From Terriglobia bacterium (GTDB taxonomy: Bacteria; Acidobacteriota; Terriglobia; Bryobacterales; Bryobacteraceae), in assembly GCA_020073445.1 (NCBI GenBank), contig JAIQFE010000019.1, positions 186,001 to 250,000 of the forward strand: a DNA stretch of 64,000 bases, written 5' to 3'. Position numbers and translations under genes: made by a program. Shown one piece after another: positions 1-64,000 of the stretch. The notes under the pieces are model-generated. The model was not told where the DNA came from. It searched no databases and saw only the letters and a program-made list of their open reading frames with translations. The stretch's first letter is position 1. Each line of letters opens with the position of its first letter.

Positions 1-660
1 TTAGACCGGGATGCTGTCGAATCGGTGATCGAGCGCAAGGTGCTGCTCTATGATAAGTCCGGCGAAGAGCACTTCAACCTGATTTCGGCGCTGCACAAGA
101 GCGTCCGCTCTTCTGATGCGGACGCGGCGTTGTACTGGCTGGCCCGGATGCTGCAGGGCGGGGAAGACCGGATGTACCTGGCGCGGCGGCTGGTGCGGAT
201 GGCGATCGAGGATATCGGCCTGGCGGATCCCCGCGCCCTGGAGCAAGCCATCGCCGCGCAGCAGGCGGTCCATTTCCTGGGTATACCGGAAGGCGACCAG
301 GCCTTAGCCCAGATCGCCCTGTATCTGGCCATCGCGCCCAAGTCGGACGCGGCATATCGAGCCTTGAACAAGGCCATGGAAACGGTGGAGAACACCACGG
401 CGGAGCCGGTGCCGATGCAGCTTCGCAATGCACCCACCAAGGCGATGAAGGAGTGGGGATACAGCCACGGCTACCAGCACGCCCACCAGTTCGAGGACGC
501 ACTGAACACGATGAGCTGCCTTCCCGATAGTTTGCAGGGGACAAAATTCTACGAACCCACCGATCGCGGGGTGGAACAGAAGATTTCTCAGCGTCTAGCC
601 GAGATTCGTGCCCGTCGTGGTGCCGGGGCCGGCTCCGATTCAGAAGAGCCAAGTCGCTGA
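1..660 (+). CDS. rarA: Replication-associated recombination protein A, C-terminal part
   Basis: This reading frame is open at the left edge, so only the last ~219 residues are present and the AAA+ ATPase core with its Walker motifs lies outside. What remains matches the C-terminal helical and tetramerisation region of the RarA/MgsA/WRNIP1 family: 'ALYWLARML', 'RRLVRMAIEDIGLADP' and the near-terminal 'YKF/FYEP' region, here 'GTKFYEPTDRG'. RarA acts in the cytoplasm at stalled replication forks. The tail after 'RLAEIRARRG' is short and low-complexity. The recognition is family knowledge; the ATPase part cannot be checked here. Confidence 0.93.
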   Translation, partial: LDRDAVESVIERKVLLYDKSGEEHFNLISALHKSVRSSDADAALYWLARMLQGGEDRMYLARRLVRMAIEDIGLADPRALEQAIAAQQAVHFLGIPEGDQALAQIALYLAIAPKSDAAYRALNKAMETVENTTAEPVPMQLRNAPTKAMKEWGYSHGYQHAHQFEDALNTMSCLPDSLQGTKFYEPTDRGVEQKISQRLAEIRARRGAGAGSDSEEPSR

Positions 661-720
661 AAGTAAGAAACTAAACAGCTTTAAGCGCGCTAGTCCTAGT
701 CATCGGGGGATGAGCCTGTT

Positions 721-734
721 GGTACCGATGTACC
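721..734. promoter_or_regulatory. Small hairpin in the leader between rarA and the PilZ gene
   Basis: The 152-bp gap between rarA and the PilZ gene has one compact dyad, GGTAC-CGAT-GTACC. I looked for a c-di-GMP (GEMM) riboswitch, which would be attractive before a PilZ gene, and did not find its conserved core. Function is unknown. Confidence 0.2.
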
Positions 735-812
735 CGTCGGAATGGCCCTAGACTGCTATTGCCGGTACACGCCCCAGGTCGCAAAATTCTTTTTGTAGAC
801 ACGAGGTGAAAC

Positions 813-1184
813 GTGGGGCCAGAGCAAACACAAGATTCCGACCGCCGGCGTTCTGACCGGTTCGCGATTGAGCGCGAAATCCGCTACCGCGCCTTGAACA
901 AACGAGGCGGCGAAGAGGCGGGCGAAGGCAAGACCGTAAACATGTCGAGTTCCGGCGTGCTGTTTACCGCTCCGCAGATCCTGCGGCCGGGCCGCCGCAT
1001 CGAGCTGGCCATCAGCTGGCCCGCGCAACTGAACAACAAGTGCGCCCTGAAACTGGTGGCGCGGGGCCGCATCGTTCGCTTTGACAACGGGCTGGCCGCC
1101 ATGGAAATCCAGCAATACGAGTTCCGTACGCAATCGGCGCCAGGGGTTCCCGCAACCGCTAGTCTCGCCAAGATGGTCGGGTAA
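813..1184 (+). CDS. PilZ domain protein (c-di-GMP receptor)
   Basis: A 123-residue single-domain PilZ protein. Both c-di-GMP-binding signatures are visible: the N-terminal RxxxR at R12-R16 (RRSDR) and the (D/N)xSxxG box at N43-G48 (NMSSSG). A beta-barrel-like stretch follows (ELAISW, LVARGRIVRF, MEIQQYEF). The start is GTG, chosen because GAGGTGA lies just upstream. PilZ proteins of this size usually pass a cytoplasmic c-di-GMP signal to motility, secretion or exopolysaccharide machinery, but no target gene is adjacent. A strong terminator follows, so it is probably transcribed alone. Confidence 0.88.
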   Translation: MGPEQTQDSDRRRSDRFAIEREIRYRALNKRGGEEAGEGKTVNMSSSGVLFTAPQILRPGRRIELAISWPAQLNNKCALKLVARGRIVRFDNGLAAMEIQQYEFRTQSAPGVPATASLAKMVG

Positions 1185-1216
1185 GTTTTCGTTCGAATCG
1201 CCACACTTCTCCTTTC

Positions 1217-1249
1217 CCGCGCCGGATGCAGGTTCCCGGCGCGGTTTTT
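1217..1249 (+). terminator. Rho-independent terminator after the PilZ gene
   Basis: A perfect 9-bp GC-rich stem, CCGCGCCGG / CCGGCGCGG, with a 10-nt loop is followed at once by TTTTTC. It begins about 30 nt after the PilZ stop codon and is the clearest intrinsic terminator in the window. Confidence 0.9.
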
Positions 1250-1275
1250 CTTTCCGGGTCTCTTTTCCAACCAGT

Positions 1276-1305
1276 TTCGTTTCCATCCGGCTTCGTTTCC
1301 ATCCG
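1276..1305. repeat. 14-bp direct repeat, two copies
   Basis: TTCGTTTCCATCCG occurs at 1276-1289 and again at 1292-1305, in the pyrimidine-rich spacer between the PilZ terminator and the hydrolase gene. No function is evident. Confidence 0.6.
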
Positions 1306-1380
1306 ACCTGGAATTCTCCCGTTTGGCCCGATTCTCTTTTATTCCCCTGGGGTGGCCTGCTAACTTGATAAGTGACCCCC

Positions 1381-2427
1381 ATGAGCAGTCTCTACGCCCG
1401 CTGGATGTACGATTGGGACGCCCGGCTGAATGCCGTCTCCACCAATCGTGTCGTCCGGCCCTTCGATTGGGGCCTGGAATGGACCCGGCAGTGGCCCACG
1501 GCTGCCCGCTTTCCCCAGAACGGGCACGACCCGCACGGATACCTGAAGCTCCTGAACCAGGCCGGATTGGAAGATAGCGACGAGTTTTTTGGCTATCGGA
1601 CACCTTCCGATTTCGTTCTGGACGGCAACCGCCTGCGTTTCACCAGCCCGGTGAAGACCCCGTACAGCGAGAACAACACGGTCCACGGGCAGTGGTTCCC
1701 GGCGGCTCAAAAGCCTGGAAAGCGCCGCGTGGCGGCGGTGGTGCTTCCGCACTGGAACGCCTCAGCCCAGCAGCATGGGGCCCTGTGTGCCGGGATGGCC
1801 AAGTTCGGGATCAACGCGCTGCGCGTGAGCCTGCCGTATCACGACTACCGCATGCCGGCCGAGCTGCAGCGCGCCGACTACGCCGTTTCCTCCAACCTCG
1901 CCCGCACCATCGACGCTACCCGGCAGGCAGTGATCGACACCCGTTGCTGCGTTGACTGGCTAGAGCAGCAGGGCTTCGAAAGTATCGGCATCGTTGGGAC
2001 GAGCTTGGGGTCGTGCTATGCGTATTTAGCCAGCGTCCACGATCCGCGGCTGAAGGTGAACGTGTTCGCCCACTGCTCGACATATGTCGCCGATGTGGTG
2101 TGGGAAGGTCTCTCCACGCAGCACATCCGGCAAGGGCTGGAGTCGAACGTAACCCTGGAGCAGTTGCGCGAGGCCTGGGACGTGATCAGCCCGCCGAACT
2201 ACGTGGAGCGCTATGCGCAGATGGGCAAGAAGCCTCTGTTCCTCTACGCGCGCTACGATACCACTTTTCCTACACGCTTCTCTGAACAGGTGCTCGCCAA
2301 GGCTCGTGAGCTGGGTTTCGAGCATCGCGCGGTCGCGCTGCCCTGCGGGCACTATAGCCTGGGCGAGGCCCCGTTCAAGTTCATGGCCGGGTATCACATC
2401 GTTAACCATCTGAAACGAAACCTGTAG
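1381..2427 (+). CDS. Alpha/beta hydrolase (ABHD18-like)
   Basis: About 348 residues with an alpha/beta-hydrolase core. The nucleophile elbow is GTSLGS with Ser208. A candidate acid follows strand 7 (YARYDTTF, about residue 293), and a candidate catalytic His is in CGHYSLG (about residue 323). The N-terminal ~110 residues lack a signal peptide, so the enzyme is probably cytoplasmic. The pattern LPHWN...LPYHDYR...CVDWLEQQG resembles the ABHD18/DUF2048 group, whose substrate is unknown. The ATG at 1381 is preferred over an in-frame GTG at 1372; neither has a clear ribosome-binding site. A palindromic repeat begins at the base after the stop codon. Confidence 0.82.
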   Translation: MSSLYARWMYDWDARLNAVSTNRVVRPFDWGLEWTRQWPTAARFPQNGHDPHGYLKLLNQAGLEDSDEFFGYRTPSDFVLDGNRLRFTSPVKTPYSENNTVHGQWFPAAQKPGKRRVAAVVLPHWNASAQQHGALCAGMAKFGINALRVSLPYHDYRMPAELQRADYAVSSNLARTIDATRQAVIDTRCCVDWLEQQGFESIGIVGTSLGSCYAYLASVHDPRLKVNVFAHCSTYVADVVWEGLSTQHIRQGLESNVTLEQLREAWDVISPPNYVERYAQMGKKPLFLYARYDTTFPTRFSEQVLAKARELGFEHRAVALPCGHYSLGEAPFKFMAGYHIVNHLKRNL

Positions 2428-2488
2428 CGGGCGAGGCATGCCTCGCCCCTAGTGAAGTGGCGGGCGAGGCATGCATCGCTCCTACTAG
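2428..2488. repeat. Tandem pair of GGCGAGGCATGCCTCGCC palindromes
   Basis: Copy 1 (2428-2452) contains the perfect palindrome GGCGAGGCATGCCTCGCC. Copy 2 (2461-2488) repeats CGGGCGAGGCATGC, but its right arm is mutated (ATCGCTCCT). The pair starts directly after the hydrolase stop codon and lies in the gap before the SPOR gene. It looks like a small dispersed intergenic palindromic element that might fold in mRNA. No partner copy is seen elsewhere in this window. Confidence 0.7.
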
Positions 2489-2523
2489 CGAAGATCGATT
2501 TTTCCGCCGATAAAACGGGTGTG

Positions 2524-3096
2524 ATGCAGCGGATTTTTGCGCTTGATGAGCCACCGGCTCAGTCGCGCTCCCTGGAGAGCGATGCGGGGGAAGATTTCGA
2601 ACTGGTGGTGGGCCGGCGACAAGTCGCGGGGCTCATGTTCCTGGCGCTGGTAGTGGTGGCTGTGTGTTCCGGAGGTTCTTACCTGGCGGGCAAGGCCACC
2701 TCGGCGACTCGCGAGGCACCCGCCGAACCGGAGATCAAGATTGAGCAACCTGCGCCGACACCAGCTCCCGCGCCGACTCCGATGCTGGAAGCGACCATCG
2801 TTCGTGAACCCGCGGCGGCTCCCGCACCTAAGGCCAGCGAAGCTCCGCTGTTTGCCAGTCCCAATCCGCAGGCGATCTATATCCAGGTGGGGGCGGTGGA
2901 GAAGGGCGTGGCGATGATTCTCGCCGAGGGCTTGCGCAAACATGCGCTCGACTCGTTTGTCGCGCCCGGTCCGGGGACGAAATCATTTCGCGTGCTGATC
3001 GGCCCGTTTGCGGACGCGGAAGCGTATCAAAAGGCCAGAAACGTTGTCTCGGAAATTGGTTTAGACAACTTCGCGCGGCGGTATCAGGCGCAGTAG
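2524..3096 (+). CDS. SPOR domain protein, single-pass membrane
   Basis: 190 residues from ATG 2524, which follows an in-frame GTG. The order is a ~35-residue cytoplasmic N-terminus, one membrane segment (about residues 37-57, FLALVVVAVCSGGSYLAG), a Pro/Ala-rich periplasmic linker, and a C-terminal SPOR domain (about 115-190; IYIQVGAV...FRVLIGPF). SPOR domains bind denuded glycan strands at division septa, so a role in cell-wall or division processes is likely. The frame can be extended upstream to 2452 but would then run through the palindromic repeat, so the shorter start is preferred. Confidence 0.85.
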   Translation: MQRIFALDEPPAQSRSLESDAGEDFELVVGRRQVAGLMFLALVVVAVCSGGSYLAGKATSATREAPAEPEIKIEQPAPTPAPAPTPMLEATIVREPAAAPAPKASEAPLFASPNPQAIYIQVGAVEKGVAMILAEGLRKHALDSFVAPGPGTKSFRVLIGPFADAEAYQKARNVVSEIGLDNFARRYQAQ

Positions 3097-3182
3097 AGGA
3101 CTTACTCGAACAGGTGTTGAGAAGAGTCTCGACACGGCACGCAAGAGTGCGTGCGCCACTTTGTTATTTGACGCGCCAGGCT

Positions 3183-3500
3183 TTATTTAACACGCCATTC
3201 TTTGGCGGCGTCACGAGCGGCGGCGAGCGCGCCGTTGACATCGTCCTGGGACAACATGATGCGGACTTCTTCGATCGCGAACATGGTCTGCTGCGCTTTT
3301 CCCATCAGGATGCCCTCGGGCTCGACGCCCGACTGGATGATCTCCTGGAGCTGTTCGGCGGCTTGCGCGGCAATTATTTTTGCCTCGGCAGCGTTACCCC
3401 GGTGAAGATGAACTGTGAGATCCCGAAGGTTCGCGGCTACGTTTGCGGGATCCACGACCTTGGCTTTTCCGTCGGCCGCTTTACCCGGCTGTACACTCAA
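3183..3500 (-). CDS. Hypothetical protein, Ala/Glu/Gln-rich helical
   Basis: 105 residues, predicted mainly helical, with no signal peptide or membrane segment (for example AEAKIIAAQAAEQLQEII and GALAAARDAAKEW). I do not recognise the family. The overall look, short with a disordered N-terminus and amphipathic C-terminal helices, faintly recalls FlgM-like anti-sigma factors, but no diagnostic motif supports that. Its start appears to be TTG at 3500, which overlaps the TGA of a 15-codon upstream frame. A 137-codon frame on the opposite strand covers the same DNA; its composition is less protein-like. Confidence 0.5.
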   Translation of the reverse strand: MSVQPGKAADGKAKVVDPANVAANLRDLTVHLHRGNAAEAKIIAAQAAEQLQEIIQSGVEPEGILMGKAQQTMFAIEEVRIMLSQDDVNGALAAARDAAKEWRVK

Positions 3501-3541
3501 GCGGAGACCCCCGCAGCTAATTTGTAGGAATTGTCGTGCAT
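3497..3541 (-). CDS. Possible 14-residue upstream ORF or frameshifted N-terminus of the next gene
   Basis: ATG 3541 opens a short frame (MHDNSYKLAAGVSA) whose TGA overlaps the TTG start of the downstream 105-residue gene as TTGA. TAGAAT lies 11 nt before this ATG in the sense direction. Two readings are possible: translational coupling from a leader peptide, or a single-base frameshift that has separated the true N-terminus from the main ORF. Confidence 0.3.
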   Translation of the reverse strand: MHDNSYKLAAGVSA

Positions 3542-3687
3542 GAAAGGCGCCTATTCTACCTTGAAAGAAGAGTGACGCCCAGCGGTTGCGAATACGACGA
3601 AGCTCTCGGATCGAGGTGCTACCAGTATCGCAGGTATGAGCCCTGCGTGCAATATATCGCGAACGTTCTTAGCTCGCGTGCAACGTT

Positions 3688-3960
3688 CTAACTTGCATGA
3701 AGCAGCGGCCTGACCGTGGAGCGTGAGATTTGCGAATCCAGTATGGCGGCGCGGCGCTGGCACTCTTCAGCTTCCTGGCGTGTGAGCTTGCGATTGGCAA
3801 GATAGTCGTCTTGCGTTATTTCGTTCGCCAGCCGCTTGTTCACCAGTATGTTGCTCCGAAACCGGAGCTCTTTGCTCCAGGCCCGGTTTTCGAGCTGGTA
3901 CCTCAGCACCTCTTCGAGGCTGAGGGTCGAGAAATCATCGCGCCAAAGTAGCATACCCAT
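3688..3960 (-). CDS. Small hypothetical protein, charged helical
   Basis: 90 residues with amphipathic character (TLSLEEVLRYQLENRAW, RQEAEECQRRAAILDSQI). There is no signal peptide and no cysteine pair. Nothing in it points to a function. It is kept because its Glu/Arg/Leu-rich helical composition looks like a real protein and the opposite-strand frame does not. Neighbours give no context: cspA lies upstream and an unknown gene downstream. Confidence 0.5.
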   Translation of the reverse strand: MGMLLWRDDFSTLSLEEVLRYQLENRAWSKELRFRSNILVNKRLANEITQDDYLANRKLTRQEAEECQRRAAILDSQISRSTVRPLLHAS

Positions 3961-4094
3961 TAATATCGTCAGGAATAGTCAGAGAGAATAGGTGGAATAC
4001 TACGCGAAAACAGTTACGGCCCGGTAAGCTGCTGCAAACAATCGCCGCAGAATACCGAGCCGCAAAGTTGATGAGGAGTATTGGAGGTGGCCGG

Positions 4095-4223
4095 TTAGGG
4101 CGTGACTGGCACGGGTCTGGCTAACGCCAGCTGTTTGCGCAGTTCCCGGACCTTAAGGCGCCGGGCAATACTCTGTTTCCGAAGTCTGTGAAAACGTGCT
4201 TTATCGCCGTGTGATTTAGACAT
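4095..4223 (-). CDS. 42-residue basic microprotein downstream of cspA
   Basis: A 43-codon frame from ATG 4223 to TAA 4095. The product is strongly basic (MSKSHGDKARFHRLRKQ..., then ARRLKVRELRKQLALARP), with about a third Arg, Lys or His, no cysteine and a predicted central helix. It starts 11 nt after the cspA stop on the same strand, so it is probably co-transcribed and may be an RNA-binding partner or ribosome-associated peptide. That role is inference. The upstream ribosome-binding site is weak. Confidence 0.5.
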   Translation of the reverse strand: MSKSHGDKARFHRLRKQSIARRLKVRELRKQLALARPVPVTP

Positions 4224-4234
4224 CTACGGGTTGC

Positions 4235-4438
4235 TTAGGCGAGGTTTACTTGCTCAGCCTGCAAACCCTTAGGTCCGCTCTTCACGACAAAGGTGACTTT
4301 GGCGCCTTCGTCGAGAGTCCGGTAGCCGGACGCCTCAATTCCGGAGAAATGCACGAAGACATCCTCGCCATTCTCACGCGCTAAAAAGCCAAAACCCTTG
4401 GCGGCGTTGAACCACTTTACTGTTCCTGTTTCTTTCAT
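4235..4438 (-). CDS. cspA: Cold shock protein
   Basis: 67 residues, the usual CSD length. The RNA-binding signatures RNP1 (KGFGFL) and RNP2 (VFVHF) are both present, as is the N-terminal GTVKWFN strand. It acts in the cytoplasm as a single-strand nucleic-acid chaperone. The start at 4438 has an AAAGAGAA purine tract about 7 nt upstream. The 217 bp up to the divergent PQQ dehydrogenase leave room for the long 5' leader typical of csp genes, including a small hairpin (GCTAC...GTAGC near 4553-4568). Confidence 0.95.
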
Positions 4439-4655
4439 GTTGTTCTCTTTTCTAACAATGTTTTGTAGCGATGGAAGTCCGGGACGCGATTGAGGTTGCC
4501 TACGATCGGAGATGCCTAATTGAGGGATTCAAGCGGGGTACTGGATTTCAAAAGCTACCTGAGAGTAGCATGGAAAGCTCCTTTGTGCAAGGAAATAAAG
4601 GCTGACGCCCCCCGGGTCCCCAGGATCTGAGCGAGAATAGGTATCCGAGGTGGTG

Positions 4656-6395
4656 ATGAAACATCCTTCAGGCGCTTTTGCTCTTCTGGCCCTCCTGTCC
4701 ATAGGCTTGGCGTCCGGACAACCGGCCCCGGTTGCTCCTACGCCGGTCACCAGCCCGATGCTGCAGAATCCCGATCCGGCTGACTGGCTGATGTGGCGCC
4801 GGACGCTGAACAGTTGGGGCTACAGCCCGCTCAACCAGATCACGCGCGCCAACGTCGGGCGCTTGCGGATGGTCTGGACCCGCGGCATGGGTCCTGGAGT
4901 TCAGGAAGGGACGCCGCTGGTCCACGACGGGGTCATGTACATGCCGAATCCCAGCGACTACATCCAGGCGATCGATGCCGCCACGGGCGATCTCAAATGG
5001 GAATACAAGCGCAAGGAGCCCGACGACCTCGGCAAGTTCATTCCCGTGCCCAGCATCAACCGGAATATCGCCATCTTTGGCAACCACATCATCGATACCA
5101 GCTCCGACGATTTCCTGTTTGCTCTGGATGAAGTAACCGGGAAGCTTGACTGGGAGACCCGCATCGTCGACTATCGCGAGACGCCGGCGCAGGAAACCGC
5201 CGGTCCCATCATCGCCAACGGCAAGATTTTTTCCACGCGCGGATGCGAATACAAGTTCAGCCCCGACGGCTGCATCATTACGGCGCACGACGCCGTAACC
5301 GGCAAAGAGCTGTGGCGGACGCGCACGATTCCTAAACCCGGCGAGCCCGGCGATGAAACCTGGGGCGGTATTCCGGACGCCAAGCGGCGGCATGTCGGCG
5401 CTTGGATGGTGCCGAGCTACGATGCTGAACTGAACATGTTGTATGTCGGAACCTCCGTTACCTCTCCGGCTCCGAAGTTTCTCATGGCAGGGAACGACAA
5501 GCAGTATCTGTATCACAACTCGACGCTGGCGCTGAATGCCGATACGGGCAAGATCGTGTGGTATTACCAGCACGTCGTCGATCATTGGGATTTCGATCAT
5601 CCGTTTGAACGGCTGCTGGTGGATACTGCGGTCGCGCCGGATGCGAGCCAGGTTACCTGGATCAATCCGAAGATCAAGCCGGGCGAGCGGCGTAAGGTGG
5701 TGACCGGGGTTCCGGGCAAAACCGGAATCGTCTACACGCTGGATCGCCAGACCGGCGAATTCCTGTGGGCGCGGCCGACGGTGATGCAGAACGTGGTCTC
5801 GAAAATCGACGGCGCGACGGGCGCGGTCACGGTGAATCCCGAAACGACCTTCACCAAAGTGGGCGAGACGCACTTCATTTGCCCGACCGTGAACGGCGGG
5901 AAAGGGTTCCAGGCCGGGGCGTATAGTCCGCTGACCAACGCGATGTATTACGGATTGCAGAATACCTGTGCAGACCAGACTGCGCTGAACAACGACTCCG
6001 CGTACTCATTCAATGCGCGCGCGAGAATCGCGCCGGGCACGGAGAATATCGGGACCCTGTTCGCGATCTCGGCCGAAACCGGCAAGACCCTATGGAGATA
6101 CGATCAGCGCGCGGGGATGATGTCGTCGGTCGCGACCGGCGGCGGGCTGGTCTTCACCGGCGACACGAACGGGCACTTCCGCGCGTTCGATCAGCAGAAC
6201 GGAGCCGTGCTGTGGGACATCAATCTGGGCTCGCCAGTCACGGGTTATCCGATTACGTACAGCGTGCGCGGCAAGCAGTACGTGGCAGTCAGCACCGGCA
6301 ATTCGCTGGTCAGCTCGGGGCTCAATCGCCTGGCGCCGGATCTGAAGCCGAGCAACGCCAGCAATATTGTCGTGTTCGCGTTGCCGGAGAACTGA
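4656..6395 (+). CDS. PQQ-dependent dehydrogenase, periplasmic
   Basis: About 579 residues with a Sec signal peptide (LLALLSIGLASGQ). At least seven propeller W-motifs of the form A-x-D-x-x-T-G-x-x-x-W are readable (for example AIDAATGDLKW, ALDEVTGKLDW, AISAETGKTLW), as expected for the eight-bladed quinoprotein fold of the methanol/ethanol dehydrogenase family. No CxxCH motif is present, so it is not a quinohaemoprotein and would need a separate cytochrome. The adjacent-cysteine disulfide of classical methanol dehydrogenases is not seen, so the substrate is open. Start: ATG 4656, five bases after CCGAGG, preferred over two GTG codons just upstream. Confidence 0.88.
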   Translation: MKHPSGAFALLALLSIGLASGQPAPVAPTPVTSPMLQNPDPADWLMWRRTLNSWGYSPLNQITRANVGRLRMVWTRGMGPGVQEGTPLVHDGVMYMPNPSDYIQAIDAATGDLKWEYKRKEPDDLGKFIPVPSINRNIAIFGNHIIDTSSDDFLFALDEVTGKLDWETRIVDYRETPAQETAGPIIANGKIFSTRGCEYKFSPDGCIITAHDAVTGKELWRTRTIPKPGEPGDETWGGIPDAKRRHVGAWMVPSYDAELNMLYVGTSVTSPAPKFLMAGNDKQYLYHNSTLALNADTGKIVWYYQHVVDHWDFDHPFERLLVDTAVAPDASQVTWINPKIKPGERRKVVTGVPGKTGIVYTLDRQTGEFLWARPTVMQNVVSKIDGATGAVTVNPETTFTKVGETHFICPTVNGGKGFQAGAYSPLTNAMYYGLQNTCADQTALNNDSAYSFNARARIAPGTENIGTLFAISAETGKTLWRYDQRAGMMSSVATGGGLVFTGDTNGHFRAFDQQNGAVLWDINLGSPVTGYPITYSVRGKQYVAVSTGNSLVSSGLNRLAPDLKPSNASNIVVFALPEN

Positions 6396-9086
6396 TTACT
6401 CGGCCTTCAGAGCTTCCACCGGATCGATGGTAGAGGCTCGCCGGGCGGGAAGGTAGCTGGCCAGCGCCGCGGCGATTCCTAGAAGGAGCGCGCCAGCGGT
6501 ATACGTGATCGGATCGAGTGGCTTGATGCCGAACAAGAGCGAGGACATCAGCCGCGTGAGCCCCGATGCCGCTATCAGACCGATCGCTACACCGATGCTC
6601 GCGAGAATCAGGCCGTGCCGCACGAACATGCGTTTTAGCTCGCCGGGCTGTGCGCCGAGGGCAAGCCGGATTCCGATTTCGCGCCTGCGCTGCGAAACTG
6701 CGTAGGAGAGCACGCCGTAGATGCCGATGATGCCGAGCACCAGTGCCATCGATCCTGCAATCGCGAGCATCACCAGGGTGAAGGACGTTCGTGCCATGGA
6801 TTGGTTGTAGATGTCCTGCTGGGTCTGGACGGATGCCAGTGGCAGGCTGGAGTTCACCGACCACACCGCTTGCCGGACCTGATTCAAGAAGCTCTCACTG
6901 CCAGCCCGCTCGCTCCGAATAGCAAACGTCACCGTTCGGGCGACGATCATCGCCCCGGGTTGATAAATGTTATCCCCCGCGGTGGGCCAGTACACGATGG
7001 CCGGCGCCGGTTCATGCACGCCGTTCTCATGGACGTCCTGAACCACCCCGATGACCTCGCGCCAGGGAGATCGGGACCCGGTCCGAACCCGTTTGCCGAC
7101 CGCGGCGGATGAGCTGCCCCAAAGTTCCCGCGCCAGATTCTCGGAGATCATGACGACCGGGCGGCGGTCCTGAAGATCCGTCCAGGTGTAATCGCGGCCG
7201 GCTAGCAATCTTGTGCCCGCGGTTCCGAAGAAACCCGGCGACACATTCTTGTACAGCCGCATTGGAGGCACTTCATCGGCGCCGTATTCCGTTCCTTCCT
7301 TGTAGATGCCGTCCCAGTTGGGGACGATTGTTTCCATCGGCGCGCCGCTCGCGAACGCTACCGAAGTCACCCTGGGGATCGCCGCGAGCTTGTTCACAAG
7401 GTCGTTCTGCGTGCGTGCGACCCGCTCGGGTTCCTGAATCAGCGAGGCCGGAATGGCGATTCGCATGGTCTGAATCTGCTCGGCGTGCGTAAAGCCTGGC
7501 TCCACGGTTCGCAGGCCCTGGAACGTCCGGATCATCAATCCCGAACTCACTAGCAGCACCAGTGCGATCGCGACCTGGCCGATCACCAGAAGGTTGCGCG
7601 CCTGATGACGCTCCCGGCTGTGGCTCAGCGTGCGGCCTCCGCTGCGGAGCGTCAACGATATTTTCGGTCCGGCATACTTCAGGGCCGGGATCAATCCGAA
7701 TAGCAGGCCTGAGAGCAGGGAAACGGCCAACGTGAATCCGAGCGCCCGCGGATCGATCGAGATTTCAGCAAGGCGTGGGAGAGTCGCCGGGCCGAGGGTG
7801 ACCAGGAAGCGCAGCCCGGCATACGCGACGCCTAGTCCGAGCACGCCGCCCATCAATCCGAGCAGCACGCTTTCGAGCAGAAGCTCGCGAACGATGCGTC
7901 CCCATCCGGCGCCGAGCGCGGCACGGATGGTCAGTTCCTGTTGGCGCCCTTCGGCCCGCACCAGCAGCAGGTTGGCAACATTGGCGCACGCGATGAGCAT
8001 CACCAGGCCGATGGTCCCCATGACTACCCACAAGACGCTGCCTACGTTGCCGATCACCTGCTGTTTCAGCGGGCGAAGAGCGGGAGTGATTCTCCAGGTC
8101 TCATACACGCGCGAGTTGGTGCCGGGCCCATTCGACCAGGAGTCCATCCAGATGGGAAGCATTCGCGACATGTCGGCGTTGGCTTGCGCGATGGTCACCC
8201 CGGGCTTGAGGCGGGCGATTCCCTGGAACCCGAATCCCGCTAGTATTTGATGGCTACGGTCGAGTTGGACCGGCACGATCAATTCGGCATCCGTATCGGC
8301 AAAACGGAACCCCGCGGGCATAACGCCCACGATCTCGCGAGGACGGGAGTCGACGAGGATGTTGCGTCCGATCACCGACTTGTCTCCTCCAAACCGCCGT
8401 TGCCAGTAGCCGTAGCCGAGCATCACAGTTTCCGGAGCGCCCGGCTTCTGATCGGCCTGCCCAAGCCAACGGCCCAGCATCGGCTGGACGCCGAGCGCCG
8501 GGAGCGTGCCGTCGCTGACCAGGATGGTTCGCACCTGTTCCGGCTCCGCCACTCCCGTAACGTTGTTGGTCACGGCAATCCAGACGCCGAGAGCCTGAAA
8601 CGATCGATTCTGCTCGGCGTAGGTGAAATACATGGAGCCCGAGAGAGGCAGCCCGCTGGAAAATGTTGCCAGGCCAGCGGCTCCCGGAGCAGTCTGCGTA
8701 AGGGCCACCAGTTCCTCCGACTTCGGATAGGAAAGAGGTTTGAGGAGTACGCTATTCACGACGCTGAAGACGGCCGTGTTGGCGCCGATGCCGATTCCCA
8801 GCGTCAGCACTGCGATGGCGGTGAATGTCGGGCTGTGGCGCAGCGTTCGCAGCGAGTAGCGGATGTTCCGGCTGAGTGTATCGAGTAAGCCGACGGTATT
8901 CATTCGATAAATCTCCTCTCGGATGAGCGTGCTGTTTCCAAACTTCCTGCGCGCGGCATTGCTGGCTTCCTCGGGCGGCATTCCCCGGGCGATGTTGGCG
9001 TCGGTCTCGATCTGCACATAGGAGTCGATTTCGTCGTGCCGCTCGCGATCCCACCTTGCCCGCCGCAGAAAGCGCTGCCAGCTCAT
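6396..9086 (-). CDS. ADOP-type ABC permease (duplicated FtsX/MacB domains)
   Basis: 896 residues. The N-terminal ~60 residues form the soluble permease-prefix domain (DEIDSYVQIETDANIARGMPP). A membrane helix near residues 90-110, a periplasmic MacB-like core, three FtsX helices (about 350-470), then a second periplasmic core and a second FtsX set (about 770-890) ending PARRASTIDPVEALKAE. This is the duplicated-orphan-permease architecture expanded in Acidobacteria. No ATPase gene is adjacent, as usual for the family. It is paired 5 bp downstream of a PadR regulator, the standard context. The cargo is unknown; peptide or drug export is the usual guess. Confidence 0.93.
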   Translation of the reverse strand: MSWQRFLRRARWDRERHDEIDSYVQIETDANIARGMPPEEASNAARRKFGNSTLIREEIYRMNTVGLLDTLSRNIRYSLRTLRHSPTFTAIAVLTLGIGIGANTAVFSVVNSVLLKPLSYPKSEELVALTQTAPGAAGLATFSSGLPLSGSMYFTYAEQNRSFQALGVWIAVTNNVTGVAEPEQVRTILVSDGTLPALGVQPMLGRWLGQADQKPGAPETVMLGYGYWQRRFGGDKSVIGRNILVDSRPREIVGVMPAGFRFADTDAELIVPVQLDRSHQILAGFGFQGIARLKPGVTIAQANADMSRMLPIWMDSWSNGPGTNSRVYETWRITPALRPLKQQVIGNVGSVLWVVMGTIGLVMLIACANVANLLLVRAEGRQQELTIRAALGAGWGRIVRELLLESVLLGLMGGVLGLGVAYAGLRFLVTLGPATLPRLAEISIDPRALGFTLAVSLLSGLLFGLIPALKYAGPKISLTLRSGGRTLSHSRERHQARNLLVIGQVAIALVLLVSSGLMIRTFQGLRTVEPGFTHAEQIQTMRIAIPASLIQEPERVARTQNDLVNKLAAIPRVTSVAFASGAPMETIVPNWDGIYKEGTEYGADEVPPMRLYKNVSPGFFGTAGTRLLAGRDYTWTDLQDRRPVVMISENLARELWGSSSAAVGKRVRTGSRSPWREVIGVVQDVHENGVHEPAPAIVYWPTAGDNIYQPGAMIVARTVTFAIRSERAGSESFLNQVRQAVWSVNSSLPLASVQTQQDIYNQSMARTSFTLVMLAIAGSMALVLGIIGIYGVLSYAVSQRRREIGIRLALGAQPGELKRMFVRHGLILASIGVAIGLIAASGLTRLMSSLLFGIKPLDPITYTAGALLLGIAAALASYLPARRASTIDPVEALKAE

Positions 9087-9091
9087 GTCGT

Positions 9092-9442
9092 TTACTCCGG
9101 AACCGGTTTCAGGATGCGGCCGATCGCGCGAACGACCTGTTCCCAGCGCGTGGTCTGGGCGATCAACTGCTTCCGGCCCGCAGGCGTCAAGCGGTAGTAC
9201 TTGGCCTTGCGATTGTTTTCCGAAGTGCCCCAGAACGAAGCGATCCAGCCCCGGTCTTCCAATCGATGCAGGGCGGGGTAGAGCGACCCGTGTTCGATCT
9301 GGAGGACTTCCTCGGATCCGCGCTCGATCGCGTGCGCGATGGTGTGGCCGTGGGCCGGGCCTAGGGCCAGCGTTTGCAACACCAACATGTCGAGCGTTCC
9401 TTGAACCATCTCGCTCTGCAACGGGGATTTGCGGCCAGGCAT
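9092..9442 (-). CDS. PadR-family transcriptional regulator
   Basis: 116 residues from ATG 9442, with the PadR winged-helix pattern: [48 protein letters not shown]. The frame can be extended 12 codons upstream, but that would place the start inside the -35 box, so 9442 is chosen. It almost certainly controls the ADOP permease 5 bp downstream. Its own promoter carries an inverted repeat over the -35 box, which suggests autorepression. There is no Shine-Dalgarno sequence, and the -10 box sits only 7 nt before ATG. Confidence 0.92.
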
Positions 9443-9449
9443 GGTTTGG

Positions 9450-9485
9450 ATTATTCCACTAGATGATCTACCTGTCAAGGTAGAT
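9450..9485 (-). promoter_or_regulatory. padR promoter with overlapping operator
   Basis: On the reverse strand, a consensus -35 TTGACA (9473-9478), a 17-nt spacer and -10 AATAAT (9450-9455). The -35 box is the loop of a perfect inverted repeat, ATCTACC-TTGACA-GGTAGAT (9466-9485), a good PadR-type operator. The -10 box ends 7 nt before the start codon, so transcription should begin at or next to the A of ATG. Confidence 0.8.
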
Positions 9486-9544
9486 ATACTGCTGGCTACG
9501 GATTTAGTTACGGTTTTGTTCCAGAAGAATATCGAGGGGTGGAT

Positions 9545-10543
9545 CTACCGGGCTCGTTTGACGAGATCCGAGTCCACCATCTTGAAGCCCGCCGGGATGT
9601 CAAACATCGAAGCATCCACGGCGCTGGAGGAGAAACTGGTCATGTCCGTGGTCATTTCGAGCAGGAGCGCCGCACCGGACTGTTTCGGATCCTGCTTTGG
9701 TTCAGGTTCCGGATCTTTCTTCTTCCGCCCAAACGGGATGCTCCCGGTGATGGCGTCGCGCACGCTCGGCCCTTGTTTGTCGGAGCTGGAATCGGTGGTG
9801 TCCACAGTGATGCCGGTTCCCATCTTCATCACGGTTTCCACGGGAACGCCGGATACCTTGGACAACTCTTTCGCGGATTCCGCCATGCCTTGCATCATGC
9901 GGGGATCCGCCATCGCCATGCGAGACAACTCGGGCTGAAATTCGCGTGCCATTTTCTGCGCCATTTTCTGGCGGAACGCCTTCACCTGTTCGTAGCCAGG
10001 GACGGTGGCCATCCACGCGTCGTCGATCACGGTCATGCTGCCCGACTGGCCGGAGTCCTTGTCGGTGCCTTCCAGGTCCATGGTGATCACCATTTCCTTG
10101 GCGGTCAGGCCCTTCACGCTTTTCGTTTTTCCTGTGGCCTTGGCGGAAACCTTGAATTTCGCTTCGACGTTGCCTTTTGGCTCGGCTTTCTGCTTCTTCT
10201 GCTCCTGAGCTTGGGCCTTTGCCATGGCATCGTCCATGGCCTGCCGCATCTGCGCGAAGGTGACCACCGAATAGTTCTTCTTCGCGATATTGATTTCGGT
10301 AATGGTCTCCTTGTCCAGGTCGATGATGGTCGAATTCTCCTTGCCGAGGGTCGCCATGCGATTGCCCTTGATCAGCACGGTGGAGACGATCGGCTCGCGG
10401 GCTTTGCGGGTAAACGGGCCACCCATGCGCAATATCTTCACCAGCGCTCCGCCGGTCATCTGGGTGGTCTCCTGATAACTGAAGTCCGCGCGCAGGGCGG
10501 CGCAGGATGTGACTAAAACGATCGCGGCCAAAAATGTTCGCAT
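9545..10543 (-). CDS. Secreted hypothetical protein
   Basis: 332 residues with a clear signal peptide (MRTFLAAIVLVTSCAALRA), so exported; the Cys at the h-region end is not in a good lipobox. The N-terminal half has the beta-rich pattern of DUF4412/LolA-like proteins (YQETTQMTGGALVKILRM, STVLIKGNRMATLGKENSTIIDLDKETITEINIAKKNYSVVTF). The middle is Lys/Gln/Met-rich (KMAQKMAREFQPELSRMAMADPRMM). No catalytic motif is recognisable. GAGGAAC precedes ATG 10543. It lies upstream of padR on the same strand but is separated from it by the padR promoter. Confidence 0.72.
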   Translation of the reverse strand: MRTFLAAIVLVTSCAALRADFSYQETTQMTGGALVKILRMGGPFTRKAREPIVSTVLIKGNRMATLGKENSTIIDLDKETITEINIAKKNYSVVTFAQMRQAMDDAMAKAQAQEQKKQKAEPKGNVEAKFKVSAKATGKTKSVKGLTAKEMVITMDLEGTDKDSGQSGSMTVIDDAWMATVPGYEQVKAFRQKMAQKMAREFQPELSRMAMADPRMMQGMAESAKELSKVSGVPVETVMKMGTGITVDTTDSSSDKQGPSVRDAITGSIPFGRKKKDPEPEPKQDPKQSGAALLLEMTTDMTSFSSSAVDASMFDIPAGFKMVDSDLVKRAR

Positions 10544-10564
10544 GGAAGTTCCTCTGCAGCTAGT

Positions 10565-11080
10565 CTATCGGACGGATGCAACAAGGCGGATATGGCCGGT
10601 GTGATGCCGCCCGTGCCAGGCGTACTGCGCCAGGTATTGATCCAGCCTCCACGCGCCGGATTCCGGATGCACGAAGGTGCGCTGATAATCGAGTTCGCTC
10701 ATTGTTTGCAGCAGCCGCACCCATCGCAGGTGCAACGCGGCGAGAAGATCGAGCGAGGGGTCTAGCGGCAGGGCGGCGTCCGCCAGCACGGCCCAGCGCG
10801 CTTCGTCATACGGTTTGATGGTGGGCTGATCTTCGGTCAAGGCGAGCTTGAACCGGATAAACGCGTTCATGTGGCTGTCGGGCACATGATGGACCACCTG
10901 GCGCACAGTCCATCCGCCGGGACGATACGGTGTGTCGAGGTGCTCTTCCGAAAGCCCGGAGACCGCGGCGCGCAGTTCCTGGGGAGTGCGGGCAATTTCG
11001 CGAATCCATTGCTGGCGTTGCTCCGCAGTGCTCGATTCGGGGAATGTAAATCGTCCGATCGGATACTGGAGATCCGTCAT
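10565..11080 (-). CDS. yfiT: DinB-superfamily metal-dependent transferase, YfiT/BstA-like
   Basis: 171 residues from ATG 11080, which has the expected family N-terminus (LQYPIGRF); the longer frame adds a non-homologous leader. The match to Bacillus YfiT/BstA is close along the whole length: LDTPYRPGGWTVRQVVHHVPDSHMN, RFKLALTEDQP, and a C-terminal YAWHGRHHTGHI. Histidines in VVHHxxDSH and WHxRHHxxH are the metal site of the four-helix DinB fold. In Bacillus it acts as a bacillithiol S-transferase; the thiol used here is not known. The gene is divergent from the cupin gene with a 31-bp gap. Confidence 0.88.
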   Translation of the reverse strand: MTDLQYPIGRFTFPESSTAEQRQQWIREIARTPQELRAAVSGLSEEHLDTPYRPGGWTVRQVVHHVPDSHMNAFIRFKLALTEDQPTIKPYDEARWAVLADAALPLDPSLDLLAALHLRWVRLLQTMSELDYQRTFVHPESGAWRLDQYLAQYAWHGRHHTGHIRLVASVR

Positions 11081-11111
11081 CGCTTCATGATATCGCCTCA
11101 TAATAACGAGA

Positions 11112-11522
11112 ATGGTGCGTATCGTCGAACTTGAAGACCGCGGGGACCAGCGCGGTTCCAGTTTCACGCTCCAGGGGCGGCAGTTCGCGTTTCTGGGATC
11201 TGTTGTAGATGTTCACTTGAGCACGACGCTGCCGGGCCACATTCGCGGAAATCATTTTCACCGTTTGCGAAGAGAGGTGCTGGTGGTCCGCTTTGAGGAT
11301 TCCTGGACGCTGGCTTGGGATCGGGGCGAAGGAACCGTTTCAGAAATTCGAAAGTTTGATGGCGTCGGTACTGTTGTCATCGAGATCGAGCCTCTGGCTT
11401 CGCATGCGGTGCGGAACGACGGGCAGCGTCCTCTGTTGATTCTTGCGATGACCAACGGGCCGTACGATCCCGCGAAGCCGGATTCGTACAGCCGCATTGT
11501 TTTGACCGCCTCGCGGGTGTAG
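11112..11522 (+). CDS. Cupin-fold protein (WxcM/FdtA-like or capsular cupin)
   Basis: 136 residues. A cupin beta-barrel is suggested by GHIRGNHFHRLRREVLVVRFEDSW (motif 1, with HFH as candidate metal ligands) and by IEPLASHAVRNDGQRPLLILAMTN (motif 2). The N-terminus RGDQRGSSF is like sugar-nucleotide cupins that sit in polysaccharide loci, but no such locus is adjacent. No signal peptide. The ATG has only a weak ribosome-binding site (AACGAGA). The next gene starts 26 nt after its stop, so the two may be co-transcribed. Confidence 0.68.
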   Translation: MVRIVELEDRGDQRGSSFTLQGRQFAFLGSVVDVHLSTTLPGHIRGNHFHRLRREVLVVRFEDSWTLAWDRGEGTVSEIRKFDGVGTVVIEIEPLASHAVRNDGQRPLLILAMTNGPYDPAKPDSYSRIVLTASRV

Positions 11523-11548
11523 ACTTGAGCGTCACGAAAGGAGGATGC

Positions 11549-11887
11549 ATGGCGTCCTATTTACTGCAAGTCGGTTACACTCCCGAAGCATGGTCGGCGA
11601 TGATCCAGAATCCGCAGGATCGATCCGAGGCCATCAAGACTCCGGTCGAAAAGCTGGGCGGGCGCGTCGAACGCTTCTGGCTGTCTTTCGGCGACTACGA
11701 CATTATCGGCGTGATCGAAATGCCGGACAGCGTCAGTGCCGCGGCGTTCTCCATGGCCATTGCCGCCGGAGGCGCATGCCGCGCGGTGCGAACCACCCCG
11801 CTGCTTTCATCGTCGGAGGGCTTGGAGGCGATGAAGAAAGCCGCCACTTGCGGATACAAGCCGGTCGCTGCTGCGGCGGGCCGCTGA
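11549..11887 (+). CDS. GYD-domain protein
   Basis: 112 residues from ATG 11549, placed 5 nt after AAAGGAGG; an upstream in-frame GTG at 11525 lacks a ribosome-binding site. The GYD signature is readable as FWLSFGDYDIIGVIEMPD, preceded by YTPEAWSAMIQNPQDR and followed by VRTTPLLSS. GYD proteins are small cytoplasmic ferredoxin-like-fold proteins of unknown function. The C-terminus is Ala-rich. It is followed by a dispersed palindromic repeat and then truB. Confidence 0.82.
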   Translation: MASYLLQVGYTPEAWSAMIQNPQDRSEAIKTPVEKLGGRVERFWLSFGDYDIIGVIEMPDSVSAAAFSMAIAAGGACRAVRTTPLLSSSEGLEAMKKAATCGYKPVAAAAGR

Positions 11888-11934
11888 GCCGCGCGGATGG
11901 GAACAGCCAGCCGAGAGCGAGGACAGGCGGGAGC

Positions 11935-12011
11935 GGGGACAGCCAGCCGATTTCGGGGAAGTGCTGAGGACCACGGCCATGTTTCGTTCATCGAAATCGG
12001 AGGCAGTCCCC
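11935..12011. repeat. Intergenic palindromic repeat, family A copy 1
   Basis: 77 bp. The left arm GGGGACAGCCAGCCGATTTC and the right arm CGAAATCGGAGGCAGTCCCC are imperfect inverted repeats around a ~37-nt variable centre. A degenerate left arm (GAACAGCCAGCCGA, 11901-11914) lies just upstream. It sits between the GYD gene and truB. Matching copies are at 47194-47269 and 61419-61493. Confidence 0.88.
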
Positions 12012-12033
12012 CGTTCCGCGTTACAGTGGCTAG

Positions 12034-12915
12034 GTGGATGGAGCTGTTGTAGTCGATAAGCCTTCAGGCTGGACCTCGCATGACGTGGTCAATAAAGTCC
12101 GCCGATTTGCGGGGACCAGAAAAGTCGGGCACTTGGGAACTCTCGATCCCGCCGCGACCGGCGTTTTGCCGCTGGTGATCGGGCGCGCTACGCGCCTGGC
12201 GCAGTTCTATACGCGCAACGACAAGATCTACGAAGGCGTCATCCACTTCGGCTATTCCACCGACAGTTATGATGCCGACGGGCAGGCCACGTCGCCTGCG
12301 CAGGAGATCGTGCTCGACCGCGAACAACTGGAAGCCGCGCTCCAGAAATTCCGCGGGCCCTTCGCCCAGGTTCCGCCGCCGGTCTCAGCGAAGAAGATTG
12401 CCGGCCGGCCCGCGTACGAAATGGCCCGCAAGAACCAACCGGTGGAGCTGAAGCCTGTGGATGTCGAAGTGTACTCGCTCGATGTGGTTCGAATGGAAGG
12501 GTGCGAGGCTGCCGTTCGCGTGCACTGCTCGGCGGGAACCTATTTGCGCAGCATCGCCCACGACGCCGGACAGGCCCTGGGATGCGGCGCGTTTCTCAAG
12601 TCACTTCGGCGTATTGCGTCGGGCGATTTCAAAATTGAGGCGGCGAGGACTCTGGAACAGCTCGCGGCCCTGGCCGAGGCCGGCCGTTTCGAGGAGGCGG
12701 TGATTCCCGCCGCGCAGCTTCTGCCGGATTTTCCCGCGGAAGTCGTGGACGCCCTGACGGCGGGGCAAATTCGTAACGGCCGCGATTTCCGCATCTCCCC
12801 GTTTCACGCGCGAGCCGGCGGCCGGTTCGTAAAGGCCGTGAATTCGGAAGGCCAGTTGGTGGCCATCGGAGAAGCCCGCCTGCCGCACCTGTACCATCCG
12901 GTGCTGGTGCTGTGA
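12034..12915 (+). CDS. truB: tRNA pseudouridine(55) synthase TruB
   Basis: 293 residues. The catalytic Asp38 is in GHLGTLDPAATGVLP; the N-terminal VVDKPSGWTSHDVV and the KIAGRPAYEMAR and GTYLRSIAHDAG motifs are all present. It makes pseudouridine-55 in the T-loop of tRNAs in the cytoplasm. The C-terminal ~60 residues resemble the PUA-like extension. The start is GTG 12034 with AGGTGG overlapping it. In many bacteria truB follows rbfA and infB; here it stands alone between a repeat and a small secreted-protein gene. Confidence 0.97.
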   Translation: MDGAVVVDKPSGWTSHDVVNKVRRFAGTRKVGHLGTLDPAATGVLPLVIGRATRLAQFYTRNDKIYEGVIHFGYSTDSYDADGQATSPAQEIVLDREQLEAALQKFRGPFAQVPPPVSAKKIAGRPAYEMARKNQPVELKPVDVEVYSLDVVRMEGCEAAVRVHCSAGTYLRSIAHDAGQALGCGAFLKSLRRIASGDFKIEAARTLEQLAALAEAGRFEEAVIPAAQLLPDFPAEVVDALTAGQIRNGRDFRISPFHARAGGRFVKAVNSEGQLVAIGEARLPHLYHPVLVL

Positions 12916-12980
12916 AGTCGCTGTAACGAAGTGAAACTTCTTTCATTCACCGGCCGGGGAAGATTGATTATCCTGATCTT

Positions 12981-13301
12981 GTGTGGACGAAGCTGCTCGG
13001 CTCACTCCTGCTGATGGTTCTTAGCTTCGCGTTGAACGCGCGGTGCGTGGCCGCGCAAGACGAACCCGACAAGGACAACTACTTCACGGGCACGCTGGTG
13101 GAGAACACGCCGGATCACTTGAAGGTCTCGCGAGTTCTGCAAGGGAAGTCCGAAGATCGGGTCTTCAAGGTGAATGCCCAGACTAAGGTGGAAGGCGGCC
13201 GCCTCCGCCTGAAAGCCCGCATCACCGTGCGCTATATCTCGGGCGATGAAACCGATACCGCGATTCTAGTCATCATTCGTCCGGCTACGAAGAAGAAGTA
13301 G
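12981..13301 (+). CDS. Small secreted protein, DUF5666-like
   Basis: 106 residues from GTG 12981. The signal peptide is LLGSLLLMVLSFALNARCVAA. The mature ~80 residues form a small beta-barrel-like unit (YFTGTLVENTPDHLKVSRVL, RVFKVNAQTKVEGGRLRLKARITVRYIS), an OB-like layout similar to DUF5666 repeats. Function unknown. Its last 17 bp overlap the convergent glmU 3' end. Confidence 0.72.
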   Translation: MWTKLLGSLLLMVLSFALNARCVAAQDEPDKDNYFTGTLVENTPDHLKVSRVLQGKSEDRVFKVNAQTKVEGGRLRLKARITVRYISGDETDTAILVIIRPATKKK

Positions 13302-14706
13302 AGGGTTCCTTTACCGCCGCCTTCTTGCGTCCCTTGACCCAGCCGGGCTTCACCACTTGCCGGCCGCGTCCCAATGCCAGCGCTTCCGGGGGAACCGCGT
13401 CGGTGATCACGCTGCCCGCGCCCACATAGCTGTCTGCCCCGATCTCAATCGGCGCCACCAGCGTCGAATTGCTCCCGATAAACGCACGCTCGCCGATGCT
13501 GGTCCGGTGCTTCTTCTCACCGTCGTAGTTGCAAAAAATCGTCCCCGCTCCTATGTTCGCCCCGGCGCCGATTTCTGAGTCCCCTATGTACGCCAAGTGT
13601 TGGCTCTTGGCGCCCCGACCGAGATGGGTCTTCTTCAGCTCCACAAAATTCCCCACGTGAGCGTCTGGTCCCACGTGCGAGTCCGGGCGGAGTCGCGCGA
13701 ACGGACCCACTTGCGCGCCCGTTTCGATCCGGGAGTTCGCCACCAAGGTATAGGGCCCCACGACCACGCGATCCTCGAGCACCGCCGATTCCAGAATGGC
13801 TCCCGCGCCGACACGGCACTCCTCGCCGATCTCGGTCATGCCCAGCAGCCGCGCGAACGGTTCCACAACAGTGTCGACGCCTACGCGGACGTGCGGATCG
13901 ATCGTAACGGTCTCTGGCCGTTCGATGGTGACTCCGTCCAGCATCAGCTCGCGGCATTTTCGTTCGCGCAAGACGCGGTCGGCGTCGGCCAGTTCGATGC
14001 GCGTATTGATTCCCAGGAGTTCATCCGGGTCGTCGATGTGCAGCGCGCCCACGCGGTGTCCGTGCCTGGTCAGGATCTCGCACATGTCGGTGAGATACAG
14101 TTCGCCCGACACTGCGTTGGGGACCAGTTCCGTGATATGTTTCCACAGCAGCGGCGCCTGAAAGCAGTAGATCCCGGAATTGATCACCTGGATCGCCTTC
14201 TGTTGGGGCGTGGCGATCTTGTCTTCGACAATGGCGGTTACGTCCCCTTTATCGTTGATGATCACGCGGCCGTATCCCGATGGATTCGCGAGCGTCGTGG
14301 TGATGAGCGTCGCGGCGGCGCCGGAGGTGCTCTGCAGATCGCGCAACTTTTGGAGAGTTACGGGCGAGAGGAGAGGCGTGTCACCGTACAACACCATCAG
14401 CAGCCCGTCACTTTTCTGAAGGCGCTCACGACAAGACGCCAGCGCGTGACCCGTCCCTTTCTGGCCGACCTGCCGCACGAAACCTACACCCAGCGGCGCC
14501 AGCACCGCTTCCACCTCATCGGCCTGGTGACCTGTCACTACAATGGTGCGATCCGCCGGAGCCACTGCGGCGGCAGCAGCCACGACGTGTTCCACCAGCG
14601 TCAGACCTCCCGCGCGATGCAGCACCTTGGCCCGCTTGGAGCGCATGCGCGTCCCGAGTCCGGCCGCTAGAATTACCACCGTCATGTTCATCAACCGATC
14701 ACTCAT
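13285..14706 (-). CDS. glmU: Bifunctional GlcNAc-1-P uridyltransferase / GlcN-1-P acetyltransferase
   Basis: 473 residues. N-terminal nucleotidyltransferase domain with VILAAGLGTRMRSKRAKVLH and LYGDTPLL; C-terminal left-handed beta-helix acetyltransferase from about residue 255 with hexapeptide repeats, ending IGEGAF-like IGERAFIGSNSTLVAPIEIG. It makes UDP-GlcNAc in the cytoplasm for peptidoglycan and LPS. ATG 14706 overlaps the glmR stop codon (ATGA), indicating translational coupling. A second ATG at 14688, closer to the conserved N-terminus, is an alternative start. Confidence 0.97.
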   Translation of the reverse strand: MSDRLMNMTVVILAAGLGTRMRSKRAKVLHRAGGLTLVEHVVAAAAAVAPADRTIVVTGHQADEVEAVLAPLGVGFVRQVGQKGTGHALASCRERLQKSDGLLMVLYGDTPLLSPVTLQKLRDLQSTSGAAATLITTTLANPSGYGRVIINDKGDVTAIVEDKIATPQQKAIQVINSGIYCFQAPLLWKHITELVPNAVSGELYLTDMCEILTRHGHRVGALHIDDPDELLGINTRIELADADRVLRERKCRELMLDGVTIERPETVTIDPHVRVGVDTVVEPFARLLGMTEIGEECRVGAGAILESAVLEDRVVVGPYTLVANSRIETGAQVGPFARLRPDSHVGPDAHVGNFVELKKTHLGRGAKSQHLAYIGDSEIGAGANIGAGTIFCNYDGEKKHRTSIGERAFIGSNSTLVAPIEIGADSYVGAGSVITDAVPPEALALGRGRQVVKPGWVKGRKKAAVKEPSTSSS

Positions 14707-15743
14707 GAAGCGAGTCGCTCCTTGGCCCTACGCCCTTGCCGCGCCAAGTCGATGGCGACGGCGCTGATCGCACCAGGGTCATGCCGGATCTTTTCCTGGA
14801 TCCGCCGGCCGGCGATCCGCACCAGATCGGCTGCTACCACCTTCACGCCCATGGCCTCGATCTTTTTCAGGTCGTTGGTCACGGGGCGAGCCTCTCGGGC
14901 GCGATATTTCTCGAGTGCTTTCCGCAGGATGGGACCGGTGTTGACCACGCAAACGTCGATCAGGCCCCGGCTCCGGCGTCCGCCGTGACGCACAAGAGCA
15001 GCCAGGTGATCCGAAGCGCCCTCCATACCGGTGGTTTCGCCGGGCTGCGTCATGAGATTCGTGAAATACACTTTTACCGCCGGCGAGGCCGCGATGGCTT
15101 GCGGAATTCCTTCCACGAGAAGATGCGGGATCACGCTGGTGTAGAGCGAGCCCGGCCCGAGTGTGATTAGATCCGCTTGAGCGATCGCGTCGAGCGTCTC
15201 TTTTAGGGGGCGGGCCCGGCGCGGGCTCAGCGCCACTCGCTCGATCGCGCGCGTGCTGCGGCTGATGCGCGTCTCGCCGCTGATTTTTCTGCCGTCCACG
15301 AGCGTTGCTTCCAGTCTGACGTTCGCCGCCGTGGATGGATAGATCCGTCCGCGCACCGCCAGCACTTCCGAAGAGAGCTTCACGGCCTGGGCGAAGTCGC
15401 CGGTCAGATGGGTCATGGCCATCAGAAACAGATTTCCGAAGCTGTGTCCTTTGAGGCCGCGGCCGCCCGTAAAACGATAGTTGAATAACTGCGATAGCAG
15501 CGCCTCATCCTGGCACAGCGCCACCATGCAGTTGCGGATATCGCCCGGCGGCAGGACATCGAAATCGCGACGCAGCCGCCCGGAGCTGCCCCCGTCGTCG
15601 GTCACCGTGACTACGGCTGTGATCTCCAGGCCTCCCTCGGCCGCCTGGATGTAGCGCTTCAATCCCCGTAGTAATGTTGCCAGCCCGGTACCGCCTCCCA
15701 TGGAGACGATCCGCAGCGGTTGTGTTCGCACACCTTCACTCAT
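14703..15743 (-). CDS. glmR: YvcK/GlmR family regulator (CofD-like fold)
   Basis: 346 residues. The hallmark IVSMGGGTGLATLLRGLK is at the N-terminus, followed by VTVTDDGGSSGRLRRDF and DIRNCMVAL, then GHSFGNLFL, LGPGSLYTSVIPHLLV and a C-terminal AADLVRIAGRR. YvcK/GlmR binds UDP-GlcNAc and in Bacillus tunes carbon flow into amino sugars through GlmS. The 4-bp overlap with glmU places the sensor and the synthesis enzyme in one transcript. Confidence 0.94.
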   Translation of the reverse strand: MSEGVRTQPLRIVSMGGGTGLATLLRGLKRYIQAAEGGLEITAVVTVTDDGGSSGRLRRDFDVLPPGDIRNCMVALCQDEALLSQLFNYRFTGGRGLKGHSFGNLFLMAMTHLTGDFAQAVKLSSEVLAVRGRIYPSTAANVRLEATLVDGRKISGETRISRSTRAIERVALSPRRARPLKETLDAIAQADLITLGPGSLYTSVIPHLLVEGIPQAIAASPAVKVYFTNLMTQPGETTGMEGASDHLAALVRHGGRRSRGLIDVCVVNTGPILRKALEKYRAREARPVTNDLKKIEAMGVKVVAADLVRIAGRRIQEKIRHDPGAISAVAIDLARQGRRAKERLAS

Positions 15744-15800
15744 CGTAAGAAGTACTTTGAGGATCTCACGAGCCGCCCGCGCGCTCCAAGCGCGACAGGA

Positions 15801-15965
15801 CTACGACGCCTTCTTTTGGCGGGGCTCTTCTTCGGTTTCGTCGTACACGGAAACCTGCTCCAGATCGTCGGATTCGAAAACCTGGCCGCAGTCCACGCAG
15901 TGCACGTAATCGACTCCGTCGCGGCGCATCAGGAATTCCGTGCGCGTGTGCTCACAACCTGGCAT
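15801..15965 (-). CDS. 54-residue zinc-ribbon-like microprotein at the head of the glmR-glmU unit
   Basis: ATG 15965 to TAG 15801. The sequence has C4-x-H6 near the N-terminus and H22-C23-x-x-C26 (YVHCVDCGQVF), a plausible single zinc site, followed by a highly acidic tail (ESDDLEQVSVYDETEEE). It has a good promoter upstream (TTGACA-16-TAGAAT) and is followed 57 bp later by glmR on the same strand. No family is recognised. Similar short C..H..HCxxC proteins are often RNA- or protein-binding; that is inference. Confidence 0.6.
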   Translation of the reverse strand: MPGCEHTRTEFLMRRDGVDYVHCVDCGQVFESDDLEQVSVYDETEEEPRQKKAS

Positions 15966-15984
15966 AGCAAACTAAATCAACTCT

Positions 15985-16012
15985 ATTCTAGTCAAGGGAG
16001 TAATGGTGTCAA
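15985..16012 (-). promoter_or_regulatory. Sigma-70 promoter of the microprotein-glmR-glmU unit
   Basis: Reverse strand: perfect -35 TTGACA (16007-16012), 16-nt spacer, -10 TAGAAT (15985-15990). The expected transcript starts about 13 nt before the ATG of the 54-residue gene. That short leader has no Shine-Dalgarno sequence. Confidence 0.72.
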
Positions 16013-16051
16013 GCCCCCTCTAGGGCTAGGGCCGCCCCCGTTCACCTGAAT

Positions 16052-16993
16052 TCATCGGAGATTCACCTTAGCCGCAGTGTTTCGATAGGCTTCCAAGAGT
16101 GCCCCTTCGGCCGGATTGTGCTTGGGCGCCGATACCTGGTTGCCCTCTTCAAGCTCCACCAGCATCCGAAATCTTTCGAGCAACGGCTCGCTGCCGAACA
16201 CCCCGCCGCTATAGCAAACCTTTACCTGCTTGGATGGTTCGAAGAGCTGCCACCGGACTGCCGCGGTCAGTGTCGCCAGCGCCTGAGCCGCCGATCCCAG
16301 GATGTCGCGCGCCACGGTGTCTCCCGCGCGCGCCGCCTGGTCGACGAGTTTCGCCCAGCCCGCGACGCGATCGCGCGGATATTCGCCGGTATAGAAAAGG
16401 TGCAGCAGTCGATTGGCGCTGGAGGCACCCGCGGTATTCTCGAAAACAGCTTCGAGCAGAGCCTCGCGCAAGGCGGTCGGTGGACCCCAGCCCTCCTCGT
16501 TTCGCAGAATCGCGCGCAGCGCCTGACGGACCAGGTCGAACGCGCCGCCCTCGTCGCCGAAGATGTATCCCCAGCCACCGGCACGAGCCGTAACACCCGC
16601 GGCGTTCCGTCCGAAGGCGATCGATCCCGTACCGGCGATCACGATGATCCCCGGTTCGCCGCCGGTCGCGCCCGCCAGCGCGATATGCGCGTCATGCGTA
16701 ATTAGATAGCGCTCCGCCCGGATCGTTTCTTTGGCCAGCGCCTCTTTGTCGTCGGGACCTCCGCTCAAGCCCAGGCAAGCCGCTTCGAACATGAGCGGCT
16801 CACTCAGGCCTGCCGATGCCGCGGCCCCTCTCACGCTGTCCGTGATCGCCGCGATGAATTTCCGCCGACCCTCGCTCGCCGCCGCGTGGTTGCACGGCCC
16901 CGCTCGCCCTGCTCCAATCACACGGCCGGTCTCGTCGCCGATCAGCGCCGTGGTGCTGGACTGGCCTCCGTCGATGCCCAAGAAGATGCGCAT
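16052..16993 (-). CDS. BadF/BadG/BcrA/BcrD-type ATPase, N-acetylglucosamine-kinase-like
   Basis: 313 residues from ATG 16993. ASKHA-fold phosphate motifs are visible: IFLGIDGGQSSTTALIGD (phosphate 1), ITHDAHIALAGATGG and IIVIAGTGSIAFGR (phosphate 2), GWGYIFGDEGGAFDL, and CYSGGVFGSEPLL (adenosine). Length and motifs fit the single-domain GlcNAc-kinase-like branch, not the larger 2-hydroxyacyl-CoA dehydratase activators. The start overlaps the preceding stop as TAATG, so it is translated with the glycosyltransferase. The 20-residue N-terminal extension of the longest frame lies inside that upstream gene and is not used. Confidence 0.85.
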   Translation of the reverse strand: MRIFLGIDGGQSSTTALIGDETGRVIGAGRAGPCNHAAASEGRRKFIAAITDSVRGAAASAGLSEPLMFEAACLGLSGGPDDKEALAKETIRAERYLITHDAHIALAGATGGEPGIIVIAGTGSIAFGRNAAGVTARAGGWGYIFGDEGGAFDLVRQALRAILRNEEGWGPPTALREALLEAVFENTAGASSANRLLHLFYTGEYPRDRVAGWAKLVDQAARAGDTVARDILGSAAQALATLTAAVRWQLFEPSKQVKVCYSGGVFGSEPLLERFRMLVELEEGNQVSAPKHNPAEGALLEAYRNTAAKVNLR

Positions 16994-19251
16994 TACCAGA
17001 TGGTCTGATACAGCCGCTCGCCTTCCGTGTGGCCTAGCAGCCTCAGCCCCCACGACTCCGGATCCTCGGCGAAATCCTCCGCGCCATTGTTTTTGTCGGC
17101 GATCATCAGATAGTGAATCCCGCGAGCATGCAGCTCGTAGGTTGCCATCCGGCGGATTCCCTTGGGCACGTCCTGGTACATCACCGCCGGATTGTCTGCG
17201 ATCTTCTCCCAGGTTTCGGATGGATTCATGGATTCCAGTTGCAGCCGGGTCAACTCGGAATCGCCGGACACCACCAGGCGCACTTCATCTACGGATTCTT
17301 CCCGTCCGAAATCGACGTCCAGGTACATCCCAGGGCTCGCAATCTCTCCGGATCGCCAGCGAGTTGCCAGAGCGTTGTCGAACGCCAGTTGCACTTCCCA
17401 AGGATTGGGCCACGCTTGCAGGCGCCAGTCTAACTTTCGCGTAAGTTCCGCGCCGTGATTTAAAAAACGCAGTTCGTACACATTCCATTGATGAGGATAA
17501 GCGGCTTGGGCCGTCTGCTCCACTCGCATGCGCCGCACCTTGCGTTCCGGAAACGAGAAGACCCTCGACATGATCGGCTGCGCAGCTGGGTTCCAGCCCA
17601 TGTTGATCGTATCGGCGAGAGTCTCGTTCGCGGCGGAGTGGTAGTACACCAGGATCGGATGCCTGGTGTAGGCATCCAGAATCCCGTCCATGCTGAAAAC
17701 CGGCTCGTTGCCAGGGACCATGGCGTCGACCATCTGGGCCGCGGCGTATCCATGGGCGTTTTTGCGTAGGAATTCATCCGGCGGAGTGAGGCGCAGGGCT
17801 GCCTTGTAGGGAAACCGGACCAGCCTCCAGCAGTTCTGATTCACGTACCGGTTCAGGACCGGAGGCCAGGAAGCCGCCGTGTGGAGCAGCATCAGTGCGG
17901 CGAGCAACGGGGCCGCTTCCGCAAACGCAAGCCCCATCGCCAGAGAAAAGAACGGCAAGGCCGGAATCAAGAAGCGCGCTCCAATGTTCGCAAAGTATGT
18001 GGAAAATACCAGCGCTCCCGCCAGCAGCAGCCGCCTGCCGGCTTGAAATCGCAGCGCGGCCAGGGCGATGGGCAAGAGAAGAAATGCCGGCCCGATGATC
18101 CCGCCGACGTATCCCCCGCGCAAGGTCGCTTCGAGCGCCAGCGGCCGGAGGCTCGGCATTCCGTAGTTCCGGAGGAACTCCGAATAGTCGCGTTCGAACA
18201 TCACGTGGATGTAGGGATTCCGGAAAAGGGAGTTCGCGAAGGGAGCTACCGGATTCTGGTACCAGATCCAGTTCCGCGCAATCCACGGACCTGCCATGAC
18301 CAGCGCGCAGCCCGCCACCAGCAGTACCGCCTGCAAGCTTTGGCTGACTGGCCGCGGGCGCTTGCCGATGGGCCGCAGGCGCCTGCTGCGCCACGCGACG
18401 AAACCCAACGCATAGATCGCGATGGGGAATGCGGTGTACTTGGCAGCATACGCGTAGCCCGATAGCAGGCCCACCGGAATCAGCAAACGCAATTCGTCCC
18501 GGTGGTCGTCCCATATTTCGGTCCAGTAGAACACCCCGAACACGATCGCCGCCGTCGCCACATCCACGTAAGCGGCGGATGCATCGGCGCCGGCCACCGG
18601 ACTCGCGAAGGTGAGCAGCGCGCCCGCCGCTCCGGCCCACGGCTTCCCGATCCGGCGCCCGTACGCCAGGATTGCCAGCGCCAGAGCGATGGCAAACGCA
18701 ACGTGCACCAGGGCCGCGGCCGAATGGCGCCCGATGGCGAAGGCCGGCACGAACAGCATCTCCACGCCCTGGCTCAGCATCGCGTACATGTCGTTCGTCA
18801 GCGGCTCGAATCCATGAACACGGAGTTCTCGCGCCACCAGCCCCAGATGGTAGCTGGCCCCATCCGGGCTCACTTCCGGAGCCCATGCGTTTACCAGATA
18901 GACGACCGCGAAAACTCCTGCGCACCAGCCAAACACCATCCTCAGGTTTTTGCCTAGCGGCGGGACTGGCTTGGCGCTTTCCGTGTGGGCGCCGCGCCAC
19001 GCCCCGGTGATGACCGCCGCGGCGATGATTCCAGCCAGCAGCGCTACCAGGACCGGCCAATACGCGATGTGCACGGCCAGAACGGCGAAGATCGCCAGGT
19101 GCAGACACGCAGCTCCCAGCACGAAGGCCAGAGGGATTCGTTCGTCTTGCCGAAGGCTCGCGCGCAATCGATCGATAAGCAGCGAGCCGGCCGCGTAGCA
19201 CGCGACTATCGTGAATCCCGCTCCGAACAACGCAGCTACGGCTTGCCACAT
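16993..19251 (-). CDS. Multi-pass glycosyltransferase (GT39/ArnT-like) with C-terminal discoidin-like region
   Basis: 752 residues from ATG 19251. The N-terminal ~430 residues contain about eleven hydrophobic segments, with the acidic first-loop pattern VNAWAPEVSPDGASYHLGL typical of GT-C enzymes that use polyprenyl-phosphate sugars. The C-terminal ~250 residues are soluble and periplasmic; YLDVDFGREESVDEVRLVVSGDS is F5/8 (discoidin)-like and may bind carbohydrate. Both ends are coupled by TAATG overlaps, to a lipoprotein gene upstream and the BadF-like gene downstream. Donor and acceptor are unknown. Confidence 0.8.
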   Translation of the reverse strand: MWQAVAALFGAGFTIVACYAAGSLLIDRLRASLRQDERIPLAFVLGAACLHLAIFAVLAVHIAYWPVLVALLAGIIAAAVITGAWRGAHTESAKPVPPLGKNLRMVFGWCAGVFAVVYLVNAWAPEVSPDGASYHLGLVARELRVHGFEPLTNDMYAMLSQGVEMLFVPAFAIGRHSAAALVHVAFAIALALAILAYGRRIGKPWAGAAGALLTFASPVAGADASAAYVDVATAAIVFGVFYWTEIWDDHRDELRLLIPVGLLSGYAYAAKYTAFPIAIYALGFVAWRSRRLRPIGKRPRPVSQSLQAVLLVAGCALVMAGPWIARNWIWYQNPVAPFANSLFRNPYIHVMFERDYSEFLRNYGMPSLRPLALEATLRGGYVGGIIGPAFLLLPIALAALRFQAGRRLLLAGALVFSTYFANIGARFLIPALPFFSLAMGLAFAEAAPLLAALMLLHTAASWPPVLNRYVNQNCWRLVRFPYKAALRLTPPDEFLRKNAHGYAAAQMVDAMVPGNEPVFSMDGILDAYTRHPILVYYHSAANETLADTINMGWNPAAQPIMSRVFSFPERKVRRMRVEQTAQAAYPHQWNVYELRFLNHGAELTRKLDWRLQAWPNPWEVQLAFDNALATRWRSGEIASPGMYLDVDFGREESVDEVRLVVSGDSELTRLQLESMNPSETWEKIADNPAVMYQDVPKGIRRMATYELHARGIHYLMIADKNNGAEDFAEDPESWGLRLLGHTEGERLYQTIW

Positions 19252-19781
19252 TATTGTGTAAGCCCGATCCGCATGAGTATGATCCCGAGTTGCGGGCCGC
19301 CCTCTGGAGGAACCCACGGCTTGTCGATCTCCGCGGCAACCGTAACTTCCTGTCCCTCGGTCACCAATCCGGCCGGAACCGCCTTTTCGAAGTGCTGAAC
19401 GCCATCGTGTGGGTAGCGAACCCGATCCAGCACAACGTCGTTCACCAGGAACGATACCGTCAACGGGCCGGTGTTCCGCAGCATGACTTCGGCGATGGCG
19501 AAATCGATCGTGTACCGAAGGTTCTCGGCGGAGCGCATCCGCACTCGTACCGTGGGCCGTTGTCCGGTCCATCGCCATGTGGGGGTAGCGTTTGAAGTAA
19601 GGTCCTGGACGAAGTGCGATTTGGCGTCTTCATCTGACATGTCGACGATCCCGGAAAAGCGGTATGGCCGGAAATCCTCAAGCGGCTGGCGCTGCACCGG
19701 GGGCGCGAACGGCCCGGGCGTATTGCGGCATGCGCTTGCGATCAGCACCGGAGCACATGCCCAGCCCACCCTGCGCTTCAT
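19251..19781 (-). CDS. Putative lipoprotein, first gene of the glycosyltransferase operon
   Basis: 176 residues from ATG 19781 (MKRRVGWACAPVLIASAC). The signal peptide ends in a lipobox-like IASAC, so it is probably lipid-anchored. The mature part has a beta-sandwich look (VRVRMRSAENLRYTIDFAIAEVMLRNTGPLTVSFLVNDVVLDRV...) with the same 'mutual hydrogen-bond-free' beta pattern as carbohydrate-binding modules, but no family is recognised. TATAGT lies 7 nt before the ATG. Its TAA overlaps the next ATG. Confidence 0.7.
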   Translation of the reverse strand: MKRRVGWACAPVLIASACRNTPGPFAPPVQRQPLEDFRPYRFSGIVDMSDEDAKSHFVQDLTSNATPTWRWTGQRPTVRVRMRSAENLRYTIDFAIAEVMLRNTGPLTVSFLVNDVVLDRVRYPHDGVQHFEKAVPAGLVTEGQEVTVAAEIDKPWVPPEGGPQLGIILMRIGLTQ

Positions 19782-19855
19782 TCCCGATACTATAACGCCA
19801 AACCATCCCCCTCCTCTCACGTCTAAATTCATCATCGTGGTAATTTGGGAGAAAC

Positions 19856-20839
19856 ATGCATTTGAAACAGGCCCTGCTTTTCGCGCTCCTCTCCGTTTCG
19901 TTGTCGGCCCAGGATCCCGCGGCAGATCCCCAGAAAGTGGTCGCGACCGTTGCCGGCAAGGACATCACCGTGGCTGACGTTCAGAAGATGACGTCCATGT
20001 TCAGTCCTCAAGACATGCAGCAGTTTCAGCAGAACCCGCAATTCATCCTCAGCCAATATTTTCTCTTCGTTCATCTGGCCGAAGAAGGAGAGAAACTCAA
20101 GCTGTTCGATAAGAGCCCCTATAAGGAGCAGTTCGAGGGCATGAAGCTGCAGTTTCTCCGCAACGCGCGACTGAATGAGGAGAACAATAGCTACCCGGTG
20201 TCTTCGGAGATGATCGATGCCTACTACAAACAGCACAGCGCCCAATACGAGCAGGCCAAGATCAAAGCGATCTATATTCCCTTCGCCGGCCAAGTAGTTC
20301 CCACCGGTACCGACAGGGCCGCACTGGAAGCCGCCGCGAAACAAGCCCTGCAGGCCGGGCAATCCAAAAGGTCTGAAGCCGATGCCCGTACGCTGGCCGC
20401 CGATATCGTGAAGCAGCTCCGAGGTGGCGCGGACTTCGGAACGCTGGTGCAACAGCATTCGGAAGATCCAACCTCCAAGGCCCTCGGTGGCGATTTTCCC
20501 CCTATTAAAGCTGCCAGCGACTATCCGGCCGACCTGAAGAACGCCGTCTTCGCGTTGAAAGCTGGAGAAGTCAGCGAGCCGATCCACCAACCCACTGCGT
20601 TCTGGATCGTCCGCCTGGAAGAGAAGGGACCGCAGCCGGTGGACGAACTCCGCGAGAATATCATTCTGGCGATCCGCAATGAGCACATGAATCAATGGAT
20701 GAAAGACATCAACGCCAGTTACCAGGCGGTCATCAAGGATCAGAGCTTCTTCAAAGCGCCTGCCCCGGCCGTTCCGGGTGCGTTCCCCGGGCTATTGCCG
20801 AACGGGGCGGCTCCGGCTGTTGCACCGCCTCAACGGTAG
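19856..20839 (+). CDS. PpiC/parvulin-type peptidyl-prolyl isomerase, SurA-like
   Basis: 327 residues with a signal peptide (FALLSVSLSAQ). An N-terminal SurA-like helical chaperone part (about 25-130) is followed by a single parvulin domain (about 145-270): IYIPF...LRGGADFGTLVQQHSEDPTSKALGGDFPPI...FALKAGEVSEPIHQPTAFWIVRLEEKG. The C-terminal ~50 residues return to helix and end Pro/Ala-rich. It should act in the periplasm on outer-membrane protein folding. GGGAGAAA precedes ATG. It is divergent from the lipoprotein gene and followed 18 bp later by a small metalloprotease-like gene. Confidence 0.88.
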   Translation: MHLKQALLFALLSVSLSAQDPAADPQKVVATVAGKDITVADVQKMTSMFSPQDMQQFQQNPQFILSQYFLFVHLAEEGEKLKLFDKSPYKEQFEGMKLQFLRNARLNEENNSYPVSSEMIDAYYKQHSAQYEQAKIKAIYIPFAGQVVPTGTDRAALEAAAKQALQAGQSKRSEADARTLAADIVKQLRGGADFGTLVQQHSEDPTSKALGGDFPPIKAASDYPADLKNAVFALKAGEVSEPIHQPTAFWIVRLEEKGPQPVDELRENIILAIRNEHMNQWMKDINASYQAVIKDQSFFKAPAPAVPGAFPGLLPNGAAPAVAPPQR

Positions 20840-20857
20840 CGACTGAGGAGCGAACGG

Positions 20858-21337
20858 TTGCTGCCGCTTCTGTCCGGCCGTCCCATCCGCGTGGAACTCC
20901 GCCGCTCCCTGGGGCCCCATCTGGCGGCCACACACATTCCACGAAGAGTCATCCTGCTCGATGCCGGACTGCTGGCACAGCCGGGCGAGTTCGAGCGAAT
21001 CCTGGTCCACGAGATTTTTCACTTCGCCTGGGTCCGCCTGTCGAACCAGACCCGCCGGAACTGGGAAATCGTGCTCGCGAAGGAGTTTGCGACCCGAGCC
21101 CGCGGCGAGCTCGGCTGGAGCGCCGAGTGGCGCAAGAATAAGCTCCGGCATTCTGATGTCTGGGGCCGAACTCCGGGCTGGCGCCGCTATGTTTGCGAAA
21201 GCTTTTGCGATACCTCCGCCTGGCTTTGCGCGAGGGTGCCCAGGCATGACGAATATACGCTGGCTGCCGGGGCTCGCCGCCTGCGCCGGAGCTGGTTTAC
21301 GGAGCATCTCTTGGGGCGCCTTCCGGTCTACGTTTAA
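20858..21337 (+). CDS. Small gluzincin-like putative metallopeptidase
   Basis: 159 residues, no signal peptide. A zinc-binding HExxH is at residues 51-55 (HEIFHF), and a second motif ExxxD at 114-118 (ESFCD) could give the third glutamate ligand, the arrangement of gluzincins and minimal 'minigluzincins'. The rest is basic and Trp-rich. I do not recognise the family. The start is TTG 20858, chosen because GAGGAG lies 7 nt upstream. It follows the PpiC gene by 18 bp, so it may process or control envelope proteins. Confidence 0.65.
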   Translation: MLPLLSGRPIRVELRRSLGPHLAATHIPRRVILLDAGLLAQPGEFERILVHEIFHFAWVRLSNQTRRNWEIVLAKEFATRARGELGWSAEWRKNKLRHSDVWGRTPGWRRYVCESFCDTSAWLCARVPRHDEYTLAAGARRLRRSWFTEHLLGRLPVYV

Positions 21338-21348
21338 ATTCCTGGGCG

Positions 21349-21354
21349 TATAAT
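21349..21354 (+). promoter_or_regulatory. Perfect -10 box, 6 nt before the tlpA-like start
   Basis: TATAAT is followed by AGAGCC and then ATG 21361. With this spacing the transcript would begin at or beside the start codon. No good -35 box is present at 16-18 nt, so confidence rests on the -10 alone. Confidence 0.55.
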
Positions 21355-21360
21355 AGAGCC

Positions 21361-21972
21361 ATGCAGGTCCGAAAACTGCCGGTGAGTTTGATCCGCCGCT
21401 GGGCACTCTTTGCGGCTGCCGTGGCAATCCTCGCTTCCTGCGAAGCTCCGATTCCAGACAACTTTCACTTAAAGGCCGTCAACGAGCGCAAGCCGACGCC
21501 GGATTTCAACCTGAAGGATGCGACCGGCGCCAACGTGAAGCTCTCCGATTACAGAGGCAAGGTGGTGCTTCTTAATTTCTGGGCTACCTGGTGCGGACCC
21601 TGCAAGGTCGAAATTCCCTGGTTCATGGACTTCGAGAGGACATATAAGGATCGCAATTTCGCCGTCCTCGGAGTTTCCATGGATGAAGACGGCTGGGATG
21701 CCGTGAAGCCCTACGTCGAAGAGAAGAAGATGAACTATCGCGTGGTGCTGGGTAACGATCAAGTTTCCACGCTCTTCGGCAACGTCGACTCGCTGCCCAC
21801 CACCATCGTCATCGATCGCGAAGGGCGCATCGCCTCCATGCACGTCGGCCTGGTCGCCAAGGCCACCTATCAGAAAGAAATCGAGAAACTGTTAGAGGCC
21901 CCCAAAGATGGTCCGAAAACCGGTGCTGTTCGCGATTCTGGCGGCGAGTTCGCTCTGCTTCGCTCCCACTAA
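21361..21972 (+). CDS. TlpA-like thiol-disulfide reductase, lipoprotein
   Basis: 203 residues. The signal peptide ends in a lipobox (AILASC at about 22-27), so it is likely anchored in the envelope. The AhpC/TSA-thioredoxin fold has the active site WATWCGPCK and the cis-Pro region SLPTTIVIDREGRI. It probably keeps envelope cysteines reduced, for example in cytochrome c maturation. The last ~21 residues (PKDGPKTGAVRDSGG...) are encoded across the start and signal peptide of the next gene and look non-conserved. The promoter is at 21349. Confidence 0.9.
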   Translation: MQVRKLPVSLIRRWALFAAAVAILASCEAPIPDNFHLKAVNERKPTPDFNLKDATGANVKLSDYRGKVVLLNFWATWCGPCKVEIPWFMDFERTYKDRNFAVLGVSMDEDGWDAVKPYVEEKKMNYRVVLGNDQVSTLFGNVDSLPTTIVIDREGRIASMHVGLVAKATYQKEIEKLLEAPKDGPKTGAVRDSGGEFALLRSH

Positions 21973-22387
21973 CGTCTTCGCGCAAACTAGCGTATTGTTG
22001 ATGCCCAAGCCGGAGCCGGTGGCGGCCAAGGCTGGAACCACCGTCGAGGTCAAGCTTCCTCTGCAGCTCCGCGAGGGCTATCACATGAATACGAATATGC
22101 CGCCGGATCCTTATCTGATCCCGTTGCGCCTCACCTGGGATTCCGGGCCAATCAGCGCGGAAGTCGTCTATCCCAAGCCGGAGCTCCACAAGGTCGAATT
22201 CTCCGCGGCGCCTCTGCCGGTGTTCTCCGGGCGATTTGAGCTGCTCACGCGGTTCAAGGTGCCGGCCTCCGTGCAACCCGGACTGGTGAACATTCCCGGG
22301 AAACTGCGCTACCAGGCGTGCAACGATCGCATGTGCCTTCCGCCCAAAACGGTTGAGCTAACTCTGCCGGTCAGTGTCAGCCGCTAA
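21908..22387 (+). CDS. Free-standing DsbD N-terminal (alpha) domain
   Basis: 159 residues with a signal peptide (FAILAASSLCFAPTNVFA). The mature part is the immunoglobulin-like DsbD-alpha fold (PF11412-type), ending in the redox motif YQACNDRMCLPPKTVE, equivalent to the Cys103/Cys109 pair of nDsbD. The membrane DsbD-beta and the gamma domain are absent. It starts 65 bp inside the tlpA-like gene in another frame, so the two are translated together. A likely role is moving electrons to the TlpA-like protein; the inner-membrane donor is not in this window. Confidence 0.85.
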   Translation: MVRKPVLFAILAASSLCFAPTNVFAQTSVLLMPKPEPVAAKAGTTVEVKLPLQLREGYHMNTNMPPDPYLIPLRLTWDSGPISAEVVYPKPELHKVEFSAAPLPVFSGRFELLTRFKVPASVQPGLVNIPGKLRYQACNDRMCLPPKTVELTLPVSVSR

Positions 22388-23180
22388 ACGCCGATTGCTG
22401 GTCCGCCCTGGTGCGATCGGCGACGTCATCCTCTCCCTTCCTACCCTCGAAGCCGCCCGAGCCTCGTACACCGAAGTCTGGGCGCCGCGCCCGATGCTCC
22501 CCTTGATCCGCTTTGCCGATCGTACACGCGCGATTGCCGATACTGGTTTGGAGCTTGTGGGAGTCGTGGAGGGCGCCCGCATTTCCGAGCTCGAGACGTT
22601 CGATTCCATTTATTCCTGGTACGGGACCCATCGTCCTGAGTTTCGAGATGCTGTGCGCCATCTTCCGTTCACGTTCTTCCCGGCGCTGCCGCCGCCCGTG
22701 GAGGGGATTCCGCACATCGCTGTTCCGCCAGCCCCGATCCAAGACTTCGCGATCATTCATCCCTTTGCGAGCAGCGTCCGCAAACGCTGGCCGCTCGAAA
22801 ACTTCCGCGAAGTGGCCGCGGAGTTAGGCATCCCAGTGAAGTGGTGTGCGGGACCGGAAGAGCACCTGCCAGACGAGATTCAGAGCGATGCGATCAAGAT
22901 CGACGATCTATACGAGCTGGCCCGCTGGATCTCTACGGCTCGCGTCTATATCGGCAACGACTCCGGCATCGCGCATCTGGCAGCCGCCGTCGGCACGCCA
23001 GTTGTTGCGATCTTCCTCGCCAGCGATCCGCGTGTCTGGGCTCCCCGCGGCCATCGCATCACTGGCGACGTTACTGTTTTGGAGTGTCCCAGCGTCGCTG
23101 AGGTTCTCGCTGCCGCTCGCTCGGCTCTGCGACAGCACGCGAGTGGCTTCCTCTATCGCGCTGACGCCCAGCTCCTGTAA
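22374..23180 (+). CDS. Glycosyltransferase family 9 (heptosyltransferase-like)
   Basis: 268 residues, shorter than typical WaaC/WaaF (~320-350). The N-terminal RPGAIGDVILSLPTLEAAR and the C-terminal NDSGIAHLAAAVGTPVVAIF are the two GT9 signatures; the middle WPLENFREVAAELG also fits. It is cytoplasmic or membrane-peripheral and would add heptose or another sugar to LPS core. The start is GTG 22374, overlapping the DsbD-alpha gene by 14 bp. Its 3' 273 bp overlap a convergent hypothetical gene. Confidence 0.88.
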   Translation: MSAAKRRLLVRPGAIGDVILSLPTLEAARASYTEVWAPRPMLPLIRFADRTRAIADTGLELVGVVEGARISELETFDSIYSWYGTHRPEFRDAVRHLPFTFFPALPPPVEGIPHIAVPPAPIQDFAIIHPFASSVRKRWPLENFREVAAELGIPVKWCAGPEEHLPDEIQSDAIKIDDLYELARWISTARVYIGNDSGIAHLAAAVGTPVVAIFLASDPRVWAPRGHRITGDVTVLECPSVAEVLAAARSALRQHASGFLYRADAQLL

Positions 23181-23780
23181 ATCCATCCCGCACACCTTCC
23201 GAAGATTCAGATGGACGGTCTTACCGAACCGGTTTGCCGCCTCTATGCTTCGCTCGGTTCCGAGATCGATTGCGGCGTTGATCACGGCCGATTCGGCCAT
23301 CAGCAGGTCGACATATGCTTTCGGCTTCTTTTTCACCGCTACCAGGACGTCCTGGTGCCACACCGGCGCATAGCGATGCGCGAGCCCGGTCATTCCCGCT
23401 TCGTTCAATCGCAGCTCGATGCGCCTCAGGATCGCCTGGATCGCGCGCCCCGTTAACTTCCACGACGACACCAGAGTCGTGCAGCATTCCGGGTAGTCGC
23501 GCAGGTCGTATGTGAACTCGGTACGCGGACGCCCGTGGCACAAGCGGCTGGCTTGATACACGATCACCGGATACGCTGCCTGCCGATCCTCGAAATTCGC
23601 CAGATCCTGGAAATATGCGGCGGCCACGCCATCCCGCATCGAGCGCTGTAATGCCAAAGAGACTCGCTGCCACACACGGAAGTACTCGGGATCGTGTTCG
23701 GTCGGCGCGTTGCGCCAATGCGGATCGGTCAGGGTCGCGGCGGCCGCGGGTCTGGACGAATGGAAGGGTTGATCAGTCAT
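22908..23780 (-). CDS. Hypothetical protein with antisense C-terminal extension
   Basis: 290 residues. Residues 1-~205 look like a normal helical cytoplasmic protein (VWQRVSLALQRSMRDGVAAAY, YPVIVYQASRLCHGRPRTEF, YPECCTTLVSSWKLTGRAIQAIL) of a family I do not know. From about residue 210 the sequence becomes Ser/Asp/Ala-rich and low quality, and from 23180 downward the gene runs antisense inside the GT9 gene. The natural stop has probably been lost, leaving a ~90-residue readthrough tail. ATG 23780 is a reasonable start. Confidence 0.6.
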   Translation of the reverse strand: MTDQPFHSSRPAAAATLTDPHWRNAPTEHDPEYFRVWQRVSLALQRSMRDGVAAAYFQDLANFEDRQAAYPVIVYQASRLCHGRPRTEFTYDLRDYPECCTTLVSSWKLTGRAIQAILRRIELRLNEAGMTGLAHRYAPVWHQDVLVAVKKKPKAYVDLLMAESAVINAAIDLGTERSIEAANRFGKTVHLNLRKVCGMDLQELGVSAIEEATRVLSQSRASGSENLSDAGTLQNSNVASDAMAAGSPDTRIAGEEDRNNWRADGGCQMRDAGVVADIDASRRDPAGQLV

Positions 23781-23859
23781 CGCGGACTGATTGTATAGCG
23801 GAAGCGCAAGCGTTCGAGCGCTGCCCGACGAGGTATCTTACTGTTAAGAAGAGTAGGTT

Positions 23860-23873
23860 CGGCGTTCACGCCG
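23860..23873. repeat. Short intergenic palindrome CGGCG-TTCA-CGCCG
   Basis: A 5-bp GC stem with a 4-nt loop in the 118-bp gap between two reverse-strand genes. It looks like the core of a small dispersed palindromic element (context GTAGGTT...GCACGTGACTAG), but no second copy is in the window. Confidence 0.35.
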
Positions 23874-23898
23874 CACGTGACTAGCGGATGTAAAAAAC

Positions 23899-24783
23899 TT
23901 AGCGTTCGAGACTAGTACGATCCCACTGCGCCAGCTTTGCGCCCGCCTCGTACGTGCTCTGGCAGAAATCGAGGATCGACTCATCGGGGGACGCCGCATT
24001 ACGCGCGTCCTCGTACTTGAAGATAAACTCGCCAAGCTGGGTGTTCCATCCCGCCGTGGCAGGATGAACCGGTTCCTTCTCCAATCCCGGCGGAACCGGC
24101 GCGCTGTACGCATAAAACGCCGCGTGCGGGAAACGGCGGTCGCCCGGCCAGAATCCGCAGCTGGTGACTTCGTGCGAATACGCCTCGCGCGTGACCGGAT
24201 CCACCCCCTCGCGTTCGGGGGCACGTCGGCCCGAAAAGCGCGTGACCGCCAGATCGAAAGATCCCCAGAAGAAATGCACGGGACTACACTTTCCCAGAAA
24301 CCGCGATCGGAACTGTTTGAAGACCCGATCGGAGTTCACGAGAATGCGGCGGAATCGCTCGACGTACTCGGTGTCGTAGGAGGCGTGGTGCTGATCCTGG
24401 TCGAACGGCGTCACATCGTCGAATTCCACCGGGACCTTGTAAATCTTCACCTCGATGCCGAGCGACTTCAGGGACGCCATATACTCCGCGTAGAAATCGG
24501 CGACGGATCTCGGAAAGAGCCGCATGCTGTGCTGGACGCCCCCGCTGCTGAGGAACAGCAGCTGATGAGCCACCAGGTCAAATTCCATCGAAAACGAGCC
24601 GTTCGTGCAAGGAATCGCCGACGTGCTGAGCCCGCGCGGCGTCACGTACAGAGGCACGTTCCACCAGTGGTTATCGAGCGGCGTCAGCGCCATCCGCGTC
24701 TTGCCGACGATCTGCGTCCACATGTGCAGCGTGTCGCAGGTCTTTTCCCAGTCGGCGAACGGAAGCGCTGGCCAAACAGCCAT
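23899..24783 (-). CDS. DUF5996 family protein
   Basis: 294 residues from ATG 24783. The DUF5996 pattern is clear: WPALPFADWEKTCDTLHMWTQIVGKTRM, NHWWNVPLYVTPRGLSTSAIP, FDLVAHQLLF, PFDQDQHHASYD, HFFWGSFDLAVTRFSGRRAPER, GFWPGD. The function of the family is unknown; conserved Trp, His and Asp residues suggest an enzyme. No signal peptide. The start overlaps the upstream esterase stop as TAATG, so the two are one translational unit. Confidence 0.88.
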   Translation of the reverse strand: MAVWPALPFADWEKTCDTLHMWTQIVGKTRMALTPLDNHWWNVPLYVTPRGLSTSAIPCTNGSFSMEFDLVAHQLLFLSSGGVQHSMRLFPRSVADFYAEYMASLKSLGIEVKIYKVPVEFDDVTPFDQDQHHASYDTEYVERFRRILVNSDRVFKQFRSRFLGKCSPVHFFWGSFDLAVTRFSGRRAPEREGVDPVTREAYSHEVTSCGFWPGDRRFPHAAFYAYSAPVPPGLEKEPVHPATAGWNTQLGEFIFKYEDARNAASPDESILDFCQSTYEAGAKLAQWDRTSLER

Positions 24784-25817
24784 TAACGGGCCTTCTTCTT
24801 GGCTTCCTTCTGCGTTTCGACGTGACCATCGATCCATTTCAGGATCAAATCGGCGAGCTGATCGCTATTCCGGTCCTGCATCAGCATGTGGCTGTTGCCC
24901 TTGATCCCCATCTTGGGAAGATACATCATCTCCGCGTCGCCGCCCTTGTCCTTCACCTTCTGGACGAACTTATCGCAGCTTTCGAGCGAGCTGGCCCAGT
25001 TCGCAGGTCCGCCCTGTACGTCGTTCAGGTGATCGCCGAACATCACCATCGTCGGGATTTTCGCGATGATCGCAATCTCTTCCGGTTTGAGATCGGGACA
25101 GCCCATCTCGATTGAGATGAGACCTTTGACGCCGCTGGGATCGACCAGCGCTGCCTGCTCCGGAAAGAAGCCCGACTCGGAATGTCCCATGAGCACGGCT
25201 CCTTTCAGCTTCACCGCCAAGGCCGCCATGTTCTTCAACGTAGGATTCGGATTAGGAAGCGTCGAGTTCAGGTCCGGGATCATCTGCTTGTAGAGCTCAT
25301 CCACTGCTTCGATGGGGAACTGTCCGTCCTTAAAGGGTTCGCCGAACTCGGGCCCGAAGCGGAAGACGGTCCAGGCCGTCTGATGGCTCGCCGTCAGGAT
25401 GTTGGGCAACTGGCTGGGGGGCAGCGTTCCTGCTTTCACAGCATTGAGCGTGCTGGGATCGAAGCCCGAGCGCGCCCGCGAGGATTGATCGGCCAGGTAC
25501 ACAGAGCGGTCTTTGCGCAGGAAGTACTCGCTCCAGCCCATGCGGCCGTCGGGAGTGGTCTCCCAGGTTTTGCTGCTCAAACAGCATCCGTGCACCATCA
25601 CCACGGGAACATGCTGGGCGCCGTTCATCGGGATCTGATACTGCACGTACATCTGGTTGACGGTGATGTCGCCCGCGCCAAAACCGCCGCGGCCTCCCGC
25701 AGGAGGCAGGGCCTTGGTCTCGCCACCCACGAAGAAGCTGCCCTGGGTCGCGATGGTCAGAGGCTTCTGGGCAAATGCAATCGACGTCAACGTCAGTGTC
25801 CATACAAAGAGTTTCAT
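24783..25817 (-). CDS. Secreted alpha/beta hydrolase (esterase-like)
   Basis: 344 residues from ATG 25817, with a signal peptide (LFVWTLTLTSIAFAQ). Oxyanion-side motif VVMVHGCCLSSKTW; nucleophile elbow MGHSESGFFP. A candidate Asp is in MFGDHLND, and the terminal His in GNSHMLMQDRNSD. It resembles bacterial secreted esterases of the 'SrsEst/hydrolase 4' kind; substrate unknown. The C-terminus is Lys-rich. The longer frame upstream would run through the palindromic repeat and is not used. Next gene: DUF5996, with TAATG coupling. Confidence 0.82.
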   Translation of the reverse strand: MKLFVWTLTLTSIAFAQKPLTIATQGSFFVGGETKALPPAGGRGGFGAGDITVNQMYVQYQIPMNGAQHVPVVMVHGCCLSSKTWETTPDGRMGWSEYFLRKDRSVYLADQSSRARSGFDPSTLNAVKAGTLPPSQLPNILTASHQTAWTVFRFGPEFGEPFKDGQFPIEAVDELYKQMIPDLNSTLPNPNPTLKNMAALAVKLKGAVLMGHSESGFFPEQAALVDPSGVKGLISIEMGCPDLKPEEIAIIAKIPTMVMFGDHLNDVQGGPANWASSLESCDKFVQKVKDKGGDAEMMYLPKMGIKGNSHMLMQDRNSDQLADLILKWIDGHVETQKEAKKKAR

Positions 25818-25873
25818 TTGGCCGTCTCCTTCAGCAACCCAGTACCTAGCACACAGCCATTGTAGTGCCGTTG

Positions 25874-25974
25874 TAGAAAGAAGAAGGGGACAGACTACTC
25901 TGTCCCCTCCCGTAAACTTCGGACTTCGCGAACCAGCGTGGGAGTGGACAGAGCTGTCTGTCCCCCTTCTTCTA
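25874..25974. repeat. Intergenic palindromic repeat, family B copy 1
   Basis: About 101 bp with outer arms TAGAAAGAAGAAGGGGACAG and CTGTCCCCCTTCTTCTA. Inside are two smaller hairpins, GGGGACAG-ACTACT-CTGTCCCC at the left and GGACAGAGCTGTCTGTCCCC at the right. It ends directly at the apaG stop codon. The reverse complement of 50275-50368 matches it along almost its full length. Confidence 0.9.
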
Positions 25975-26388
25975 CTAGTGAATGGTCTGTTTAGCCCGCA
26001 GCCCGAACGGCGCGATCTCGATATCGAACTGATCGCCATTTGTCCGGACCATCTGATACGTGCCGCGCATCACGCCCGTGGGCGTTGGCAGCGGGCACCA
26101 GGAGGAATATTTGTACGACGCGCCGGGCGCCAGAACTGGCTGTTCGCCCACCACACCCGGACCCTTCACTTCCTCGACGTGCTCCAGGGCATCCGTGATA
26201 ATCCAGTGGCGGCTGATGAGCTGCACGGTCTCAGAACTCTGATTGGTGATTCGGACGGTGTACTGAAACACCCATTCACGTTGCAGAGGGTGCGAGTTCT
26301 CGGGCGCATACCGGCACAACACCTCGACACGGATGCCGTTGGTTACGGCTTCCGACATCGGAGCGATCTCGCCGCTTAAGTTCTGCAT
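25975..26388 (-). CDS. apaG: ApaG protein (Co2+/Mg2+ efflux-associated)
   Basis: 137 residues, or 127 from the second ATG (MSEAVTNGIRVEV), which is closer to the usual family start. The ApaG beta-sandwich is clear: YAPENSHPLQREWVFQYTVRITNQSSETVQLISRHWIITDALEHVEEVKGPGVVGEQPVLAPGASYKYSS and MRGTYQMV. The fold is fibronectin-III-like and the role is not settled. Despite the traditional name it is a cytoplasmic protein, often near apaH and ksgA; neither is here. Confidence 0.96.
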   Translation of the reverse strand: MQNLSGEIAPMSEAVTNGIRVEVLCRYAPENSHPLQREWVFQYTVRITNQSSETVQLISRHWIITDALEHVEEVKGPGVVGEQPVLAPGASYKYSSWCPLPTPTGVMRGTYQMVRTNGDQFDIEIAPFGLRAKQTIH

Positions 26389-26439
26389 GATGAAACTTTA
26401 AGAATAGCAGGCCGAACTTCGGAGGATAATGAATCCGTC

Positions 26440-28749
26440 ATGCGACTGCTTTGGATCCTCTCGCTTTTGCTCACGGCGCTCGCGGCCGTCGCGCAGGTGG
26501 AAACAGGCGAAGTACACGGCCGCGTGGTCAGCTCGCGTGACAATGAACCGCTGAGCTTAGTCCAGGTTCAGATCCAGGACTCGGCATCGTCAGCGAATAC
26601 GCCGCTTCGCGCGATCACGGGTAACGACGGGACGTTCAGCATCACCGGAGTTCCGCCCGGAAGCTACGTGCTGCAGACGACCACGGTCGATTATTACCTG
26701 GTCCGGCAGGAATTTACGCTGGCCGCCGGAGAATCCAAGAATTTCGATATCGTCTTGAGCGCTTCTAACGACCAGCGCAAGGACACTATAGTCGTATCGG
26801 GAGGCGCATTTGGTGTCGCTCCCGTAGCGGCCGCTTCATCCATTACGCTGCAGGGCGAGGAACGCAAGAACCTGGCCAGCGTGCTTGCCGACGACCCGTT
26901 GCGGGCTGTGCAGAGCCTGCCCGGCGTCACATCCAACAACGACTTCGATTCGGAGTTCTCCCTGCGCGGCGCGTCGTTCGATCGCATCGGCCTGTATCTC
27001 GACGGCGTGCTTCTGCATTCGCCCTTCCACACTACCGATGGCCAGTCCGGCGACGGTTCGCTGACTATCTTCAACGGCGATATGACCGACGACATGACCT
27101 TGTACGAGGGCGCGTGGCCAGTCCGCTATTCCGATCGCACGGCCGGGATTCTGGCCGTCGACACGCGAGAGGGGAATCGCCAGGGATTCCAAGGGCGCTT
27201 TGAGGCCAGCGCTTCGAACGCCGGTGCGCTGTTCGAGGGACCCTTGGGCAAGAAGCAGCGGGGATCTTGGATCGTATCGTTCCGCAAGAGTTATCTGGAC
27301 TACATCCTCAACCGGATCGATTTCGGCGACCAGCCGCCCCTGACTTTCGGTTTCACCGACGGCGAAGCCCGGCTGACTTACGACCTGACATCCAAGCACA
27401 CCATCAGCCTGAGCGATGTGGAAGGCGCCTCCGGTGTCGATCGGACGCCCTTCCAGAGCGAGCTGGGCTTGAACACGGTGATGACTAGCGGATTCCGCTT
27501 CAGCCTGCTCAACCTGGGTTCGCGTTACGCACCCAACGAACGCGTGCTGATCACCAACCATCTGGCGTGGTCGCGCGAACGGGGCGACGTGGAGAATCGC
27601 GACAAGGCGCTGCTCAACAATCAAGCCTACGGCGAGTGGACCTGGCATGGCGACGTCAGCGTATCGTGGCTATCGGACAAGCCGGGCAAGAACACGCTGG
27701 ACTTCGGCGGCTTGTTCCGGCGGCTGCGGCAGGACGGATCGACGCTCCAGTTCGTATTCACGCCGGTGCAAGTGCCGTCGCAGGACGTGTTCCGCGGAAC
27801 AGGAACCCGGGCCGGCGGATACGTGCAGCAGTCGTATGGGTTCGCCTCCGATCGCGTGCATCTCACAGCGGGCGTGCGTCAGGACGAATTCAGCCAGAGT
27901 CCCGTGCAGGTCACATCGCCGTACGCCAGCGCGTCGTTTGCGCCCTTGAAGAAGATGCACCTGCAATTGGACTGGGGCCAGTACGCGCAGTTTCCTGAAC
28001 TGAACCAGATCTTTTCTACGTTCACCCACTCGCCGCTCTTACCAGAGCGCTCGAAGCATTACGAAGCGGTGGTCGAGCAGACTCTAGATGAGCGCACCCG
28101 GGTGCGCGTCGAGTTTTACGACCGGCAGGATCGGGATCTGCTGGCTCGCCCGTTGCTGGATCCTCGTCTGCTGTTGAACGGGAGTATCTTCAACGCGGTG
28201 CCGAACGCGCCGCTGCGCAATTCCGAACGTGGTTATTCCCGCGGCGCGCAGATCTTTCTCCAGCGGCGCACGGCCAACGGATTCACCGGATGGATTTCCT
28301 ACGCTTACGGGCACGCGGAGATCCGTGACGGCGATCTGGGCGTCGGGTTCCCGTCGGATTACGATCAGCGCCATACCTTCAATGCTTATGTCAGCCGCCG
28401 CCTGCGTCCCACCGTCAATGTCAGCGCGCGCTTCACTTATGGCAGCGGCATGCCTCTGCCGGGTTTCTATCGCGATGTTCAAGCCAACGGGACCGCGTAC
28501 TTTCTTGCCGCGGACCGCAACGGTTTGCGCGCTCCCAACTATCAGCGCACGGATCTGCGGCTGAACAAGGCGTACGTGCACAAGAAGTCCAAGGCGACGC
28601 TGTTTGCCGAGGTGGTCAATCTGACCAATCACCACAATCGCGACTTCGATTCGCCGGGTCCTTACGATAGTGTGACGACCCAGACCTACCCCAACTTTTT
28701 CAGCATGTTTCCGATTCTGCCTTCGGCCGGTGTGCTATTCGAATTCTGA
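26440..28749 (+). CDS. TonB-dependent receptor with carboxypeptidase-regulatory N-terminal domain
   Basis: 769 residues with a signal peptide (LLWILSLLLTALAAVAQ). A CarboxypepD_reg-like Ig domain (about 24-110: EVHGRVVSSRDNEPLSLVQVQIQD...GTFSITGVPPGSYVLQTT) precedes the plug (about 125-235: LADDPLRAVQSLPGVTSNNDFDSEFSLRGASFDRIGLYLDGVLL). The 22-strand barrel ends in a C-terminal Phe (GVLFEF), as expected for BAM recognition. Substrate unknown; this group often imports oligosaccharides or iron complexes. No TonB or SusD-like partner is adjacent. It is convergent with a cytochrome c gene. Confidence 0.9.
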   Translation: MRLLWILSLLLTALAAVAQVETGEVHGRVVSSRDNEPLSLVQVQIQDSASSANTPLRAITGNDGTFSITGVPPGSYVLQTTTVDYYLVRQEFTLAAGESKNFDIVLSASNDQRKDTIVVSGGAFGVAPVAAASSITLQGEERKNLASVLADDPLRAVQSLPGVTSNNDFDSEFSLRGASFDRIGLYLDGVLLHSPFHTTDGQSGDGSLTIFNGDMTDDMTLYEGAWPVRYSDRTAGILAVDTREGNRQGFQGRFEASASNAGALFEGPLGKKQRGSWIVSFRKSYLDYILNRIDFGDQPPLTFGFTDGEARLTYDLTSKHTISLSDVEGASGVDRTPFQSELGLNTVMTSGFRFSLLNLGSRYAPNERVLITNHLAWSRERGDVENRDKALLNNQAYGEWTWHGDVSVSWLSDKPGKNTLDFGGLFRRLRQDGSTLQFVFTPVQVPSQDVFRGTGTRAGGYVQQSYGFASDRVHLTAGVRQDEFSQSPVQVTSPYASASFAPLKKMHLQLDWGQYAQFPELNQIFSTFTHSPLLPERSKHYEAVVEQTLDERTRVRVEFYDRQDRDLLARPLLDPRLLLNGSIFNAVPNAPLRNSERGYSRGAQIFLQRRTANGFTGWISYAYGHAEIRDGDLGVGFPSDYDQRHTFNAYVSRRLRPTVNVSARFTYGSGMPLPGFYRDVQANGTAYFLAADRNGLRAPNYQRTDLRLNKAYVHKKSKATLFAEVVNLTNHHNRDFDSPGPYDSVTTQTYPNFFSMFPILPSAGVLFEF

Positions 28750-28757
28750 ACCTGCGC

Positions 28758-29084
28758 TCAGTCTTTCAGCAAAGGAATGTTCTTGGCCGGCTCCGGCGCG
28801 GGAAACGATTGGATGTAGGCGAACAGATCCGCTACTTCCTGATCCGTGAGCACGGCCGCGCGATAGGGCGGCATGTTGCTCGGCGGTGGATTACGAAGGA
28901 CGTTGCGGAATCCCTGCAAGGTCAGCTTGGTTTGCGCGAGCCGCGCGCCTGCCAGCCCGCCTTGTCCACGCCATCCATGGCACTCGTAGCAGGCCTTGGC
29001 TTCGAAGAGCTTCTTACCGTTGGCCGTATTCTGGGCCCACATCGCGGGAAGAGTTAGTAACACGATCCACATTGTGCGCATCAT
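28758..29084 (-). CDS. Small c-type cytochrome, partner of the TPP enzyme
   Basis: 108 residues with a signal peptide (MWIVLLTLPAMWAQ). One haem site CYECH at residues 32-36 and a likely axial Met71 in NMPPY give a class I monohaem cytochrome c of the periplasm. It starts 3 bp after the stop of the Tat-exported TPP enzyme and is translated with it. The obvious inference is that it takes electrons from that enzyme. Confidence 0.9.
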   Translation of the reverse strand: MMRTMWIVLLTLPAMWAQNTANGKKLFEAKACYECHGWRGQGGLAGARLAQTKLTLQGFRNVLRNPPPSNMPPYRAAVLTDQEVADLFAYIQSFPAPEPAKNIPLLKD

Positions 29085-29087
29085 CGG

Positions 29088-30989
29088 CTACCTCGGCTGC
29101 GTGACCACGTCGAGCAACACCGGCTCGCCTTTCTTCACGCGCTCAATCGCGCGTTTGATCGCGGGCCCCAAGTCTACGGGGTTCTCGATCGGTCCTTCCG
29201 AATATAGTCCGAACCCTTTGGCCACCGAGGCGTAGTCGATATTTGGTCCCTTGAGAGCCGTGCCGATGTCGCTCTTCTCCGGGCTGCGATCGTACTTCGC
29301 GCCGAGCAGGGCGATATACATCCGCTCTTCGTGATAAGCCCGGTTGTTATGCATGATGTTGAGCAGAGGAATCTGGTGATGCGCGGCGGTCCACAGCACG
29401 CCCGGCGCGTAACACAGATCGCCGTCGGGCTGGATGTTGATCGTCAGGCGCCCGTGTTTCTTGTTGGCCAGCGCCGCGCCCACGGCTGCCGGCAGCCCGT
29501 AGCCCATGCCCGAGCCCCCGTGCGTGCCGATGAACTGGTAGTATTTCGAAAAATTCCACAGCCTGGTCGGCCAGGAGCTCATCATTCGGTCCCAGGAAAC
29601 CAGGGACCAGTCCTCATTCTTGACCTGCGCCCAAATCTCGGCGGCGAGCCGCGCCGTGCTGATGGGGCTCGCATCCCAGGCCACGGCCGCGAGCTCGCGA
29701 TGCTGCCTCAGCGCCTGCGCGTTGGCCTCCGTCACTTTCTTGCCGCGCTCCTGGATGGCTCGCTTTCGGTCGGCCGTGAGGGCGCGCTTCACCTCTTCGA
29801 TGAGAGCGGGCAGCGTGGCTTCGGCATCGCCCGTGATCGCCAGGTCCGCTTCCACATAGCGCCCGAAATCCTGGTAGTTAGACTTGTGATTGAGCTCGAC
29901 GGCCGAAACTGTGATGATCTTGGCTCCCGGCTTCATTACCGATTGCGACTCCATGCCGAACCGGTTCACGGGAGTCATCTTGTGCGTGAAATTCCAAAGG
30001 TCCTGGGCTTCCAGACCGAGCAGCGCGTCGGCATCGCTGACATTAGGATTCAGCGGCAACACGCCAGGATTTCCGTATAAAGGGTGCGACGTGGGGAAGT
30101 TCATGCGCAGGCGCTGATCGTGCACGCGCGCCTGCAACAGCTCTGCCAGTTCGACCAGTAATTCGATGCCGTGCTGCGATCGCGCCACGCGTCCGGCCAC
30201 GATCACCGGATTCTCTGCCGCCACCAGCATCCGCGCGGCTTCCTTCACGGCGCCCGTGTCCCCTTGGGGCGGGGCGGTCATGACTAATTTCGGAATGCGG
30301 AGATTCTTTTCCTCCGGCGGCTCTTCCTGCAACTTGCCATCGGCCACGAGCAACACCGGCTCATACGGCGGCGTCATGGACACCTTATAAGCCCGCACGG
30401 CCGACTCGGCAAAGTGTGTGAGCGATACCGGGTTGTCATCCCACTTGATGTAATCCCGCACCATCGCCGCCACATCCTGCACGCTGTGCACCCACTCCGC
30501 GTTGCCGCGGCGATAGTTCGCGTCCAAAATGTTGCCCGCGATGATGAACATGGGGACGCGATCGCAATAAGCGTTGTAGATCGCCATCGAGGCATGCTGG
30601 AGACCCACGGTGCCATGCACCATGATCATCATGGGTTTGCCTTCGATCTTGGCGTAGCCGTGAGCCATCGCGGCCGACGATTCTTCGTGCAAGCAAGTCA
30701 AAAGTTCAGGGTTCTTGTTGCCGCCATGGTTCAGGATCGATTCATGGAGGCCGCGAAAGCTCGAGCCGGGATTGGCCGCGCAGTATTCGATTCCCAGCGA
30801 TTGAATCACGTCGAGCATGAAATCCGATCCAGGCTTGACGGGTCCGGTGACTTCCACCGAACCGGCCTGCTGGGCTACGCCTTGCGGAGCAAATGCCAGT
30901 CCCGCGGCGGCCCCGGCTCCAGCACGCTTCAGAAAACGTCGCCGATCTACTTTGGATTTCGCCAAACGAGCCACCTCATAGTCAGCCAT
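29088..30989 (-). CDS. Tat-exported thiamine-pyrophosphate enzyme (acetolactate synthase/pyruvate oxidase superfamily)
   Basis: 633 residues. A twin-arginine signal (DRRRFLK, residues 15-21) and an Ala-rich h-region suggest export of a folded, cofactor-loaded enzyme. Three TPP-family domains follow. The activating glutamate is E102 in CLHEESSAAMAHGYAKIEG; the cofactor motif is G523-D524-L525 with N548-N549, so GDL instead of the common GDG. The central domain (VIVAGRVARSQHGIELL) would bind FAD or ADP. The cytochrome c gene 3 bp downstream suggests oxidative decarboxylation of a 2-oxoacid with electrons going to haem. Substrate unknown. Confidence 0.86.
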   Translation of the reverse strand: MADYEVARLAKSKVDRRRFLKRAGAGAAAGLAFAPQGVAQQAGSVEVTGPVKPGSDFMLDVIQSLGIEYCAANPGSSFRGLHESILNHGGNKNPELLTCLHEESSAAMAHGYAKIEGKPMMIMVHGTVGLQHASMAIYNAYCDRVPMFIIAGNILDANYRRGNAEWVHSVQDVAAMVRDYIKWDDNPVSLTHFAESAVRAYKVSMTPPYEPVLLVADGKLQEEPPEEKNLRIPKLVMTAPPQGDTGAVKEAARMLVAAENPVIVAGRVARSQHGIELLVELAELLQARVHDQRLRMNFPTSHPLYGNPGVLPLNPNVSDADALLGLEAQDLWNFTHKMTPVNRFGMESQSVMKPGAKIITVSAVELNHKSNYQDFGRYVEADLAITGDAEATLPALIEEVKRALTADRKRAIQERGKKVTEANAQALRQHRELAAVAWDASPISTARLAAEIWAQVKNEDWSLVSWDRMMSSWPTRLWNFSKYYQFIGTHGGSGMGYGLPAAVGAALANKKHGRLTINIQPDGDLCYAPGVLWTAAHHQIPLLNIMHNNRAYHEERMYIALLGAKYDRSPEKSDIGTALKGPNIDYASVAKGFGLYSEGPIENPVDLGPAIKRAIERVKKGEPVLLDVVTQPR

Positions 30990-31042
30990 CGTACTAGCCG
31001 AGCACTACCAATGCAATCGCCGCGCCATGTTAATCTCTTACT

Positions 31043-31111
31043 AGCCCGCGAAGGGTGCGGCGGCTCCCTTCATGCAAACACGTAACGCCGCCGCGCTCCG
31101 TTTTGCGGGCT
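31043..31111 (+). promoter_or_regulatory. Nested hairpin in the leader of the Fur-family gene
   Basis: Outer arms AGCCCGC (31043-31049) / GCGGGCT (31105-31111) and inner arms GCGGCGGC (31057-31064) / GCCGCCGC (31087-31094) can form one two-step stem with a 22-nt loop. It ends 16 nt before the fur start codon. It could be a terminator-like or translation-controlling structure, or a dispersed palindromic repeat. No U-tract follows. Confidence 0.45.
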
Positions 31112-31127
31112 GTTAGGCAGAAGACCC

Positions 31128-31631
31128 ATGGCCAGCTCCGGCATCCAGGATTCTTTACGCGAGCGCGGGGTTCGCCTCACGCGCCAGCGACGGCTGCTGC
31201 TCGATCTCATCGACAACTCCGGCCTCCATTTGGATGCCGAGAGCCTGTATCAGATGGCCAAGGAAAAAGATCCCAAGCTCAATCGCGTCACGGTGTATCG
31301 AACGCTGAAACTGCTTAAAGAAGGCGGCCTGGTGGACGAGCTGGATCTGGCGCATTTCGAGGGCGAGAAGCATTACTACGAAACGCGCCTGAAACAGGAA
31401 CACGCCCACATCATCTGCCTCCGCTGCGGCCGTGTCGAGGAGTTTTTCGGCGAACAGCTCCAAGCCGTGCGCGGCCAGGTCCAATCGCAATTCGGGTTCG
31501 AGATCGCCTTCGCGCGCACCGAAATCGGCGGGTATTGTTCGCACTGCCAAGCTCTGCGCGCAAAGGATGACTTGCGCGCCAAGGATGACTTGCGGGCGAA
31601 AGAAGATCAGGGAGAAAAGCAGGCCGTCTGA
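31128..31631 (+). CDS. Fur-family metal-dependent regulator
   Basis: 167 residues. The N-terminal winged helix (RERGVRLTRQRRLLLDLI, NRVTVYRTLKLLKEGGLV) and the dimerisation domain (HAHIICLRCGRVEEF) fit Fur/PerR/Zur. The structural zinc site has C97xxC100 and C137xxC140. The last 25 residues are an unusual extension: LRAKDD, LRAKDD, LRAKED in tandem, made by an 18-bp DNA repeat. The specificity (Fe, Zn, peroxide) cannot be read from the sequence. The TGA overlaps the ATG of a phosphatase gene, so the two are coupled. Confidence 0.92.
   Translation: MASSGIQDSLRERGVRLTRQRRLLLDLIDNSGLHLDAESLYQMAKEKDPKLNRVTVYRTLKLLKEGGLVDELDLAHFEGEKHYYETRLKQEHAHIICLRCGRVEEFFGEQLQAVRGQVQSQFGFEIAFARTEIGGYCSHCQALRAKDDLRAKDDLRAKEDQGEKQAV
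31554..31607 (+). repeat. 18-bp tandem repeat, three units, inside the Fur-family gene
   Basis: Units at 31554-31571, 31572-31589 and 31590-31607 encode LRAKDD/LRAKDD/LRAKED. The first two differ at three bases; the third is more diverged. This points to recent slippage expansion of a charged C-terminal tail. Confidence 0.85.
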
Positions 31632-33322
31632 TGGGGGTCCCGGCCACAGGGCATAAAGATGCCCGCACGGGTTTGCCGCCGGCTGCATTAGTAGTTCTGA
31701 ATCCTTCCGGGCAACGCACGCGCGCTGCGATTGAGGCGGTGCCGTTCATGATCGGCCGCCAGCCCGACAACAATCTGGTGCTGCGCGATAACCGGGCCTC
31801 GCGCACGCATGCGCGCATCATCGCCGAGAACGGCCAGTATGTGCTGGAGGATCTCGATAGCCGCCACGGCACGTGGGTCAACGGCGAACGCGTCGCGCGT
31901 CACGTTCTGCGCAATTCAGATCGCATTGATCTGGGCGTGCCGGAATCCTATCAGTTGACGTTCACGCTCGAAGCCGGAGAGATCAATCGCATCCTGGATC
32001 AGATCTCTTCCACGTCCCATTCCGCCGGCATGGGCGACAACAACCTCGCCAAGCTTCGTTCGCTTGTCGAAGTTGCGCGCGCGTTGCAGAATTCGCTGTC
32101 GACGCAGGAGGTGCTGACAGCGGTGGTGGACGCGGCTCTGGCCGTGACCGGGTGCGAGCGCGGATTCCTGCTGCTGCGCAAGGGCGACAGCCTGGAAGTA
32201 TCGGTGGCGCGCGATCTGGAAGGCCAGCCGCTCGACGCCGGCGATCTGCGGGTGCCCACTAACGTGATCCAGCGTGCGCTGAACTCGCGCCGCGAGCTGC
32301 TGTCGATGTCGTTCAATCCGGGATCGGCCGAGACGCTCGAAGGAATCGACCGGAGCGTGGCCGCGCTGGAACTGCGGAGCGCCGTGTGTGTTCCGCTGAT
32401 TCTGGTGCAAAGCGGGTCCATGGAAGAAACCCGTATCGCGTCGTATGCCCAACAGACCGTGGGTCTGCTGTACCTCGATTCGCGCCTCTCTCCCGCGGAT
32501 CTTTCGGCCGGAAACCGGGAAGTGCTCCAGACGCTGGCGATCGAGGCTTCGACGATTCTGCAAAACGCACGGCTGATGGAAGACCAGCGCGTCAAGCTGC
32601 AGATGGAAAGCGAGCTGAAGGTGGCGCGCGAAATCCAGCGCGGCTTGGCTCCCGTCTCGCTGCCCAGCGAAGGATGGTTTCGCGCGGCCGGATCGAGCTG
32701 GGCGTCCAATGAAGTGGGCGGCGATTATTTCGACGTCCGGCAGGTATCGGCGGATGTGTGGGCAGCGGTGGTCGCGGACGTGTCGGGGAAGGGCGTCAGT
32801 TCGGCGCTGCTGGCGAGCCTGCTGCAAGGCGCGTTCCTGATGGCCTCGGGCGACTTCGCCGAGATCGAGCCGACGATGTCGCACCTCAATCGCTTCTTGC
32901 TGGAGCGCGCGCGCGGAGAGAAATACGCGACGGTCTTCTACTGCATGGTGAACTCGGCGGGGCTTCTCAGTTACGCCAACGCCGGACACTGCGCGCCGTT
33001 TCTGGTGAGCAGCGACGGACGCCTGCGCAAGCTGCATACTTCGGGGATGCCCGTGGGCATGCTCGAGGAAGCCCAGTTTCAGGTGGTCCAGATGCAGCTG
33101 GAGACGGGCGACAAGCTGGTGATCTATAGCGACGGATTGACCGAAGCGGAAAACGCCGCGGGCGAGTTCTTCGATACCGAGCGGCTGCGGAATTGCCTGC
33201 GCGACAACGCCTCCATGGGCGCCGCAGAGCTTCATAAGGTGTTGCTGAGCACGCTCGACGCATTCGTCGAAGGCGGCGTGATTCGCGACGACATCACCGC
33301 GCTCGTAGTCGAATACATTTAA
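31631..33322 (+). CDS. FHA-GAF-PP2C (RsbU/SpoIIE-type) serine phosphatase
   Basis: 563 residues, no membrane segment. FHA domain about 30-115 (PFMIGRQPDNNLVLRDNRASRTHARI...DLDSRHGTWVNGERV), GAF about 150-315 (ALQNSLSTQEVLTAVVDAALAVTGCERGFLLL), then a SpoIIE/PP2C phosphatase about 330-563 with EVGGDYFDV, VADVSGKGVSSALLAS, YANAGHCAPF and IYSDGLTEAEN. It would dephosphorylate an anti-sigma antagonist in response to a phosphothreonine partner or a GAF ligand. The PknB-type kinase at 40890 is a candidate phosphorylation source, though unlinked. Translation is coupled to the Fur-family gene by TGATG. Confidence 0.9.
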   Translation: MGVPATGHKDARTGLPPAALVVLNPSGQRTRAAIEAVPFMIGRQPDNNLVLRDNRASRTHARIIAENGQYVLEDLDSRHGTWVNGERVARHVLRNSDRIDLGVPESYQLTFTLEAGEINRILDQISSTSHSAGMGDNNLAKLRSLVEVARALQNSLSTQEVLTAVVDAALAVTGCERGFLLLRKGDSLEVSVARDLEGQPLDAGDLRVPTNVIQRALNSRRELLSMSFNPGSAETLEGIDRSVAALELRSAVCVPLILVQSGSMEETRIASYAQQTVGLLYLDSRLSPADLSAGNREVLQTLAIEASTILQNARLMEDQRVKLQMESELKVAREIQRGLAPVSLPSEGWFRAAGSSWASNEVGGDYFDVRQVSADVWAAVVADVSGKGVSSALLASLLQGAFLMASGDFAEIEPTMSHLNRFLLERARGEKYATVFYCMVNSAGLLSYANAGHCAPFLVSSDGRLRKLHTSGMPVGMLEEAQFQVVQMQLETGDKLVIYSDGLTEAENAAGEFFDTERLRNCLRDNASMGAAELHKVLLSTLDAFVEGGVIRDDITALVVEYI

Positions 33323-33325
33323 ACG

Positions 33326-34543
33326 GTGCGCGTACTCTACACCGCTGCCCATGGCGGATTCTCGGCAGAGGCTGTGCCCCTGGGTGGCGGCGCGGCGGTT
33401 TTCGAGCACCTGATTGAAGAATGGTCGCGCACGCAGCCCTTTGAGCTAACCGCGGTGACCCCGGCGATTCTGGGAACGTCTGCGCCGAGCGGCGGCGAAT
33501 TGGTCAAGTTCGGCGAGCGCGCCTATGCGAGATTTTGCCGCGAGTTCGAACGCGCGTCGACCGCCGTAATCCTGAGGCATGATCCTGAGCAAACGGTCGT
33601 TCTAGCAAACGACATTTCCGAAGGGCCGGATTTCGCGGAGCTCGCCGCGCACGGGTATCGCGTCTACAGCATTTATCACGTTGATGTTGTCGCGTATGTG
33701 GCTGCGATTTACGGTAGAGGCGCGATAGCGCCCGAAACAACGGTTCGCTGGTACCCGCGGCTGCGGTGGTGTTTGCCGGAGATGGCCAAGCTCGTCTGGG
33801 AGAAGCAGGAAGCGAGCGTGCGGCACTCGCGCGGGCTGATCGTGCCGTCGGAGGGGATGCGCGACGTGCTGCTGCGGTGTTATCCCGACTGTCCTTCTGA
33901 GAAGATTCACGTACTTCCTTGGGGGAACTGGAATCTGGACGCGGCCGCAGATCCGGAGCCGCTGCGGCGTGAGTTTGGAGTGCCCGATGATGCTCGCGTG
34001 CTGCTGGCGCTCAGCCGGATATCGCCGGAGAAGGGGCAGGATCTGCTTTTGGAGGCGCTGCTCGAATGGGAGCGGCGTGATGATTTTCCAGAGTATCCTC
34101 TGTGGCTGTTTGTGTGCGGCGATGCGGCGTTCATGCAGGGGCAACGCTTCCTCGATAAGCTGCGGGCGCTCGCCGGGCGGTTGAAGCGCACGCGCGTGGT
34201 GTTTCCTGGATATGTTACCGGCGAGCGCAAGCGGGCGTTCCTGGCGCTGGCGGATCTGTATGTATTCCCGTCGCGTCACGAGAGTTACGGGCTGACGCTG
34301 ATGGAAGCGCTCGCAGCCGGGCTGCCGGCGGTGTGCCTGGATACAACCGGCGCCCGCAGTGTCATGCGTGAAGAGTTTGGGAAGCTGGTGCCGCCATCGG
34401 GACTACGCGCGGCAATTTCACGCTTGTTGGCCGACGAAGAAGGCCTCAGGAAAATGGGCGCGGCAGCCGGGAAGTTCGCACGCGGGCAGCGGTTTTCGGA
34501 TCGGGCGGCGGAGCTTGCGGATATTATTGCCGAACGGCAATAG
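33326..34543 (+). CDS. Glycosyltransferase, GT4-like (GT-B fold)
   Basis: 405 residues from GTG 33326, 3 bp after the phosphatase stop. The C-terminal GT-B domain has LLALSRISPEKGQDLLLEAL, VVFPGYVTGERKRAFLALADLYVFPSRHESYGLTLMEALAAGLPAVCLDTTGARSVM, the usual EX7E region of GT4 enzymes. The N-terminal half begins LYTAAHGGFSAEAVPLGGGAAVFEHL. It is cytoplasmic or peripheral, and probably adds a sugar to a surface glycan. The donor is unknown. It may be co-transcribed with fur and the phosphatase. Confidence 0.88.
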   Translation: MRVLYTAAHGGFSAEAVPLGGGAAVFEHLIEEWSRTQPFELTAVTPAILGTSAPSGGELVKFGERAYARFCREFERASTAVILRHDPEQTVVLANDISEGPDFAELAAHGYRVYSIYHVDVVAYVAAIYGRGAIAPETTVRWYPRLRWCLPEMAKLVWEKQEASVRHSRGLIVPSEGMRDVLLRCYPDCPSEKIHVLPWGNWNLDAAADPEPLRREFGVPDDARVLLALSRISPEKGQDLLLEALLEWERRDDFPEYPLWLFVCGDAAFMQGQRFLDKLRALAGRLKRTRVVFPGYVTGERKRAFLALADLYVFPSRHESYGLTLMEALAAGLPAVCLDTTGARSVMREEFGKLVPPSGLRAAISRLLADEEGLRKMGAAAGKFARGQRFSDRAAELADIIAERQ

Positions 34544-34721
34544 CTTTGTTCGCGAGTTCCAGGAGCTTGGAGCAGCAGCCGCTCATCTGGACGGTGACGT
34601 CGCGCAAAGTGGCTCCGTGAAACTTCAGCCGCGGCGGTTGGCGATGATCCGGACACCGGACCGTCTGCAGCTTCCTCGCCGTATTCTGTTTGAACTCGTC
34701 GATGGAATAGGTGGGCGACAT
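34524..34721 (-). CDS. Small hypothetical protein with a Cys-Cys pair
   Basis: 65 residues (MSPTYSIDEFKQNTARKLQ...CPDHRQPPRLKFHGATLRDVTVQMSGCCSKLLELANKAIAV). There is one N-terminal Cys (CPDHR) and a CC pair, no signal peptide, and the C-terminal half looks helical. The composition is convincing for a real gene, although no family is recognised. Its 3' end overlaps the convergent glycosyltransferase by 20 bp. Confidence 0.55.
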   Translation of the reverse strand: MSPTYSIDEFKQNTARKLQTVRCPDHRQPPRLKFHGATLRDVTVQMSGCCSKLLELANKAIAVRQ

Positions 34722-34791
34722 CCCCAGAGCATTTTAGCATGAGAATGTTTTTTCACCGCATGGGATAATCGGAAGCAATCCCTCCCCCGTT

Positions 34792-34827
34792 GTTAGGCAT
34801 GTCGTTAGGCATGTTGTTGGGCACATA
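34792..34827 (+). repeat. 12-bp tandem repeat in the dnaG leader
   Basis: Three units: GTTAGGCATGTC, GTTAGGCATGTT and the diverged GTTGGGCACATA. They end 6 nt before dnaG ATG 34834. The last unit supplies CATATAA, a possible -10-like sequence. Confidence 0.75.
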
Positions 34828-34833
34828 TAACGC

Positions 34834-36594
34834 ATGGACTTCGCCGAACAGCTCAAGTCATCGATCGACATCGTAAAGGTGGCGGGAGAGTACGTGCGCC
34901 TCAAGCGCCTGGGTGCCACCTCCAACTACAAGGGCCTGTGTCCCTTCCATCAGGAAAAAACGCCGTCCTTCAATGTGAACCAGACGCGCCAGTTCTACAA
35001 ATGTTTTGGCTGCGGCGTGGGTGGCGACGTGATCAAGTTCGTGCAGGAGATCGAGGGGCTGAGTTTCTGGGAATCGGCGAAGATGCTGGCCGAGCGCTAC
35101 GGCGTTCCGCTGCCCAAGCGCTCCGATTATTCCGACGCCGAATCGAAACAGCGCGGCGCGCTGATGGACATGCACGCGATCGCCGCGCGGCTGTTTCAGG
35201 ATAATTTGCGGGGTCCGCAGGGCGGGGAGGCGCGGGCGTATCTTGCCAAGCGCGGTGTTTCGCAGGAAGTGATCGATACCTTCGAACTGGGATACGCTGA
35301 GCCTTCCGGCCAGGTTCTTACGCGGAAGCTTTCGGAGCGAAACTTTTCCGCGGAGCAGATGGAAGCGTCCGGGCTGGTGCGCAAGCGCAATGAGGGGACA
35401 GGGTACTACGACAGTTTTCGGGGCCGGCTGATGTTTCCGATTCACAATGAGTCGGGCAAGGTGATCGCCTTTGGCGGGCGGGCCATGAACGATGAGGATC
35501 AGCCGAAATACCTGAATTCTCCCGAAACGCCGATCTACAAGAAGACATCTGTCTTATATAACCTCCATCGCGCGCGAGAAGCTGTGCGCCGTTCGGGGCG
35601 CGTCGTACTCGTCGAAGGCTATATGGATGTGATTGGGGTTTACGCTGCCGGAGTGAAGGAGGTTGTCGCGAGCTGCGGCACCGCGCTTACCAACGGCCAG
35701 GTCCGGACGATCCATCGCCACGCGGATACCGTGGTGGTGAATTTCGATCCCGATACGGCGGGCGCGAATGCCACCGAGAAAGCGATTCAGCTGCTGCTCG
35801 ACGAAGGGCTGCACGTTCGCGTGGTGGCGCTCGATGGCGGGCTCGACCCGGACGAGTACTGCAAGCTCAACGGCGCCGAAGCGTATCGCGCGAAACTGGA
35901 CGGCGCTGCGACTTACTTCCATTGGCTGGCGGACCGGGCGCGAACGCGGTTCGATATGAAAACGTCGGACGGTAGAGTGGCGGCCTTCAAGTTTTTGCTG
36001 CCGGCGGTGCAGAAGATCAGCGACAAACTGGAACAAGCGGCCACGGTCAACGATCTGGCGTCGTACCTGGGGGTGGATCCGGGATTGGTGCTGGATCAAT
36101 TCAAGAAGTCGGCGGCCAGCCGCCGCGCGCCGGTTCCGCAAGCCGAGCCCGCCAGCGGGATTCCGCACATGGAGCGGATCCTTCTGAATGCGTTGCTTTC
36201 GAGCGACCGCGCGCGCGCCGAAATGCTGCCCGCGTTGCTCCCGGAGCTGACGGATAGCTTCGTAACCCGCGAAGTTTTCGAAGGTTTGCGGCAGGCGGCG
36301 GGGGCTGGCGCCGAATTCTCGTATTCCGCTCTGGAGGGCCGTTTACAAGGGCCTGGAAAGGAGCTATTGCGTGACGCGGTTACAGCCGATGAATCTTCAG
36401 GGGAAGCTGTGTCGTGGGAACAAGCGCAGGCTTGCCTCCGGCGTTTGGAGAGCGATTTTCGGAAACGCCGATTTGCTGAATTGAAGGATCGCGTGAAGTC
36501 CGCCCAGCGGGAAGGGCGAGACCAGGAAGCATTATCTTGGATGGCGGAGTTGAACCGGTTAGAACGCGAAAGCCGGGGGACCTCCAGCGGATGA
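34834..36594 (+). CDS. dnaG: DNA primase
   Basis: 586 residues. The CHC2 zinc finger (CPFHQEKTPSFNVNQTRQFYKCFGCGVGGDVI) is at about 36-70. The catalytic core follows, with a Toprim region (VVLVEGYMDVIGVYAAGVKEVVASCGTAL and VVVNFDPDTAGANATEKAI). The C-terminal ~170 residues are the helicase-interacting domain. It makes RNA primers at the fork in the cytoplasm. rpoD follows 90 bp later on the same strand, the macromolecular-synthesis arrangement, without rpsU upstream. Confidence 0.97.
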   Translation: MDFAEQLKSSIDIVKVAGEYVRLKRLGATSNYKGLCPFHQEKTPSFNVNQTRQFYKCFGCGVGGDVIKFVQEIEGLSFWESAKMLAERYGVPLPKRSDYSDAESKQRGALMDMHAIAARLFQDNLRGPQGGEARAYLAKRGVSQEVIDTFELGYAEPSGQVLTRKLSERNFSAEQMEASGLVRKRNEGTGYYDSFRGRLMFPIHNESGKVIAFGGRAMNDEDQPKYLNSPETPIYKKTSVLYNLHRAREAVRRSGRVVLVEGYMDVIGVYAAGVKEVVASCGTALTNGQVRTIHRHADTVVVNFDPDTAGANATEKAIQLLLDEGLHVRVVALDGGLDPDEYCKLNGAEAYRAKLDGAATYFHWLADRARTRFDMKTSDGRVAAFKFLLPAVQKISDKLEQAATVNDLASYLGVDPGLVLDQFKKSAASRRAPVPQAEPASGIPHMERILLNALLSSDRARAEMLPALLPELTDSFVTREVFEGLRQAAGAGAEFSYSALEGRLQGPGKELLRDAVTADESSGEAVSWEQAQACLRRLESDFRKRRFAELKDRVKSAQREGRDQEALSWMAELNRLERESRGTSSG

Positions 36595-36684
36595 TTGTTG
36601 TACACTGAAATGCATTCGGAGATGATCCACCCGGCGCGGATCGAAATGGCCGGGTGATACCGTAGCGAACTGAATCGGGGACGT

Positions 36685-38376
<1,692 letters not shown>

Positions 38377-38415
38377 GCGGGGCTAAAGCCCCGCGCGGGC
38401 TGAAGCCCCGCCCCA
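38377..38415. repeat. Intergenic palindromic repeat, family C copy 1
   Basis: GCGGGGCTAAAGCCCCGC followed by GCGGGCTGAAGCCCCGCCCC. The first half is a near-perfect stem (GCGGGGCT-AA-AGCCCCGC). It starts right after the rpoD TAG and ends 7 nt before the sulP stop, so it sits at the convergent junction and may act as a bidirectional terminator. A diverged copy is at 43973-44015. Confidence 0.75.
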
Positions 38416-38421
38416 CCTCTT

Positions 38422-40155
38422 TTACAGCGACTGCTCCTGCATCTCCGCCGCGACTTCATTCCCCAGGCCGCCAAACTCAGCGTTAATCTGCTCGGCGCGT
38501 TCGAGAGCTGCGGCGACGTGAGGAAGAATATTTTCGCGGCCCACGTGCTCGAGGAACTCGGCTTGCTCCAGCAGACGTTCGGGCTGCTCCCGTGCGCCGC
38601 AAAGCAGCAGAGTCCGCCCGCTCTTCTTCAGGCGATCGGCTAGTCTTTCGAGCGCGTACAGTCCGGTTGCGTCGAGCGCGGTCATGTTACGTAGCCGGAG
38701 CACCACCACGGGAGCGAACGCATTTAGATCGGATGTCGCTTCTTCGAGCTTATCCGTGGTCCCAAACAAGAACGGACCGTGGATGCGAAGAATCGTGACA
38801 TACGGCGGAACCTGCTTGTCCTGAAGTATGTGAAGCCGGCCTTCCTCTATGTATTCCGACGTCACGGGTTCGACCGTGGTCGTTTGTGCGATGCGATAGA
38901 TGTACAGGAGCGCTGCCAGAGCGATTCCGACTTCGACTGCCACCGTCAGATCGGCGAACACGGTGAGAAAGAACGTCGCGGCCCATACCGCTTTGTCGGC
39001 TAACGATAGCCGGAGAATGACGCCGATTTCTTTCCATTCGCCCATGTTGTAAGCTACTACGAACAACACGGCGGCCAGGGTTGCCAGGGGAACGTAGCGG
39101 GCGAGCGGAGCGGCCACCAGCAAAATCATCAGCAGGGTCAGGGCATGGATCATTCCCGAAACCGGTGTTTTTGCTCCGGACCGGACGTTGGTAGCCGTTC
39201 GCGCGATGGCGCCCGTGGCCGGAATGCCTCCGAACATCGGCGAGAACAAGTTGGCGATGCCCTGCGCGACCAGTTCCACATTGGAGTTATGCCGGTCGCC
39301 AGTCATGCTGTCGGCGACCACTGCGGAAAGAAGACTCTCGACCGCCGCCAGCAATGCGACGGTTAAAGCCGAGGGAAGCAGCGGCAGGATCAGATCGGGC
39401 CTGAAGGCCGGAATCGAAATCTTCGGCAAGCCGGTGGGTATTCCTCCGAAGGAGCTTCCGATGGTGGCGACCGGAAGTTGGAAGAGTGCGACGCACGCGG
39501 TTGCCAACACTAACGCGATGATCGATCCGGGAATCCGGCGCGTCAGGCGGGGCACCAGGAGAATGAGCGCCAGCTAGGCGGCCGCTAAAGCGACCGTAGG
39601 CCAATGCAATGTCGAGACGTTCTTCCCGAGCATGCTCATCCGCGCCACAAACTCGCTCGGCACGGTACCGATCCGGAGTCCCAGGAAGTCTTTGATCTGC
39701 GTCGAAGCGATCAAGATCGCGATGCCGTTGGTGAATCCGATTGTGATCGGCCGCGGAATGAACTTGACCGCGGTCCCGAGGCCGGTCAGGCCCATGACCA
39801 CTAAGATGGCGCCGGCCATCGCCGTGACCATCAGCAGTCCGGAGACTCCAAACTTAACGATGATGCCGGCCACGATCACCACGAAGGCTCCGGTGGGTCC
39901 GCCGATCTGCACGCGCGATCCCCCGAGTGCGGAGATCACGAAGCCGGCCACGACCGCAGTATAGATACCGGCTTGCGGCGGCACTCCGGAAGCGATCGCG
40001 AACGCCATGGCCAGCGGCAAAGCCACCAGTCCGACCGTTAACCCCGCGATCAGGTCCGCCCAAAAATCCTGGATCTTATAGTTCCGCAGAGTCAGGAGGA
40101 GCTTGGGGGTCCATTGATCATTCTTGTTCACAAGCTTGATCGCAAGCCTAGTCAC
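38422..40155 (-). pseudogene. SulP family anion transporter interrupted by an in-frame amber codon
   Basis: A single frame from GTG 40155 to 38422 would encode ~577 residues, broken only by TAG at 39574-39576. The part before the stop (193 codons) has the SulP N-terminus (DFWADLIAGLTVGLVALPLAMAFAIASGVPPQAGIYTAVVAGF, GGPTGAFVVIV). The part after continues without loss (LALILLVPRLTRRIPGSIIAL...) through the remaining helices to a C-terminal STAS domain (TILRIHGPFLFGTTDKLEE, LRLRNMTALDATGLYAL). Sense context AAA-stop-LAL suggests CAG or TGG mutated to TAG. It could be a true null, a sequencing error, or readthrough. The arsR gene overlaps its start. Confidence 0.85.
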
Positions 40156-40501
40156 CGGTTACAGCCTCCGATTTGATCTCGTCCTTCATGTCGTCAAACA
40201 TCGCCTGGCTCTCGGCCAGGTGGGCGTAGAAGTAGCGCTTCATTACGTCCAGGACTTCCAGAATCAAGCGGTCGCGGACGGAGTAGAAAACCTGGTTTCC
40301 CACCTTTCGGTTCACCACGATGTGTTTCGCGCGCAGGACGGTGAGGTGTTGTGAGGCGTTGGCCTGCTCCACGCCAAGGCGTTCGATGAGCGCGCCCGCT
40401 GAGAGTTCCCCGTCGCGCAGGAGATCGATGATGGCGATGCGGGTGGGATGGGCCAGCGCCTGGAAGAACTCGGCTTTGAAGCGTCTTAAGGCATCTTGCA
40501 T
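40148..40501 (-). CDS. ArsR-family transcriptional regulator
   Basis: 117 residues. The winged-helix core is ALAHPTRIAIIDLLRDGELSAGALIERLGVEQANASQHLTVLRAKHIVVNRKVGNQVFYSV. There is no ELCVCDL metal box and no Cys pair, so it is probably not a classical As/Zn sensor. The C-terminal YFYAHLAESQAMFDDMKDE helix is longer than usual. It overlaps the SulP gene by 8 bp and likely regulates it. ATG 40501 lies 2 nt from a strong operator dyad, and there is no Shine-Dalgarno sequence. Confidence 0.92.
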   Translation of the reverse strand: MQDALRRFKAEFFQALAHPTRIAIIDLLRDGELSAGALIERLGVEQANASQHLTVLRAKHIVVNRKVGNQVFYSVRDRLILEVLDVMKRYFYAHLAESQAMFDDMKDEIKSEAVTGD

Positions 40502-40641
40502 AATCGCATATTCGAGGAATCGAATATACGATTATTGTAGCACGGCCAAGGCGCGCGATCAGCCACTCGGACCACGGTGAAACCTTCCGACTCCAGGAAT
40601 CGGACCATTTCGGCGCCAGTCGGCCGAGGAAGCTTAGGCAC
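40486..40641 (-). pseudogene. hicA: Truncated HicA toxin remnant
   Basis: From GTG 40641, overlapping the hicB stop by 8 bp, the frame reads VPKLPRPTGAEMVRFLESEGF and then TVVRV, a clear HicA/YcfA N-terminus. After about 27 codons the homology stops (ADRAPWPCYNN...) and the frame ends at 40486, inside arsR. The HicA catalytic His in the SHH motif is missing, so no active toxin is made. The lost 3' part coincides with the arsR promoter and operator. Confidence 0.72.
40504..40531. promoter_or_regulatory. ArsR-type operator upstream of arsR
   Basis: Arms TCGCATATTCGA and TCGAATATACGA pair at 11 of 12 positions around a GGAA spacer. This is the imperfect 12-4-12 dyad expected for an ArsR/SmtB dimer. 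It lies 2 nt before the arsR start codon; reverse-strand TACAAT just upstream of it (40533-40538) is a possible -10 box. Autoregulation is likely. Confidence 0.8.
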
Positions 40642-40873
40642 GGACCAGATCTTGCAGTTCCAGATCTAACTGGCGCAAGGAACTGGGAGGATTGAGGCGC
40701 GCAACGGCGTCCTCAATGCCAAAGGCTTCAATATACGCACGGAGAGCTTCTCGAAGATCGGCGATGGCTTCTTCCTCGGTTTCGCCCCCTCCATAGGCCG
40801 GTATGTCTGGCACGCGAGCCGTGAAGCCGCCTTGCTCCGGGTCGGGGATGATTTCGACGGTCAAGCGCTTCAT
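40634..40873 (-). CDS. hicB: HicB-family antitoxin (UPF0150)
   Basis: 79 residues. The HicB pseudo-RNase-H fold is clear: MKRLTVEIIPDPEQGGFTARVPDIPAYGGGETEEEAIADLREALRAYIEAFG. There is no obvious C-terminal DNA-binding domain, which is common in short HicBs. Gene order is hicB then hicA, with an 8-bp overlap. Because hicA is truncated, this is an orphan antitoxin. TATAAT lies 6 nt before ATG 40873, suggesting a leaderless message. Confidence 0.88.
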   Translation of the reverse strand: MKRLTVEIIPDPEQGGFTARVPDIPAYGGGETEEEAIADLREALRAYIEAFGIEDAVARLNPPSSLRQLDLELQDLVRA

Positions 40874-40879
40874 GGAGAA

Positions 40880-40885
40880 ATTATA
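40880..40885 (-). promoter_or_regulatory. Perfect -10 box, 6 nt before the hicB start
   Basis: Reverse strand TATAAT, then TTCTCC, then ATG. The same 6-nt spacing is seen at the tlpA-like gene. No convincing -35 box is visible. Confidence 0.5.
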
Positions 40886-40889
40886 GTCC

Positions 40890-42647
40890 CTACTGCCAGG
40901 AGATGGTCTTGGACAGAAATTGGCCGTCGGACAGGTCGACTTGAAGGTCCTGGCGCTCGCTGCCTTTGACCACCTGGATCTTATGCGGGCCGACGGGCAG
41001 GACCAGGCTTACAGGCGTCTTCTGAGGGTGTTCGCGCCCGTCGATCACCACGGTCAGCCCGGCGGGGTCGGTGATCAGGTTGAGAGTGCCGGTCATCGGA
41101 ACCAGGTCCACGATCAGGCCGGTGTCATTGGGAATAGTGATGATCTTCTGCGTTTCGCGGAATCCAGCATGGCGCAGGACGAAAACGTGGCGGCCAGCCG
41201 GCAAGGTGAGATTGCAGGGGGTGGTGCATTCGATTCCGGATGTATCGAAGGTCGCGGTGGCTCCAGTCGGTGACGTCGTCAGTTGGAACGTACCTTCCTT
41301 CGGTGCAGACGGCCCGGGCGGCACAGCAACGGCTACTTTTTGCGGCTGCGGAGCCGGCTGGGCGGGTTGAGGTTCCGGCGTAGGTGTCTGTGCGGTTTCG
41401 ACCGGAGCAGGCTGGGAAGCTGCAACAGGCGGATCGGACGGGGCGGTCGCCGGCGGACTACCCGGTTTTCGCGTGGCGACGAGGATGACGAGGGCCAGCA
41501 CCGCGACCGTGGCCAGACTCAGCAGAACGTTGCGTAGCGTGTGACTCCGTTCGGGCTCGATTTCGGAAACGCGAGTCTGAACCGGTGCCGAAACAGGAAC
41601 GGGCTCGGGAACCGGCGGCGGCACCGGGACAATTCGCGTAGCGGCGTCGTTCAGGTTCGGGTCCGCGTCTGTGACCGGCGGCGGCGCGATTGGTACCGGC
41701 GGACGAGTGTCGGCTACCGTCGCGGTAATATCGTCGCGAGAGCCGGCGGTGGGCATGTTGGGGCTCGAACCGCGCGGCAGCGGGGTCCAGTCGGGATTAG
41801 CGTTGCAGGCGGTATTCAGGGCGTTGATGAACTCGGTGCAGCTCTCGAAGCGATTTTCTGGAAGTTTCGCCAGCGCCCTGCCTAAAACGGTTTCCACCTG
41901 CGAGCTGAGGGTGTTGTTCAGACGCTGCGGCGGCAGTGGGTCTTCCCGGACGATTTTGTACAGCAGCGTCGGCATGTATTCCGCCGCGAAGGGTTTTTCG
42001 CCCGTGAGGGTTTCGTAGGCGATCACGGCCAGCGAGAACTGATCGGCCGCGCCCGTGATGACGGTGCTCTGGACCTGCTCGGGCGACATGTAACTGGGCG
42101 TGCCCATCATGGTGCCGGCCAGCGTCATCTGCTGGGACATGATCTTGGCGACGCCGAAGTCGGTGATCTTGGCGGTGCCGTCCTCATGGATCATGATGTT
42201 GGCGGGCTTGATATCGCGGTGCACGATGCCCTTCTTGTGGGCATAGTCCAGCGCCGCGGCCGTCTGCCGGAAGATGCTGAGGAGCGTTTCCTTGTCCGGG
42301 GTCTTGTCCACCTTCAGCATCTTTTCGAACGGCGGGCCGTTGACGAATTCCATGAAGATGAACGCCATGCCGTTTTCCTCGGCAATGTCGTAGATGGTGA
42401 CGATGTTGGGATGCGAGAGAATGCCGGCGGATTGCGCTTCCCGGAAGAGGCGTTCCCGGAGGCGAGCCCGCTCAGTCTCATCCGTCAGATCCTCGAGCCG
42501 GATGCTTTTGATCGCGATGGTGCGTCCAATGGCGGGATCCAGGGCCTTGTAAACAATACCCATGGCGCCGCGACCCAATTCGGAAACGATCTGGTATCGC
42601 CCGACTTGTTGCACTTGTAACAATTTTAGCTCAGGCGGCGGGTACAA
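40890..42647 (-). CDS. PknB-type serine/threonine kinase with PEGA-like domain
   Basis: 585 residues from TTG 42647; a GTG at 42614 nearer the kinase domain is an alternative. Kinase domain about 18-280: GRGAMGIVYKA, K47, H143-R-D-I-K-P-A-N catalytic loop, DFGVAKIM. A Pro-rich linker is followed by one membrane helix (LSLATVAVLALVILVA, about 375-392) and a second Pro/Ala-rich linker. The C-terminal ~140 residues carry PEGA-like repeats (GTFQLTTSPTGATATFDTSGIECTTPCNLTLPAGRHVFVLRHAGF; LNLITDPAGLTVVIDG). It probably senses an envelope signal and phosphorylates cytoplasmic targets such as FHA proteins. Confidence 0.92.
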   Translation of the reverse strand: MYPPPELKLLQVQQVGRYQIVSELGRGAMGIVYKALDPAIGRTIAIKSIRLEDLTDETERARLRERLFREAQSAGILSHPNIVTIYDIAEENGMAFIFMEFVNGPPFEKMLKVDKTPDKETLLSIFRQTAAALDYAHKKGIVHRDIKPANIMIHEDGTAKITDFGVAKIMSQQMTLAGTMMGTPSYMSPEQVQSTVITGAADQFSLAVIAYETLTGEKPFAAEYMPTLLYKIVREDPLPPQRLNNTLSSQVETVLGRALAKLPENRFESCTEFINALNTACNANPDWTPLPRGSSPNMPTAGSRDDITATVADTRPPVPIAPPPVTDADPNLNDAATRIVPVPPPVPEPVPVSAPVQTRVSEIEPERSHTLRNVLLSLATVAVLALVILVATRKPGSPPATAPSDPPVAASQPAPVETAQTPTPEPQPAQPAPQPQKVAVAVPPGPSAPKEGTFQLTTSPTGATATFDTSGIECTTPCNLTLPAGRHVFVLRHAGFRETQKIITIPNDTGLIVDLVPMTGTLNLITDPAGLTVVIDGREHPQKTPVSLVLPVGPHKIQVVKGSERQDLQVDLSDGQFLSKTISWQ

Positions 42648-42689
42648 TCCTTTTCCACGTTGGATACAATCTTTTTGGAGGATACATTC

Positions 42690-43202
42690 ATGAGCATTGC
42701 GCAGTCTTTACTTTCCGAGTTCGATCACGAGATGGCGAACACCCGGAAAACCCTGGAACGGGTCCCGGAGAACAAGCTGGACTACACGCCCGATCCGAAA
42801 TCGATGTCGATGGGAAAGCTGGCGAGCCACATCGCGGAGATGTGCGGTTGGCTGCCGTCCATGATGGAAGGTCCCGAATTGGACATTCCTGCGGGTTTCA
42901 AGCCGTTCCTCGCGACTTCCCGGAAGGAACTGCTGGATACGTTCGATAAAAATGTGGCGGGCTCGCGGGCCGCGCTCGCGGCGGCGGGAGATCAGGCGCT
43001 CATGCAGGACTGGTCGCTCAAGTTTGCCGGCAACGCGATGTTCACCATGCCCCGGATCGCGGTGTACCGCAGCATGATCATGAATCACGTGATCCATCAT
43101 CGGGCCCAGTTGACCGTGTACTACCGGCTGAACGGCATTCCGGTTCCGGCCCTGTATGGACCATCCGCTGACGAAGGCCAGCAAGCTGCCGCCGGACACT
43201 AA
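42690..43202 (+). CDS. DinB family protein
   Basis: 170 residues from ATG 42690, with GGAGGA 7 nt upstream. Four-helix DinB pattern: LLSEFDHEMANTRKTLERVPENKLDYTPDPKSMSMGKLASHIAEMCGW, then MIMNHVIHHRAQLTVYYRL. The candidate metal histidines are H in ASHIAEM and the HHR near the C-terminus. Function is unknown; the family includes thiol S-transferases and metal-dependent hydrolases. It is divergent from the kinase gene. Confidence 0.88.
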   Translation: MSIAQSLLSEFDHEMANTRKTLERVPENKLDYTPDPKSMSMGKLASHIAEMCGWLPSMMEGPELDIPAGFKPFLATSRKELLDTFDKNVAGSRAALAAAGDQALMQDWSLKFAGNAMFTMPRIAVYRSMIMNHVIHHRAQLTVYYRLNGIPVPALYGPSADEGQQAAAGH

Positions 43203-43233
43203 GCGGTAAAGTGGAGTTGGGAGGGCCCGTACG

Positions 43234-43968
43234 ATGAAACTCCTGAGAATCGCCGTTCTGATTTCCGTGATCCCGATGCTTGCCTTCGGCCAGCGCGGCG
43301 GAGGTGGTCACGCTGGCGGCGGTTCGCGTGGGGGCGGAGGCGGAGCCCGAATCGGTGGCGGATCCGGCATGCGCGGCGGTGGATCCTTCGGTGGCGGCTT
43401 CCGCGGCGGATCGGTTGTCGGTGGTTTCCGGAGCGGCGGCGGTTTCCGCGGAGGCGGCGGGTTTCGCGGGAATACGTTCATCCGCGGCCGGGGCTTCGGC
43501 AACCGGTTCTATGGCGGCTACGGATTTTATGGGGGCCTCGGCTTCGGGTACGGTTACCCGTACTACTATCCGTATTCTTACTATCCGTATGCGTACGACC
43601 CGTATTATTACGATTCTTACTTCAGCACGCCTTACTATGACAACGGCTATTACGGCAATGCCTATTACGGCAACGTAGGCTACGTGGCGCAGCCGTCTGC
43701 ACCACCTGCGCCGCCCACCGTCATCAATCAAAACATCGGTGGAACAACCGCTGGAACGCCGGGAGCGTTCTACCGCGCCGCCGACTATTACTTGATCGCG
43801 TTCAACGACCACACGATCCGCGCGGCAATTTCCTACACCGTGGACGGCGACCAGATTCGCTACACCACTCGCGAGCACGAAGAGAAAACCGCTCCTCTGT
43901 CGAGTGTCGACGTGCGGTTCAGCGAGCAGATCAATCGCGACCGGCGAGTGGAGTTTCGGCTACCATAG
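43234..43968 (+). CDS. Secreted Gly/Tyr-rich protein
   Basis: 244 residues. Signal peptide to about residue 20 (LISVIPMLAFGQ). Residues 21-100 are Gly/Arg/Phe-rich (GGGFRGGSVVGG...), and 100-145 are Tyr/Pro-rich (YGYPYYYPYSYYPYAY, then YYGNAYYGN). A short C-terminal globular piece follows (DYYLIAFNDHTIRAAISYTVDGDQIRYTTREHEEK). Similar low-complexity proteins are found in outer-membrane or surface structures. The function is unknown. GGGAGG precedes ATG. Confidence 0.72.
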   Translation: MKLLRIAVLISVIPMLAFGQRGGGGHAGGGSRGGGGGARIGGGSGMRGGGSFGGGFRGGSVVGGFRSGGGFRGGGGFRGNTFIRGRGFGNRFYGGYGFYGGLGFGYGYPYYYPYSYYPYAYDPYYYDSYFSTPYYDNGYYGNAYYGNVGYVAQPSAPPAPPTVINQNIGGTTAGTPGAFYRAADYYLIAFNDHTIRAAISYTVDGDQIRYTTREHEEKTAPLSSVDVRFSEQINRDRRVEFRLP

Positions 43969-43972
43969 CGAT

Positions 43973-44015
43973 AGGCGGACTAAAGTTCGCTGCGGGCTGA
44001 AAGCCTGCCCCCCAC
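43973..44015. repeat. Intergenic palindromic repeat, family C copy 2
   Basis: AGGCGGACTAAAGTTCGC then TGCGGGCTGAAAGCCTGC, followed by CCCCCCACC. It aligns with the element at 38377-38415 (GGCGG..CTAAAG..CGC.GCGGGCTGAA.GCC..GCCCC) but has several substitutions and one insertion. It fills the gap between the Gly-rich gene and ftsY, ending directly before the ATG. Confidence 0.65.
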
Positions 44016-44016
44016 C

Positions 44017-44967
44017 ATGTTCAAATCTCTCTTCGGGTCGACCTCTGCGAAGGAACCCAGTCTATTAGACCGTCTGAAAGCCGGCGTGCAGAAGACGCGC
44101 GCCGGGCTGATGGAGAAGATCGAAGACGCCGTCAGCGGCCGCAAGGAGATCAATGCCGAGGTTCTGGAGGAACTGGAGTACGCGCTGATCACGGCCGACA
44201 TCGGCGCCAAGACCACGGCTGAGATCCTGGAGCGAATCCGCGAACGTGTGGCTCGCCACCTGGTCGGTGATGCCGCAGAGCTCAAGGGCCTGATCCGCCA
44301 GTATCTTTTGGAAGTACTGGAAGCGACCGATCGGCCGGTTCCGCAGGTGGCCGAGCCCCCCGCCGTCATCATGGTGGTGGGTGTGAACGGCGCCGGCAAG
44401 ACGACCTCGATCGGTAAACTGACGCGCCGGCTGCAATCGGAAGGTCGCAGTGTGTTGTTGTGCGCGGCGGACACGTTTCGCGCGGCGGCAATCGAACAGC
44501 TGGAAGTTTGGGCGCAGCGCACGGGAGTGGATCTGATCCGCCAGCAGCCTGGATCCGACCCGAGCGCGGTGATGTTCGACGCGTTGCAGGCCGGCAAGGC
44601 TCGCAAGATCGATTACGTGATTGTCGATACGGCCGGAAGGTTGCACACCAAAGAGAACCTGATGGCGGAACTGCAAAAGATGCGGAGAACAGCCGCGCGG
44701 GTGATTCCCGGAGCTCCGCACGAGGTACTGCTGGTGATCGAAGCCACCACGGGGCAGAACGGTCTGGAGCAGGCGCGCAAATTTACCGAATCGTCCGAAG
44801 TCACCGGCATCATTCTCACCAAGCTCGACGGAACCGCCAAAGGCGGCGTGGTGGTCGCGATTTCGCGCGAGCTGGGCTTGCCGATCCGCTACGTCGGCGT
44901 GGGCGAACAGATCGACGATCTGCTGCCGTTCGAGCCTGCGAACTTCGTGGCGTCACTCTTTGACTGA
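44017..44967 (+). CDS. ftsY: Signal recognition particle receptor FtsY
   Basis: 316 residues. N-terminal helical bundle (about 15-110), then the NG domain: G1 [14 protein letters not shown]2/G3 [17 protein letters not shown] and [17 protein letters not shown]4 [11 protein letters not shown]5 [12 protein letters not shown]. It lacks a long acidic A domain. At the inner membrane it docks SRP-ribosome complexes. Because the palindromic repeat abuts the ATG, no normal Shine-Dalgarno is present apart from the repeat itself. ribD follows within 1 nt. Confidence 0.96.
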
Positions 44968-44968
44968 C

Positions 44969-46066
44969 ATGAATCATCTGGAAGAGGCTTTGGAACTCGC
45001 GGCGCGCGGGTGGGGAGCGACTTCACCCAACCCTGCCGTGGGAGCCGTGGTGGTGCGCGACGGCGAAGTGGTCGGCCGCGGATATCACACGTGGGCTGGA
45101 TTGAAGCACGCCGAGGTGCTCGCGCTGGAGGAAGCTCAGGAACGCGCGCGCGGCGCGACGCTGTACGTGACGCTTGAGCCTTGCGCGAGCCACGGACGGA
45201 CGCCTCCCTGCATCGACGCGATTCTGGCGGCGGGTGTGCGGAAAGTCGTCGCGCCGATGGAGGACCCCAATCCGCAAACTCGCGGACGGGGATTCACGCG
45301 TCTGCGGGACGCGGGTGTCGAAGTGGAGTTGGCCGCGCAATACGCCGCGCAGGCTACGGAGATGAATGAACCGTTCGTTCATTTCATGCGCACAGGGCGT
45401 CCTCTGGTGACGCTGAAATCGGCGGTGACGCTGGATGGAAAGATCGCGGCGCCCGAAGACAATGCAGGCTGGATCACCAGCGAGACGGCTCGTCTTCATG
45501 TGCAGACGTTACGGCATCGCTCCGACGCGATTCTCACCGGCATCGGCACTGTGCTGGCGGATGACTGCCGGCTCACGGACCGTTCGGGGCGGGAGCGGAG
45601 CCGGCCGCTTTTGCGGATCGTGCTCGACTCGCAGCTGCGGCTGCCATCGGAATCGCGCCTGGTAGCTTCCTCCCGCAACGACGTGCTGGTGGTGACCACC
45701 TCCGCGGGATCGCCGGAGAAGCGGAAGCGCCTGGAGAGCATGGGCGTGCGCGTCGAGGTACTGGAGCGCTCCGACGGGCGGGCCAGCCTGCAAGGCGTGA
45801 TCGAGTTGCTGGCGCGCGAGAAATATTTGTCGTTGATGATCGAAGCCGGCAGCCGGGTGAACTGGAGCGCGCTCGAATCGGGCGTTGCTGACAAGATCTA
45901 CTTCTATTACGCGCCGAAGATTCTGGGCGGCACGCAGTCGCTTCCGGTGGCCGGAGGTGCTGGGCGGCGGCGGCGCAAGGACGCGATCCGGTTTCGCGAC
46001 GTGAAGCTGCATTCGATCGCCAAGGACGAATTCGCCGTGGAGGCCTGGGTGGAGCGCGAAGGCTGA
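44969..46066 (+). CDS. ribD: Bifunctional riboflavin deaminase/reductase RibD
   Basis: 365 residues from ATG 44969, directly after the ftsY TGA; an in-frame TTG at 44960 is less likely. Deaminase domain about 1-145 with zinc motif HAEVLALEEA and CASHGRTPPC; reductase domain about 150-365 (RPLVTLKSAVTLDGKIAAPEDNAGWITSETAR, AILTGIGTVLADD). It catalyses two steps of riboflavin synthesis in the cytoplasm. Its TGA overlaps the ribE ATG. Confidence 0.96.
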   Translation: MNHLEEALELAARGWGATSPNPAVGAVVVRDGEVVGRGYHTWAGLKHAEVLALEEAQERARGATLYVTLEPCASHGRTPPCIDAILAAGVRKVVAPMEDPNPQTRGRGFTRLRDAGVEVELAAQYAAQATEMNEPFVHFMRTGRPLVTLKSAVTLDGKIAAPEDNAGWITSETARLHVQTLRHRSDAILTGIGTVLADDCRLTDRSGRERSRPLLRIVLDSQLRLPSESRLVASSRNDVLVVTTSAGSPEKRKRLESMGVRVEVLERSDGRASLQGVIELLAREKYLSLMIEAGSRVNWSALESGVADKIYFYYAPKILGGTQSLPVAGGAGRRRRKDAIRFRDVKLHSIAKDEFAVEAWVEREG

Positions 46067-46644
46067 TGTTCACCGGCATCGTCGAAGAGCTGGGGACAGT
46101 GATAAAGGCCGGTACGAAGCTGGAAGTGCGCTGTTCTACCGTGCTCTCCGATCTCTCGATCGGCGCCAGCATCGCGGTGAATGGAGTTTGTCTCACGGCA
46201 GTGGCGGTCACCGGTGAGGGATTTGCCGCGGACCTGGCGCCGGAGACGCTTTCGCGCAGCAACCTCGGCGACTTGAAAGCGGGTGCGCGCGTCAATCTGG
46301 AACGTCCCGTAACGCCGGCGACCCGGCTATCCGGTCACATCGTGCAGGGGCATGTGGATGCCACGGGAGAAGTGGCCGCACTCGATGCACTCGGCGACAG
46401 CAACTGGTGGCTGAAGGTGCGCGTGCCAAAATCGCTCGACCGGTATCTGGTGGAAAAGGGCTCGATTACGCTGGATGGGATCAGCTTGACGATCGCGGCG
46501 ATTGATGCGGACGTGATCGGCGTGACCATTATTCCGCATACGTTCGCGAACACGACCATCGGTCAGGCTCGTGTGGGCACTCGCCTGAACATCGAAGTGG
46601 ACGTGCTGGCGAAGCACGTCGAGAAGCTGCTGGCGCGCGGATAA
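46066..46644 (+). CDS. ribE: Riboflavin synthase, alpha subunit
   Basis: 192 residues with the two internally repeated lumazine-binding barrels: MFTGIVEELGTV...NGVCLTAVAV...LSRSNLGDLKAGARVNLERP and GHIVQGHVDATGEV...KGSITLDGISLTIAAI...TIGQARVGTRLNIEVDVLAKHVEKLL. It joins two lumazines to give riboflavin. The ATG overlaps the ribD stop (TGATG). ribBA and ribH are not in the window. Confidence 0.97.
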   Translation: MFTGIVEELGTVIKAGTKLEVRCSTVLSDLSIGASIAVNGVCLTAVAVTGEGFAADLAPETLSRSNLGDLKAGARVNLERPVTPATRLSGHIVQGHVDATGEVAALDALGDSNWWLKVRVPKSLDRYLVEKGSITLDGISLTIAAIDADVIGVTIIPHTFANTTIGQARVGTRLNIEVDVLAKHVEKLLARG

Positions 46645-46648
46645 CACG

Positions 46649-47191
46649 ATGGACATTCGAGGCTGGGACGAGCGCTATCGTTCCGAAGGCGTTAAGCACC
46701 CGGCACCGACGCCGCTGCTGGCAGAGGTCGCGCGGAAGCTCAAACCCGGCCGAGCACTGGATCTGGCATGCGGCACAGGCCGCAACGCGGTGTGGCTGGC
46801 TGAACATGGCTGGACTGTAACCGCGGTGGATGGATCTCCCGCGGCGATTGAAATTCTTCAGAAGCTCTGCCCGGAAGTCGACGCTCACGTCGCGGATCTG
46901 GAGAAGCATGAATTCCCGATAGAGACGGCGAGTTGGGACTTGATCGTATTGGCTTACTACCTGCAGCGCGACTTGTTCGAACCGGTCAAGCTTGGGGTGA
47001 AACCCGGCGGCGTCGCGTTGGTGATCGTGCATCTGGTGGAACCGGGACACGAGCAGTCGCGCTTCAGCGTGCAGCCGGGCGAGCTGGCGAGGTACTTCGA
47101 AGGCTGGGAGATCCTGCACTCTTACGAAGGCAAGCCCAAGGATCCCGCGCACAAAAGAGCGGTTGCCGAGATTGTGGCGCGAAAGCCTTAG
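46649..47191 (+). CDS. SAM-dependent class I methyltransferase
   Basis: 180 residues. Motif I is RALDLACGTGRNAVWLAEHGWTVTAVDGSPAAIEIL; acidic motif II follows; SWDLIVLAYYLQRDLFEPVKLGVKPGGVALV matches motifs IV-V. It resembles the TehB/'methyltransferase domain 25' group. The substrate is unknown. It starts 4 bp after ribE, so it is likely in the ftsY-rib transcript. A family A repeat begins 3 nt after its stop. Confidence 0.88.
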   Translation: MDIRGWDERYRSEGVKHPAPTPLLAEVARKLKPGRALDLACGTGRNAVWLAEHGWTVTAVDGSPAAIEILQKLCPEVDAHVADLEKHEFPIETASWDLIVLAYYLQRDLFEPVKLGVKPGGVALVIVHLVEPGHEQSRFSVQPGELARYFEGWEILHSYEGKPKDPAHKRAVAEIVARKP

Positions 47192-47193
47192 AA

Positions 47194-47269
47194 GGGGACA
47201 GCCAGCCGATTTCGGCGAGCTGCCGCGGACACCTCCAGGCTGGTTCATCGAAATCGGTAGGCAGTCCCC
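47194..47269. repeat. Intergenic palindromic repeat, family A copy 2
   Basis: 76 bp, GGGGACAGCCAGCCGATTTC ... CGAAATCGGTAGGCAGTCCCC with a ~35-nt centre. It fills the whole gap between two convergent genes: it begins 3 nt after the methyltransferase stop, and its last base is the first base of the alcohol dehydrogenase stop codon complement. Confidence 0.9.
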
Positions 47270-48540
47270 TACAGGGACTCTTCGAAGAGCTTCGCCAAAT
47301 CCTCGGTTCCCGCGGGGCGGGGCGATAGCTTAGTCACGCGATGCTGGGGCAACGTTCCTTCCACCAGCGCCGGAATATCGGATGACGTATACCCGACCTC
47401 GCGCAGGCCGTTGGGAGTCTTCAGGCGCTGCATGAACCAGGTGATGCGCTCGGAAAGAATCCGGCCCGCGTCGGCGGCCTGGCAGCGAGAGACATCCACG
47501 CCCAGAGCTTCGGCGGCTTCCAGGTGCCTGGCGGGATTTGCCGAAGCCGTGTAGCGAAACACCGCGGGTGCGTTCAGGATCACGGAAAACCCGTGGGGAA
47601 TCAGCGGGTGGTCCGCTGTATATCCAGGTATTCGGTAGCTCTTCACGTTGCCCGAGACGGGATACGACATTCCGTGCGGCAAATGCACACCTGCGTTGCC
47701 GAATCCGACGCCCGCATAGGACGCTGCCAGCAGCATGTTCGCGCGAGCTTCGTCGTCGGAGGGATCTTCCACCGCGCGCACCAGGTACTTCGCCACCATG
47801 CGCAAAGCTTGCAGCGACCAGACATCGCTGATGGGGTTCGACCCCTGATACGCCGGGCGCACGAGAGGGCGATCGGGCAGGGGGCGTTCGGAGAAGGGCA
47901 GCGCGGTGAACGATTCCACGGCGTGGCTCAAGATATCGAGACCGCTGGACGCTGCCACCTGCGAAGGCATCGTGCGCGTGTTTTCAGGATCGAGCAGCCC
48001 GAGCGTGGGTTTCAGCCGGCGGCTGGCGATGCCGGTCTTGGCGTGCATCTTAATCAAGTCGAAGATGCTGACGCCGGTCGTCTCGCTGCCGGTGCCGGCT
48101 GTGGTCGGAATCGCGATCAGCGGTTTCAGCGGCCCGGGAACCGGCAGGCCCTTGCCGATGGGAGGGTTGACATAGTCCAAGAAGTTGTCAGGTGGATAGG
48201 TCGTGTACAAATTCACCGCTTTAGCGGTGTCTATCGTGGATCCACCGCCGACGGCGACGATGGCGTCGTAGTCCCCGTCCTTTGCGAACTCGATCGCATC
48301 GAGAAAAGACTCGTCGGTGGGCTCGACGCGCACGCGATCGTAGACCGTCGCTGCAATGCCATTCTTTTCCAGCGACTCCAGCACAATCTGCACCGGCGAC
48401 ATGTTTCGCAGAACAGGATCCGTGAGCACCAGGACATTGCGCGCGCCGAGGTCGGCCAGGTCCATGCCGACTTCACGGGTCACGCCCCGGCCGAACCGGA
48501 CGCTCGAAACAGCCATCTCAAACGCGATTTCGTGAGTCAT
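47269..48540 (-). CDS. Iron-containing alcohol dehydrogenase, hydroxyacid-oxoacid transhydrogenase type
   Basis: 423 residues. NAD region VGGGSTIDTAKAVNLY; metal ligands are expected in GLDILSHAVESF (Asp and His), in GVHLPHGMSYPVSG and in HPLIPHGFSV. The motif order and the insert after ESFTALPFSERP match ADHFE1/HOT, which moves reducing equivalents between 4-hydroxybutyrate and 2-oxoglutarate. A general group III alcohol dehydrogenase remains possible. Cytoplasmic. The PepSY gene lies upstream on the same strand, 3 bp away. Confidence 0.86.
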   Translation of the reverse strand: MTHEIAFEMAVSSVRFGRGVTREVGMDLADLGARNVLVLTDPVLRNMSPVQIVLESLEKNGIAATVYDRVRVEPTDESFLDAIEFAKDGDYDAIVAVGGGSTIDTAKAVNLYTTYPPDNFLDYVNPPIGKGLPVPGPLKPLIAIPTTAGTGSETTGVSIFDLIKMHAKTGIASRRLKPTLGLLDPENTRTMPSQVAASSGLDILSHAVESFTALPFSERPLPDRPLVRPAYQGSNPISDVWSLQALRMVAKYLVRAVEDPSDDEARANMLLAASYAGVGFGNAGVHLPHGMSYPVSGNVKSYRIPGYTADHPLIPHGFSVILNAPAVFRYTASANPARHLEAAEALGVDVSRCQAADAGRILSERITWFMQRLKTPNGLREVGYTSSDIPALVEGTLPQHRVTKLSPRPAGTEDLAKLFEESL

Positions 48541-48543
48541 GAC

Positions 48544-49617
48544 TTACGCCGAGGCATCGACAGGAGCGTCGATGCGACCGGCCACGATGCGGGCCTCACG
48601 CGTACGGCGGGCGGCGGGACTGAGCACGCGATTCCACCACATGATCGCGCCGGTCACAAACAAGAGTACCGGGAGCAGCCCCAGTACGACCCACAGCGAC
48701 TTCGTTTTTGGTCCCGCGAAGTTCCCGAAATGCAGGTAGTAGATCCAGCGGATAAAATTGTCTCCGGCGCTGCGGCGGATCGGGCGGCGTCCGCCCTTGC
48801 CGAAGTTGAAAGACTTTGGCTGCGATGGCTGCGCGAGTACTGGGGCGGTTGCCGGAGCCGCAAGCGTCACATCCTCAGGCAGCGCGTATTGGATCAGCGT
48901 CGAATAGTGATTGATGATCTTCTGGAACGGCAAGGGGAATGCCAGATACACGCCCGTGATGGCCCACATGAAGATCAGGGCGAAGGACCAGAAACCGATA
49001 GCGCTATGCAGGTCCCAGTTCAGGCGTTTCCAGTTGGATCGAAAATCGACGATCAGGTTGCGGCGCCAGCTCAGGGAGCCGGGCCACCAGACGATCAGGC
49101 CCGTCACGCATAACAACGTAAGAAAGATAGCTCCGATGCCATTGACCTTGCGGCCGGTGTCGCCATACAACAAGTCCGTGTGCAATTTCGCGAGCCACGC
49201 GGCGACGCGGATGGCTTGCGGCACCGAATCGCCCAGATCGGCGCCCGTGTATGGATCGAAGAGCCGCTGCACGCGTTCCTTCCCGTGCTCCATCCAGACT
49301 TCGGTCGCCGTGGTCGGCTGCTTGCCTTCGAAAACGAAGCTGAGGGTATTTTCCGGATACTTCTGCCGGACGATCTTCTTCAGTTCGTCCGCGGGGAGTT
49401 TCGTCCCGCGCACCTGGACGATTCTGGCTCCCGATCCCGCGGACTGGTAGATCTCGTTGCGGAAGACGATTGCGCTGCCCGTGACGCTGATCAGGACCAC
49501 GTAGAGGCCGGTCCCGATGCCGGTCCACAGATGGATCTGGAATAGAGCGCGCCGCAGCCACACGTTTTGCGGGCGGCGGAGCCATCGTTGCCAGAGTGTT
49601 AGTTCGTCGGCGGGCAC
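48544..49617 (-). CDS. PepSY-associated membrane protein
   Basis: 357 residues from GTG 49617, with four membrane helices: about 28-50 (HLWTGIGTGLYVVLISVTGSAIVF), 160-178 (AIFLTLLCVTGLIVWWPG), 205-225 (GFWSFALIFMWAITGVYLAF) and 318-337. Conserved WTG and HTDLLYGDTGRKVNG patterns fit the PepSY-TM/PiuB family, linked to ferric-reductase or iron-uptake loci. A PepSY-like periplasmic domain lies between helices 1 and 2. No siderophore gene is adjacent; the divergent flavin reductase could be functionally related. Confidence 0.85.
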   Translation of the reverse strand: MPADELTLWQRWLRRPQNVWLRRALFQIHLWTGIGTGLYVVLISVTGSAIVFRNEIYQSAGSGARIVQVRGTKLPADELKKIVRQKYPENTLSFVFEGKQPTTATEVWMEHGKERVQRLFDPYTGADLGDSVPQAIRVAAWLAKLHTDLLYGDTGRKVNGIGAIFLTLLCVTGLIVWWPGSLSWRRNLIVDFRSNWKRLNWDLHSAIGFWSFALIFMWAITGVYLAFPLPFQKIINHYSTLIQYALPEDVTLAAPATAPVLAQPSQPKSFNFGKGGRRPIRRSAGDNFIRWIYYLHFGNFAGPKTKSLWVVLGLLPVLLFVTGAIMWWNRVLSPAARRTREARIVAGRIDAPVDASA

Positions 49618-49635
49618 GGGGTGGTTTACGTCCAG

Positions 49636-49650
49636 TCGCTATAATAGCGA
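49636..49650. promoter_or_regulatory. 15-bp palindrome containing TATAAT, between divergent genes
   Basis: TCGCTATAATAGCGA is an inverted repeat (7-1-7). On the plus strand TATAAT (49640-49645) is 10 nt before the flavin reductase ATG; on the minus strand the same site reads TATTAT, toward the PepSY gene. It may be a shared -10 region and operator for both genes. Confidence 0.5.
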
Positions 49651-49655
49651 AATCC

Positions 49656-50267
49656 ATGATCATCGATCCCGCGACCAAAGATCCGTTCGACGTGTACCGG
49701 CTGCTGTCGGGCTCCATCCTTCCCCGTCCGATTGCCTTCGTTTCCACGCTGAGCGCCCAGGGAGTCCGCAACCTGGCGCCTTTCAGCTTCTTCACCGTGA
49801 TCAGCGCGAACCCGCCGGTGATCTGCTTTTGCCCCATGATCCGGGGCGGTGAGCGGCCCAAGAAGGACACGCTGATGAACATCGAGGCCACCGGCGAATT
49901 CGTGGTCAACATCGTCAGCGAGGATTTTGCTGCGAAGATGAACCTCTGTTCGGGCGAGTATCCGCCGGATGTGGACGAGTTCGAGGTCTCCGGCCTGACG
50001 CCCGTACCCAGCGATCTGGTGAAACCGGCGCGCGTCAAGGAATCCCGCGTGAACATGGAATGCAAGCTTCACCAGATCGTACACGTGAGCCCGAAGTTTC
50101 TGGGAGGCAGCCTGGTGATGGGCGAAGTGGTCCGGTTCCACGTACAGGATTCGATGATCAACCAGATTTGCGAGATCGACGCGGATCAGCTGGATGCCGT
50201 CGGGCGCATGGCGGGTCCGGTGTATGTGCGCACGAAGGACCGGTTCGAGATGGTGCGTCCGGCGTAG
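49656..50267 (+). CDS. Flavin reductase-like FMN-binding protein
   Basis: 203 residues from ATG 49656. The flavin-reductase split-barrel is clear: DVYRLLSGSILPRPIAFVSTLSAQGVRNLAPFSFFTVISANPPVICF, KKDTLMNIEATGEFVVNIVSE, MECKLHQIVHV, VMGEVVRFHV. It likely reduces or binds FMN in the cytoplasm for a monooxygenase or for ferric reduction. The ATG is 10 nt after TATAAT and has no Shine-Dalgarno. The stop is followed 7 nt later by a family B repeat. Confidence 0.9.
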   Translation: MIIDPATKDPFDVYRLLSGSILPRPIAFVSTLSAQGVRNLAPFSFFTVISANPPVICFCPMIRGGERPKKDTLMNIEATGEFVVNIVSEDFAAKMNLCSGEYPPDVDEFEVSGLTPVPSDLVKPARVKESRVNMECKLHQIVHVSPKFLGGSLVMGEVVRFHVQDSMINQICEIDADQLDAVGRMAGPVYVRTKDRFEMVRPA

Positions 50268-50274
50268 CGTTACT

Positions 50275-50368
50275 GAAAAAAGGGGACAGGCAGCTCTGTC
50301 CACTCCAACGCTGGCAGGCGAATTCGGGAGCCTACGGGAGGGGACATAGTAGCCTGTCCCCCTTTTTC
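50275..50368. repeat. Intergenic palindromic repeat, family B copy 2 (inverted)
   Basis: About 94 bp between two convergent genes. It starts GAAAAAAGGGGACAGGCAG and ends GCCTGTCCCCCTTTTTC. Its reverse complement aligns with 25874-25974: GGGGACAG.CTACT.TGTCCCCTCCCGTA, then TTCGC..., then GGAGTGGACAGAGCTG. The A/T-rich flanks also pair, so the arms extend beyond the core. Confidence 0.9.
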
Positions 50369-50376
50369 ACCACTGA

Positions 50377-51414
50377 TTATTGCAGTTCTTTGCGTACCAG
50401 GGCAGCGCCGTCGGCCATCGCCTTCATCTTGCCGAAGGCGACTGTGCGAGGCAGGTACTTCAAGCCGCAGTCGGGAGCGATGATCAGGCGGTCAGGGCTG
50501 ATAAACGGCAGCGCGCGGCGGATCCGTTCCGCGACCGTCTCGGGCGTTTCGATATCGTGCGTCGATAAATCCAGCACGCCCAGGAGGACGGTTTTCGTGG
50601 GTAGCTTCTGCAGCACCGAACAATCAAGCTTGGACTGCGCCGTTTCGATCGAGACCTGCTGTACGGGAGTTTGCTCCAGTTCGGGGAGAAACGAATAGCC
50701 TTCGGGCCGGCCGGCCACCAGCGCGGCATAGCCGAAACAGATGTGGACCACGGTGGTTCCCTTTACACCGTCGAGTGCGCGATTGAGCGCGGCAACGCCG
50801 TATTCGCGAGCCTTATCGGGCGAGGACTGCATCCACGGCTCGTCAATCTGAACGTAATCCGCGCCGGCGGCGAACAGGTCCTTGATCTCTTCGTTGACGG
50901 CGGCCGCGTAGTCCAGAGCCACCGCTTTCTCGTCCTTGTAGAATTCGTCCACGGCCTGCTGCGTCATGGTGAAGGGGCCGGGCACGGTGATCTTGATCTT
51001 CCGGTCGGTATTGGCCCGCAGGAACTGAATATCGCGCACCTGGACGGCGTGCTTCCGCCGGATCTTGCCTTTAATGCGCGGGACCAGGACTTCGTGGCCG
51101 CTGCGGCTGATGACCTTTCCCGGATTATCCAGGTCGAGACCGTCGAGCGCCGTGGCGAAGCGGTTGGAATAGCTCTCGCGGCGCATTTCGCCGTCGGTCA
51201 GGATGTCCAGGCCGGCGCGCTCCTGGTCGCGGATGGCGAGCAGCGTGGCGTCATCCTGAGCCTGTTCGAGCCACTGCTCTCCAACGCGCCACAGGTCGGC
51301 GGCTCGGATACGGGGCGGCATCTGCTTGCCGAGCTTGTCGCGATTAATCAGCCAGTCGGGTTGCGCGTAAGACCCGACCAAAGTGGTAGGAAGCAGAGTT
51401 ATAGTTGAGGGCAA
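50377..51414 (-). CDS. MetE C-terminal/epoxyalkane-CoM-transferase-like enzyme
   Basis: 345 residues, TTG 51414. It has the (beta/alpha)8 zinc-thiolate methyltransferase fold: TTLVGSYAQPDWL, GLDILTDGEMRRESY, KITVPGPFTMTQQAVDEFY, ADYVQIDEPWMQSS, then HxC in VVHICFGYA and a later Cys in IIAPDCGLKYL, the zinc ligands of the family. At ~345 residues it lacks the MetE N-terminal half, so it is either a core-type methionine synthase or a transferase acting on another thiol or substrate. It ends the 14-gene reverse-strand run and is 33 bp from the DUF6152-like gene upstream. Confidence 0.8.
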   Translation of the reverse strand: MPSTITLLPTTLVGSYAQPDWLINRDKLGKQMPPRIRAADLWRVGEQWLEQAQDDATLLAIRDQERAGLDILTDGEMRRESYSNRFATALDGLDLDNPGKVISRSGHEVLVPRIKGKIRRKHAVQVRDIQFLRANTDRKIKITVPGPFTMTQQAVDEFYKDEKAVALDYAAAVNEEIKDLFAAGADYVQIDEPWMQSSPDKAREYGVAALNRALDGVKGTTVVHICFGYAALVAGRPEGYSFLPELEQTPVQQVSIETAQSKLDCSVLQKLPTKTVLLGVLDLSTHDIETPETVAERIRRALPFISPDRLIIAPDCGLKYLPRTVAFGKMKAMADGAALVRKELQ

Positions 51415-51447
51415 TTCTTACCGGGCCAGTTTATGGATTTGAAAATC

Positions 51448-51819
51448 TTAGGACTTGATCATGCGGCCGTCGTTCAGCTTGACCAGCGAGCTGAGCATGG
51501 CCGGAGCGCCGCTCTTGGCGGCCCCGCCGGTGCAGGTGATTACGTCACCTTCTTTTACCGTTTCGCGGGTCCAGCCGTACGACTTCAGGTGGTTGAGGCT
51601 CATCATTTCTACTTCCCACTCTACGACTTTGCCGTCATCCCCTTTGACCTCAAGGTAGATGTAGGCATGCGGATTGGTCCACTCGAAGCGCTTCACGGTT
51701 CCGGTGACTGTGGAAGGGTTGGCCATGTTGTACATGGTGGTGGAGTGGTGCGCGGAAAGCGGAGTGGTGGTCACCAGCACGCCCAGCCCGACGAGTACGG
51801 CCAACAGTCGAGATTTCAT
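51448..51819 (-). CDS. DUF6152-like secreted protein, copy 1
   Basis: 123 residues from ATG 51819, with GAGGA upstream. A signal peptide ends TTTPLSA, giving a predicted mature N-terminus of His-His-Ser. Then TMYNMANPSTVTGTVKRFEWTNPHAYIYLEVKG and LNHLKSYGWTRETVKEGDVITCTG, the DUF6152 pattern. A conserved His is in TNPHAY. Function unknown. Two paralogues lie in the same gene run (51867 and 53841). Confidence 0.85.
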   Translation of the reverse strand: MKSRLLAVLVGLGVLVTTTPLSAHHSTTMYNMANPSTVTGTVKRFEWTNPHAYIYLEVKGDDGKVVEWEVEMMSLNHLKSYGWTRETVKEGDVITCTGGAAKSGAPAMLSSLVKLNDGRMIKS

Positions 51820-51866
51820 TCGATCAATCCTCCTCAAACCTTGTCAGATATATAGTATCAAGCCGG

Positions 51867-52286
51867 TCACTGCTTGGCGGGGCCGGGGGTTGCGGTCTGC
51901 TGACCCCGTTCCGTCATCGTAAGTCCGTCCGCGAAAGTAACCGAGACAAACTGGCCGCCGATATCGCCATTGACCATCGGATGGACCCCAAAGGTCGCCT
52001 TGTCGCCGGGCTTCAGCATGGTCGATTTCCACCCTGCGCGGGCAAGAATGCCGGGGGCGGTCATTTCCAGATTCCAGGTTTCGGTGACGCCTTTGCTGTT
52101 GACCACTTCAACTTCGATCCAGGAATGGGGGTTTGCCCATTTGAATTGCTTCACGGTTCCCGTAATCGAAATGGTCTTGGCGCGATCGAAGCCGTTCATC
52201 GAGTGGTGGGCGTAGGCCGACGTCACCAGCCCCAGGCCGGACATTAACGCAATCGACAGTGTGCAGGTTCTCAGAAAAGTCTTCAT
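51867..52286 (-). CDS. DUF6152-like secreted protein, copy 2
   Basis: 139 residues. The signal peptide ends TSAYA, so the mature protein would begin His-His-Ser. GFDRAKTISITGTVKQFKWANPHSWIEVEV and LEMTAPGILARAGWKSTMLKPGDKATFGVHPM follow the same plan as copies 1 and 3, with the conserved NPH. GGGGAG precedes ATG 52286. Periplasmic; function unknown. Confidence 0.86.
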   Translation of the reverse strand: MKTFLRTCTLSIALMSGLGLVTSAYAHHSMNGFDRAKTISITGTVKQFKWANPHSWIEVEVVNSKGVTETWNLEMTAPGILARAGWKSTMLKPGDKATFGVHPMVNGDIGGQFVSVTFADGLTMTERGQQTATPGPAKQ

Positions 52287-52301
52287 GTTCGTTCTCCCCT
52301 C

Positions 52302-53087
52302 TTAGCGGCCGGTGTGCTCCGCCTTGACGCTCGGCATGTGCTCATTGAGATCGGGCAGGCACGATGCCTCGGTGATGTCCGTGTCGTCCAGCCGCCGGAA
52401 ACGCTTGGTCCACTTCCATTCGCCCACCCAGCTCTTGGGGTCGGTGGCCGTGTACTCCACTTCCATGGTGGCGCCCTTGTCAATCAAACGGATGCGCTCA
52501 ATCATCTGGAACTTGTCCGTGAGCGGGATTCCGCCGTCCAGCCAGTGATGATCGTCGACGAAGTAGCGGGTATCCACCACCAGCGCGTCGTTTTCCCAAT
52601 GCCCGATGGATTCGCCGCTGAAGCTGGGCACGACGACATCCGGATCGGAATGCGGCCTTCCATCCAGGTAGATGATGCGGATACTGTTCATGAAGCCGCT
52701 GATCATGTAGATCGCCGTGGGCAACTGGATCATGGCGATGGGCCACACGCGTGTCATGATCACGGGCAATCCGGCGGGCCAGCAATTGCCGATGTCGTCC
52801 TGATAAACCTTGCCCTCGGCGGTCGCCTTACGCGCGGCATCGAAGTGCGCTTGCGCAAAGGGAGTGAGCTTAAATCCATCGGGCGGAGAAAACCGGAAGT
52901 TGTTGTTCTGGCCGCCTCCGTGTTGCCAGGTCCCGGTGAGATCGAACGGCGGCTTGGGCCGGCTCTTGGCGATGTTGGCGGGAGCCAGCGCGCCTTGCTG
53001 GGGCGGCGGTGGCGTCTGACCCACCAAGGCAAGCGCGGCGCCGAAGGACAGAACGGCGAGAAGTGGAGCCTGGAATCGCATCATCAT
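52302..53087 (-). CDS. Secreted protein of unknown function, 'DLTGTW' family member 1
   Basis: 261 residues with a signal peptide (LAVLSFGAALALVGQ). PFDLTGTWQHGG starts the mature domain; later IYLDGRPHSDPDVVVPSFSGESIGHWENDALVVDTRYF and FQMIERIRLIDKGATMEVEYTATDPKSW. The block G-x-W-x-x-D-x-L-V-V-D-T is shared with three other genes here (53084, 56496, 57547). This is a beta-rich, probably periplasmic protein of no known activity. It overlaps the next upstream gene by 4 bp. Confidence 0.8.
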   Translation of the reverse strand: MMMRFQAPLLAVLSFGAALALVGQTPPPPQQGALAPANIAKSRPKPPFDLTGTWQHGGGQNNNFRFSPPDGFKLTPFAQAHFDAARKATAEGKVYQDDIGNCWPAGLPVIMTRVWPIAMIQLPTAIYMISGFMNSIRIIYLDGRPHSDPDVVVPSFSGESIGHWENDALVVDTRYFVDDHHWLDGGIPLTDKFQMIERIRLIDKGATMEVEYTATDPKSWVGEWKWTKRFRRLDDTDITEASCLPDLNEHMPSVKAEHTGR

Positions 53088-53827
53088 TTATCCTTTATTT
53101 TCATGCGGACCACGCCTTTTTCATCGACGTACTCACGATTATTGTCGCAGACGAATTCGACCATCTCGTAGTCCGGCATGCGCCGGTAAGCCAGCGTGTA
53201 GACCATGGGCTTTTCGAGCACCACCGGGTCCTCGATAGTAATCTGGTCGTGCAGGACGTCGGGCGTGATGAGCTTGATTCGCTCGGTGATGTGCATCTTT
53301 TCGCTGTGCGGCATCCCGCGGTAGCCGTTCACGGTCGGTTTGATGCCGATGGTATCCACCACCAGAGTGTCGCCGTCCCACTTTCCTGCCGAGCGGCCGT
53401 AGTATCCGGGCGCGACGTCGTCCAGCGGGGCCTGCGGCCGGTCCAGATACACCCGGCGCACTTCGCTGAACGCCTCCGAGATGATCGTCACCTGCTTGGC
53501 GGTTTGAATGAACTCCACCGGATAAACTGCCACGGCCATCATGGTCGGCACGCCGTAGGGGATGCACTGGGATCCGGCGGTGGCCAGTTGCTCGCCGCGC
53601 TTGGTGGCCTCAGCTTCGGCCGTGCGACGGGCTTCGTAGGGCTTGGCGTACTCCGGTTTCAGCACCAGTTGCCCGGCAGGAGGCGGTGCGATCTTGGGAT
53701 CTCCGCCGCGTCCGCCCGCGAACGGGGCCCAGACGCCGGTAAGGTCGGGAGTCTTGGTCGCTTGCGCAGGAAGCAGCGTAACACAAGGGAATACAACAAC
53801 GAGTACAGCGTACAAAATCGTTTTCAT
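53084..53827 (-). CDS. Secreted protein of unknown function, 'DLTGVW' family member 2
   Basis: 247 residues, signal peptide LYAVLVVVFPCVTLLPAQ. PDLTGVWAPFAGGRGG, RRVYLDRPQAPLDDVAPGYYGRSAGKWDGDTLVVDTIGIKPTVNGYRGMPHSEKMHITERIKLITPDVLHDQITIEDPVV and a C-terminal EFVCDNNREYVDEKG. It shares the GxWxGDTLVVDT...HSE..H..ER block and the C-terminal C-x-N-N-x-x-Y motif with members 3 and 4. Position in the run suggests co-expression with the DUF6152 genes. Confidence 0.82.
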   Translation of the reverse strand: MKTILYAVLVVVFPCVTLLPAQATKTPDLTGVWAPFAGGRGGDPKIAPPPAGQLVLKPEYAKPYEARRTAEAEATKRGEQLATAGSQCIPYGVPTMMAVAVYPVEFIQTAKQVTIISEAFSEVRRVYLDRPQAPLDDVAPGYYGRSAGKWDGDTLVVDTIGIKPTVNGYRGMPHSEKMHITERIKLITPDVLHDQITIEDPVVLEKPMVYTLAYRRMPDYEMVEFVCDNNREYVDEKGVVRMKIKDK

Positions 53828-53840
53828 GAGGCCGCCTCGA

Positions 53841-54230
53841 TTACTTCTGGGGTCCGCGCCCGGGCCCGTTTCCTAATACTTTTCCGGTCGGCAAGGTGGC
53901 TGTATTCAGAAATCCGCCCGCGAGACCGGTTTTCAGCGGATTGATGACCAGCGTGGTCTTATCGCCCTTTTTCAGGCTGCTGAATTTCCAGCCGCTCTGC
54001 TGAAGGATGCTGGGGCTGCCCATCTCGATGCTCCAATGCTTGACGGCGCCACTTTCGTCCGGGACATCGATCTCGATGTAGGAGTGCGGGTTGGTCCATT
54101 CAAACGACGTCACCGTGCCGGTGATCGTGATTTGCTTGGTGGTATCGAACATGGTGAAGGAGTGGTGCGCCAGGACCGGAATCGCCACCGCGATTGCGGC
54201 TGCTAAGACGTTGAGCAGTCTGGATTTCAT
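53841..54230 (-). CDS. DUF6152-like secreted protein, copy 3
   Basis: 129 residues from ATG 54230. The signal peptide ends IPVLA, so the mature form would begin His-His-Ser. FTMFDTTKQITITGTVTSFEWTNPHSYIEIDV and IEMGSPSILQQSGWKFSSLKKGDKTTLVINPL match copies 1 and 2. The C-terminus is Gly/Pro-rich (GNGPGRGPQK). It is 23 bp downstream of the second DUF6644-like gene. Confidence 0.86.
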   Translation of the reverse strand: MKSRLLNVLAAAIAVAIPVLAHHSFTMFDTTKQITITGTVTSFEWTNPHSYIEIDVPDESGAVKHWSIEMGSPSILQQSGWKFSSLKKGDKTTLVINPLKTGLAGGFLNTATLPTGKVLGNGPGRGPQK

Positions 54231-54253
54231 GGCGAATAATAGTATCACACCGG

Positions 54254-54646
54254 CTATCTGTATGCAATCCCTCGCGAGGCCAGAATCACTCCTGCCCAAA
54301 GCACCAGGGAGAGAGCCATCGCCAGGCGGGCGTGCCGCGCCGGTAGAAGTGCGGCCAGGCCGATCACGACCAGCAAGGCCATCTTCGCGCGAAAGAACTG
54401 GCTGTAGTACAGGCGCACCGGTTCGGACCAGAACAGCAGTGCACCCGTGAACACCAGGACCGAGAGCCCGATCCAGCGGAAGCGCCTCAGCTTGACATCG
54501 TCTACGAGAACCGAGCCTCCGAACCAGGCGATGGCCAGCACGTGAATCGCTCCGATGATGGGAACAGCCCAGGTGGACTGGCTGAGATCCAGGCGCAGGG
54601 ACGTGTCCTGAAGCCAGCGCGCGAGTTGAAGCAGCGGATTAAACAT
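54254..54646 (-). CDS. DUF6644-like small membrane protein, copy A
   Basis: 130 residues with four predicted membrane helices (about 26-45 AVPIIGAIHVLAIAWFGGSVL, 58-74, 88-104, 108-124). The His in IGAIHVLAIA and the basic loop between helices are shared with copy B, which overlaps its start by 8 bp. This is the DUF6644 kind of small membrane protein often found with DUF6152. It might be a haem- or quinone-interacting or metal-handling membrane part; that is inference. Confidence 0.75.
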   Translation of the reverse strand: MFNPLLQLARWLQDTSLRLDLSQSTWAVPIIGAIHVLAIAWFGGSVLVDDVKLRRFRWIGLSVLVFTGALLFWSEPVRLYYSQFFRAKMALLVVIGLAALLPARHARLAMALSLVLWAGVILASRGIAYR

Positions 54647-55016
54647 CGAAGTCGGCGATCGCTCGAGCCGCCAGGACCACTGAAGTCCATAGCGCCAGGG
54701 AGAGGACAGCGGCGAAGCGAGTTCCGCGGCGGTGGAGCGTGAAGTGCGCCGCGAGGGCTACAACCAGCAGGGTAATCTTCACGTGGAATGCCGGATTGTG
54801 CAGATAGCGCGTGGTATCGGAGAGAAACATCACGGCGCCGGTGACGAGCATCGTGGCAAGGCCGGCGTGGGTCCACATTTTGAGATGGCGGGTATCCGGG
54901 ATCTCTAGACCCAGCGTGTGCAGGTCCTCCAGGACGATGGTTCCCACAAAGGCCGCCAGTCCGATGACATGGATCGACTCGACGACGGGAAAGATCCAGG
55001 AGTTTTCGAGAGCCAT
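54639..55016 (-). CDS. DUF6644-like small membrane protein, copy B
   Basis: 125 residues with four predicted helices (8-28 FPVVESIHVIGLAAFVGTIVL, 46-65, 78-92, 100-119). ESIHVIGLAAF aligns with GAIHVLAIAWF of copy A, and HVKITLLVVALAAHFTLHRR with AKMALLVVIGLAALLPARHA. Several histidines (IHVIG, WTHAG, FHVK, AAHFTLH) could be ligands. ATG 55016 directly follows the monooxygenase stop (TAA-ATG). Confidence 0.75.
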   Translation of the reverse strand: MALENSWIFPVVESIHVIGLAAFVGTIVLEDLHTLGLEIPDTRHLKMWTHAGLATMLVTGAVMFLSDTTRYLHNPAFHVKITLLVVALAAHFTLHRRGTRFAAVLSLALWTSVVLAARAIADFDV

Positions 55017-56489
55017 TTAGACCAGGGGCGGCGCGCCTTCGCCACGCCACGCGATGAATCCGTCAGGTCGGACCAGCACAGCCCCGGATGGCGTAATGCC
55101 GTAGGCGGCGGGAAACGCGGGCTCCGTGATGCGATGAACCTGAATATCGGTTATTCCGTTCCACTGCGGACCCGCAAGTAAAACATAATCGCGGCCCAGT
55201 AAGTCCAGCGTCGAACAACCCTCACTCAGCCAGAGGTGCGGCGCGCGCGATCCCGGGCGGCCTTTCGATTCGTTCGGATGCTCGTGAAGCTGGCCATCGT
55301 AGCAGTATCCAAGCTCGACGTTCATATCGTGCGCGACCGGCTGAAATCCTTTGGATGCGAGATAGGGAGCCGTGCGCGTGACATAGCGCGAATAGGCCTG
55401 CTCCACCGTGAATTCGCCAACGGGGCGGCGCTCGCGCTCGTAGGTATCCAGCAATTCCGGCGCCGCCTTGCCTTGGAGCACCGAGGCTAGTTTCCACGCC
55501 AGGTTTTGCGCGTCCTGCACGCCGGTGTTGCCGCCGAAGCCTCCGTAGGGTGGCATCACATGCGCCGAGTCGCCCGCCAGGAAGATATTTCCTTCGCGAA
55601 ATCGTTCGGCGGTATTCGCCTCGGACTGCCAGCGCATCACGTCTTCGATCTTAACGGGGATGTCGTCGACCCCCAACGCGGCGTGGAGCAGATCCAGGCA
55701 GCTCTGATCGGTGAGTCCGGCGGACACATCCGTGTTGGGGTGCTCGGGATCGCCCAGCGCAATCACCGCCAGGAAGCCGGATGTGAACGGGATCTCGATA
55801 CGGAAGAATCCGCGGAGGATTGGGTTGATCACGTAGATCACGCTGAGATTCCGGCCGCGCAGAAGAGGTCCGACGTCGCCACGGAAATAGATGGTGATGC
55901 TGTTCGAGAAAACTCCCCGTCCCTGCATGGGGATCCTCAGGCGATCCCGGACGCGACTATGTGCGCCATCTGCGGCGATCATGTAGCGCGCGCGAACTGT
56001 GGCGGTCTCGCCGGTATCGCGATGCTTGATGTGTGCCGTGACGCCCGTGTCATCTTGCTCGAAGGACGTCATCTCCGTGGCGAAACGCAGATCGGCGCCG
56101 AGTTCCTCGGCTCGCTGCTTCAGCAGTGGCTCCAGCAGACTTTGGGAAATGAACACGCGCTCGCAGGGACTCAGGTCGCGGATGCCTTCATTGAGGTTGG
56201 CGATGTAGTACGCGATTTCTTTGCCGGCCAGCGATTCCACGCCCATGATCGCGCCATCCTGGACGAACTGCTCGGCGGACCTGCGACGCACGATCTGTTC
56301 CACACCCACGGTTCGGAAGATTTCCATGGTGCGCTGGGTGATTTGCGCGGCCCGCGGATGAATGGCGGTTCCGCGATGATGCTCCACCACCAGCGAGCCC
56401 ACGCCGTAGTGGCCGAGCAGCATCGCGCTGGACATGCCGACCAGGCTGCCACCGACGATGAGGACGGGGACTTCGATCGTATCCGGCAA
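55017..56489 (-). CDS. FAD-dependent aromatic-type monooxygenase
   Basis: 490 residues. FAD-binding Rossmann motif VLIVGGSLVGMSSAMLLGHYGVGSLVVEHH (GxGxxG-like), the DG motif region ARYMIAADGAHSRVRDRLRI, and the GD motif GDSAHVMPPYGGFGGNTGVQDAQNLAWKLA. The C-terminal thioredoxin-like lobe is short. This is the PheA/TfdB/PgaE (polyketide, phenol) class A flavin monooxygenase group, a cytoplasmic NAD(P)H enzyme for hydroxylating aromatic compounds. There is no signal peptide, in contrast to its secreted neighbours. Confidence 0.9.
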   Translation of the reverse strand: MPDTIEVPVLIVGGSLVGMSSAMLLGHYGVGSLVVEHHRGTAIHPRAAQITQRTMEIFRTVGVEQIVRRRSAEQFVQDGAIMGVESLAGKEIAYYIANLNEGIRDLSPCERVFISQSLLEPLLKQRAEELGADLRFATEMTSFEQDDTGVTAHIKHRDTGETATVRARYMIAADGAHSRVRDRLRIPMQGRGVFSNSITIYFRGDVGPLLRGRNLSVIYVINPILRGFFRIEIPFTSGFLAVIALGDPEHPNTDVSAGLTDQSCLDLLHAALGVDDIPVKIEDVMRWQSEANTAERFREGNIFLAGDSAHVMPPYGGFGGNTGVQDAQNLAWKLASVLQGKAAPELLDTYERERRPVGEFTVEQAYSRYVTRTAPYLASKGFQPVAHDMNVELGYCYDGQLHEHPNESKGRPGSRAPHLWLSEGCSTLDLLGRDYVLLAGPQWNGITDIQVHRITEPAFPAAYGITPSGAVLVRPDGFIAWRGEGAPPLV

Positions 56490-56495
56490 GAGTCA

Positions 56496-57536
56496 CTACT
56501 TAACGAACAGTTTGCTGTAGTCCTTATTGTTCTCGCACACGAACTCGTCGATCTTGTTCAAATCCGGGCGAAGCGGGAAAGTCCGGCTGACCGTCCACGG
56601 CCTCACGAAGACGTTGGGATCCTCCAACGTGGCTTCGTACTGGAGCGTGTCGTAATCGGGACGGCTAAAGCGTTCGACAATATGCAGCCCTTCGCTGTGC
56701 TTGAAGCCGCTCAGTTCCGTTTTCGTGTTGAAGCCGACGATGTCGATGACCAGAGTGTCGTCTTCCCAATGTCCAACAGCATCACCCATCCAGGTTGGAT
56801 CGGGATCGACGGGATGCGTGGCTCCGTTGGTTGGGACGATTCGAAAAACGCCGGGGTATTCATGCATGATGACCGCGTAGCTGGGCGTTTGCAGGATCTG
56901 GAATTGATACGGAACGCTGTAGGCAGCCGGTCCTGCGATCGGCATGCAGTCCGAAAGAGCGCCGGCATCGTTGGGTCCACGGACGACGCGATATTTTTCC
57001 ATGCCCGGTTTCAATTCGGGTCCCGCCGGAGCAGCGGCTCGGCCCCCTCCTGGTGCTGCGCCTCTGCCACCCGGTGCGCCGCCGCCGCCAAAGCTATACA
57101 CGCCGGACAGATCGGGTTTGCCGTTCGCCAGCCTTGGCACTTCTTTCTTCATCTCGGTCGGCGCGGCGGACGCGCTGTTCACAGGAGTGGTGCCGGGCAC
57201 TGTCACTGTGACTTCTTTCGTCAGCACGGAGTTGTTCGGCCCGGTGACGGTCAACGTATAGGTCGTGGTGGCTTTGGGACTCACCTGCCGGCTGCCGCGA
57301 GGCGTTACCTTGCCGAGGTCGGGACTGATGGTGACTGCATTGGGGTTTTCCGTCGCCCAGACTAAAGTTGCGCTTTGGCCGGACTGAACGGTGCCTGGCT
57401 CCGTGCGGAATTCCGTGATCCGGGCTGGGGGCTGCACGCGTGGCGGTCTGGGAGGAGCAGCGGGCGCTGCCGCGGGCGGAGGTGCTTGTGCTGCCGCGAG
57501 AGAAGCACCTATCAACATGATCAGCGTGAATCGCAT
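56496..57536 (-). CDS. Secreted Ig-like + 'DLSGVY' domain protein, member 3
   Basis: 346 residues from ATG 57536 (MRFTLIMLIGASLAAAQ signal). An Ig-like domain at about 30-125 (PGTVQSGQSATLVWATENPNAVTISPDLGKV...TTTYTLTVTGPNNSV), a Gly/Ala/Pro linker, then the unknown domain: KPDLSGVYSFGG, DPTWMGDAVGHWEDDTLVIDIVGFN, GFKHSEGLHIVERFSRPDYDTLQYEATLEDPNVF, DEFVCENNKDYSKLF. It shares the whole plan with member 4, which lies 10 bp upstream, so the pair is a tandem duplication. Frame extension upstream of 57536 is not used. Confidence 0.84.
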   Translation of the reverse strand: MRFTLIMLIGASLAAAQAPPPAAAPAAPPRPPRVQPPARITEFRTEPGTVQSGQSATLVWATENPNAVTISPDLGKVTPRGSRQVSPKATTTYTLTVTGPNNSVLTKEVTVTVPGTTPVNSASAAPTEMKKEVPRLANGKPDLSGVYSFGGGGAPGGRGAAPGGGRAAAPAGPELKPGMEKYRVVRGPNDAGALSDCMPIAGPAAYSVPYQFQILQTPSYAVIMHEYPGVFRIVPTNGATHPVDPDPTWMGDAVGHWEDDTLVIDIVGFNTKTELSGFKHSEGLHIVERFSRPDYDTLQYEATLEDPNVFVRPWTVSRTFPLRPDLNKIDEFVCENNKDYSKLFVK

Positions 57537-57546
57537 GGGTAATCTC

Positions 57547-58608
57547 CTACTTCTTCTCAAAGAACTTGCTGTAGTCGTGATTATTCTCGCAGATGAACTC
57601 GTCCACCTTGGTGAGATCCGGACGCAGCGGGAACCCGCGCACGATAGTCCACGGTTTTTCGAACACATTGGGATCCTCGACGGTCGCTTCGTAATCCAGG
57701 TTGTTGAAATCGGTGCGGTGGAAGCGCTCGACCACATGCAGCGCTTCGGTGTGCTTAAAGCCGCCCGGGAGCTCGGTCTTGTCGTTGAATCCGATCGTGT
57801 CGACCACCAGCGTGTCGCCATCCCAGCGCCCGACCGAATCGCCCATCCAGGTGGGATCGGGATCGGCGGGATGCGGCGTGCCGTCTATCGGGATCACGCG
57901 GAACAGGTGCGGATATTCGTATACGATCACCACGCGGTCGCGGCCCTGTACGATTTCCCACTGATACGGGACGAAGTAGGCTCCGGGCACGCCGGTGGGG
58001 CTGCACGTGGAGTATTGTCCGGCATCGTCGGGCCCGCGGACGATTTTGAATTTCTCGGCGCCCTTCTTCAGCGTCGCCGCGATCGGAGTATTCTGGCCAC
58101 GGACCGCGACGCCGCCGAAGTTGAACGAACTCGAATTGTAGACTCCCGAGAGATCCGGCTTGCCGTCGGCCATGCGGGGCGTGGGTTTTGGAGCAACGGC
58201 CTCAGCCGCCGGCGCTGCGGTTGCGGCGCGTTCGACCGTCCCGGCGACCGTGATCTTCAGCGAGCGTGTCACGTCGCCATTCGGTCCGCGCACGGTGAGT
58301 GTGTAGGTAGTGGTCGCCGAAGGCTTCACCTGCTTGCTGCCGCGAGTGGTGACGGTGCCGAGGTCGGGTTCTATAGTGACCGAATTCGGATTCTCCGTGG
58401 ACCAGACCAGCATCGCGGTCTGCCCCGGCTGAATGGATGCCGGAGTCGCCTTGAAATCGACTATGCGCGCAGGAAGCCGGGCGGCCTGTTGATAAGCGCC
58501 GGAGGGTCCTTGTTTCGCCTGATCTTGTTTGCCTTGGCCCTGGGTCGTCTGGCCGGCCAGCGCGGATGCCAGAACTGCTGCCACGGTCGCGCAACGGAGT
58601 GCTACCAT
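57547..58608 (-). CDS. Secreted Ig-like + 'DLSGVY' domain protein, member 4
   Basis: 353 residues from ATG 58608, with AGGAGGG as ribosome-binding site. Signal AAVLASALAGQ; Ig-like domain (PASIQPGQTAMLVWSTENPNSVTIEPDLGTV...TTTYTLTVRGPNGDV); unknown domain KPDLSGVYNSSSF, DPTWMGDSVGRWDGDTLVVDTIGFND, GFKHTEALHVVERFHRTDFNNLDYEATVEDPNVF, DEFICENNHDYSKFF. It is the likely first gene of the monooxygenase segment, 32 bp after the acetyltransferase gene. Confidence 0.84.
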   Translation of the reverse strand: MVALRCATVAAVLASALAGQTTQGQGKQDQAKQGPSGAYQQAARLPARIVDFKATPASIQPGQTAMLVWSTENPNSVTIEPDLGTVTTRGSKQVKPSATTTYTLTVRGPNGDVTRSLKITVAGTVERAATAAPAAEAVAPKPTPRMADGKPDLSGVYNSSSFNFGGVAVRGQNTPIAATLKKGAEKFKIVRGPDDAGQYSTCSPTGVPGAYFVPYQWEIVQGRDRVVIVYEYPHLFRVIPIDGTPHPADPDPTWMGDSVGRWDGDTLVVDTIGFNDKTELPGGFKHTEALHVVERFHRTDFNNLDYEATVEDPNVFEKPWTIVRGFPLRPDLTKVDEFICENNHDYSKFFEKK

Positions 58609-58640
58609 CGCTACCCTCCTCAACTTCTGTCCAGTATATG

Positions 58641-59456
58641 TCAAGCCTTCAGGCTGGTATCGGGGAATGCCCGATACCAGTACGCGATCTTGCAGACTTC
58701 GCGGAATCCCGCGCGCTGATACATTCCATATCCCATGCCTGAGGCAAGCAACACTGCCTGCGTGGCTCCATTCTCTGATGGGCGCTCGCGCGCGAAACGA
58801 ACGGCGTGGGCCAGCATCGCGCTGCCGATGCCTTTGTTCCGCTCTTCCTTGAGCACGCCGACATCGTAGAATCCGGCGACGCCGTCGTTCAGAAACATGC
58901 TGCACGCACCGACTGGGCGATTTCCAGCCGCCAACGCGACGAAATCGAAGAATCGTTTGGGCCACTGGGCGGCCATGTGGGCCAGCCGGTTCAGTTCGTG
59001 ACGGCGGATGGCGGTCGTGATCGGTCCGAAGTACGGATGCGGATGGCGCAGATACATGGAGTGATGCGGCGTCTGGAGGATCCGGATGCCTTTGGGTGTT
59101 GCGATCCGCGGCAGTTTCGCGAGGTCGCAGCACATTCCGGGAAATCGCTTGCGGCAGCGAAACCCGCGGTCTTTCAAGAGATCTGCGATGTTGCCAGGTG
59201 TGGCGTCTTCATCGACCCAGAATCCCGCGCCACGTCCGTGCTGTGTGTAGCGTTTGAGAATCTGACCGAGCCGGCGCCCGGCTTTGTTCGCATCGAATCG
59301 GAGAGACATTCCGCTGTTGGACCAAGTGGTCCCGTTGCTCAGCATCCAGGTGATGTCGGGGTCGCGATGAACCTCGACACCCGGAACGTCGGATTGTGCG
59401 GCGTACCAAGCTTCCAGATTGCTTGTGATCACGCTGCCGAGCGTTGGGGACGCCAC
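58641..59456 (-). CDS. GNAT-family N-acetyltransferase
   Basis: 271 residues from GTG 59456. The C-terminal ~130 residues carry the GNAT fold: RPVGACSMFLNDGVAGFYDVGVLKEERNKGIGSAMLAHAVRFAR (motif A, R/Q-x-x-G-x-G/A as RNKGIGSA) and GMGYGMYQRAGFREVCKIAYW (motif B). The N-terminal ~140 residues are less conserved. Substrate unknown. The GTG overlaps the stop of the upstream gene (TAGTG). Confidence 0.82.
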   Translation of the reverse strand: MASPTLGSVITSNLEAWYAAQSDVPGVEVHRDPDITWMLSNGTTWSNSGMSLRFDANKAGRRLGQILKRYTQHGRGAGFWVDEDATPGNIADLLKDRGFRCRKRFPGMCCDLAKLPRIATPKGIRILQTPHHSMYLRHPHPYFGPITTAIRRHELNRLAHMAAQWPKRFFDFVALAAGNRPVGACSMFLNDGVAGFYDVGVLKEERNKGIGSAMLAHAVRFARERPSENGATQAVLLASGMGYGMYQRAGFREVCKIAYWYRAFPDTSLKA

Positions 59457-59914
59457 TATTTCCTGGCCGCCCGCGCTTTGCCCTGCGCCGACATCCGGTG
59501 TTCCTTGCCGCGAGTCAGCGTCTTGATGAACTCGACCCGCCGGAAGCGCACGGCAGAAAAGTCTTCATCAATCGCGACCATTCTGACCGGCTCGAATCCC
59601 GCATCGCCCAGAACCTTCCAGCCGTTATCGCGGTTGATCTCGGACTTGTAGTTCTTGGAGGAGCCCTTCGGGTATGCGAACCAGACGACAGCATCGCCTT
59701 CCGCTTTCTTGGCGATCGCCTTCCCGAGTGTGTCGACTTCTTTCTGCTTCGTGACGAACGCTAACGAAAACTCGACCTTGTTGACGTTTTTTAGATCGTG
59801 GTGAACGGTCACGCCGCGCAGCGCCTTCAACTCAGGCTCGAAACTTTCCGGCGCATTGAGAACCAGGATGTCTTTCTGATCCTTGAGATTGAGTTTGCCG
59901 AAGGTAGACGCCAT
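59456..59914 (-). CDS. DUF3052-like protein
   Basis: 152 residues, no signal peptide. VLNAPESFEPELKAL, FSLAFVTKQKEVDTLGKAI, DAVVWFAYPKGSSKNYKSEINRDNGWKVLGDAGFEPVRMVAIDEDFSAVRFRRVE: this is the DUF3052-like layout with the WFAYPK...W...G.E.V..VAID.DWSA pattern. The C-terminus is basic. Function unknown. Sits between the aldehyde dehydrogenase (8 bp away) and the acetyltransferase. Confidence 0.7.
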   Translation of the reverse strand: MASTFGKLNLKDQKDILVLNAPESFEPELKALRGVTVHHDLKNVNKVEFSLAFVTKQKEVDTLGKAIAKKAEGDAVVWFAYPKGSSKNYKSEINRDNGWKVLGDAGFEPVRMVAIDEDFSAVRFRRVEFIKTLTRGKEHRMSAQGKARAARK

Positions 59915-59922
59915 AGCTCCTC

Positions 59923-61389
59923 CTAGAGCTTCACTGTGACGGACTTCACCTGCTGGTAGCAGAGCAGCGCTTCGACGCCTTTCTCACGCCCGTAGCCGCT
60001 CATCTTATAACCGCCGAAAGGCGTCTCAATCATCGCGCCGGTCTGATATTCGTTGACGTAGACTTGTCCCGCTTCGAGCAGCGCGGCGACCCGGAGCGCG
60101 CGGCTAACGTCGCGCGTCCAAAGCCCGGCCGCTAGGCCGTACTCCGAGTCGTTGGCGATACGGATGGCGTCGGCTTCGTCCTTAAAGCGGATCACGCCCA
60201 TCACCGGCCCGAAAATCTCTTCGCGCGAGATGCGCATGTCATTGTGAACATCCGTGTAAACCGTCGGAGTGACGAACCAGCCTTTCTTGAGCCGTTCGTC
60301 ACGTGGGAGTTCGCCGCCGATGGCCGCCTTCGCGCCCTCCTGCTTGGCGATCTGATAATAGCTCTGGACTTTTTCGTACTGTGCCTTCGTCGCCAGAGGA
60401 CCGACCGAGGCGTCCGCCTCCGGGCCAACGCTGATTTTCTCGACTTCCTTCACCAACTTCGCGACGAACGCGTCGTGGATGCTGTCCTGTACCAATAAAC
60501 GGGTGCCGGACGAACAGATCTGGCCGCAGACGCGCGTGAATATGTTCGCGGCGTTGGCCGCGGCCTTGTCCAGATCGGCGTCCTCGAAGATGATGTGCGG
60601 CGACTTCCCGCCGAGTTCGAGCGTCAGCGGGAGGATGCGATCGGCAGCGATATGGCCGATCTCCTTACCGGCTCGCAGACTTCCGGTGAACGCCACCTTG
60701 CGGACCAGCGGGTGCGATACCAGCGCCGCGCCGGTCGTGCGGCCCGCGCCCAGCACCACGTTGAAAACGCCCGGCGGCAATCCGCATTCCTCGCTGACGA
60801 TGCGGGCAAACTCCACTGTCGTCGCCGACGTTTCCTCAGACGGTTTCACGACGACAGTGTTTCCGGCCGCGATGGCCGGCGCCGACGCGCGCGCGGCCTG
60901 GTTGAGGGGAACATTCCAGGGCGTGATGATGCCCACCACTCCGTACGGCTCGCGGCGGGTATAGGCGTGATATCCGGCGCCGACGTTGAGGGTCTCGCCG
61001 TGGTTGGTATTGACCAATCCGGCATAAAACTCAAAATAACGAGCCGCGGTTTCGAGCCCGGCAGGCGTCTGCGATGCGGGCGTTCCGTTTTCACGCGATT
61101 CGATTTCCGCCAGCAGCTTCACGTGCTTGCGGATGGCACGCGCCATGTCGAGCATCACCTTGGCGCGATCCATCGGGCGGCGGTCGCGCCACTCGGGAAA
61201 CGCGGCCGCGGCGGCCTTTACCGCGGCATCTACGTCGGCATCATTGCCGTTGGCGACTCGTGCGATGCGATCGCCGGAACGCGGGTCGAGCTTGTCGAGA
61301 TAGTCGCCCGACTTGGGTGTGACGCTCGTGCCGGCGATGAAATGATTCAGGACGTAGGGAGTGATCTCGGTTTCAACGGCGGTGGGCAT
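59923..61389 (-). CDS. Aldehyde dehydrogenase
   Basis: 488 residues of the NAD(P)-dependent ALDH superfamily. The catalytic Cys292 is in GQICSSGTR and the general base Glu258 in LELGGKSP, with the usual 34-residue spacing. Substrate region and N-terminus (YVLNHFIAGTSVTPKSGDYLDKLDPRSG) resemble 2-hydroxymuconic or betaine-like aldehyde dehydrogenases, which often act in aromatic or side-chain degradation. Cytoplasmic. It heads the continuous gene run down to 50377; a family A repeat lies between it and the upstream VWFA gene. Confidence 0.92.
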   Translation of the reverse strand: MPTAVETEITPYVLNHFIAGTSVTPKSGDYLDKLDPRSGDRIARVANGNDADVDAAVKAAAAAFPEWRDRRPMDRAKVMLDMARAIRKHVKLLAEIESRENGTPASQTPAGLETAARYFEFYAGLVNTNHGETLNVGAGYHAYTRREPYGVVGIITPWNVPLNQAARASAPAIAAGNTVVVKPSEETSATTVEFARIVSEECGLPPGVFNVVLGAGRTTGAALVSHPLVRKVAFTGSLRAGKEIGHIAADRILPLTLELGGKSPHIIFEDADLDKAAANAANIFTRVCGQICSSGTRLLVQDSIHDAFVAKLVKEVEKISVGPEADASVGPLATKAQYEKVQSYYQIAKQEGAKAAIGGELPRDERLKKGWFVTPTVYTDVHNDMRISREEIFGPVMGVIRFKDEADAIRIANDSEYGLAAGLWTRDVSRALRVAALLEAGQVYVNEYQTGAMIETPFGGYKMSGYGREKGVEALLCYQQVKSVTVKL

Positions 61390-61418
61390 ACACGCATTCT
61401 AACCTGGGGTTAGAAAAG

Positions 61419-61493
61419 GGGGACAGCCAGCCGAATTCGGTGCACTGCATCGGACCAGCGAACTGTCGTTCTTCGAAATCGGAGGCAGTCCCC
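61419..61493. repeat. Intergenic palindromic repeat, family A copy 3
   Basis: 75 bp. GGGGACAGCCAGCCGAATTC...TTCGAAATCGGAGGCAGTCCCC, flanked by AAAAG and CTTTTT that extend the arms. It is 4 nt from the stop codon of the VWFA gene and 29 nt upstream of the ALDH start. Copies at 11935 and 47194. Confidence 0.9.
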
Positions 61494-61497
61494 TTTT

Positions 61498-62490
61498 TCA
61501 AAATCCGCCGCGCGGACGATACCCAGGCCGCGCCTGCACGCGATACTTCTTGCCCGCGTCCGACACCACCTCGACGCTGATCTTGCGGAATCCTTCGTTG
61601 GGGTTCGTCTGCGGATAATACGTGACTGTGTAGGAATTCCCCAGATCCTCGCGAATCGCTTCGAACGCCTCCACCTGCTTCTGCCAGCTGGTGGCGAAGT
61701 AGGACTTGCCGCCCGTGCGCGTTGAGATGCGTTTGAACACGTTGGCGGAAATCGGGTCCTTGGCGATTTCATTGGTCGAGATCACGTAGATCGGAATCCC
61801 TTCGTCCTCGGCCACCGCGCGGACGTCGTCCGGCGCCACCATGCTGGCGTTGTCGGGACCGTTCGAGAACACGATCACCACTTTGCGTCCCGGAACTTTC
61901 GCCGCATCGCGGATGGTCAGTAGCAGCGCGTTGTAGAGCGCGGAATCGTCGCCCGCCACCGCGTTCCGCAGGCCGCCGATCGCGACGTTGCGCTCCTTGC
62001 CCAGTTCAGCCGCGCGCGTCAGATTGCGCGAATAGGTGTAGACGGCCACCGAATCGGCGCGATCCAGGCCGCGGATGAAATCGGCGATCGCGTCCGAGGC
62101 ATAGACGAAGCCGCGATACATGTAGTTGCTGGTGTCGAACAGCACGAAGACGTTCGTGCCCACGAACGCGTCCGAGCGCGTTTCAATGCCGGAGCCCGGG
62201 GCGGCGGCGCCACCCGTAACCGCGGTTTCCACCACGATCGGTTTCGTCGATCCGTCGGCGGCGACCTCCACCGGCGGCTTGTTCCCCTCCGAAAACGTCG
62301 TGAGCTTTTGCGGGATCCCGTCTTCCGAGATCCGGAAATCCGAGGGCTTCAGGCCGTTGACGTAGTGCCCTTTGTTGTCGGTGATGGTGAAGCTGAGCAC
62401 CACCAGGTCTACCTTGATGCGAAACGTGGGGCGGTCCTGAGCCGCTGCCAGAGCCACCACCAGCAGGATAAAACCAAGTCTGCGTATCAC
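61498..62490 (-). CDS. VWFA-related secreted protein (acidobacterial type)
   Basis: 330 residues from GTG 62490, preceded by a perfect GGAGGTGATC ribosome-binding site. Signal RLGFILLVVALAAAQ. An N-terminal beta domain (FRIKVDLVVLSFTITDNKGHYVNGLKPSDFRISEDGIPQKLTTFSEG) leads into a VWFA domain (FVGTNVFVLFDTSNYMYRGFVYASDAIADFI...VVIVFSNGPDN); the MIDAS DxSxS is degenerate (DTSNY), so metal binding is doubtful. This is the acidobacterial VWFA-related family. The GTG overlaps the upstream stop (GTGA), so it is coupled to the large unknown gene. Confidence 0.88.
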   Translation of the reverse strand: MIRRLGFILLVVALAAAQDRPTFRIKVDLVVLSFTITDNKGHYVNGLKPSDFRISEDGIPQKLTTFSEGNKPPVEVAADGSTKPIVVETAVTGGAAAPGSGIETRSDAFVGTNVFVLFDTSNYMYRGFVYASDAIADFIRGLDRADSVAVYTYSRNLTRAAELGKERNVAIGGLRNAVAGDDSALYNALLLTIRDAAKVPGRKVVIVFSNGPDNASMVAPDDVRAVAEDEGIPIYVISTNEIAKDPISANVFKRISTRTGGKSYFATSWQKQVEAFEAIREDLGNSYTVTYYPQTNPNEGFRKISVEVVSDAGKKYRVQARPGYRPRGGF

Positions 62491-64000
62491 CGCGCGATCA
62501 CCTCCGAATTCCTTGCCTGCGTCTGCCTGCGCGCTTTTTCCCGGACATCGTCGCCAACCAGCCGCAGCGAGCGCAACAGCGCCGGCCAGTCTTCCAGGTG
62601 CGTGGCGAAAATATGTTCCACAGTCTGCTGGGTCCAAGAGGGCACCAGAACGTTCATCTGCGCGGGCTGCGCATGGATTTGGTCCGCCAGTGCGGCGTAG
62701 TACAGCAGGTTCGATTCCCAACTCTCCGCCAGCATCCGGCTGGAGTATCCCATCAGCGTCGGAAAAGTGCGGATATTCAGTAACTCCAAGCCGTAGGTAT
62801 TCGCGAGCGTCGGCTTGGGAGTGCCGAACGCCTGGGAGATCGCTTCCGGGCTCACTGCGGCGGGCGATTCGGCCGACAATCGGCGGATCTCCTGCGCCAA
62901 GGGCGATTCGCGATCCTGTCCCGCCTGAGACCGCGCGAGCAGGTACATTTCCGACGGCAGGACATTCTCGACCGCGATCCATGGCTCGCCGGATTGGAGA
63001 AGACCGTCCACTTTCCTCAAGCGTCCGGGCGCAAGGTAGGGATCCAGTGCGGCGATCACCTGCTGCCGGCGCTCCGGGTTCAAAGCAGCCTGGCCCAGAA
63101 GGGACTCGCCGTAAGCCATGTGGACGCCCACCCAGTGGGTCTGCACGGGCGATACGTTCCACCAGCGCGGAACAATCGCCGTCAGCATGATTTGCGGAAC
63201 CAGATCGCCCCAGATCAGCGCCTGCTCCCGCGAGGGGATCAGGAAATTTTGCTCCGCTTCCGCCAGCGCGTAGGGCAGAGATGCCAGCGACCCGGCCAGA
63301 CGTCCGCCGGCATTCGACGGCCATCCGGCGCCGGGCACATACGTAGCGCCCCAGGTTTGGTTCGCTCCCTGGATGCCATTAAAGTCGTGGCTGCGGACGA
63401 ACAACGGATTGGTCCGCAGTATCTGCGCGCCCGGGGGCGCGTAGTGCATGTAGTTGAACCCTACCAATGTGTCCCGGAGGAATCCGGCGAGCTCGCCGCG
63501 CAGGTCGCTCAGCTTCTCGCTCTGTTTTTGAGGATCCTTGGCCGCCTTGTCGATAGCGGCGCGCAGGTTCAACTTACGCTGTTCGTCGATGTGCTGCTCG
63601 GTCCAGTAGCCGAACGCAAGTGTGGATTTCTCGGGGGTGCTCAGGGAGCTGCGCGGCAGTTGGATTTCGGAGATGCGCGTGGCCAGGCGCCCGGTGAGTG
63701 CGGTGTTCAGGGGCTGTCCCTTGCTTACGCTATCCAGGTTGTCTGCCAGATCGAAGATGGTACTCAGCGAAACCAGGCGCTGGGCCTCGAAGATCCGGAT
63801 CAGGTCCTCGACCATCTGCTGATGCGTATCCGACGCTCCTTGAGGAACTCCGCCGGCCAGCAGGTCCAGCATGCGGTCCTGTGCCGAAACACCCGCCGGG
63901 GAATTGCTTGCCTGCAGCAGATTGCGGACTCCCGCGCGGCCAGCGTCGAAAACGTCCTTGTCGTTGCGGATTTGCGCGAACGGCTCCAGGAGTTTCGCAA
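62487..64000 (-). CDS. Large hypothetical protein, C-terminal part
   Basis: The frame is open at the right edge and reads in for about 504 residues; the N-terminus is outside. It is largely helical, with DNKDVFDAGRAGVRNLLQASNSPAGVSAQDRML... near the edge, then FEAQRLVSLSTIFDLADNL, RKLNLRAAIDKAAKDPQKQ, and Trp/Tyr-rich parts (WNVSPVQTHWVGVHMAYGESLLGQAAL). The C-terminus is basic (REKARRQTQARNSEVIAR). No transmembrane segment is clear in the visible part. I do not recognise it. It is translationally coupled to the VWFA gene, so the two proteins probably work together. Confidence 0.75.
   Translation of the reverse strand, partial: AKLLEPFAQIRNDKDVFDAGRAGVRNLLQASNSPAGVSAQDRMLDLLAGGVPQGASDTHQQMVEDLIRIFEAQRLVSLSTIFDLADNLDSVSKGQPLNTALTGRLATRISEIQLPRSSLSTPEKSTLAFGYWTEQHIDEQRKLNLRAAIDKAAKDPQKQSEKLSDLRGELAGFLRDTLVGFNYMHYAPPGAQILRTNPLFVRSHDFNGIQGANQTWGATYVPGAGWPSNAGGRLAGSLASLPYALAEAEQNFLIPSREQALIWGDLVPQIMLTAIVPRWWNVSPVQTHWVGVHMAYGESLLGQAALNPERRQQVIAALDPYLAPGRLRKVDGLLQSGEPWIAVENVLPSEMYLLARSQAGQDRESPLAQEIRRLSAESPAAVSPEAISQAFGTPKPTLANTYGLELLNIRTFPTLMGYSSRMLAESWESNLLYYAALADQIHAQPAQMNVLVPSWTQQTVEHIFATHLEDWPALLRSLRLVGDDVREKARRQTQARNSEVIAR

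Follow-up and report, generated by a model that had tools for sequence, protein, structure and literature searches.

The DUF6152 proteins, the proteins of a family here called DTL and a pair of DUF6644-like membrane proteins form a recurring unit built from three families without known function. The preliminary description of this DNA had proposed a membrane and periplasmic part made of uncharacterised families, and DUF6152, DTL and DUF6644 do recur together in Acidobacteriota and in Sphingomonadales. In the 64,000-nt stretch of the Terriglobia bacterium genome analysed here (the window), the unit lies in a run of genes that also encode oxidative enzymes; because these enzymes do not generally accompany the secreted families, the run resembles a local oxidation operon to which a widespread envelope cassette has been attached more than it resembles a single dedicated oxidative system.

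The run comprises 14 genes called within the window, all on the reverse strand from 61389 to 50377, with consecutive gaps from the aldehyde dehydrogenase (ALDH) gene to the MetE-like gene of 8, −1, 32, 10, 6, 0, −8, 23, 13, −1, 15, 47 and 33 nt, so that the small gaps and short overlaps described earlier (−8 to +47 nt) were confirmed. Gene starts were taken from the ORF list or the gene caller, and that of the gene at 56496 was re-chosen by hand (ATG at 57536). The run does not start at ALDH as had been stated: a VWA-domain gene (acidobact_VWFA, TIGR03436, 144.5 bits, cut-off 81.25; 61498..62490, 108 nt upstream of ALDH) and a 1,176-aa gene (62487-66017, extending past the window end) continue the same strand upstream to give 16 genes, and it is uncertain whether the VWA gene belongs to the unit. 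Among 545 same-strand runs in 86 stretches of this genome (1.49 Mb, picked for these families rather than at random, with runs cut at stretch ends), it is the longest and the only one with at least 14 genes. A terminator-like hairpin follows the last gene on its strand (50284..50301; consensus scan, not above shuffles); the scan gave seven terminator-like and six promoter-like sites, compared with 12.2 and 3.6 in shuffled sequences, so that neither kind of site is very informative about the transcript. Rfam and tRNA scans found nothing, and a PHROGs search with three proteins returned no match.

The family assignments made previously for ALDH, GNAT, the FAD monooxygenase, three DUF6152 proteins and Meth_synt_2 were upheld, while the DUF6644 pair scored below the family cut-off and the DUF3052-like protein lacked a Pfam match. 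ALDH (59923..61389; Aldedh 567 bits, cut-off 23) scored under the cut-offs of all 25 specific NCBIfam families listed (of 45), and a search of PDB sequences at too strict a limit gave no match for it. It is followed by a 152-aa protein without a Pfam family at E 0.01, earlier called DUF3052-like (59456..59914), and by a GNAT-type acetyltransferase (58641..59456; Acetyltransf_7 37.6 bits). The class A FAD monooxygenase (FMO; 55017..56489) matched FAD_binding_3 (313 bits, cut-off 22) and Rng_hyd_C (44 bits); its nearest solved structures are RubL, GrhO5 and RdmE, followed by 2,4-dichlorophenol and 2-hydroxybiphenyl hydroxylases, and these nearest relatives bear names of aromatic hydroxylases. 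The run ends with a MetE catalytic-domain-like protein of 345 aa (50377..51414; Meth_synt_2 129 bits, PDB 3rpd 209 bits).

Co-localisation of the genes in relatives, the lack of which had been named beforehand as refuting the proposed oxidative system, gave a mixed result. Close relatives of FMO (61-90% identity) were found in 3 of 30 related genomes, with weak matches only in eight more. In the first (G309, FMO 90%) the order starting at the MetE-like gene and reaching the fourth DTL gene counted from there is preserved as far as the contig end, at 71-97% identity; in the second (G304, FMO 72%) a six-gene core, ALDH-DTL-DTL-FMO-DUF6644-DUF6644, is kept, interrupted by extra genes and lacking DUF6152 and MetE; the third (G300, FMO 61%) has FMO but no cassette beside it. 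ALDH, with which the core conserved in a relative begins, has a counterpart of 76% identity upstream of DTL-DTL-FMO in locus L153. A single dedicated pathway, all of whose parts serve one substrate, would account for the order kept in G309 and the core in G304; we nevertheless regard such a pathway as improbable, since dozens of other settings within this genome also contain the secreted families and FMO occurs without them in G300. FMO, ALDH, GNAT and the DUF3052-like protein were also considered as regular partners of the secreted families and rejected: each occurs once among the 857 genes of our gene set, and none has a relative at E 1e-10 in 79 DUF6152 loci of other genomes. One further ALDH, at L161 in this genome, does sit next to a DTL gene.

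All three DUF6152 proteins of the window (53841..54230, 51867..52286 and 51448..51819; PF19649 115, 108 and 92.9 bits) pass the curated cut-off of 27 bits and matched no other Pfam family. Their mature forms probably begin with His-His, the cleavage site being deduced from the residues that precede the two histidines (Ala directly before His-His in 166 of 171 proteins), with the signal peptide of 53841..54230 judged by eye. The His-His start was found in 57 of 61 DUF6152 proteins of this genome, 102 of 105 in loci of other genomes and 12 of 13 in a third set, where the miss has a truncated start; a second motif, xPH, was present in 60/61, 103/105 and 12/13, respectively. DUF6152 carries the sequence ingredients of a histidine-brace copper protein, a probable first mature histidine and a second conserved one. 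Set A3 comprised 78 of 94 eligible DUF6152 proteins and the three of the window; loci L077 and L101 were left out of this set and of its DTL counterpart (A4), and retained in the adjacency, fusion, co-divergence and partner counts. The AF2 model of 53841..54230 (pLDDT 89.6) has the predicted element order b1-b2-b3-a-b4-b5, and the 50 Foldseek matches listed, of 1,061, were OB-domain proteins with modest E-values (best 8.8e-4, the only one below 0.001), which points to a predicted OB fold. Comparison with PDB sequences gave a biofilm adhesin as the best row (E 0.0013), with no stretch passing on its own. CusF is a periplasmic OB-fold copper chaperone with His, Met and Trp ligands; DUF6152 resembles it as a small secreted protein with a predicted OB fold and a putative metal site, although the Foldseek matches listed (50 of 1,061) do not include CusF. 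Among the closest parallels are DUF4198, DUF6702 and the anglerases, secreted N-terminal-histidine metalloproteins (PMC12537917) from families that were likewise uncharacterised before; once the signal peptide is removed they expose a histidine at the start of the mature protein, as DUF6152 probably does, and they have further possible metal ligands. The TonB genes of DUF4198 and the membrane permease domain of anglerases resemble the cassette context. These families are described as beta-sandwiches, whereas DUF6152 has a predicted OB fold, probably starts with two histidines and occurs as a neighbour or fusion partner of DTL; it is not named in the main text of that report. An open-access literature search (supplements and other journals outside its scope) found no paper naming DUF6152 or DUF6644, and an assay of a protein from any of these families was likewise not found.

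Four DTL genes lie in the run. Two of the proteins (57547..58608 and 56496..57536, both by our own profile) are probably secreted, as judged by eye, with an N-terminal stretch that appears Ig-like by eye; the first has counterparts of 90% identity in L152 and 60% in L153. The third (GxWxGDTLVVDT; 53084..53827) is probably secreted with a predicted barrel, and the fourth (52302..53084, own profile) is probably secreted. The family matched no Pfam or NCBIfam family, and its profile found no PDB chain below E 0.68. The AF2 model of 53084..53827 (pLDDT 81.5) shows a strand, two helices and then strands, and the 50 Foldseek rows listed were of the CRABP/CRBP/FABP type (best E a modest 4.9e-4; TM 0.47-0.63 normalised by target length, 0.28-0.37 by query length), suggesting a predicted barrel of the retinoid- and fatty-acid-binding type. 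The predicted order of elements agrees with those barrels in the listed matches, whereas DTL is probably secreted, is longer and has an invariant cysteine and a second that is nearly so; set A4 held 74 of 77 eligible DTL proteins and the four of the window.

This genome carries 61-62 DUF6152 genes and at least 132 DTL genes, a lower bound because 150 of 214 candidates were scored (134 called genes include two split over stretch ends). DUF6152 lies beside DTL on the same strand or is fused to it in 49 of 61 cases here, including 4 fusions, and in 77 of 105 in loci of other genomes, including 5 fusions; a sixth fusion in those genomes, whose domain calls overlap, falls outside the 77. An earlier count of 17 double hits as fusions was discarded, as the DTL profile then in use contained fusions itself and plain DUF6152 cross-matched; clean profiles left the five and the overlapping one. 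DUF6152 without adjacent DTL accounts for 12/61 and 28/105 (one being the sixth fusion), and of the 134 DTL genes called in this genome, 73 share no same-strand run with DUF6152. Adjacent pairs co-diverge (r=0.691 for 44 pairs, 0.662 for 70 pairs; 0 of 2,000 permutations each), which shows a shared history of neighbours and says nothing of contact. Within the phylum, among the genomes taken as G000-G246, 31 have DUF6152, 30 of those with DTL, and three have DTL alone, with at most 16 candidates per genome scored in one scan and at most 10 in the other; the 79 loci of other genomes derive from the best 80 of at least 516 relatives. TonB-type and PQQ-type families, read by eye, showed no clear enrichment near DUF6152 in this genome (p=0.046 and 0.83, uncorrected), nor does any catabolic family clearly recur near the cassette here; the run partners of DTL are too mixed to name a substrate, and a TonB gene is absent from the window run.

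Outside the phylum, the window DUF6152 and DTL queries each matched eight plasmid records out of 72,556; the eight were identical for both queries and all from Sphingomonadales. Seven loci from six of these plasmids contain the DUF6644 pair in six and a TonB receptor in six (records NZ_CP103870 and NZ_CP117418 lie outside this comparison, and L204, which overlaps L196, was left unprofiled). LigA, LigB, GCV_T, MTHFR, Meth_synt_2, Aldedh and TonB surround the cassette in PP1Y, and luciferase-type monooxygenases and TonB in Sphingobium. DUF6152 and DUF6644, once also with DTL, occur together in Rhizobiales and Azospirillum, with DUF6644 directly behind DUF6152 in four loci; Sinorhizobium mexicanum has the full DUF6152-DTL-DUF6644-DUF6644 order. 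That lineage-specific duplication merely placed functionally unconnected genes side by side would agree with the richness in paralogues described for the genome of Solibacter usitatus (PMC3174227), but is hardly credible given that both families hit one set of eight plasmid records from a different phylum, and given the fusions and the co-divergence.

The membrane pair (54639..55016, first, 20.5 bits; 54254..54646, second, 22.8 bits; each with a conserved histidine) falls below the PF20349 (DUF6644) cut-off of 27 and is hence termed DUF6644-like; our own-genome profile groups it with 14 other proteins. Members occur in six same-strand runs with DUF6152 in this genome (14 of 17 called DUF6644 genes), and they weakly match DUF2214 (8/14), UPF0093 (2/14) and CopD (1/14, E 3.7e-4); no useful match to PDB sequences was obtained. 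In the CopC/CopD copper proteins, a small periplasmic protein starting with histidine and a multi-span membrane protein share one operon, and DUF6152-DUF6644 likewise combines a small protein, probably secreted and with a His start, with a membrane protein. They differ in that the three DUF6152 proteins of the window hit no further Pfam family and CopD was matched by one of 14 DUF6644 members, below its cut-off; identification of DUF6644 as CopD (PF05425) was not supported, with an hhalign probability of 0.6% against just four CopD domains, and the only PF05425 match of this genome is a DUF6644 gene below the cut-off. The histidine brace and CopC are treated in PMC10952591. A possible but rather unlikely role of the cassette is metal acquisition, in which DUF6152 would catch copper, nickel or iron, DTL would bind a metal chelate and DUF6644 would move the metal across the inner membrane, the catabolic neighbours being explained by their enzymes' need for metal. 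The N-terminal His-His with an internal histidine, the DTL-free DUF6152-DUF6644 loci of rhizobia and Azospirillum (in one case close to a siderophore ABC transporter), the weak DUF2214, UPF0093 and CopD matches and the secreted N-terminal-histidine proteins known as metal binders, one family of which lies beside TonB receptors (PMC12537917), agree with such a role; sixty-odd paralogues within a single genome is a large number if only one metal is served, and the CopD profile comparison speaks against it.

We tentatively favour, at somewhat less than even confidence, an operon-like cluster that oxidises a phenol-like compound and has a built-in envelope cassette. Judging by their families, the FAD hydroxylase and ALDH would oxidise the compound in the cytoplasm. 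In DUF6152, probably secreted, a metal ion (copper being the likeliest) would probably be bound by His-His and the near-invariant histidine of xPH; the DTL barrel, also probably secreted, would, from its predicted fold, probably bind a hydrophobic or phenolic ligand; and the DUF6644-like pair, from sequence and linkage, may be the inner-membrane partner. The cassette would then capture the ligand in the envelope in a metal-dependent manner and hand it on; in Sphingomonadales a TonB receptor would bring the ligand in, and here cytoplasmic FMO and ALDH would oxidise it. An outer-membrane receptor beside aromatic catabolic genes is also seen in Sphingobium SYK-6, where the TonB receptor DdvT accompanies a lignin-dimer operon (PMC6874591), in the available part of which DUF6152, DTL and DUF6644 are not named as components. 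Alternatively, DUF6152 could itself be a secreted histidine-brace enzyme, a mononuclear copper oxygenase with a new (OB) fold, DTL holding the substrate and the pair oxidising lignin- or humus-derived compounds extracellularly. We consider this very unlikely: the brace ingredients, the DUF6152-DTL fusions, the catabolic neighbourhoods in Sphingomonadales and a paralogue number that would fit a substrate-diverse enzyme are consistent with it, but no recurring redox partner was seen and the DUF4198 and DUF6702 proteins are reported, in the part of PMC12537917 seen, to have weak or no significant activity.

Beyond the favoured capture cassette, a bolder and unlikely proposition is that DUF6152-DTL represents a new class of secreted metal-dependent machine, an OB-fold histidine-brace protein with a calycin-type barrel, sometimes fused, with ~190 genes in one soil bacterium and common to several phyla, each pair being tuned to a different environmental compound as an oxygenase or a capture device ahead of catabolic enzymes. 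The conserved His-His start yields a concrete prediction that is cheap to check, and since named strains of Novosphingobium, Sphingobium and Sinorhizobium carry the cassette, it is amenable to knockout. Two probably secreted families without known function make up an estimated ~3% of the gene content here (61 DUF6152 plus 132 DTL minus 4 fusions, relative to ~6,200 genes extrapolated from 1,400 called in 1.49 Mb), and such large unexplained expansions may partly explain why soil Acidobacteriota are hard to understand.

The preliminary description had placed 14 closely spaced reverse-strand genes at 50377..61389, and this arrangement was borne out, with intergenic gaps of −8 to +47 nt; two further reverse-strand genes prolong the run to 66017, past the window's end. 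The genome measures 6.58 Mb, and the window belongs to its contig C24. The families ascribed to aldehyde dehydrogenase (ALDH), GNAT, the class A FAD monooxygenase (FMO), three DUF6152 proteins and the MetE-like protein were likewise assigned, whereas the two DUF6644-like proteins score below the Pfam cut-off. The four proteins carrying the GxWxGDTLVVDT motif (DTL) are mutually related, probably secreted and without a Pfam match; searching 78 DTL proteins one by one against Pfam returned three stray families only, one member each (best E 0.036), and NCBIfam gave no match for the 78 at E 0.01. An Fe-ADH, a PepSY_TM protein and a convergent flavin reductase (47269-50267) adjoin the run and are kept at 89-95% identity in the relative G309; the conserved block is thus wider than the 14 genes. 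A CarboxypepD_reg protein with a TonB plug domain lies about 22 kb off the run (26440-28749).

The genome as a whole holds 62 DUF6152 matches, and the stretches around all of them, window included, comprise 857 called genes. Among these, profiles grown from the window detected 61 DUF6152, 83 DTL and 16 DUF6644 genes, whereas FMO, ALDH, GNAT and the DUF3052-like gene occurred once each; the proposal that oxidative and envelope genes make up one system was supported in part. DTL gave 143 match rows genome-wide, a count that includes fragments as well as paired domains from a single gene and is a lower bound from scoring 150 of 214 candidates. In 86 stretches of this genome chosen for these families, 134 DTL genes were called, 132 of them distinct, since two were called twice across a stretch end; 132 is a lower bound for the genome.

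With clean profiles, 49 of the 61 DUF6152 genes had an immediate same-strand DTL neighbour or were fused to DTL (4 fusions). The same held for 77 of 105 in 79 loci from other genomes, with 5 fusions; in one further fusion the domain calls overlap. Most of these loci are labelled Bryobacterales, Bryobacteraceae, Terriglobia or Acidobacteria, and the host is accordingly a probable member of the Bryobacterales. Distances among DUF6152 paralogues correlated with those among their DTL neighbours (r=0.691 for 44 pairs; none of 2,000 permutations reached this value, the highest giving 0.352) and did so again elsewhere, with 70 pairs from other genomes giving r=0.662; the pairs therefore duplicate and diverge as units, although correlation alone does not show contact. 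A same-strand run with DUF6152 is seen for fewer than half of the called DTL genes (61 of 134). Neighbourhoods within the genome were mixed, and TonB-type and PQQ-type families, read by eye, were common near DUF6152 without clear enrichment (uncorrected P=0.046 and 0.83).

One locus of this genome (L155, contig C58, 34609-37693) carries four tandem same-strand DTL genes without DUF6152. Some DTL proteins are two-domain (491, 510 and 521 aa) or join DTL to a long other part (597 and 623 aa; loci L016, L018, L033, L037 and L043). A family of small proteins (126-137 aa), of which four members were found (L010, L013, L023 and L028), sits in a DTL/DUF6152 same-strand run in all four cases, in three of them upstream of a DUF6152-DTL fusion.

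Across the phylum, DUF6152 was detected in 39 of 297 genomes and DTL in 33 of 247. Assuming that these 247 are the genomes G000-G246, DUF6152 occurs in 31 and DTL in 30 of those. The exception is G171, where 10 of 56 candidates were scored; DTL alone occurs in three genomes, two at E ~1e-4 and one only 75% complete. A search of 72,556 plasmid records with DUF6152 and DTL of the window gave eight matching records each, with identical accessions (six Novosphingobium, one Sphingobium and one Croceibacterium). Sphingomonadales queries added one record for DUF6152, Sinorhizobium mexicanum, and no further plasmid record for DTL; the order there is DUF6152, a divergent DTL (98 bits with the DTL profile) and two DUF6644 genes named by eye. 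DUF6644 is distributed more widely than either (56 plasmid records, 40 of them listed). At four further rhizobial or Azospirillum loci, DUF6152 (28-82 bits; AHH at the expected cleavage site in all four) immediately precedes DUF6644, and the gene listing shows no DTL. At 65% identity to the acidobacterial query, a DUF6152 gene is also present in a metagenome bin titled Bordetella parapertussis (L077), a label that may be wrong.

Profile searches of seven plasmid loci from Sphingomonadales, which represent six of the eight records, showed five architectures: DTL, TonB receptor, then DUF6152, DTL, DUF6644, DUF6644, DUF6152 in PP1Y; DUF6644, DUF6644, DTL, DUF6152 in N. humi; DUF6152, DUF6152, DTL, TonB in Croceibacterium; DTL, DUF6152, DTL, DUF6152, DUF6644, DUF6644, TonB in Sphingobium and Novosphingobium KACC 22771; and DUF6152, DTL, DUF6644, DUF6644, DUF6152, with TonB and another DTL upstream, in KACC 22771 and N. 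humi. The DUF6644 pair and the TonB receptor are each present in six of seven, the latter by Pfam matches in L196, L198, L199, L200 and L202 and by likeness to L202 in L203. Neighbours of the PP1Y genes include the ring-cleavage subunits LigA and LigB, MTHFR, Meth_synt_2, ALDH, a GCV_T protein and a formyl transferase domain. O-demethylases of lignin catabolism are members of the GCV_T family, and the surroundings look like a methoxy-aromatic cluster. PP1Y and the window both join ALDH and a MetE-like protein to these families, but the two MetE-like proteins are just 23% identical. Luciferase-type monooxygenases and sulfonate genes flank the Sphingobium locus, CoA and electron-transfer-flavoprotein genes that of N. 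humi, and no catabolic cluster was apparent among the Croceibacterium neighbours.

The oxidative part was followed through the FMO, which among 30 related genomes has a close relative in three and weak matches only in eight more. Co-localization in relatives, as expected of one oxidative system, was seen in part. In G309 (L152; FMO 90% identical) gene order is conserved over the stretch that starts with Fe-ADH, PepSY, flavin reductase and MetE-like and reaches the fourth DTL gene, at which point the contig stops; in G304 (L153; 72%) it reads ALDH, a PEMT-like protein, DTL, DTL, FMO, two unrelated genes (124 and 457 aa, 7973-9721), DUF6644, DUF6644; in G300 (L154; 61%) the envelope cassette is absent, the FMO adjoins a gene resembling alpha/beta hydrolase and a single DTL-like gene is found some 3.4 kb from it. 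The nearest plasmid FMO (60%), on Pseudarthrobacter chlorophenolicus pACHL02 (L201 7989-16065), has maleylacetate reductase, thiolase and CoA-transferase genes in its vicinity; these neighbours, together with solved PDB relatives, would suit the window's FMO as a phenol hydroxylase.

The AlphaFold2 model of DUF6152 (pLDDT 89.6; b-b-b-a-b-b) resembled OB-domain proteins (LysRS, PriB and SSB; best E 8.8e-4) among the 50 of 1,061 Foldseek matches listed. In 81 sequences H22, H23, N47, P48, H49 and G89 are invariant, H22-H23 following directly on an apparent signal peptide with Ala preceding in 166 of 171 motif-bearing sequences. A histidine brace is described in PMC10952591 as a copper ion held by an N-terminal His and a further His; PMC12537917, on signal strapping, finds that 2.6% of a secreted-protein set begin with His in their mature form, and it reports metal binding, nickel above all, by two DUF families of this type. 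The DTL model (pLDDT 81.5) matched retinoid- and fatty-acid-binding barrels among the 50 listed (best E 4.9e-4, with target-normalised TM values up to 0.63 and query-normalised values up to 0.37). Its alignment has an invariant Cys88, with Cys227, E182 and D200 at ≥90%, and a disulphide is likely. DUF6644 keeps H35, G68, K88, W117 and R125 in 13 sequences. The three families are like N-terminal-His metal binders in working principle, and like CopC/CopD as a periplasm-membrane pair, but the test of DUF6644 for membership in CopD failed. Neither 'DUF6152' nor 'DUF6644' was mentioned in the open-access literature searched.

Taken together, DUF6152, DTL and DUF6644 very probably form one functional unit. 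Metal binding by DUF6152 is somewhat favoured, and ligand binding by DTL has about an even chance. The DUF6152 genes without DTL and the many DTL genes without DUF6152 weigh against reading the whole as an envelope capture module, and we advance that full statement, oxidation included, only tentatively: a metal would be held on DUF6152 and a ligand would sit in DTL, the DUF6644 pair would be placed in the inner membrane, a TonB receptor may take part where present and, in the window's case, FMO and ALDH would carry out the cytoplasmic oxidation.
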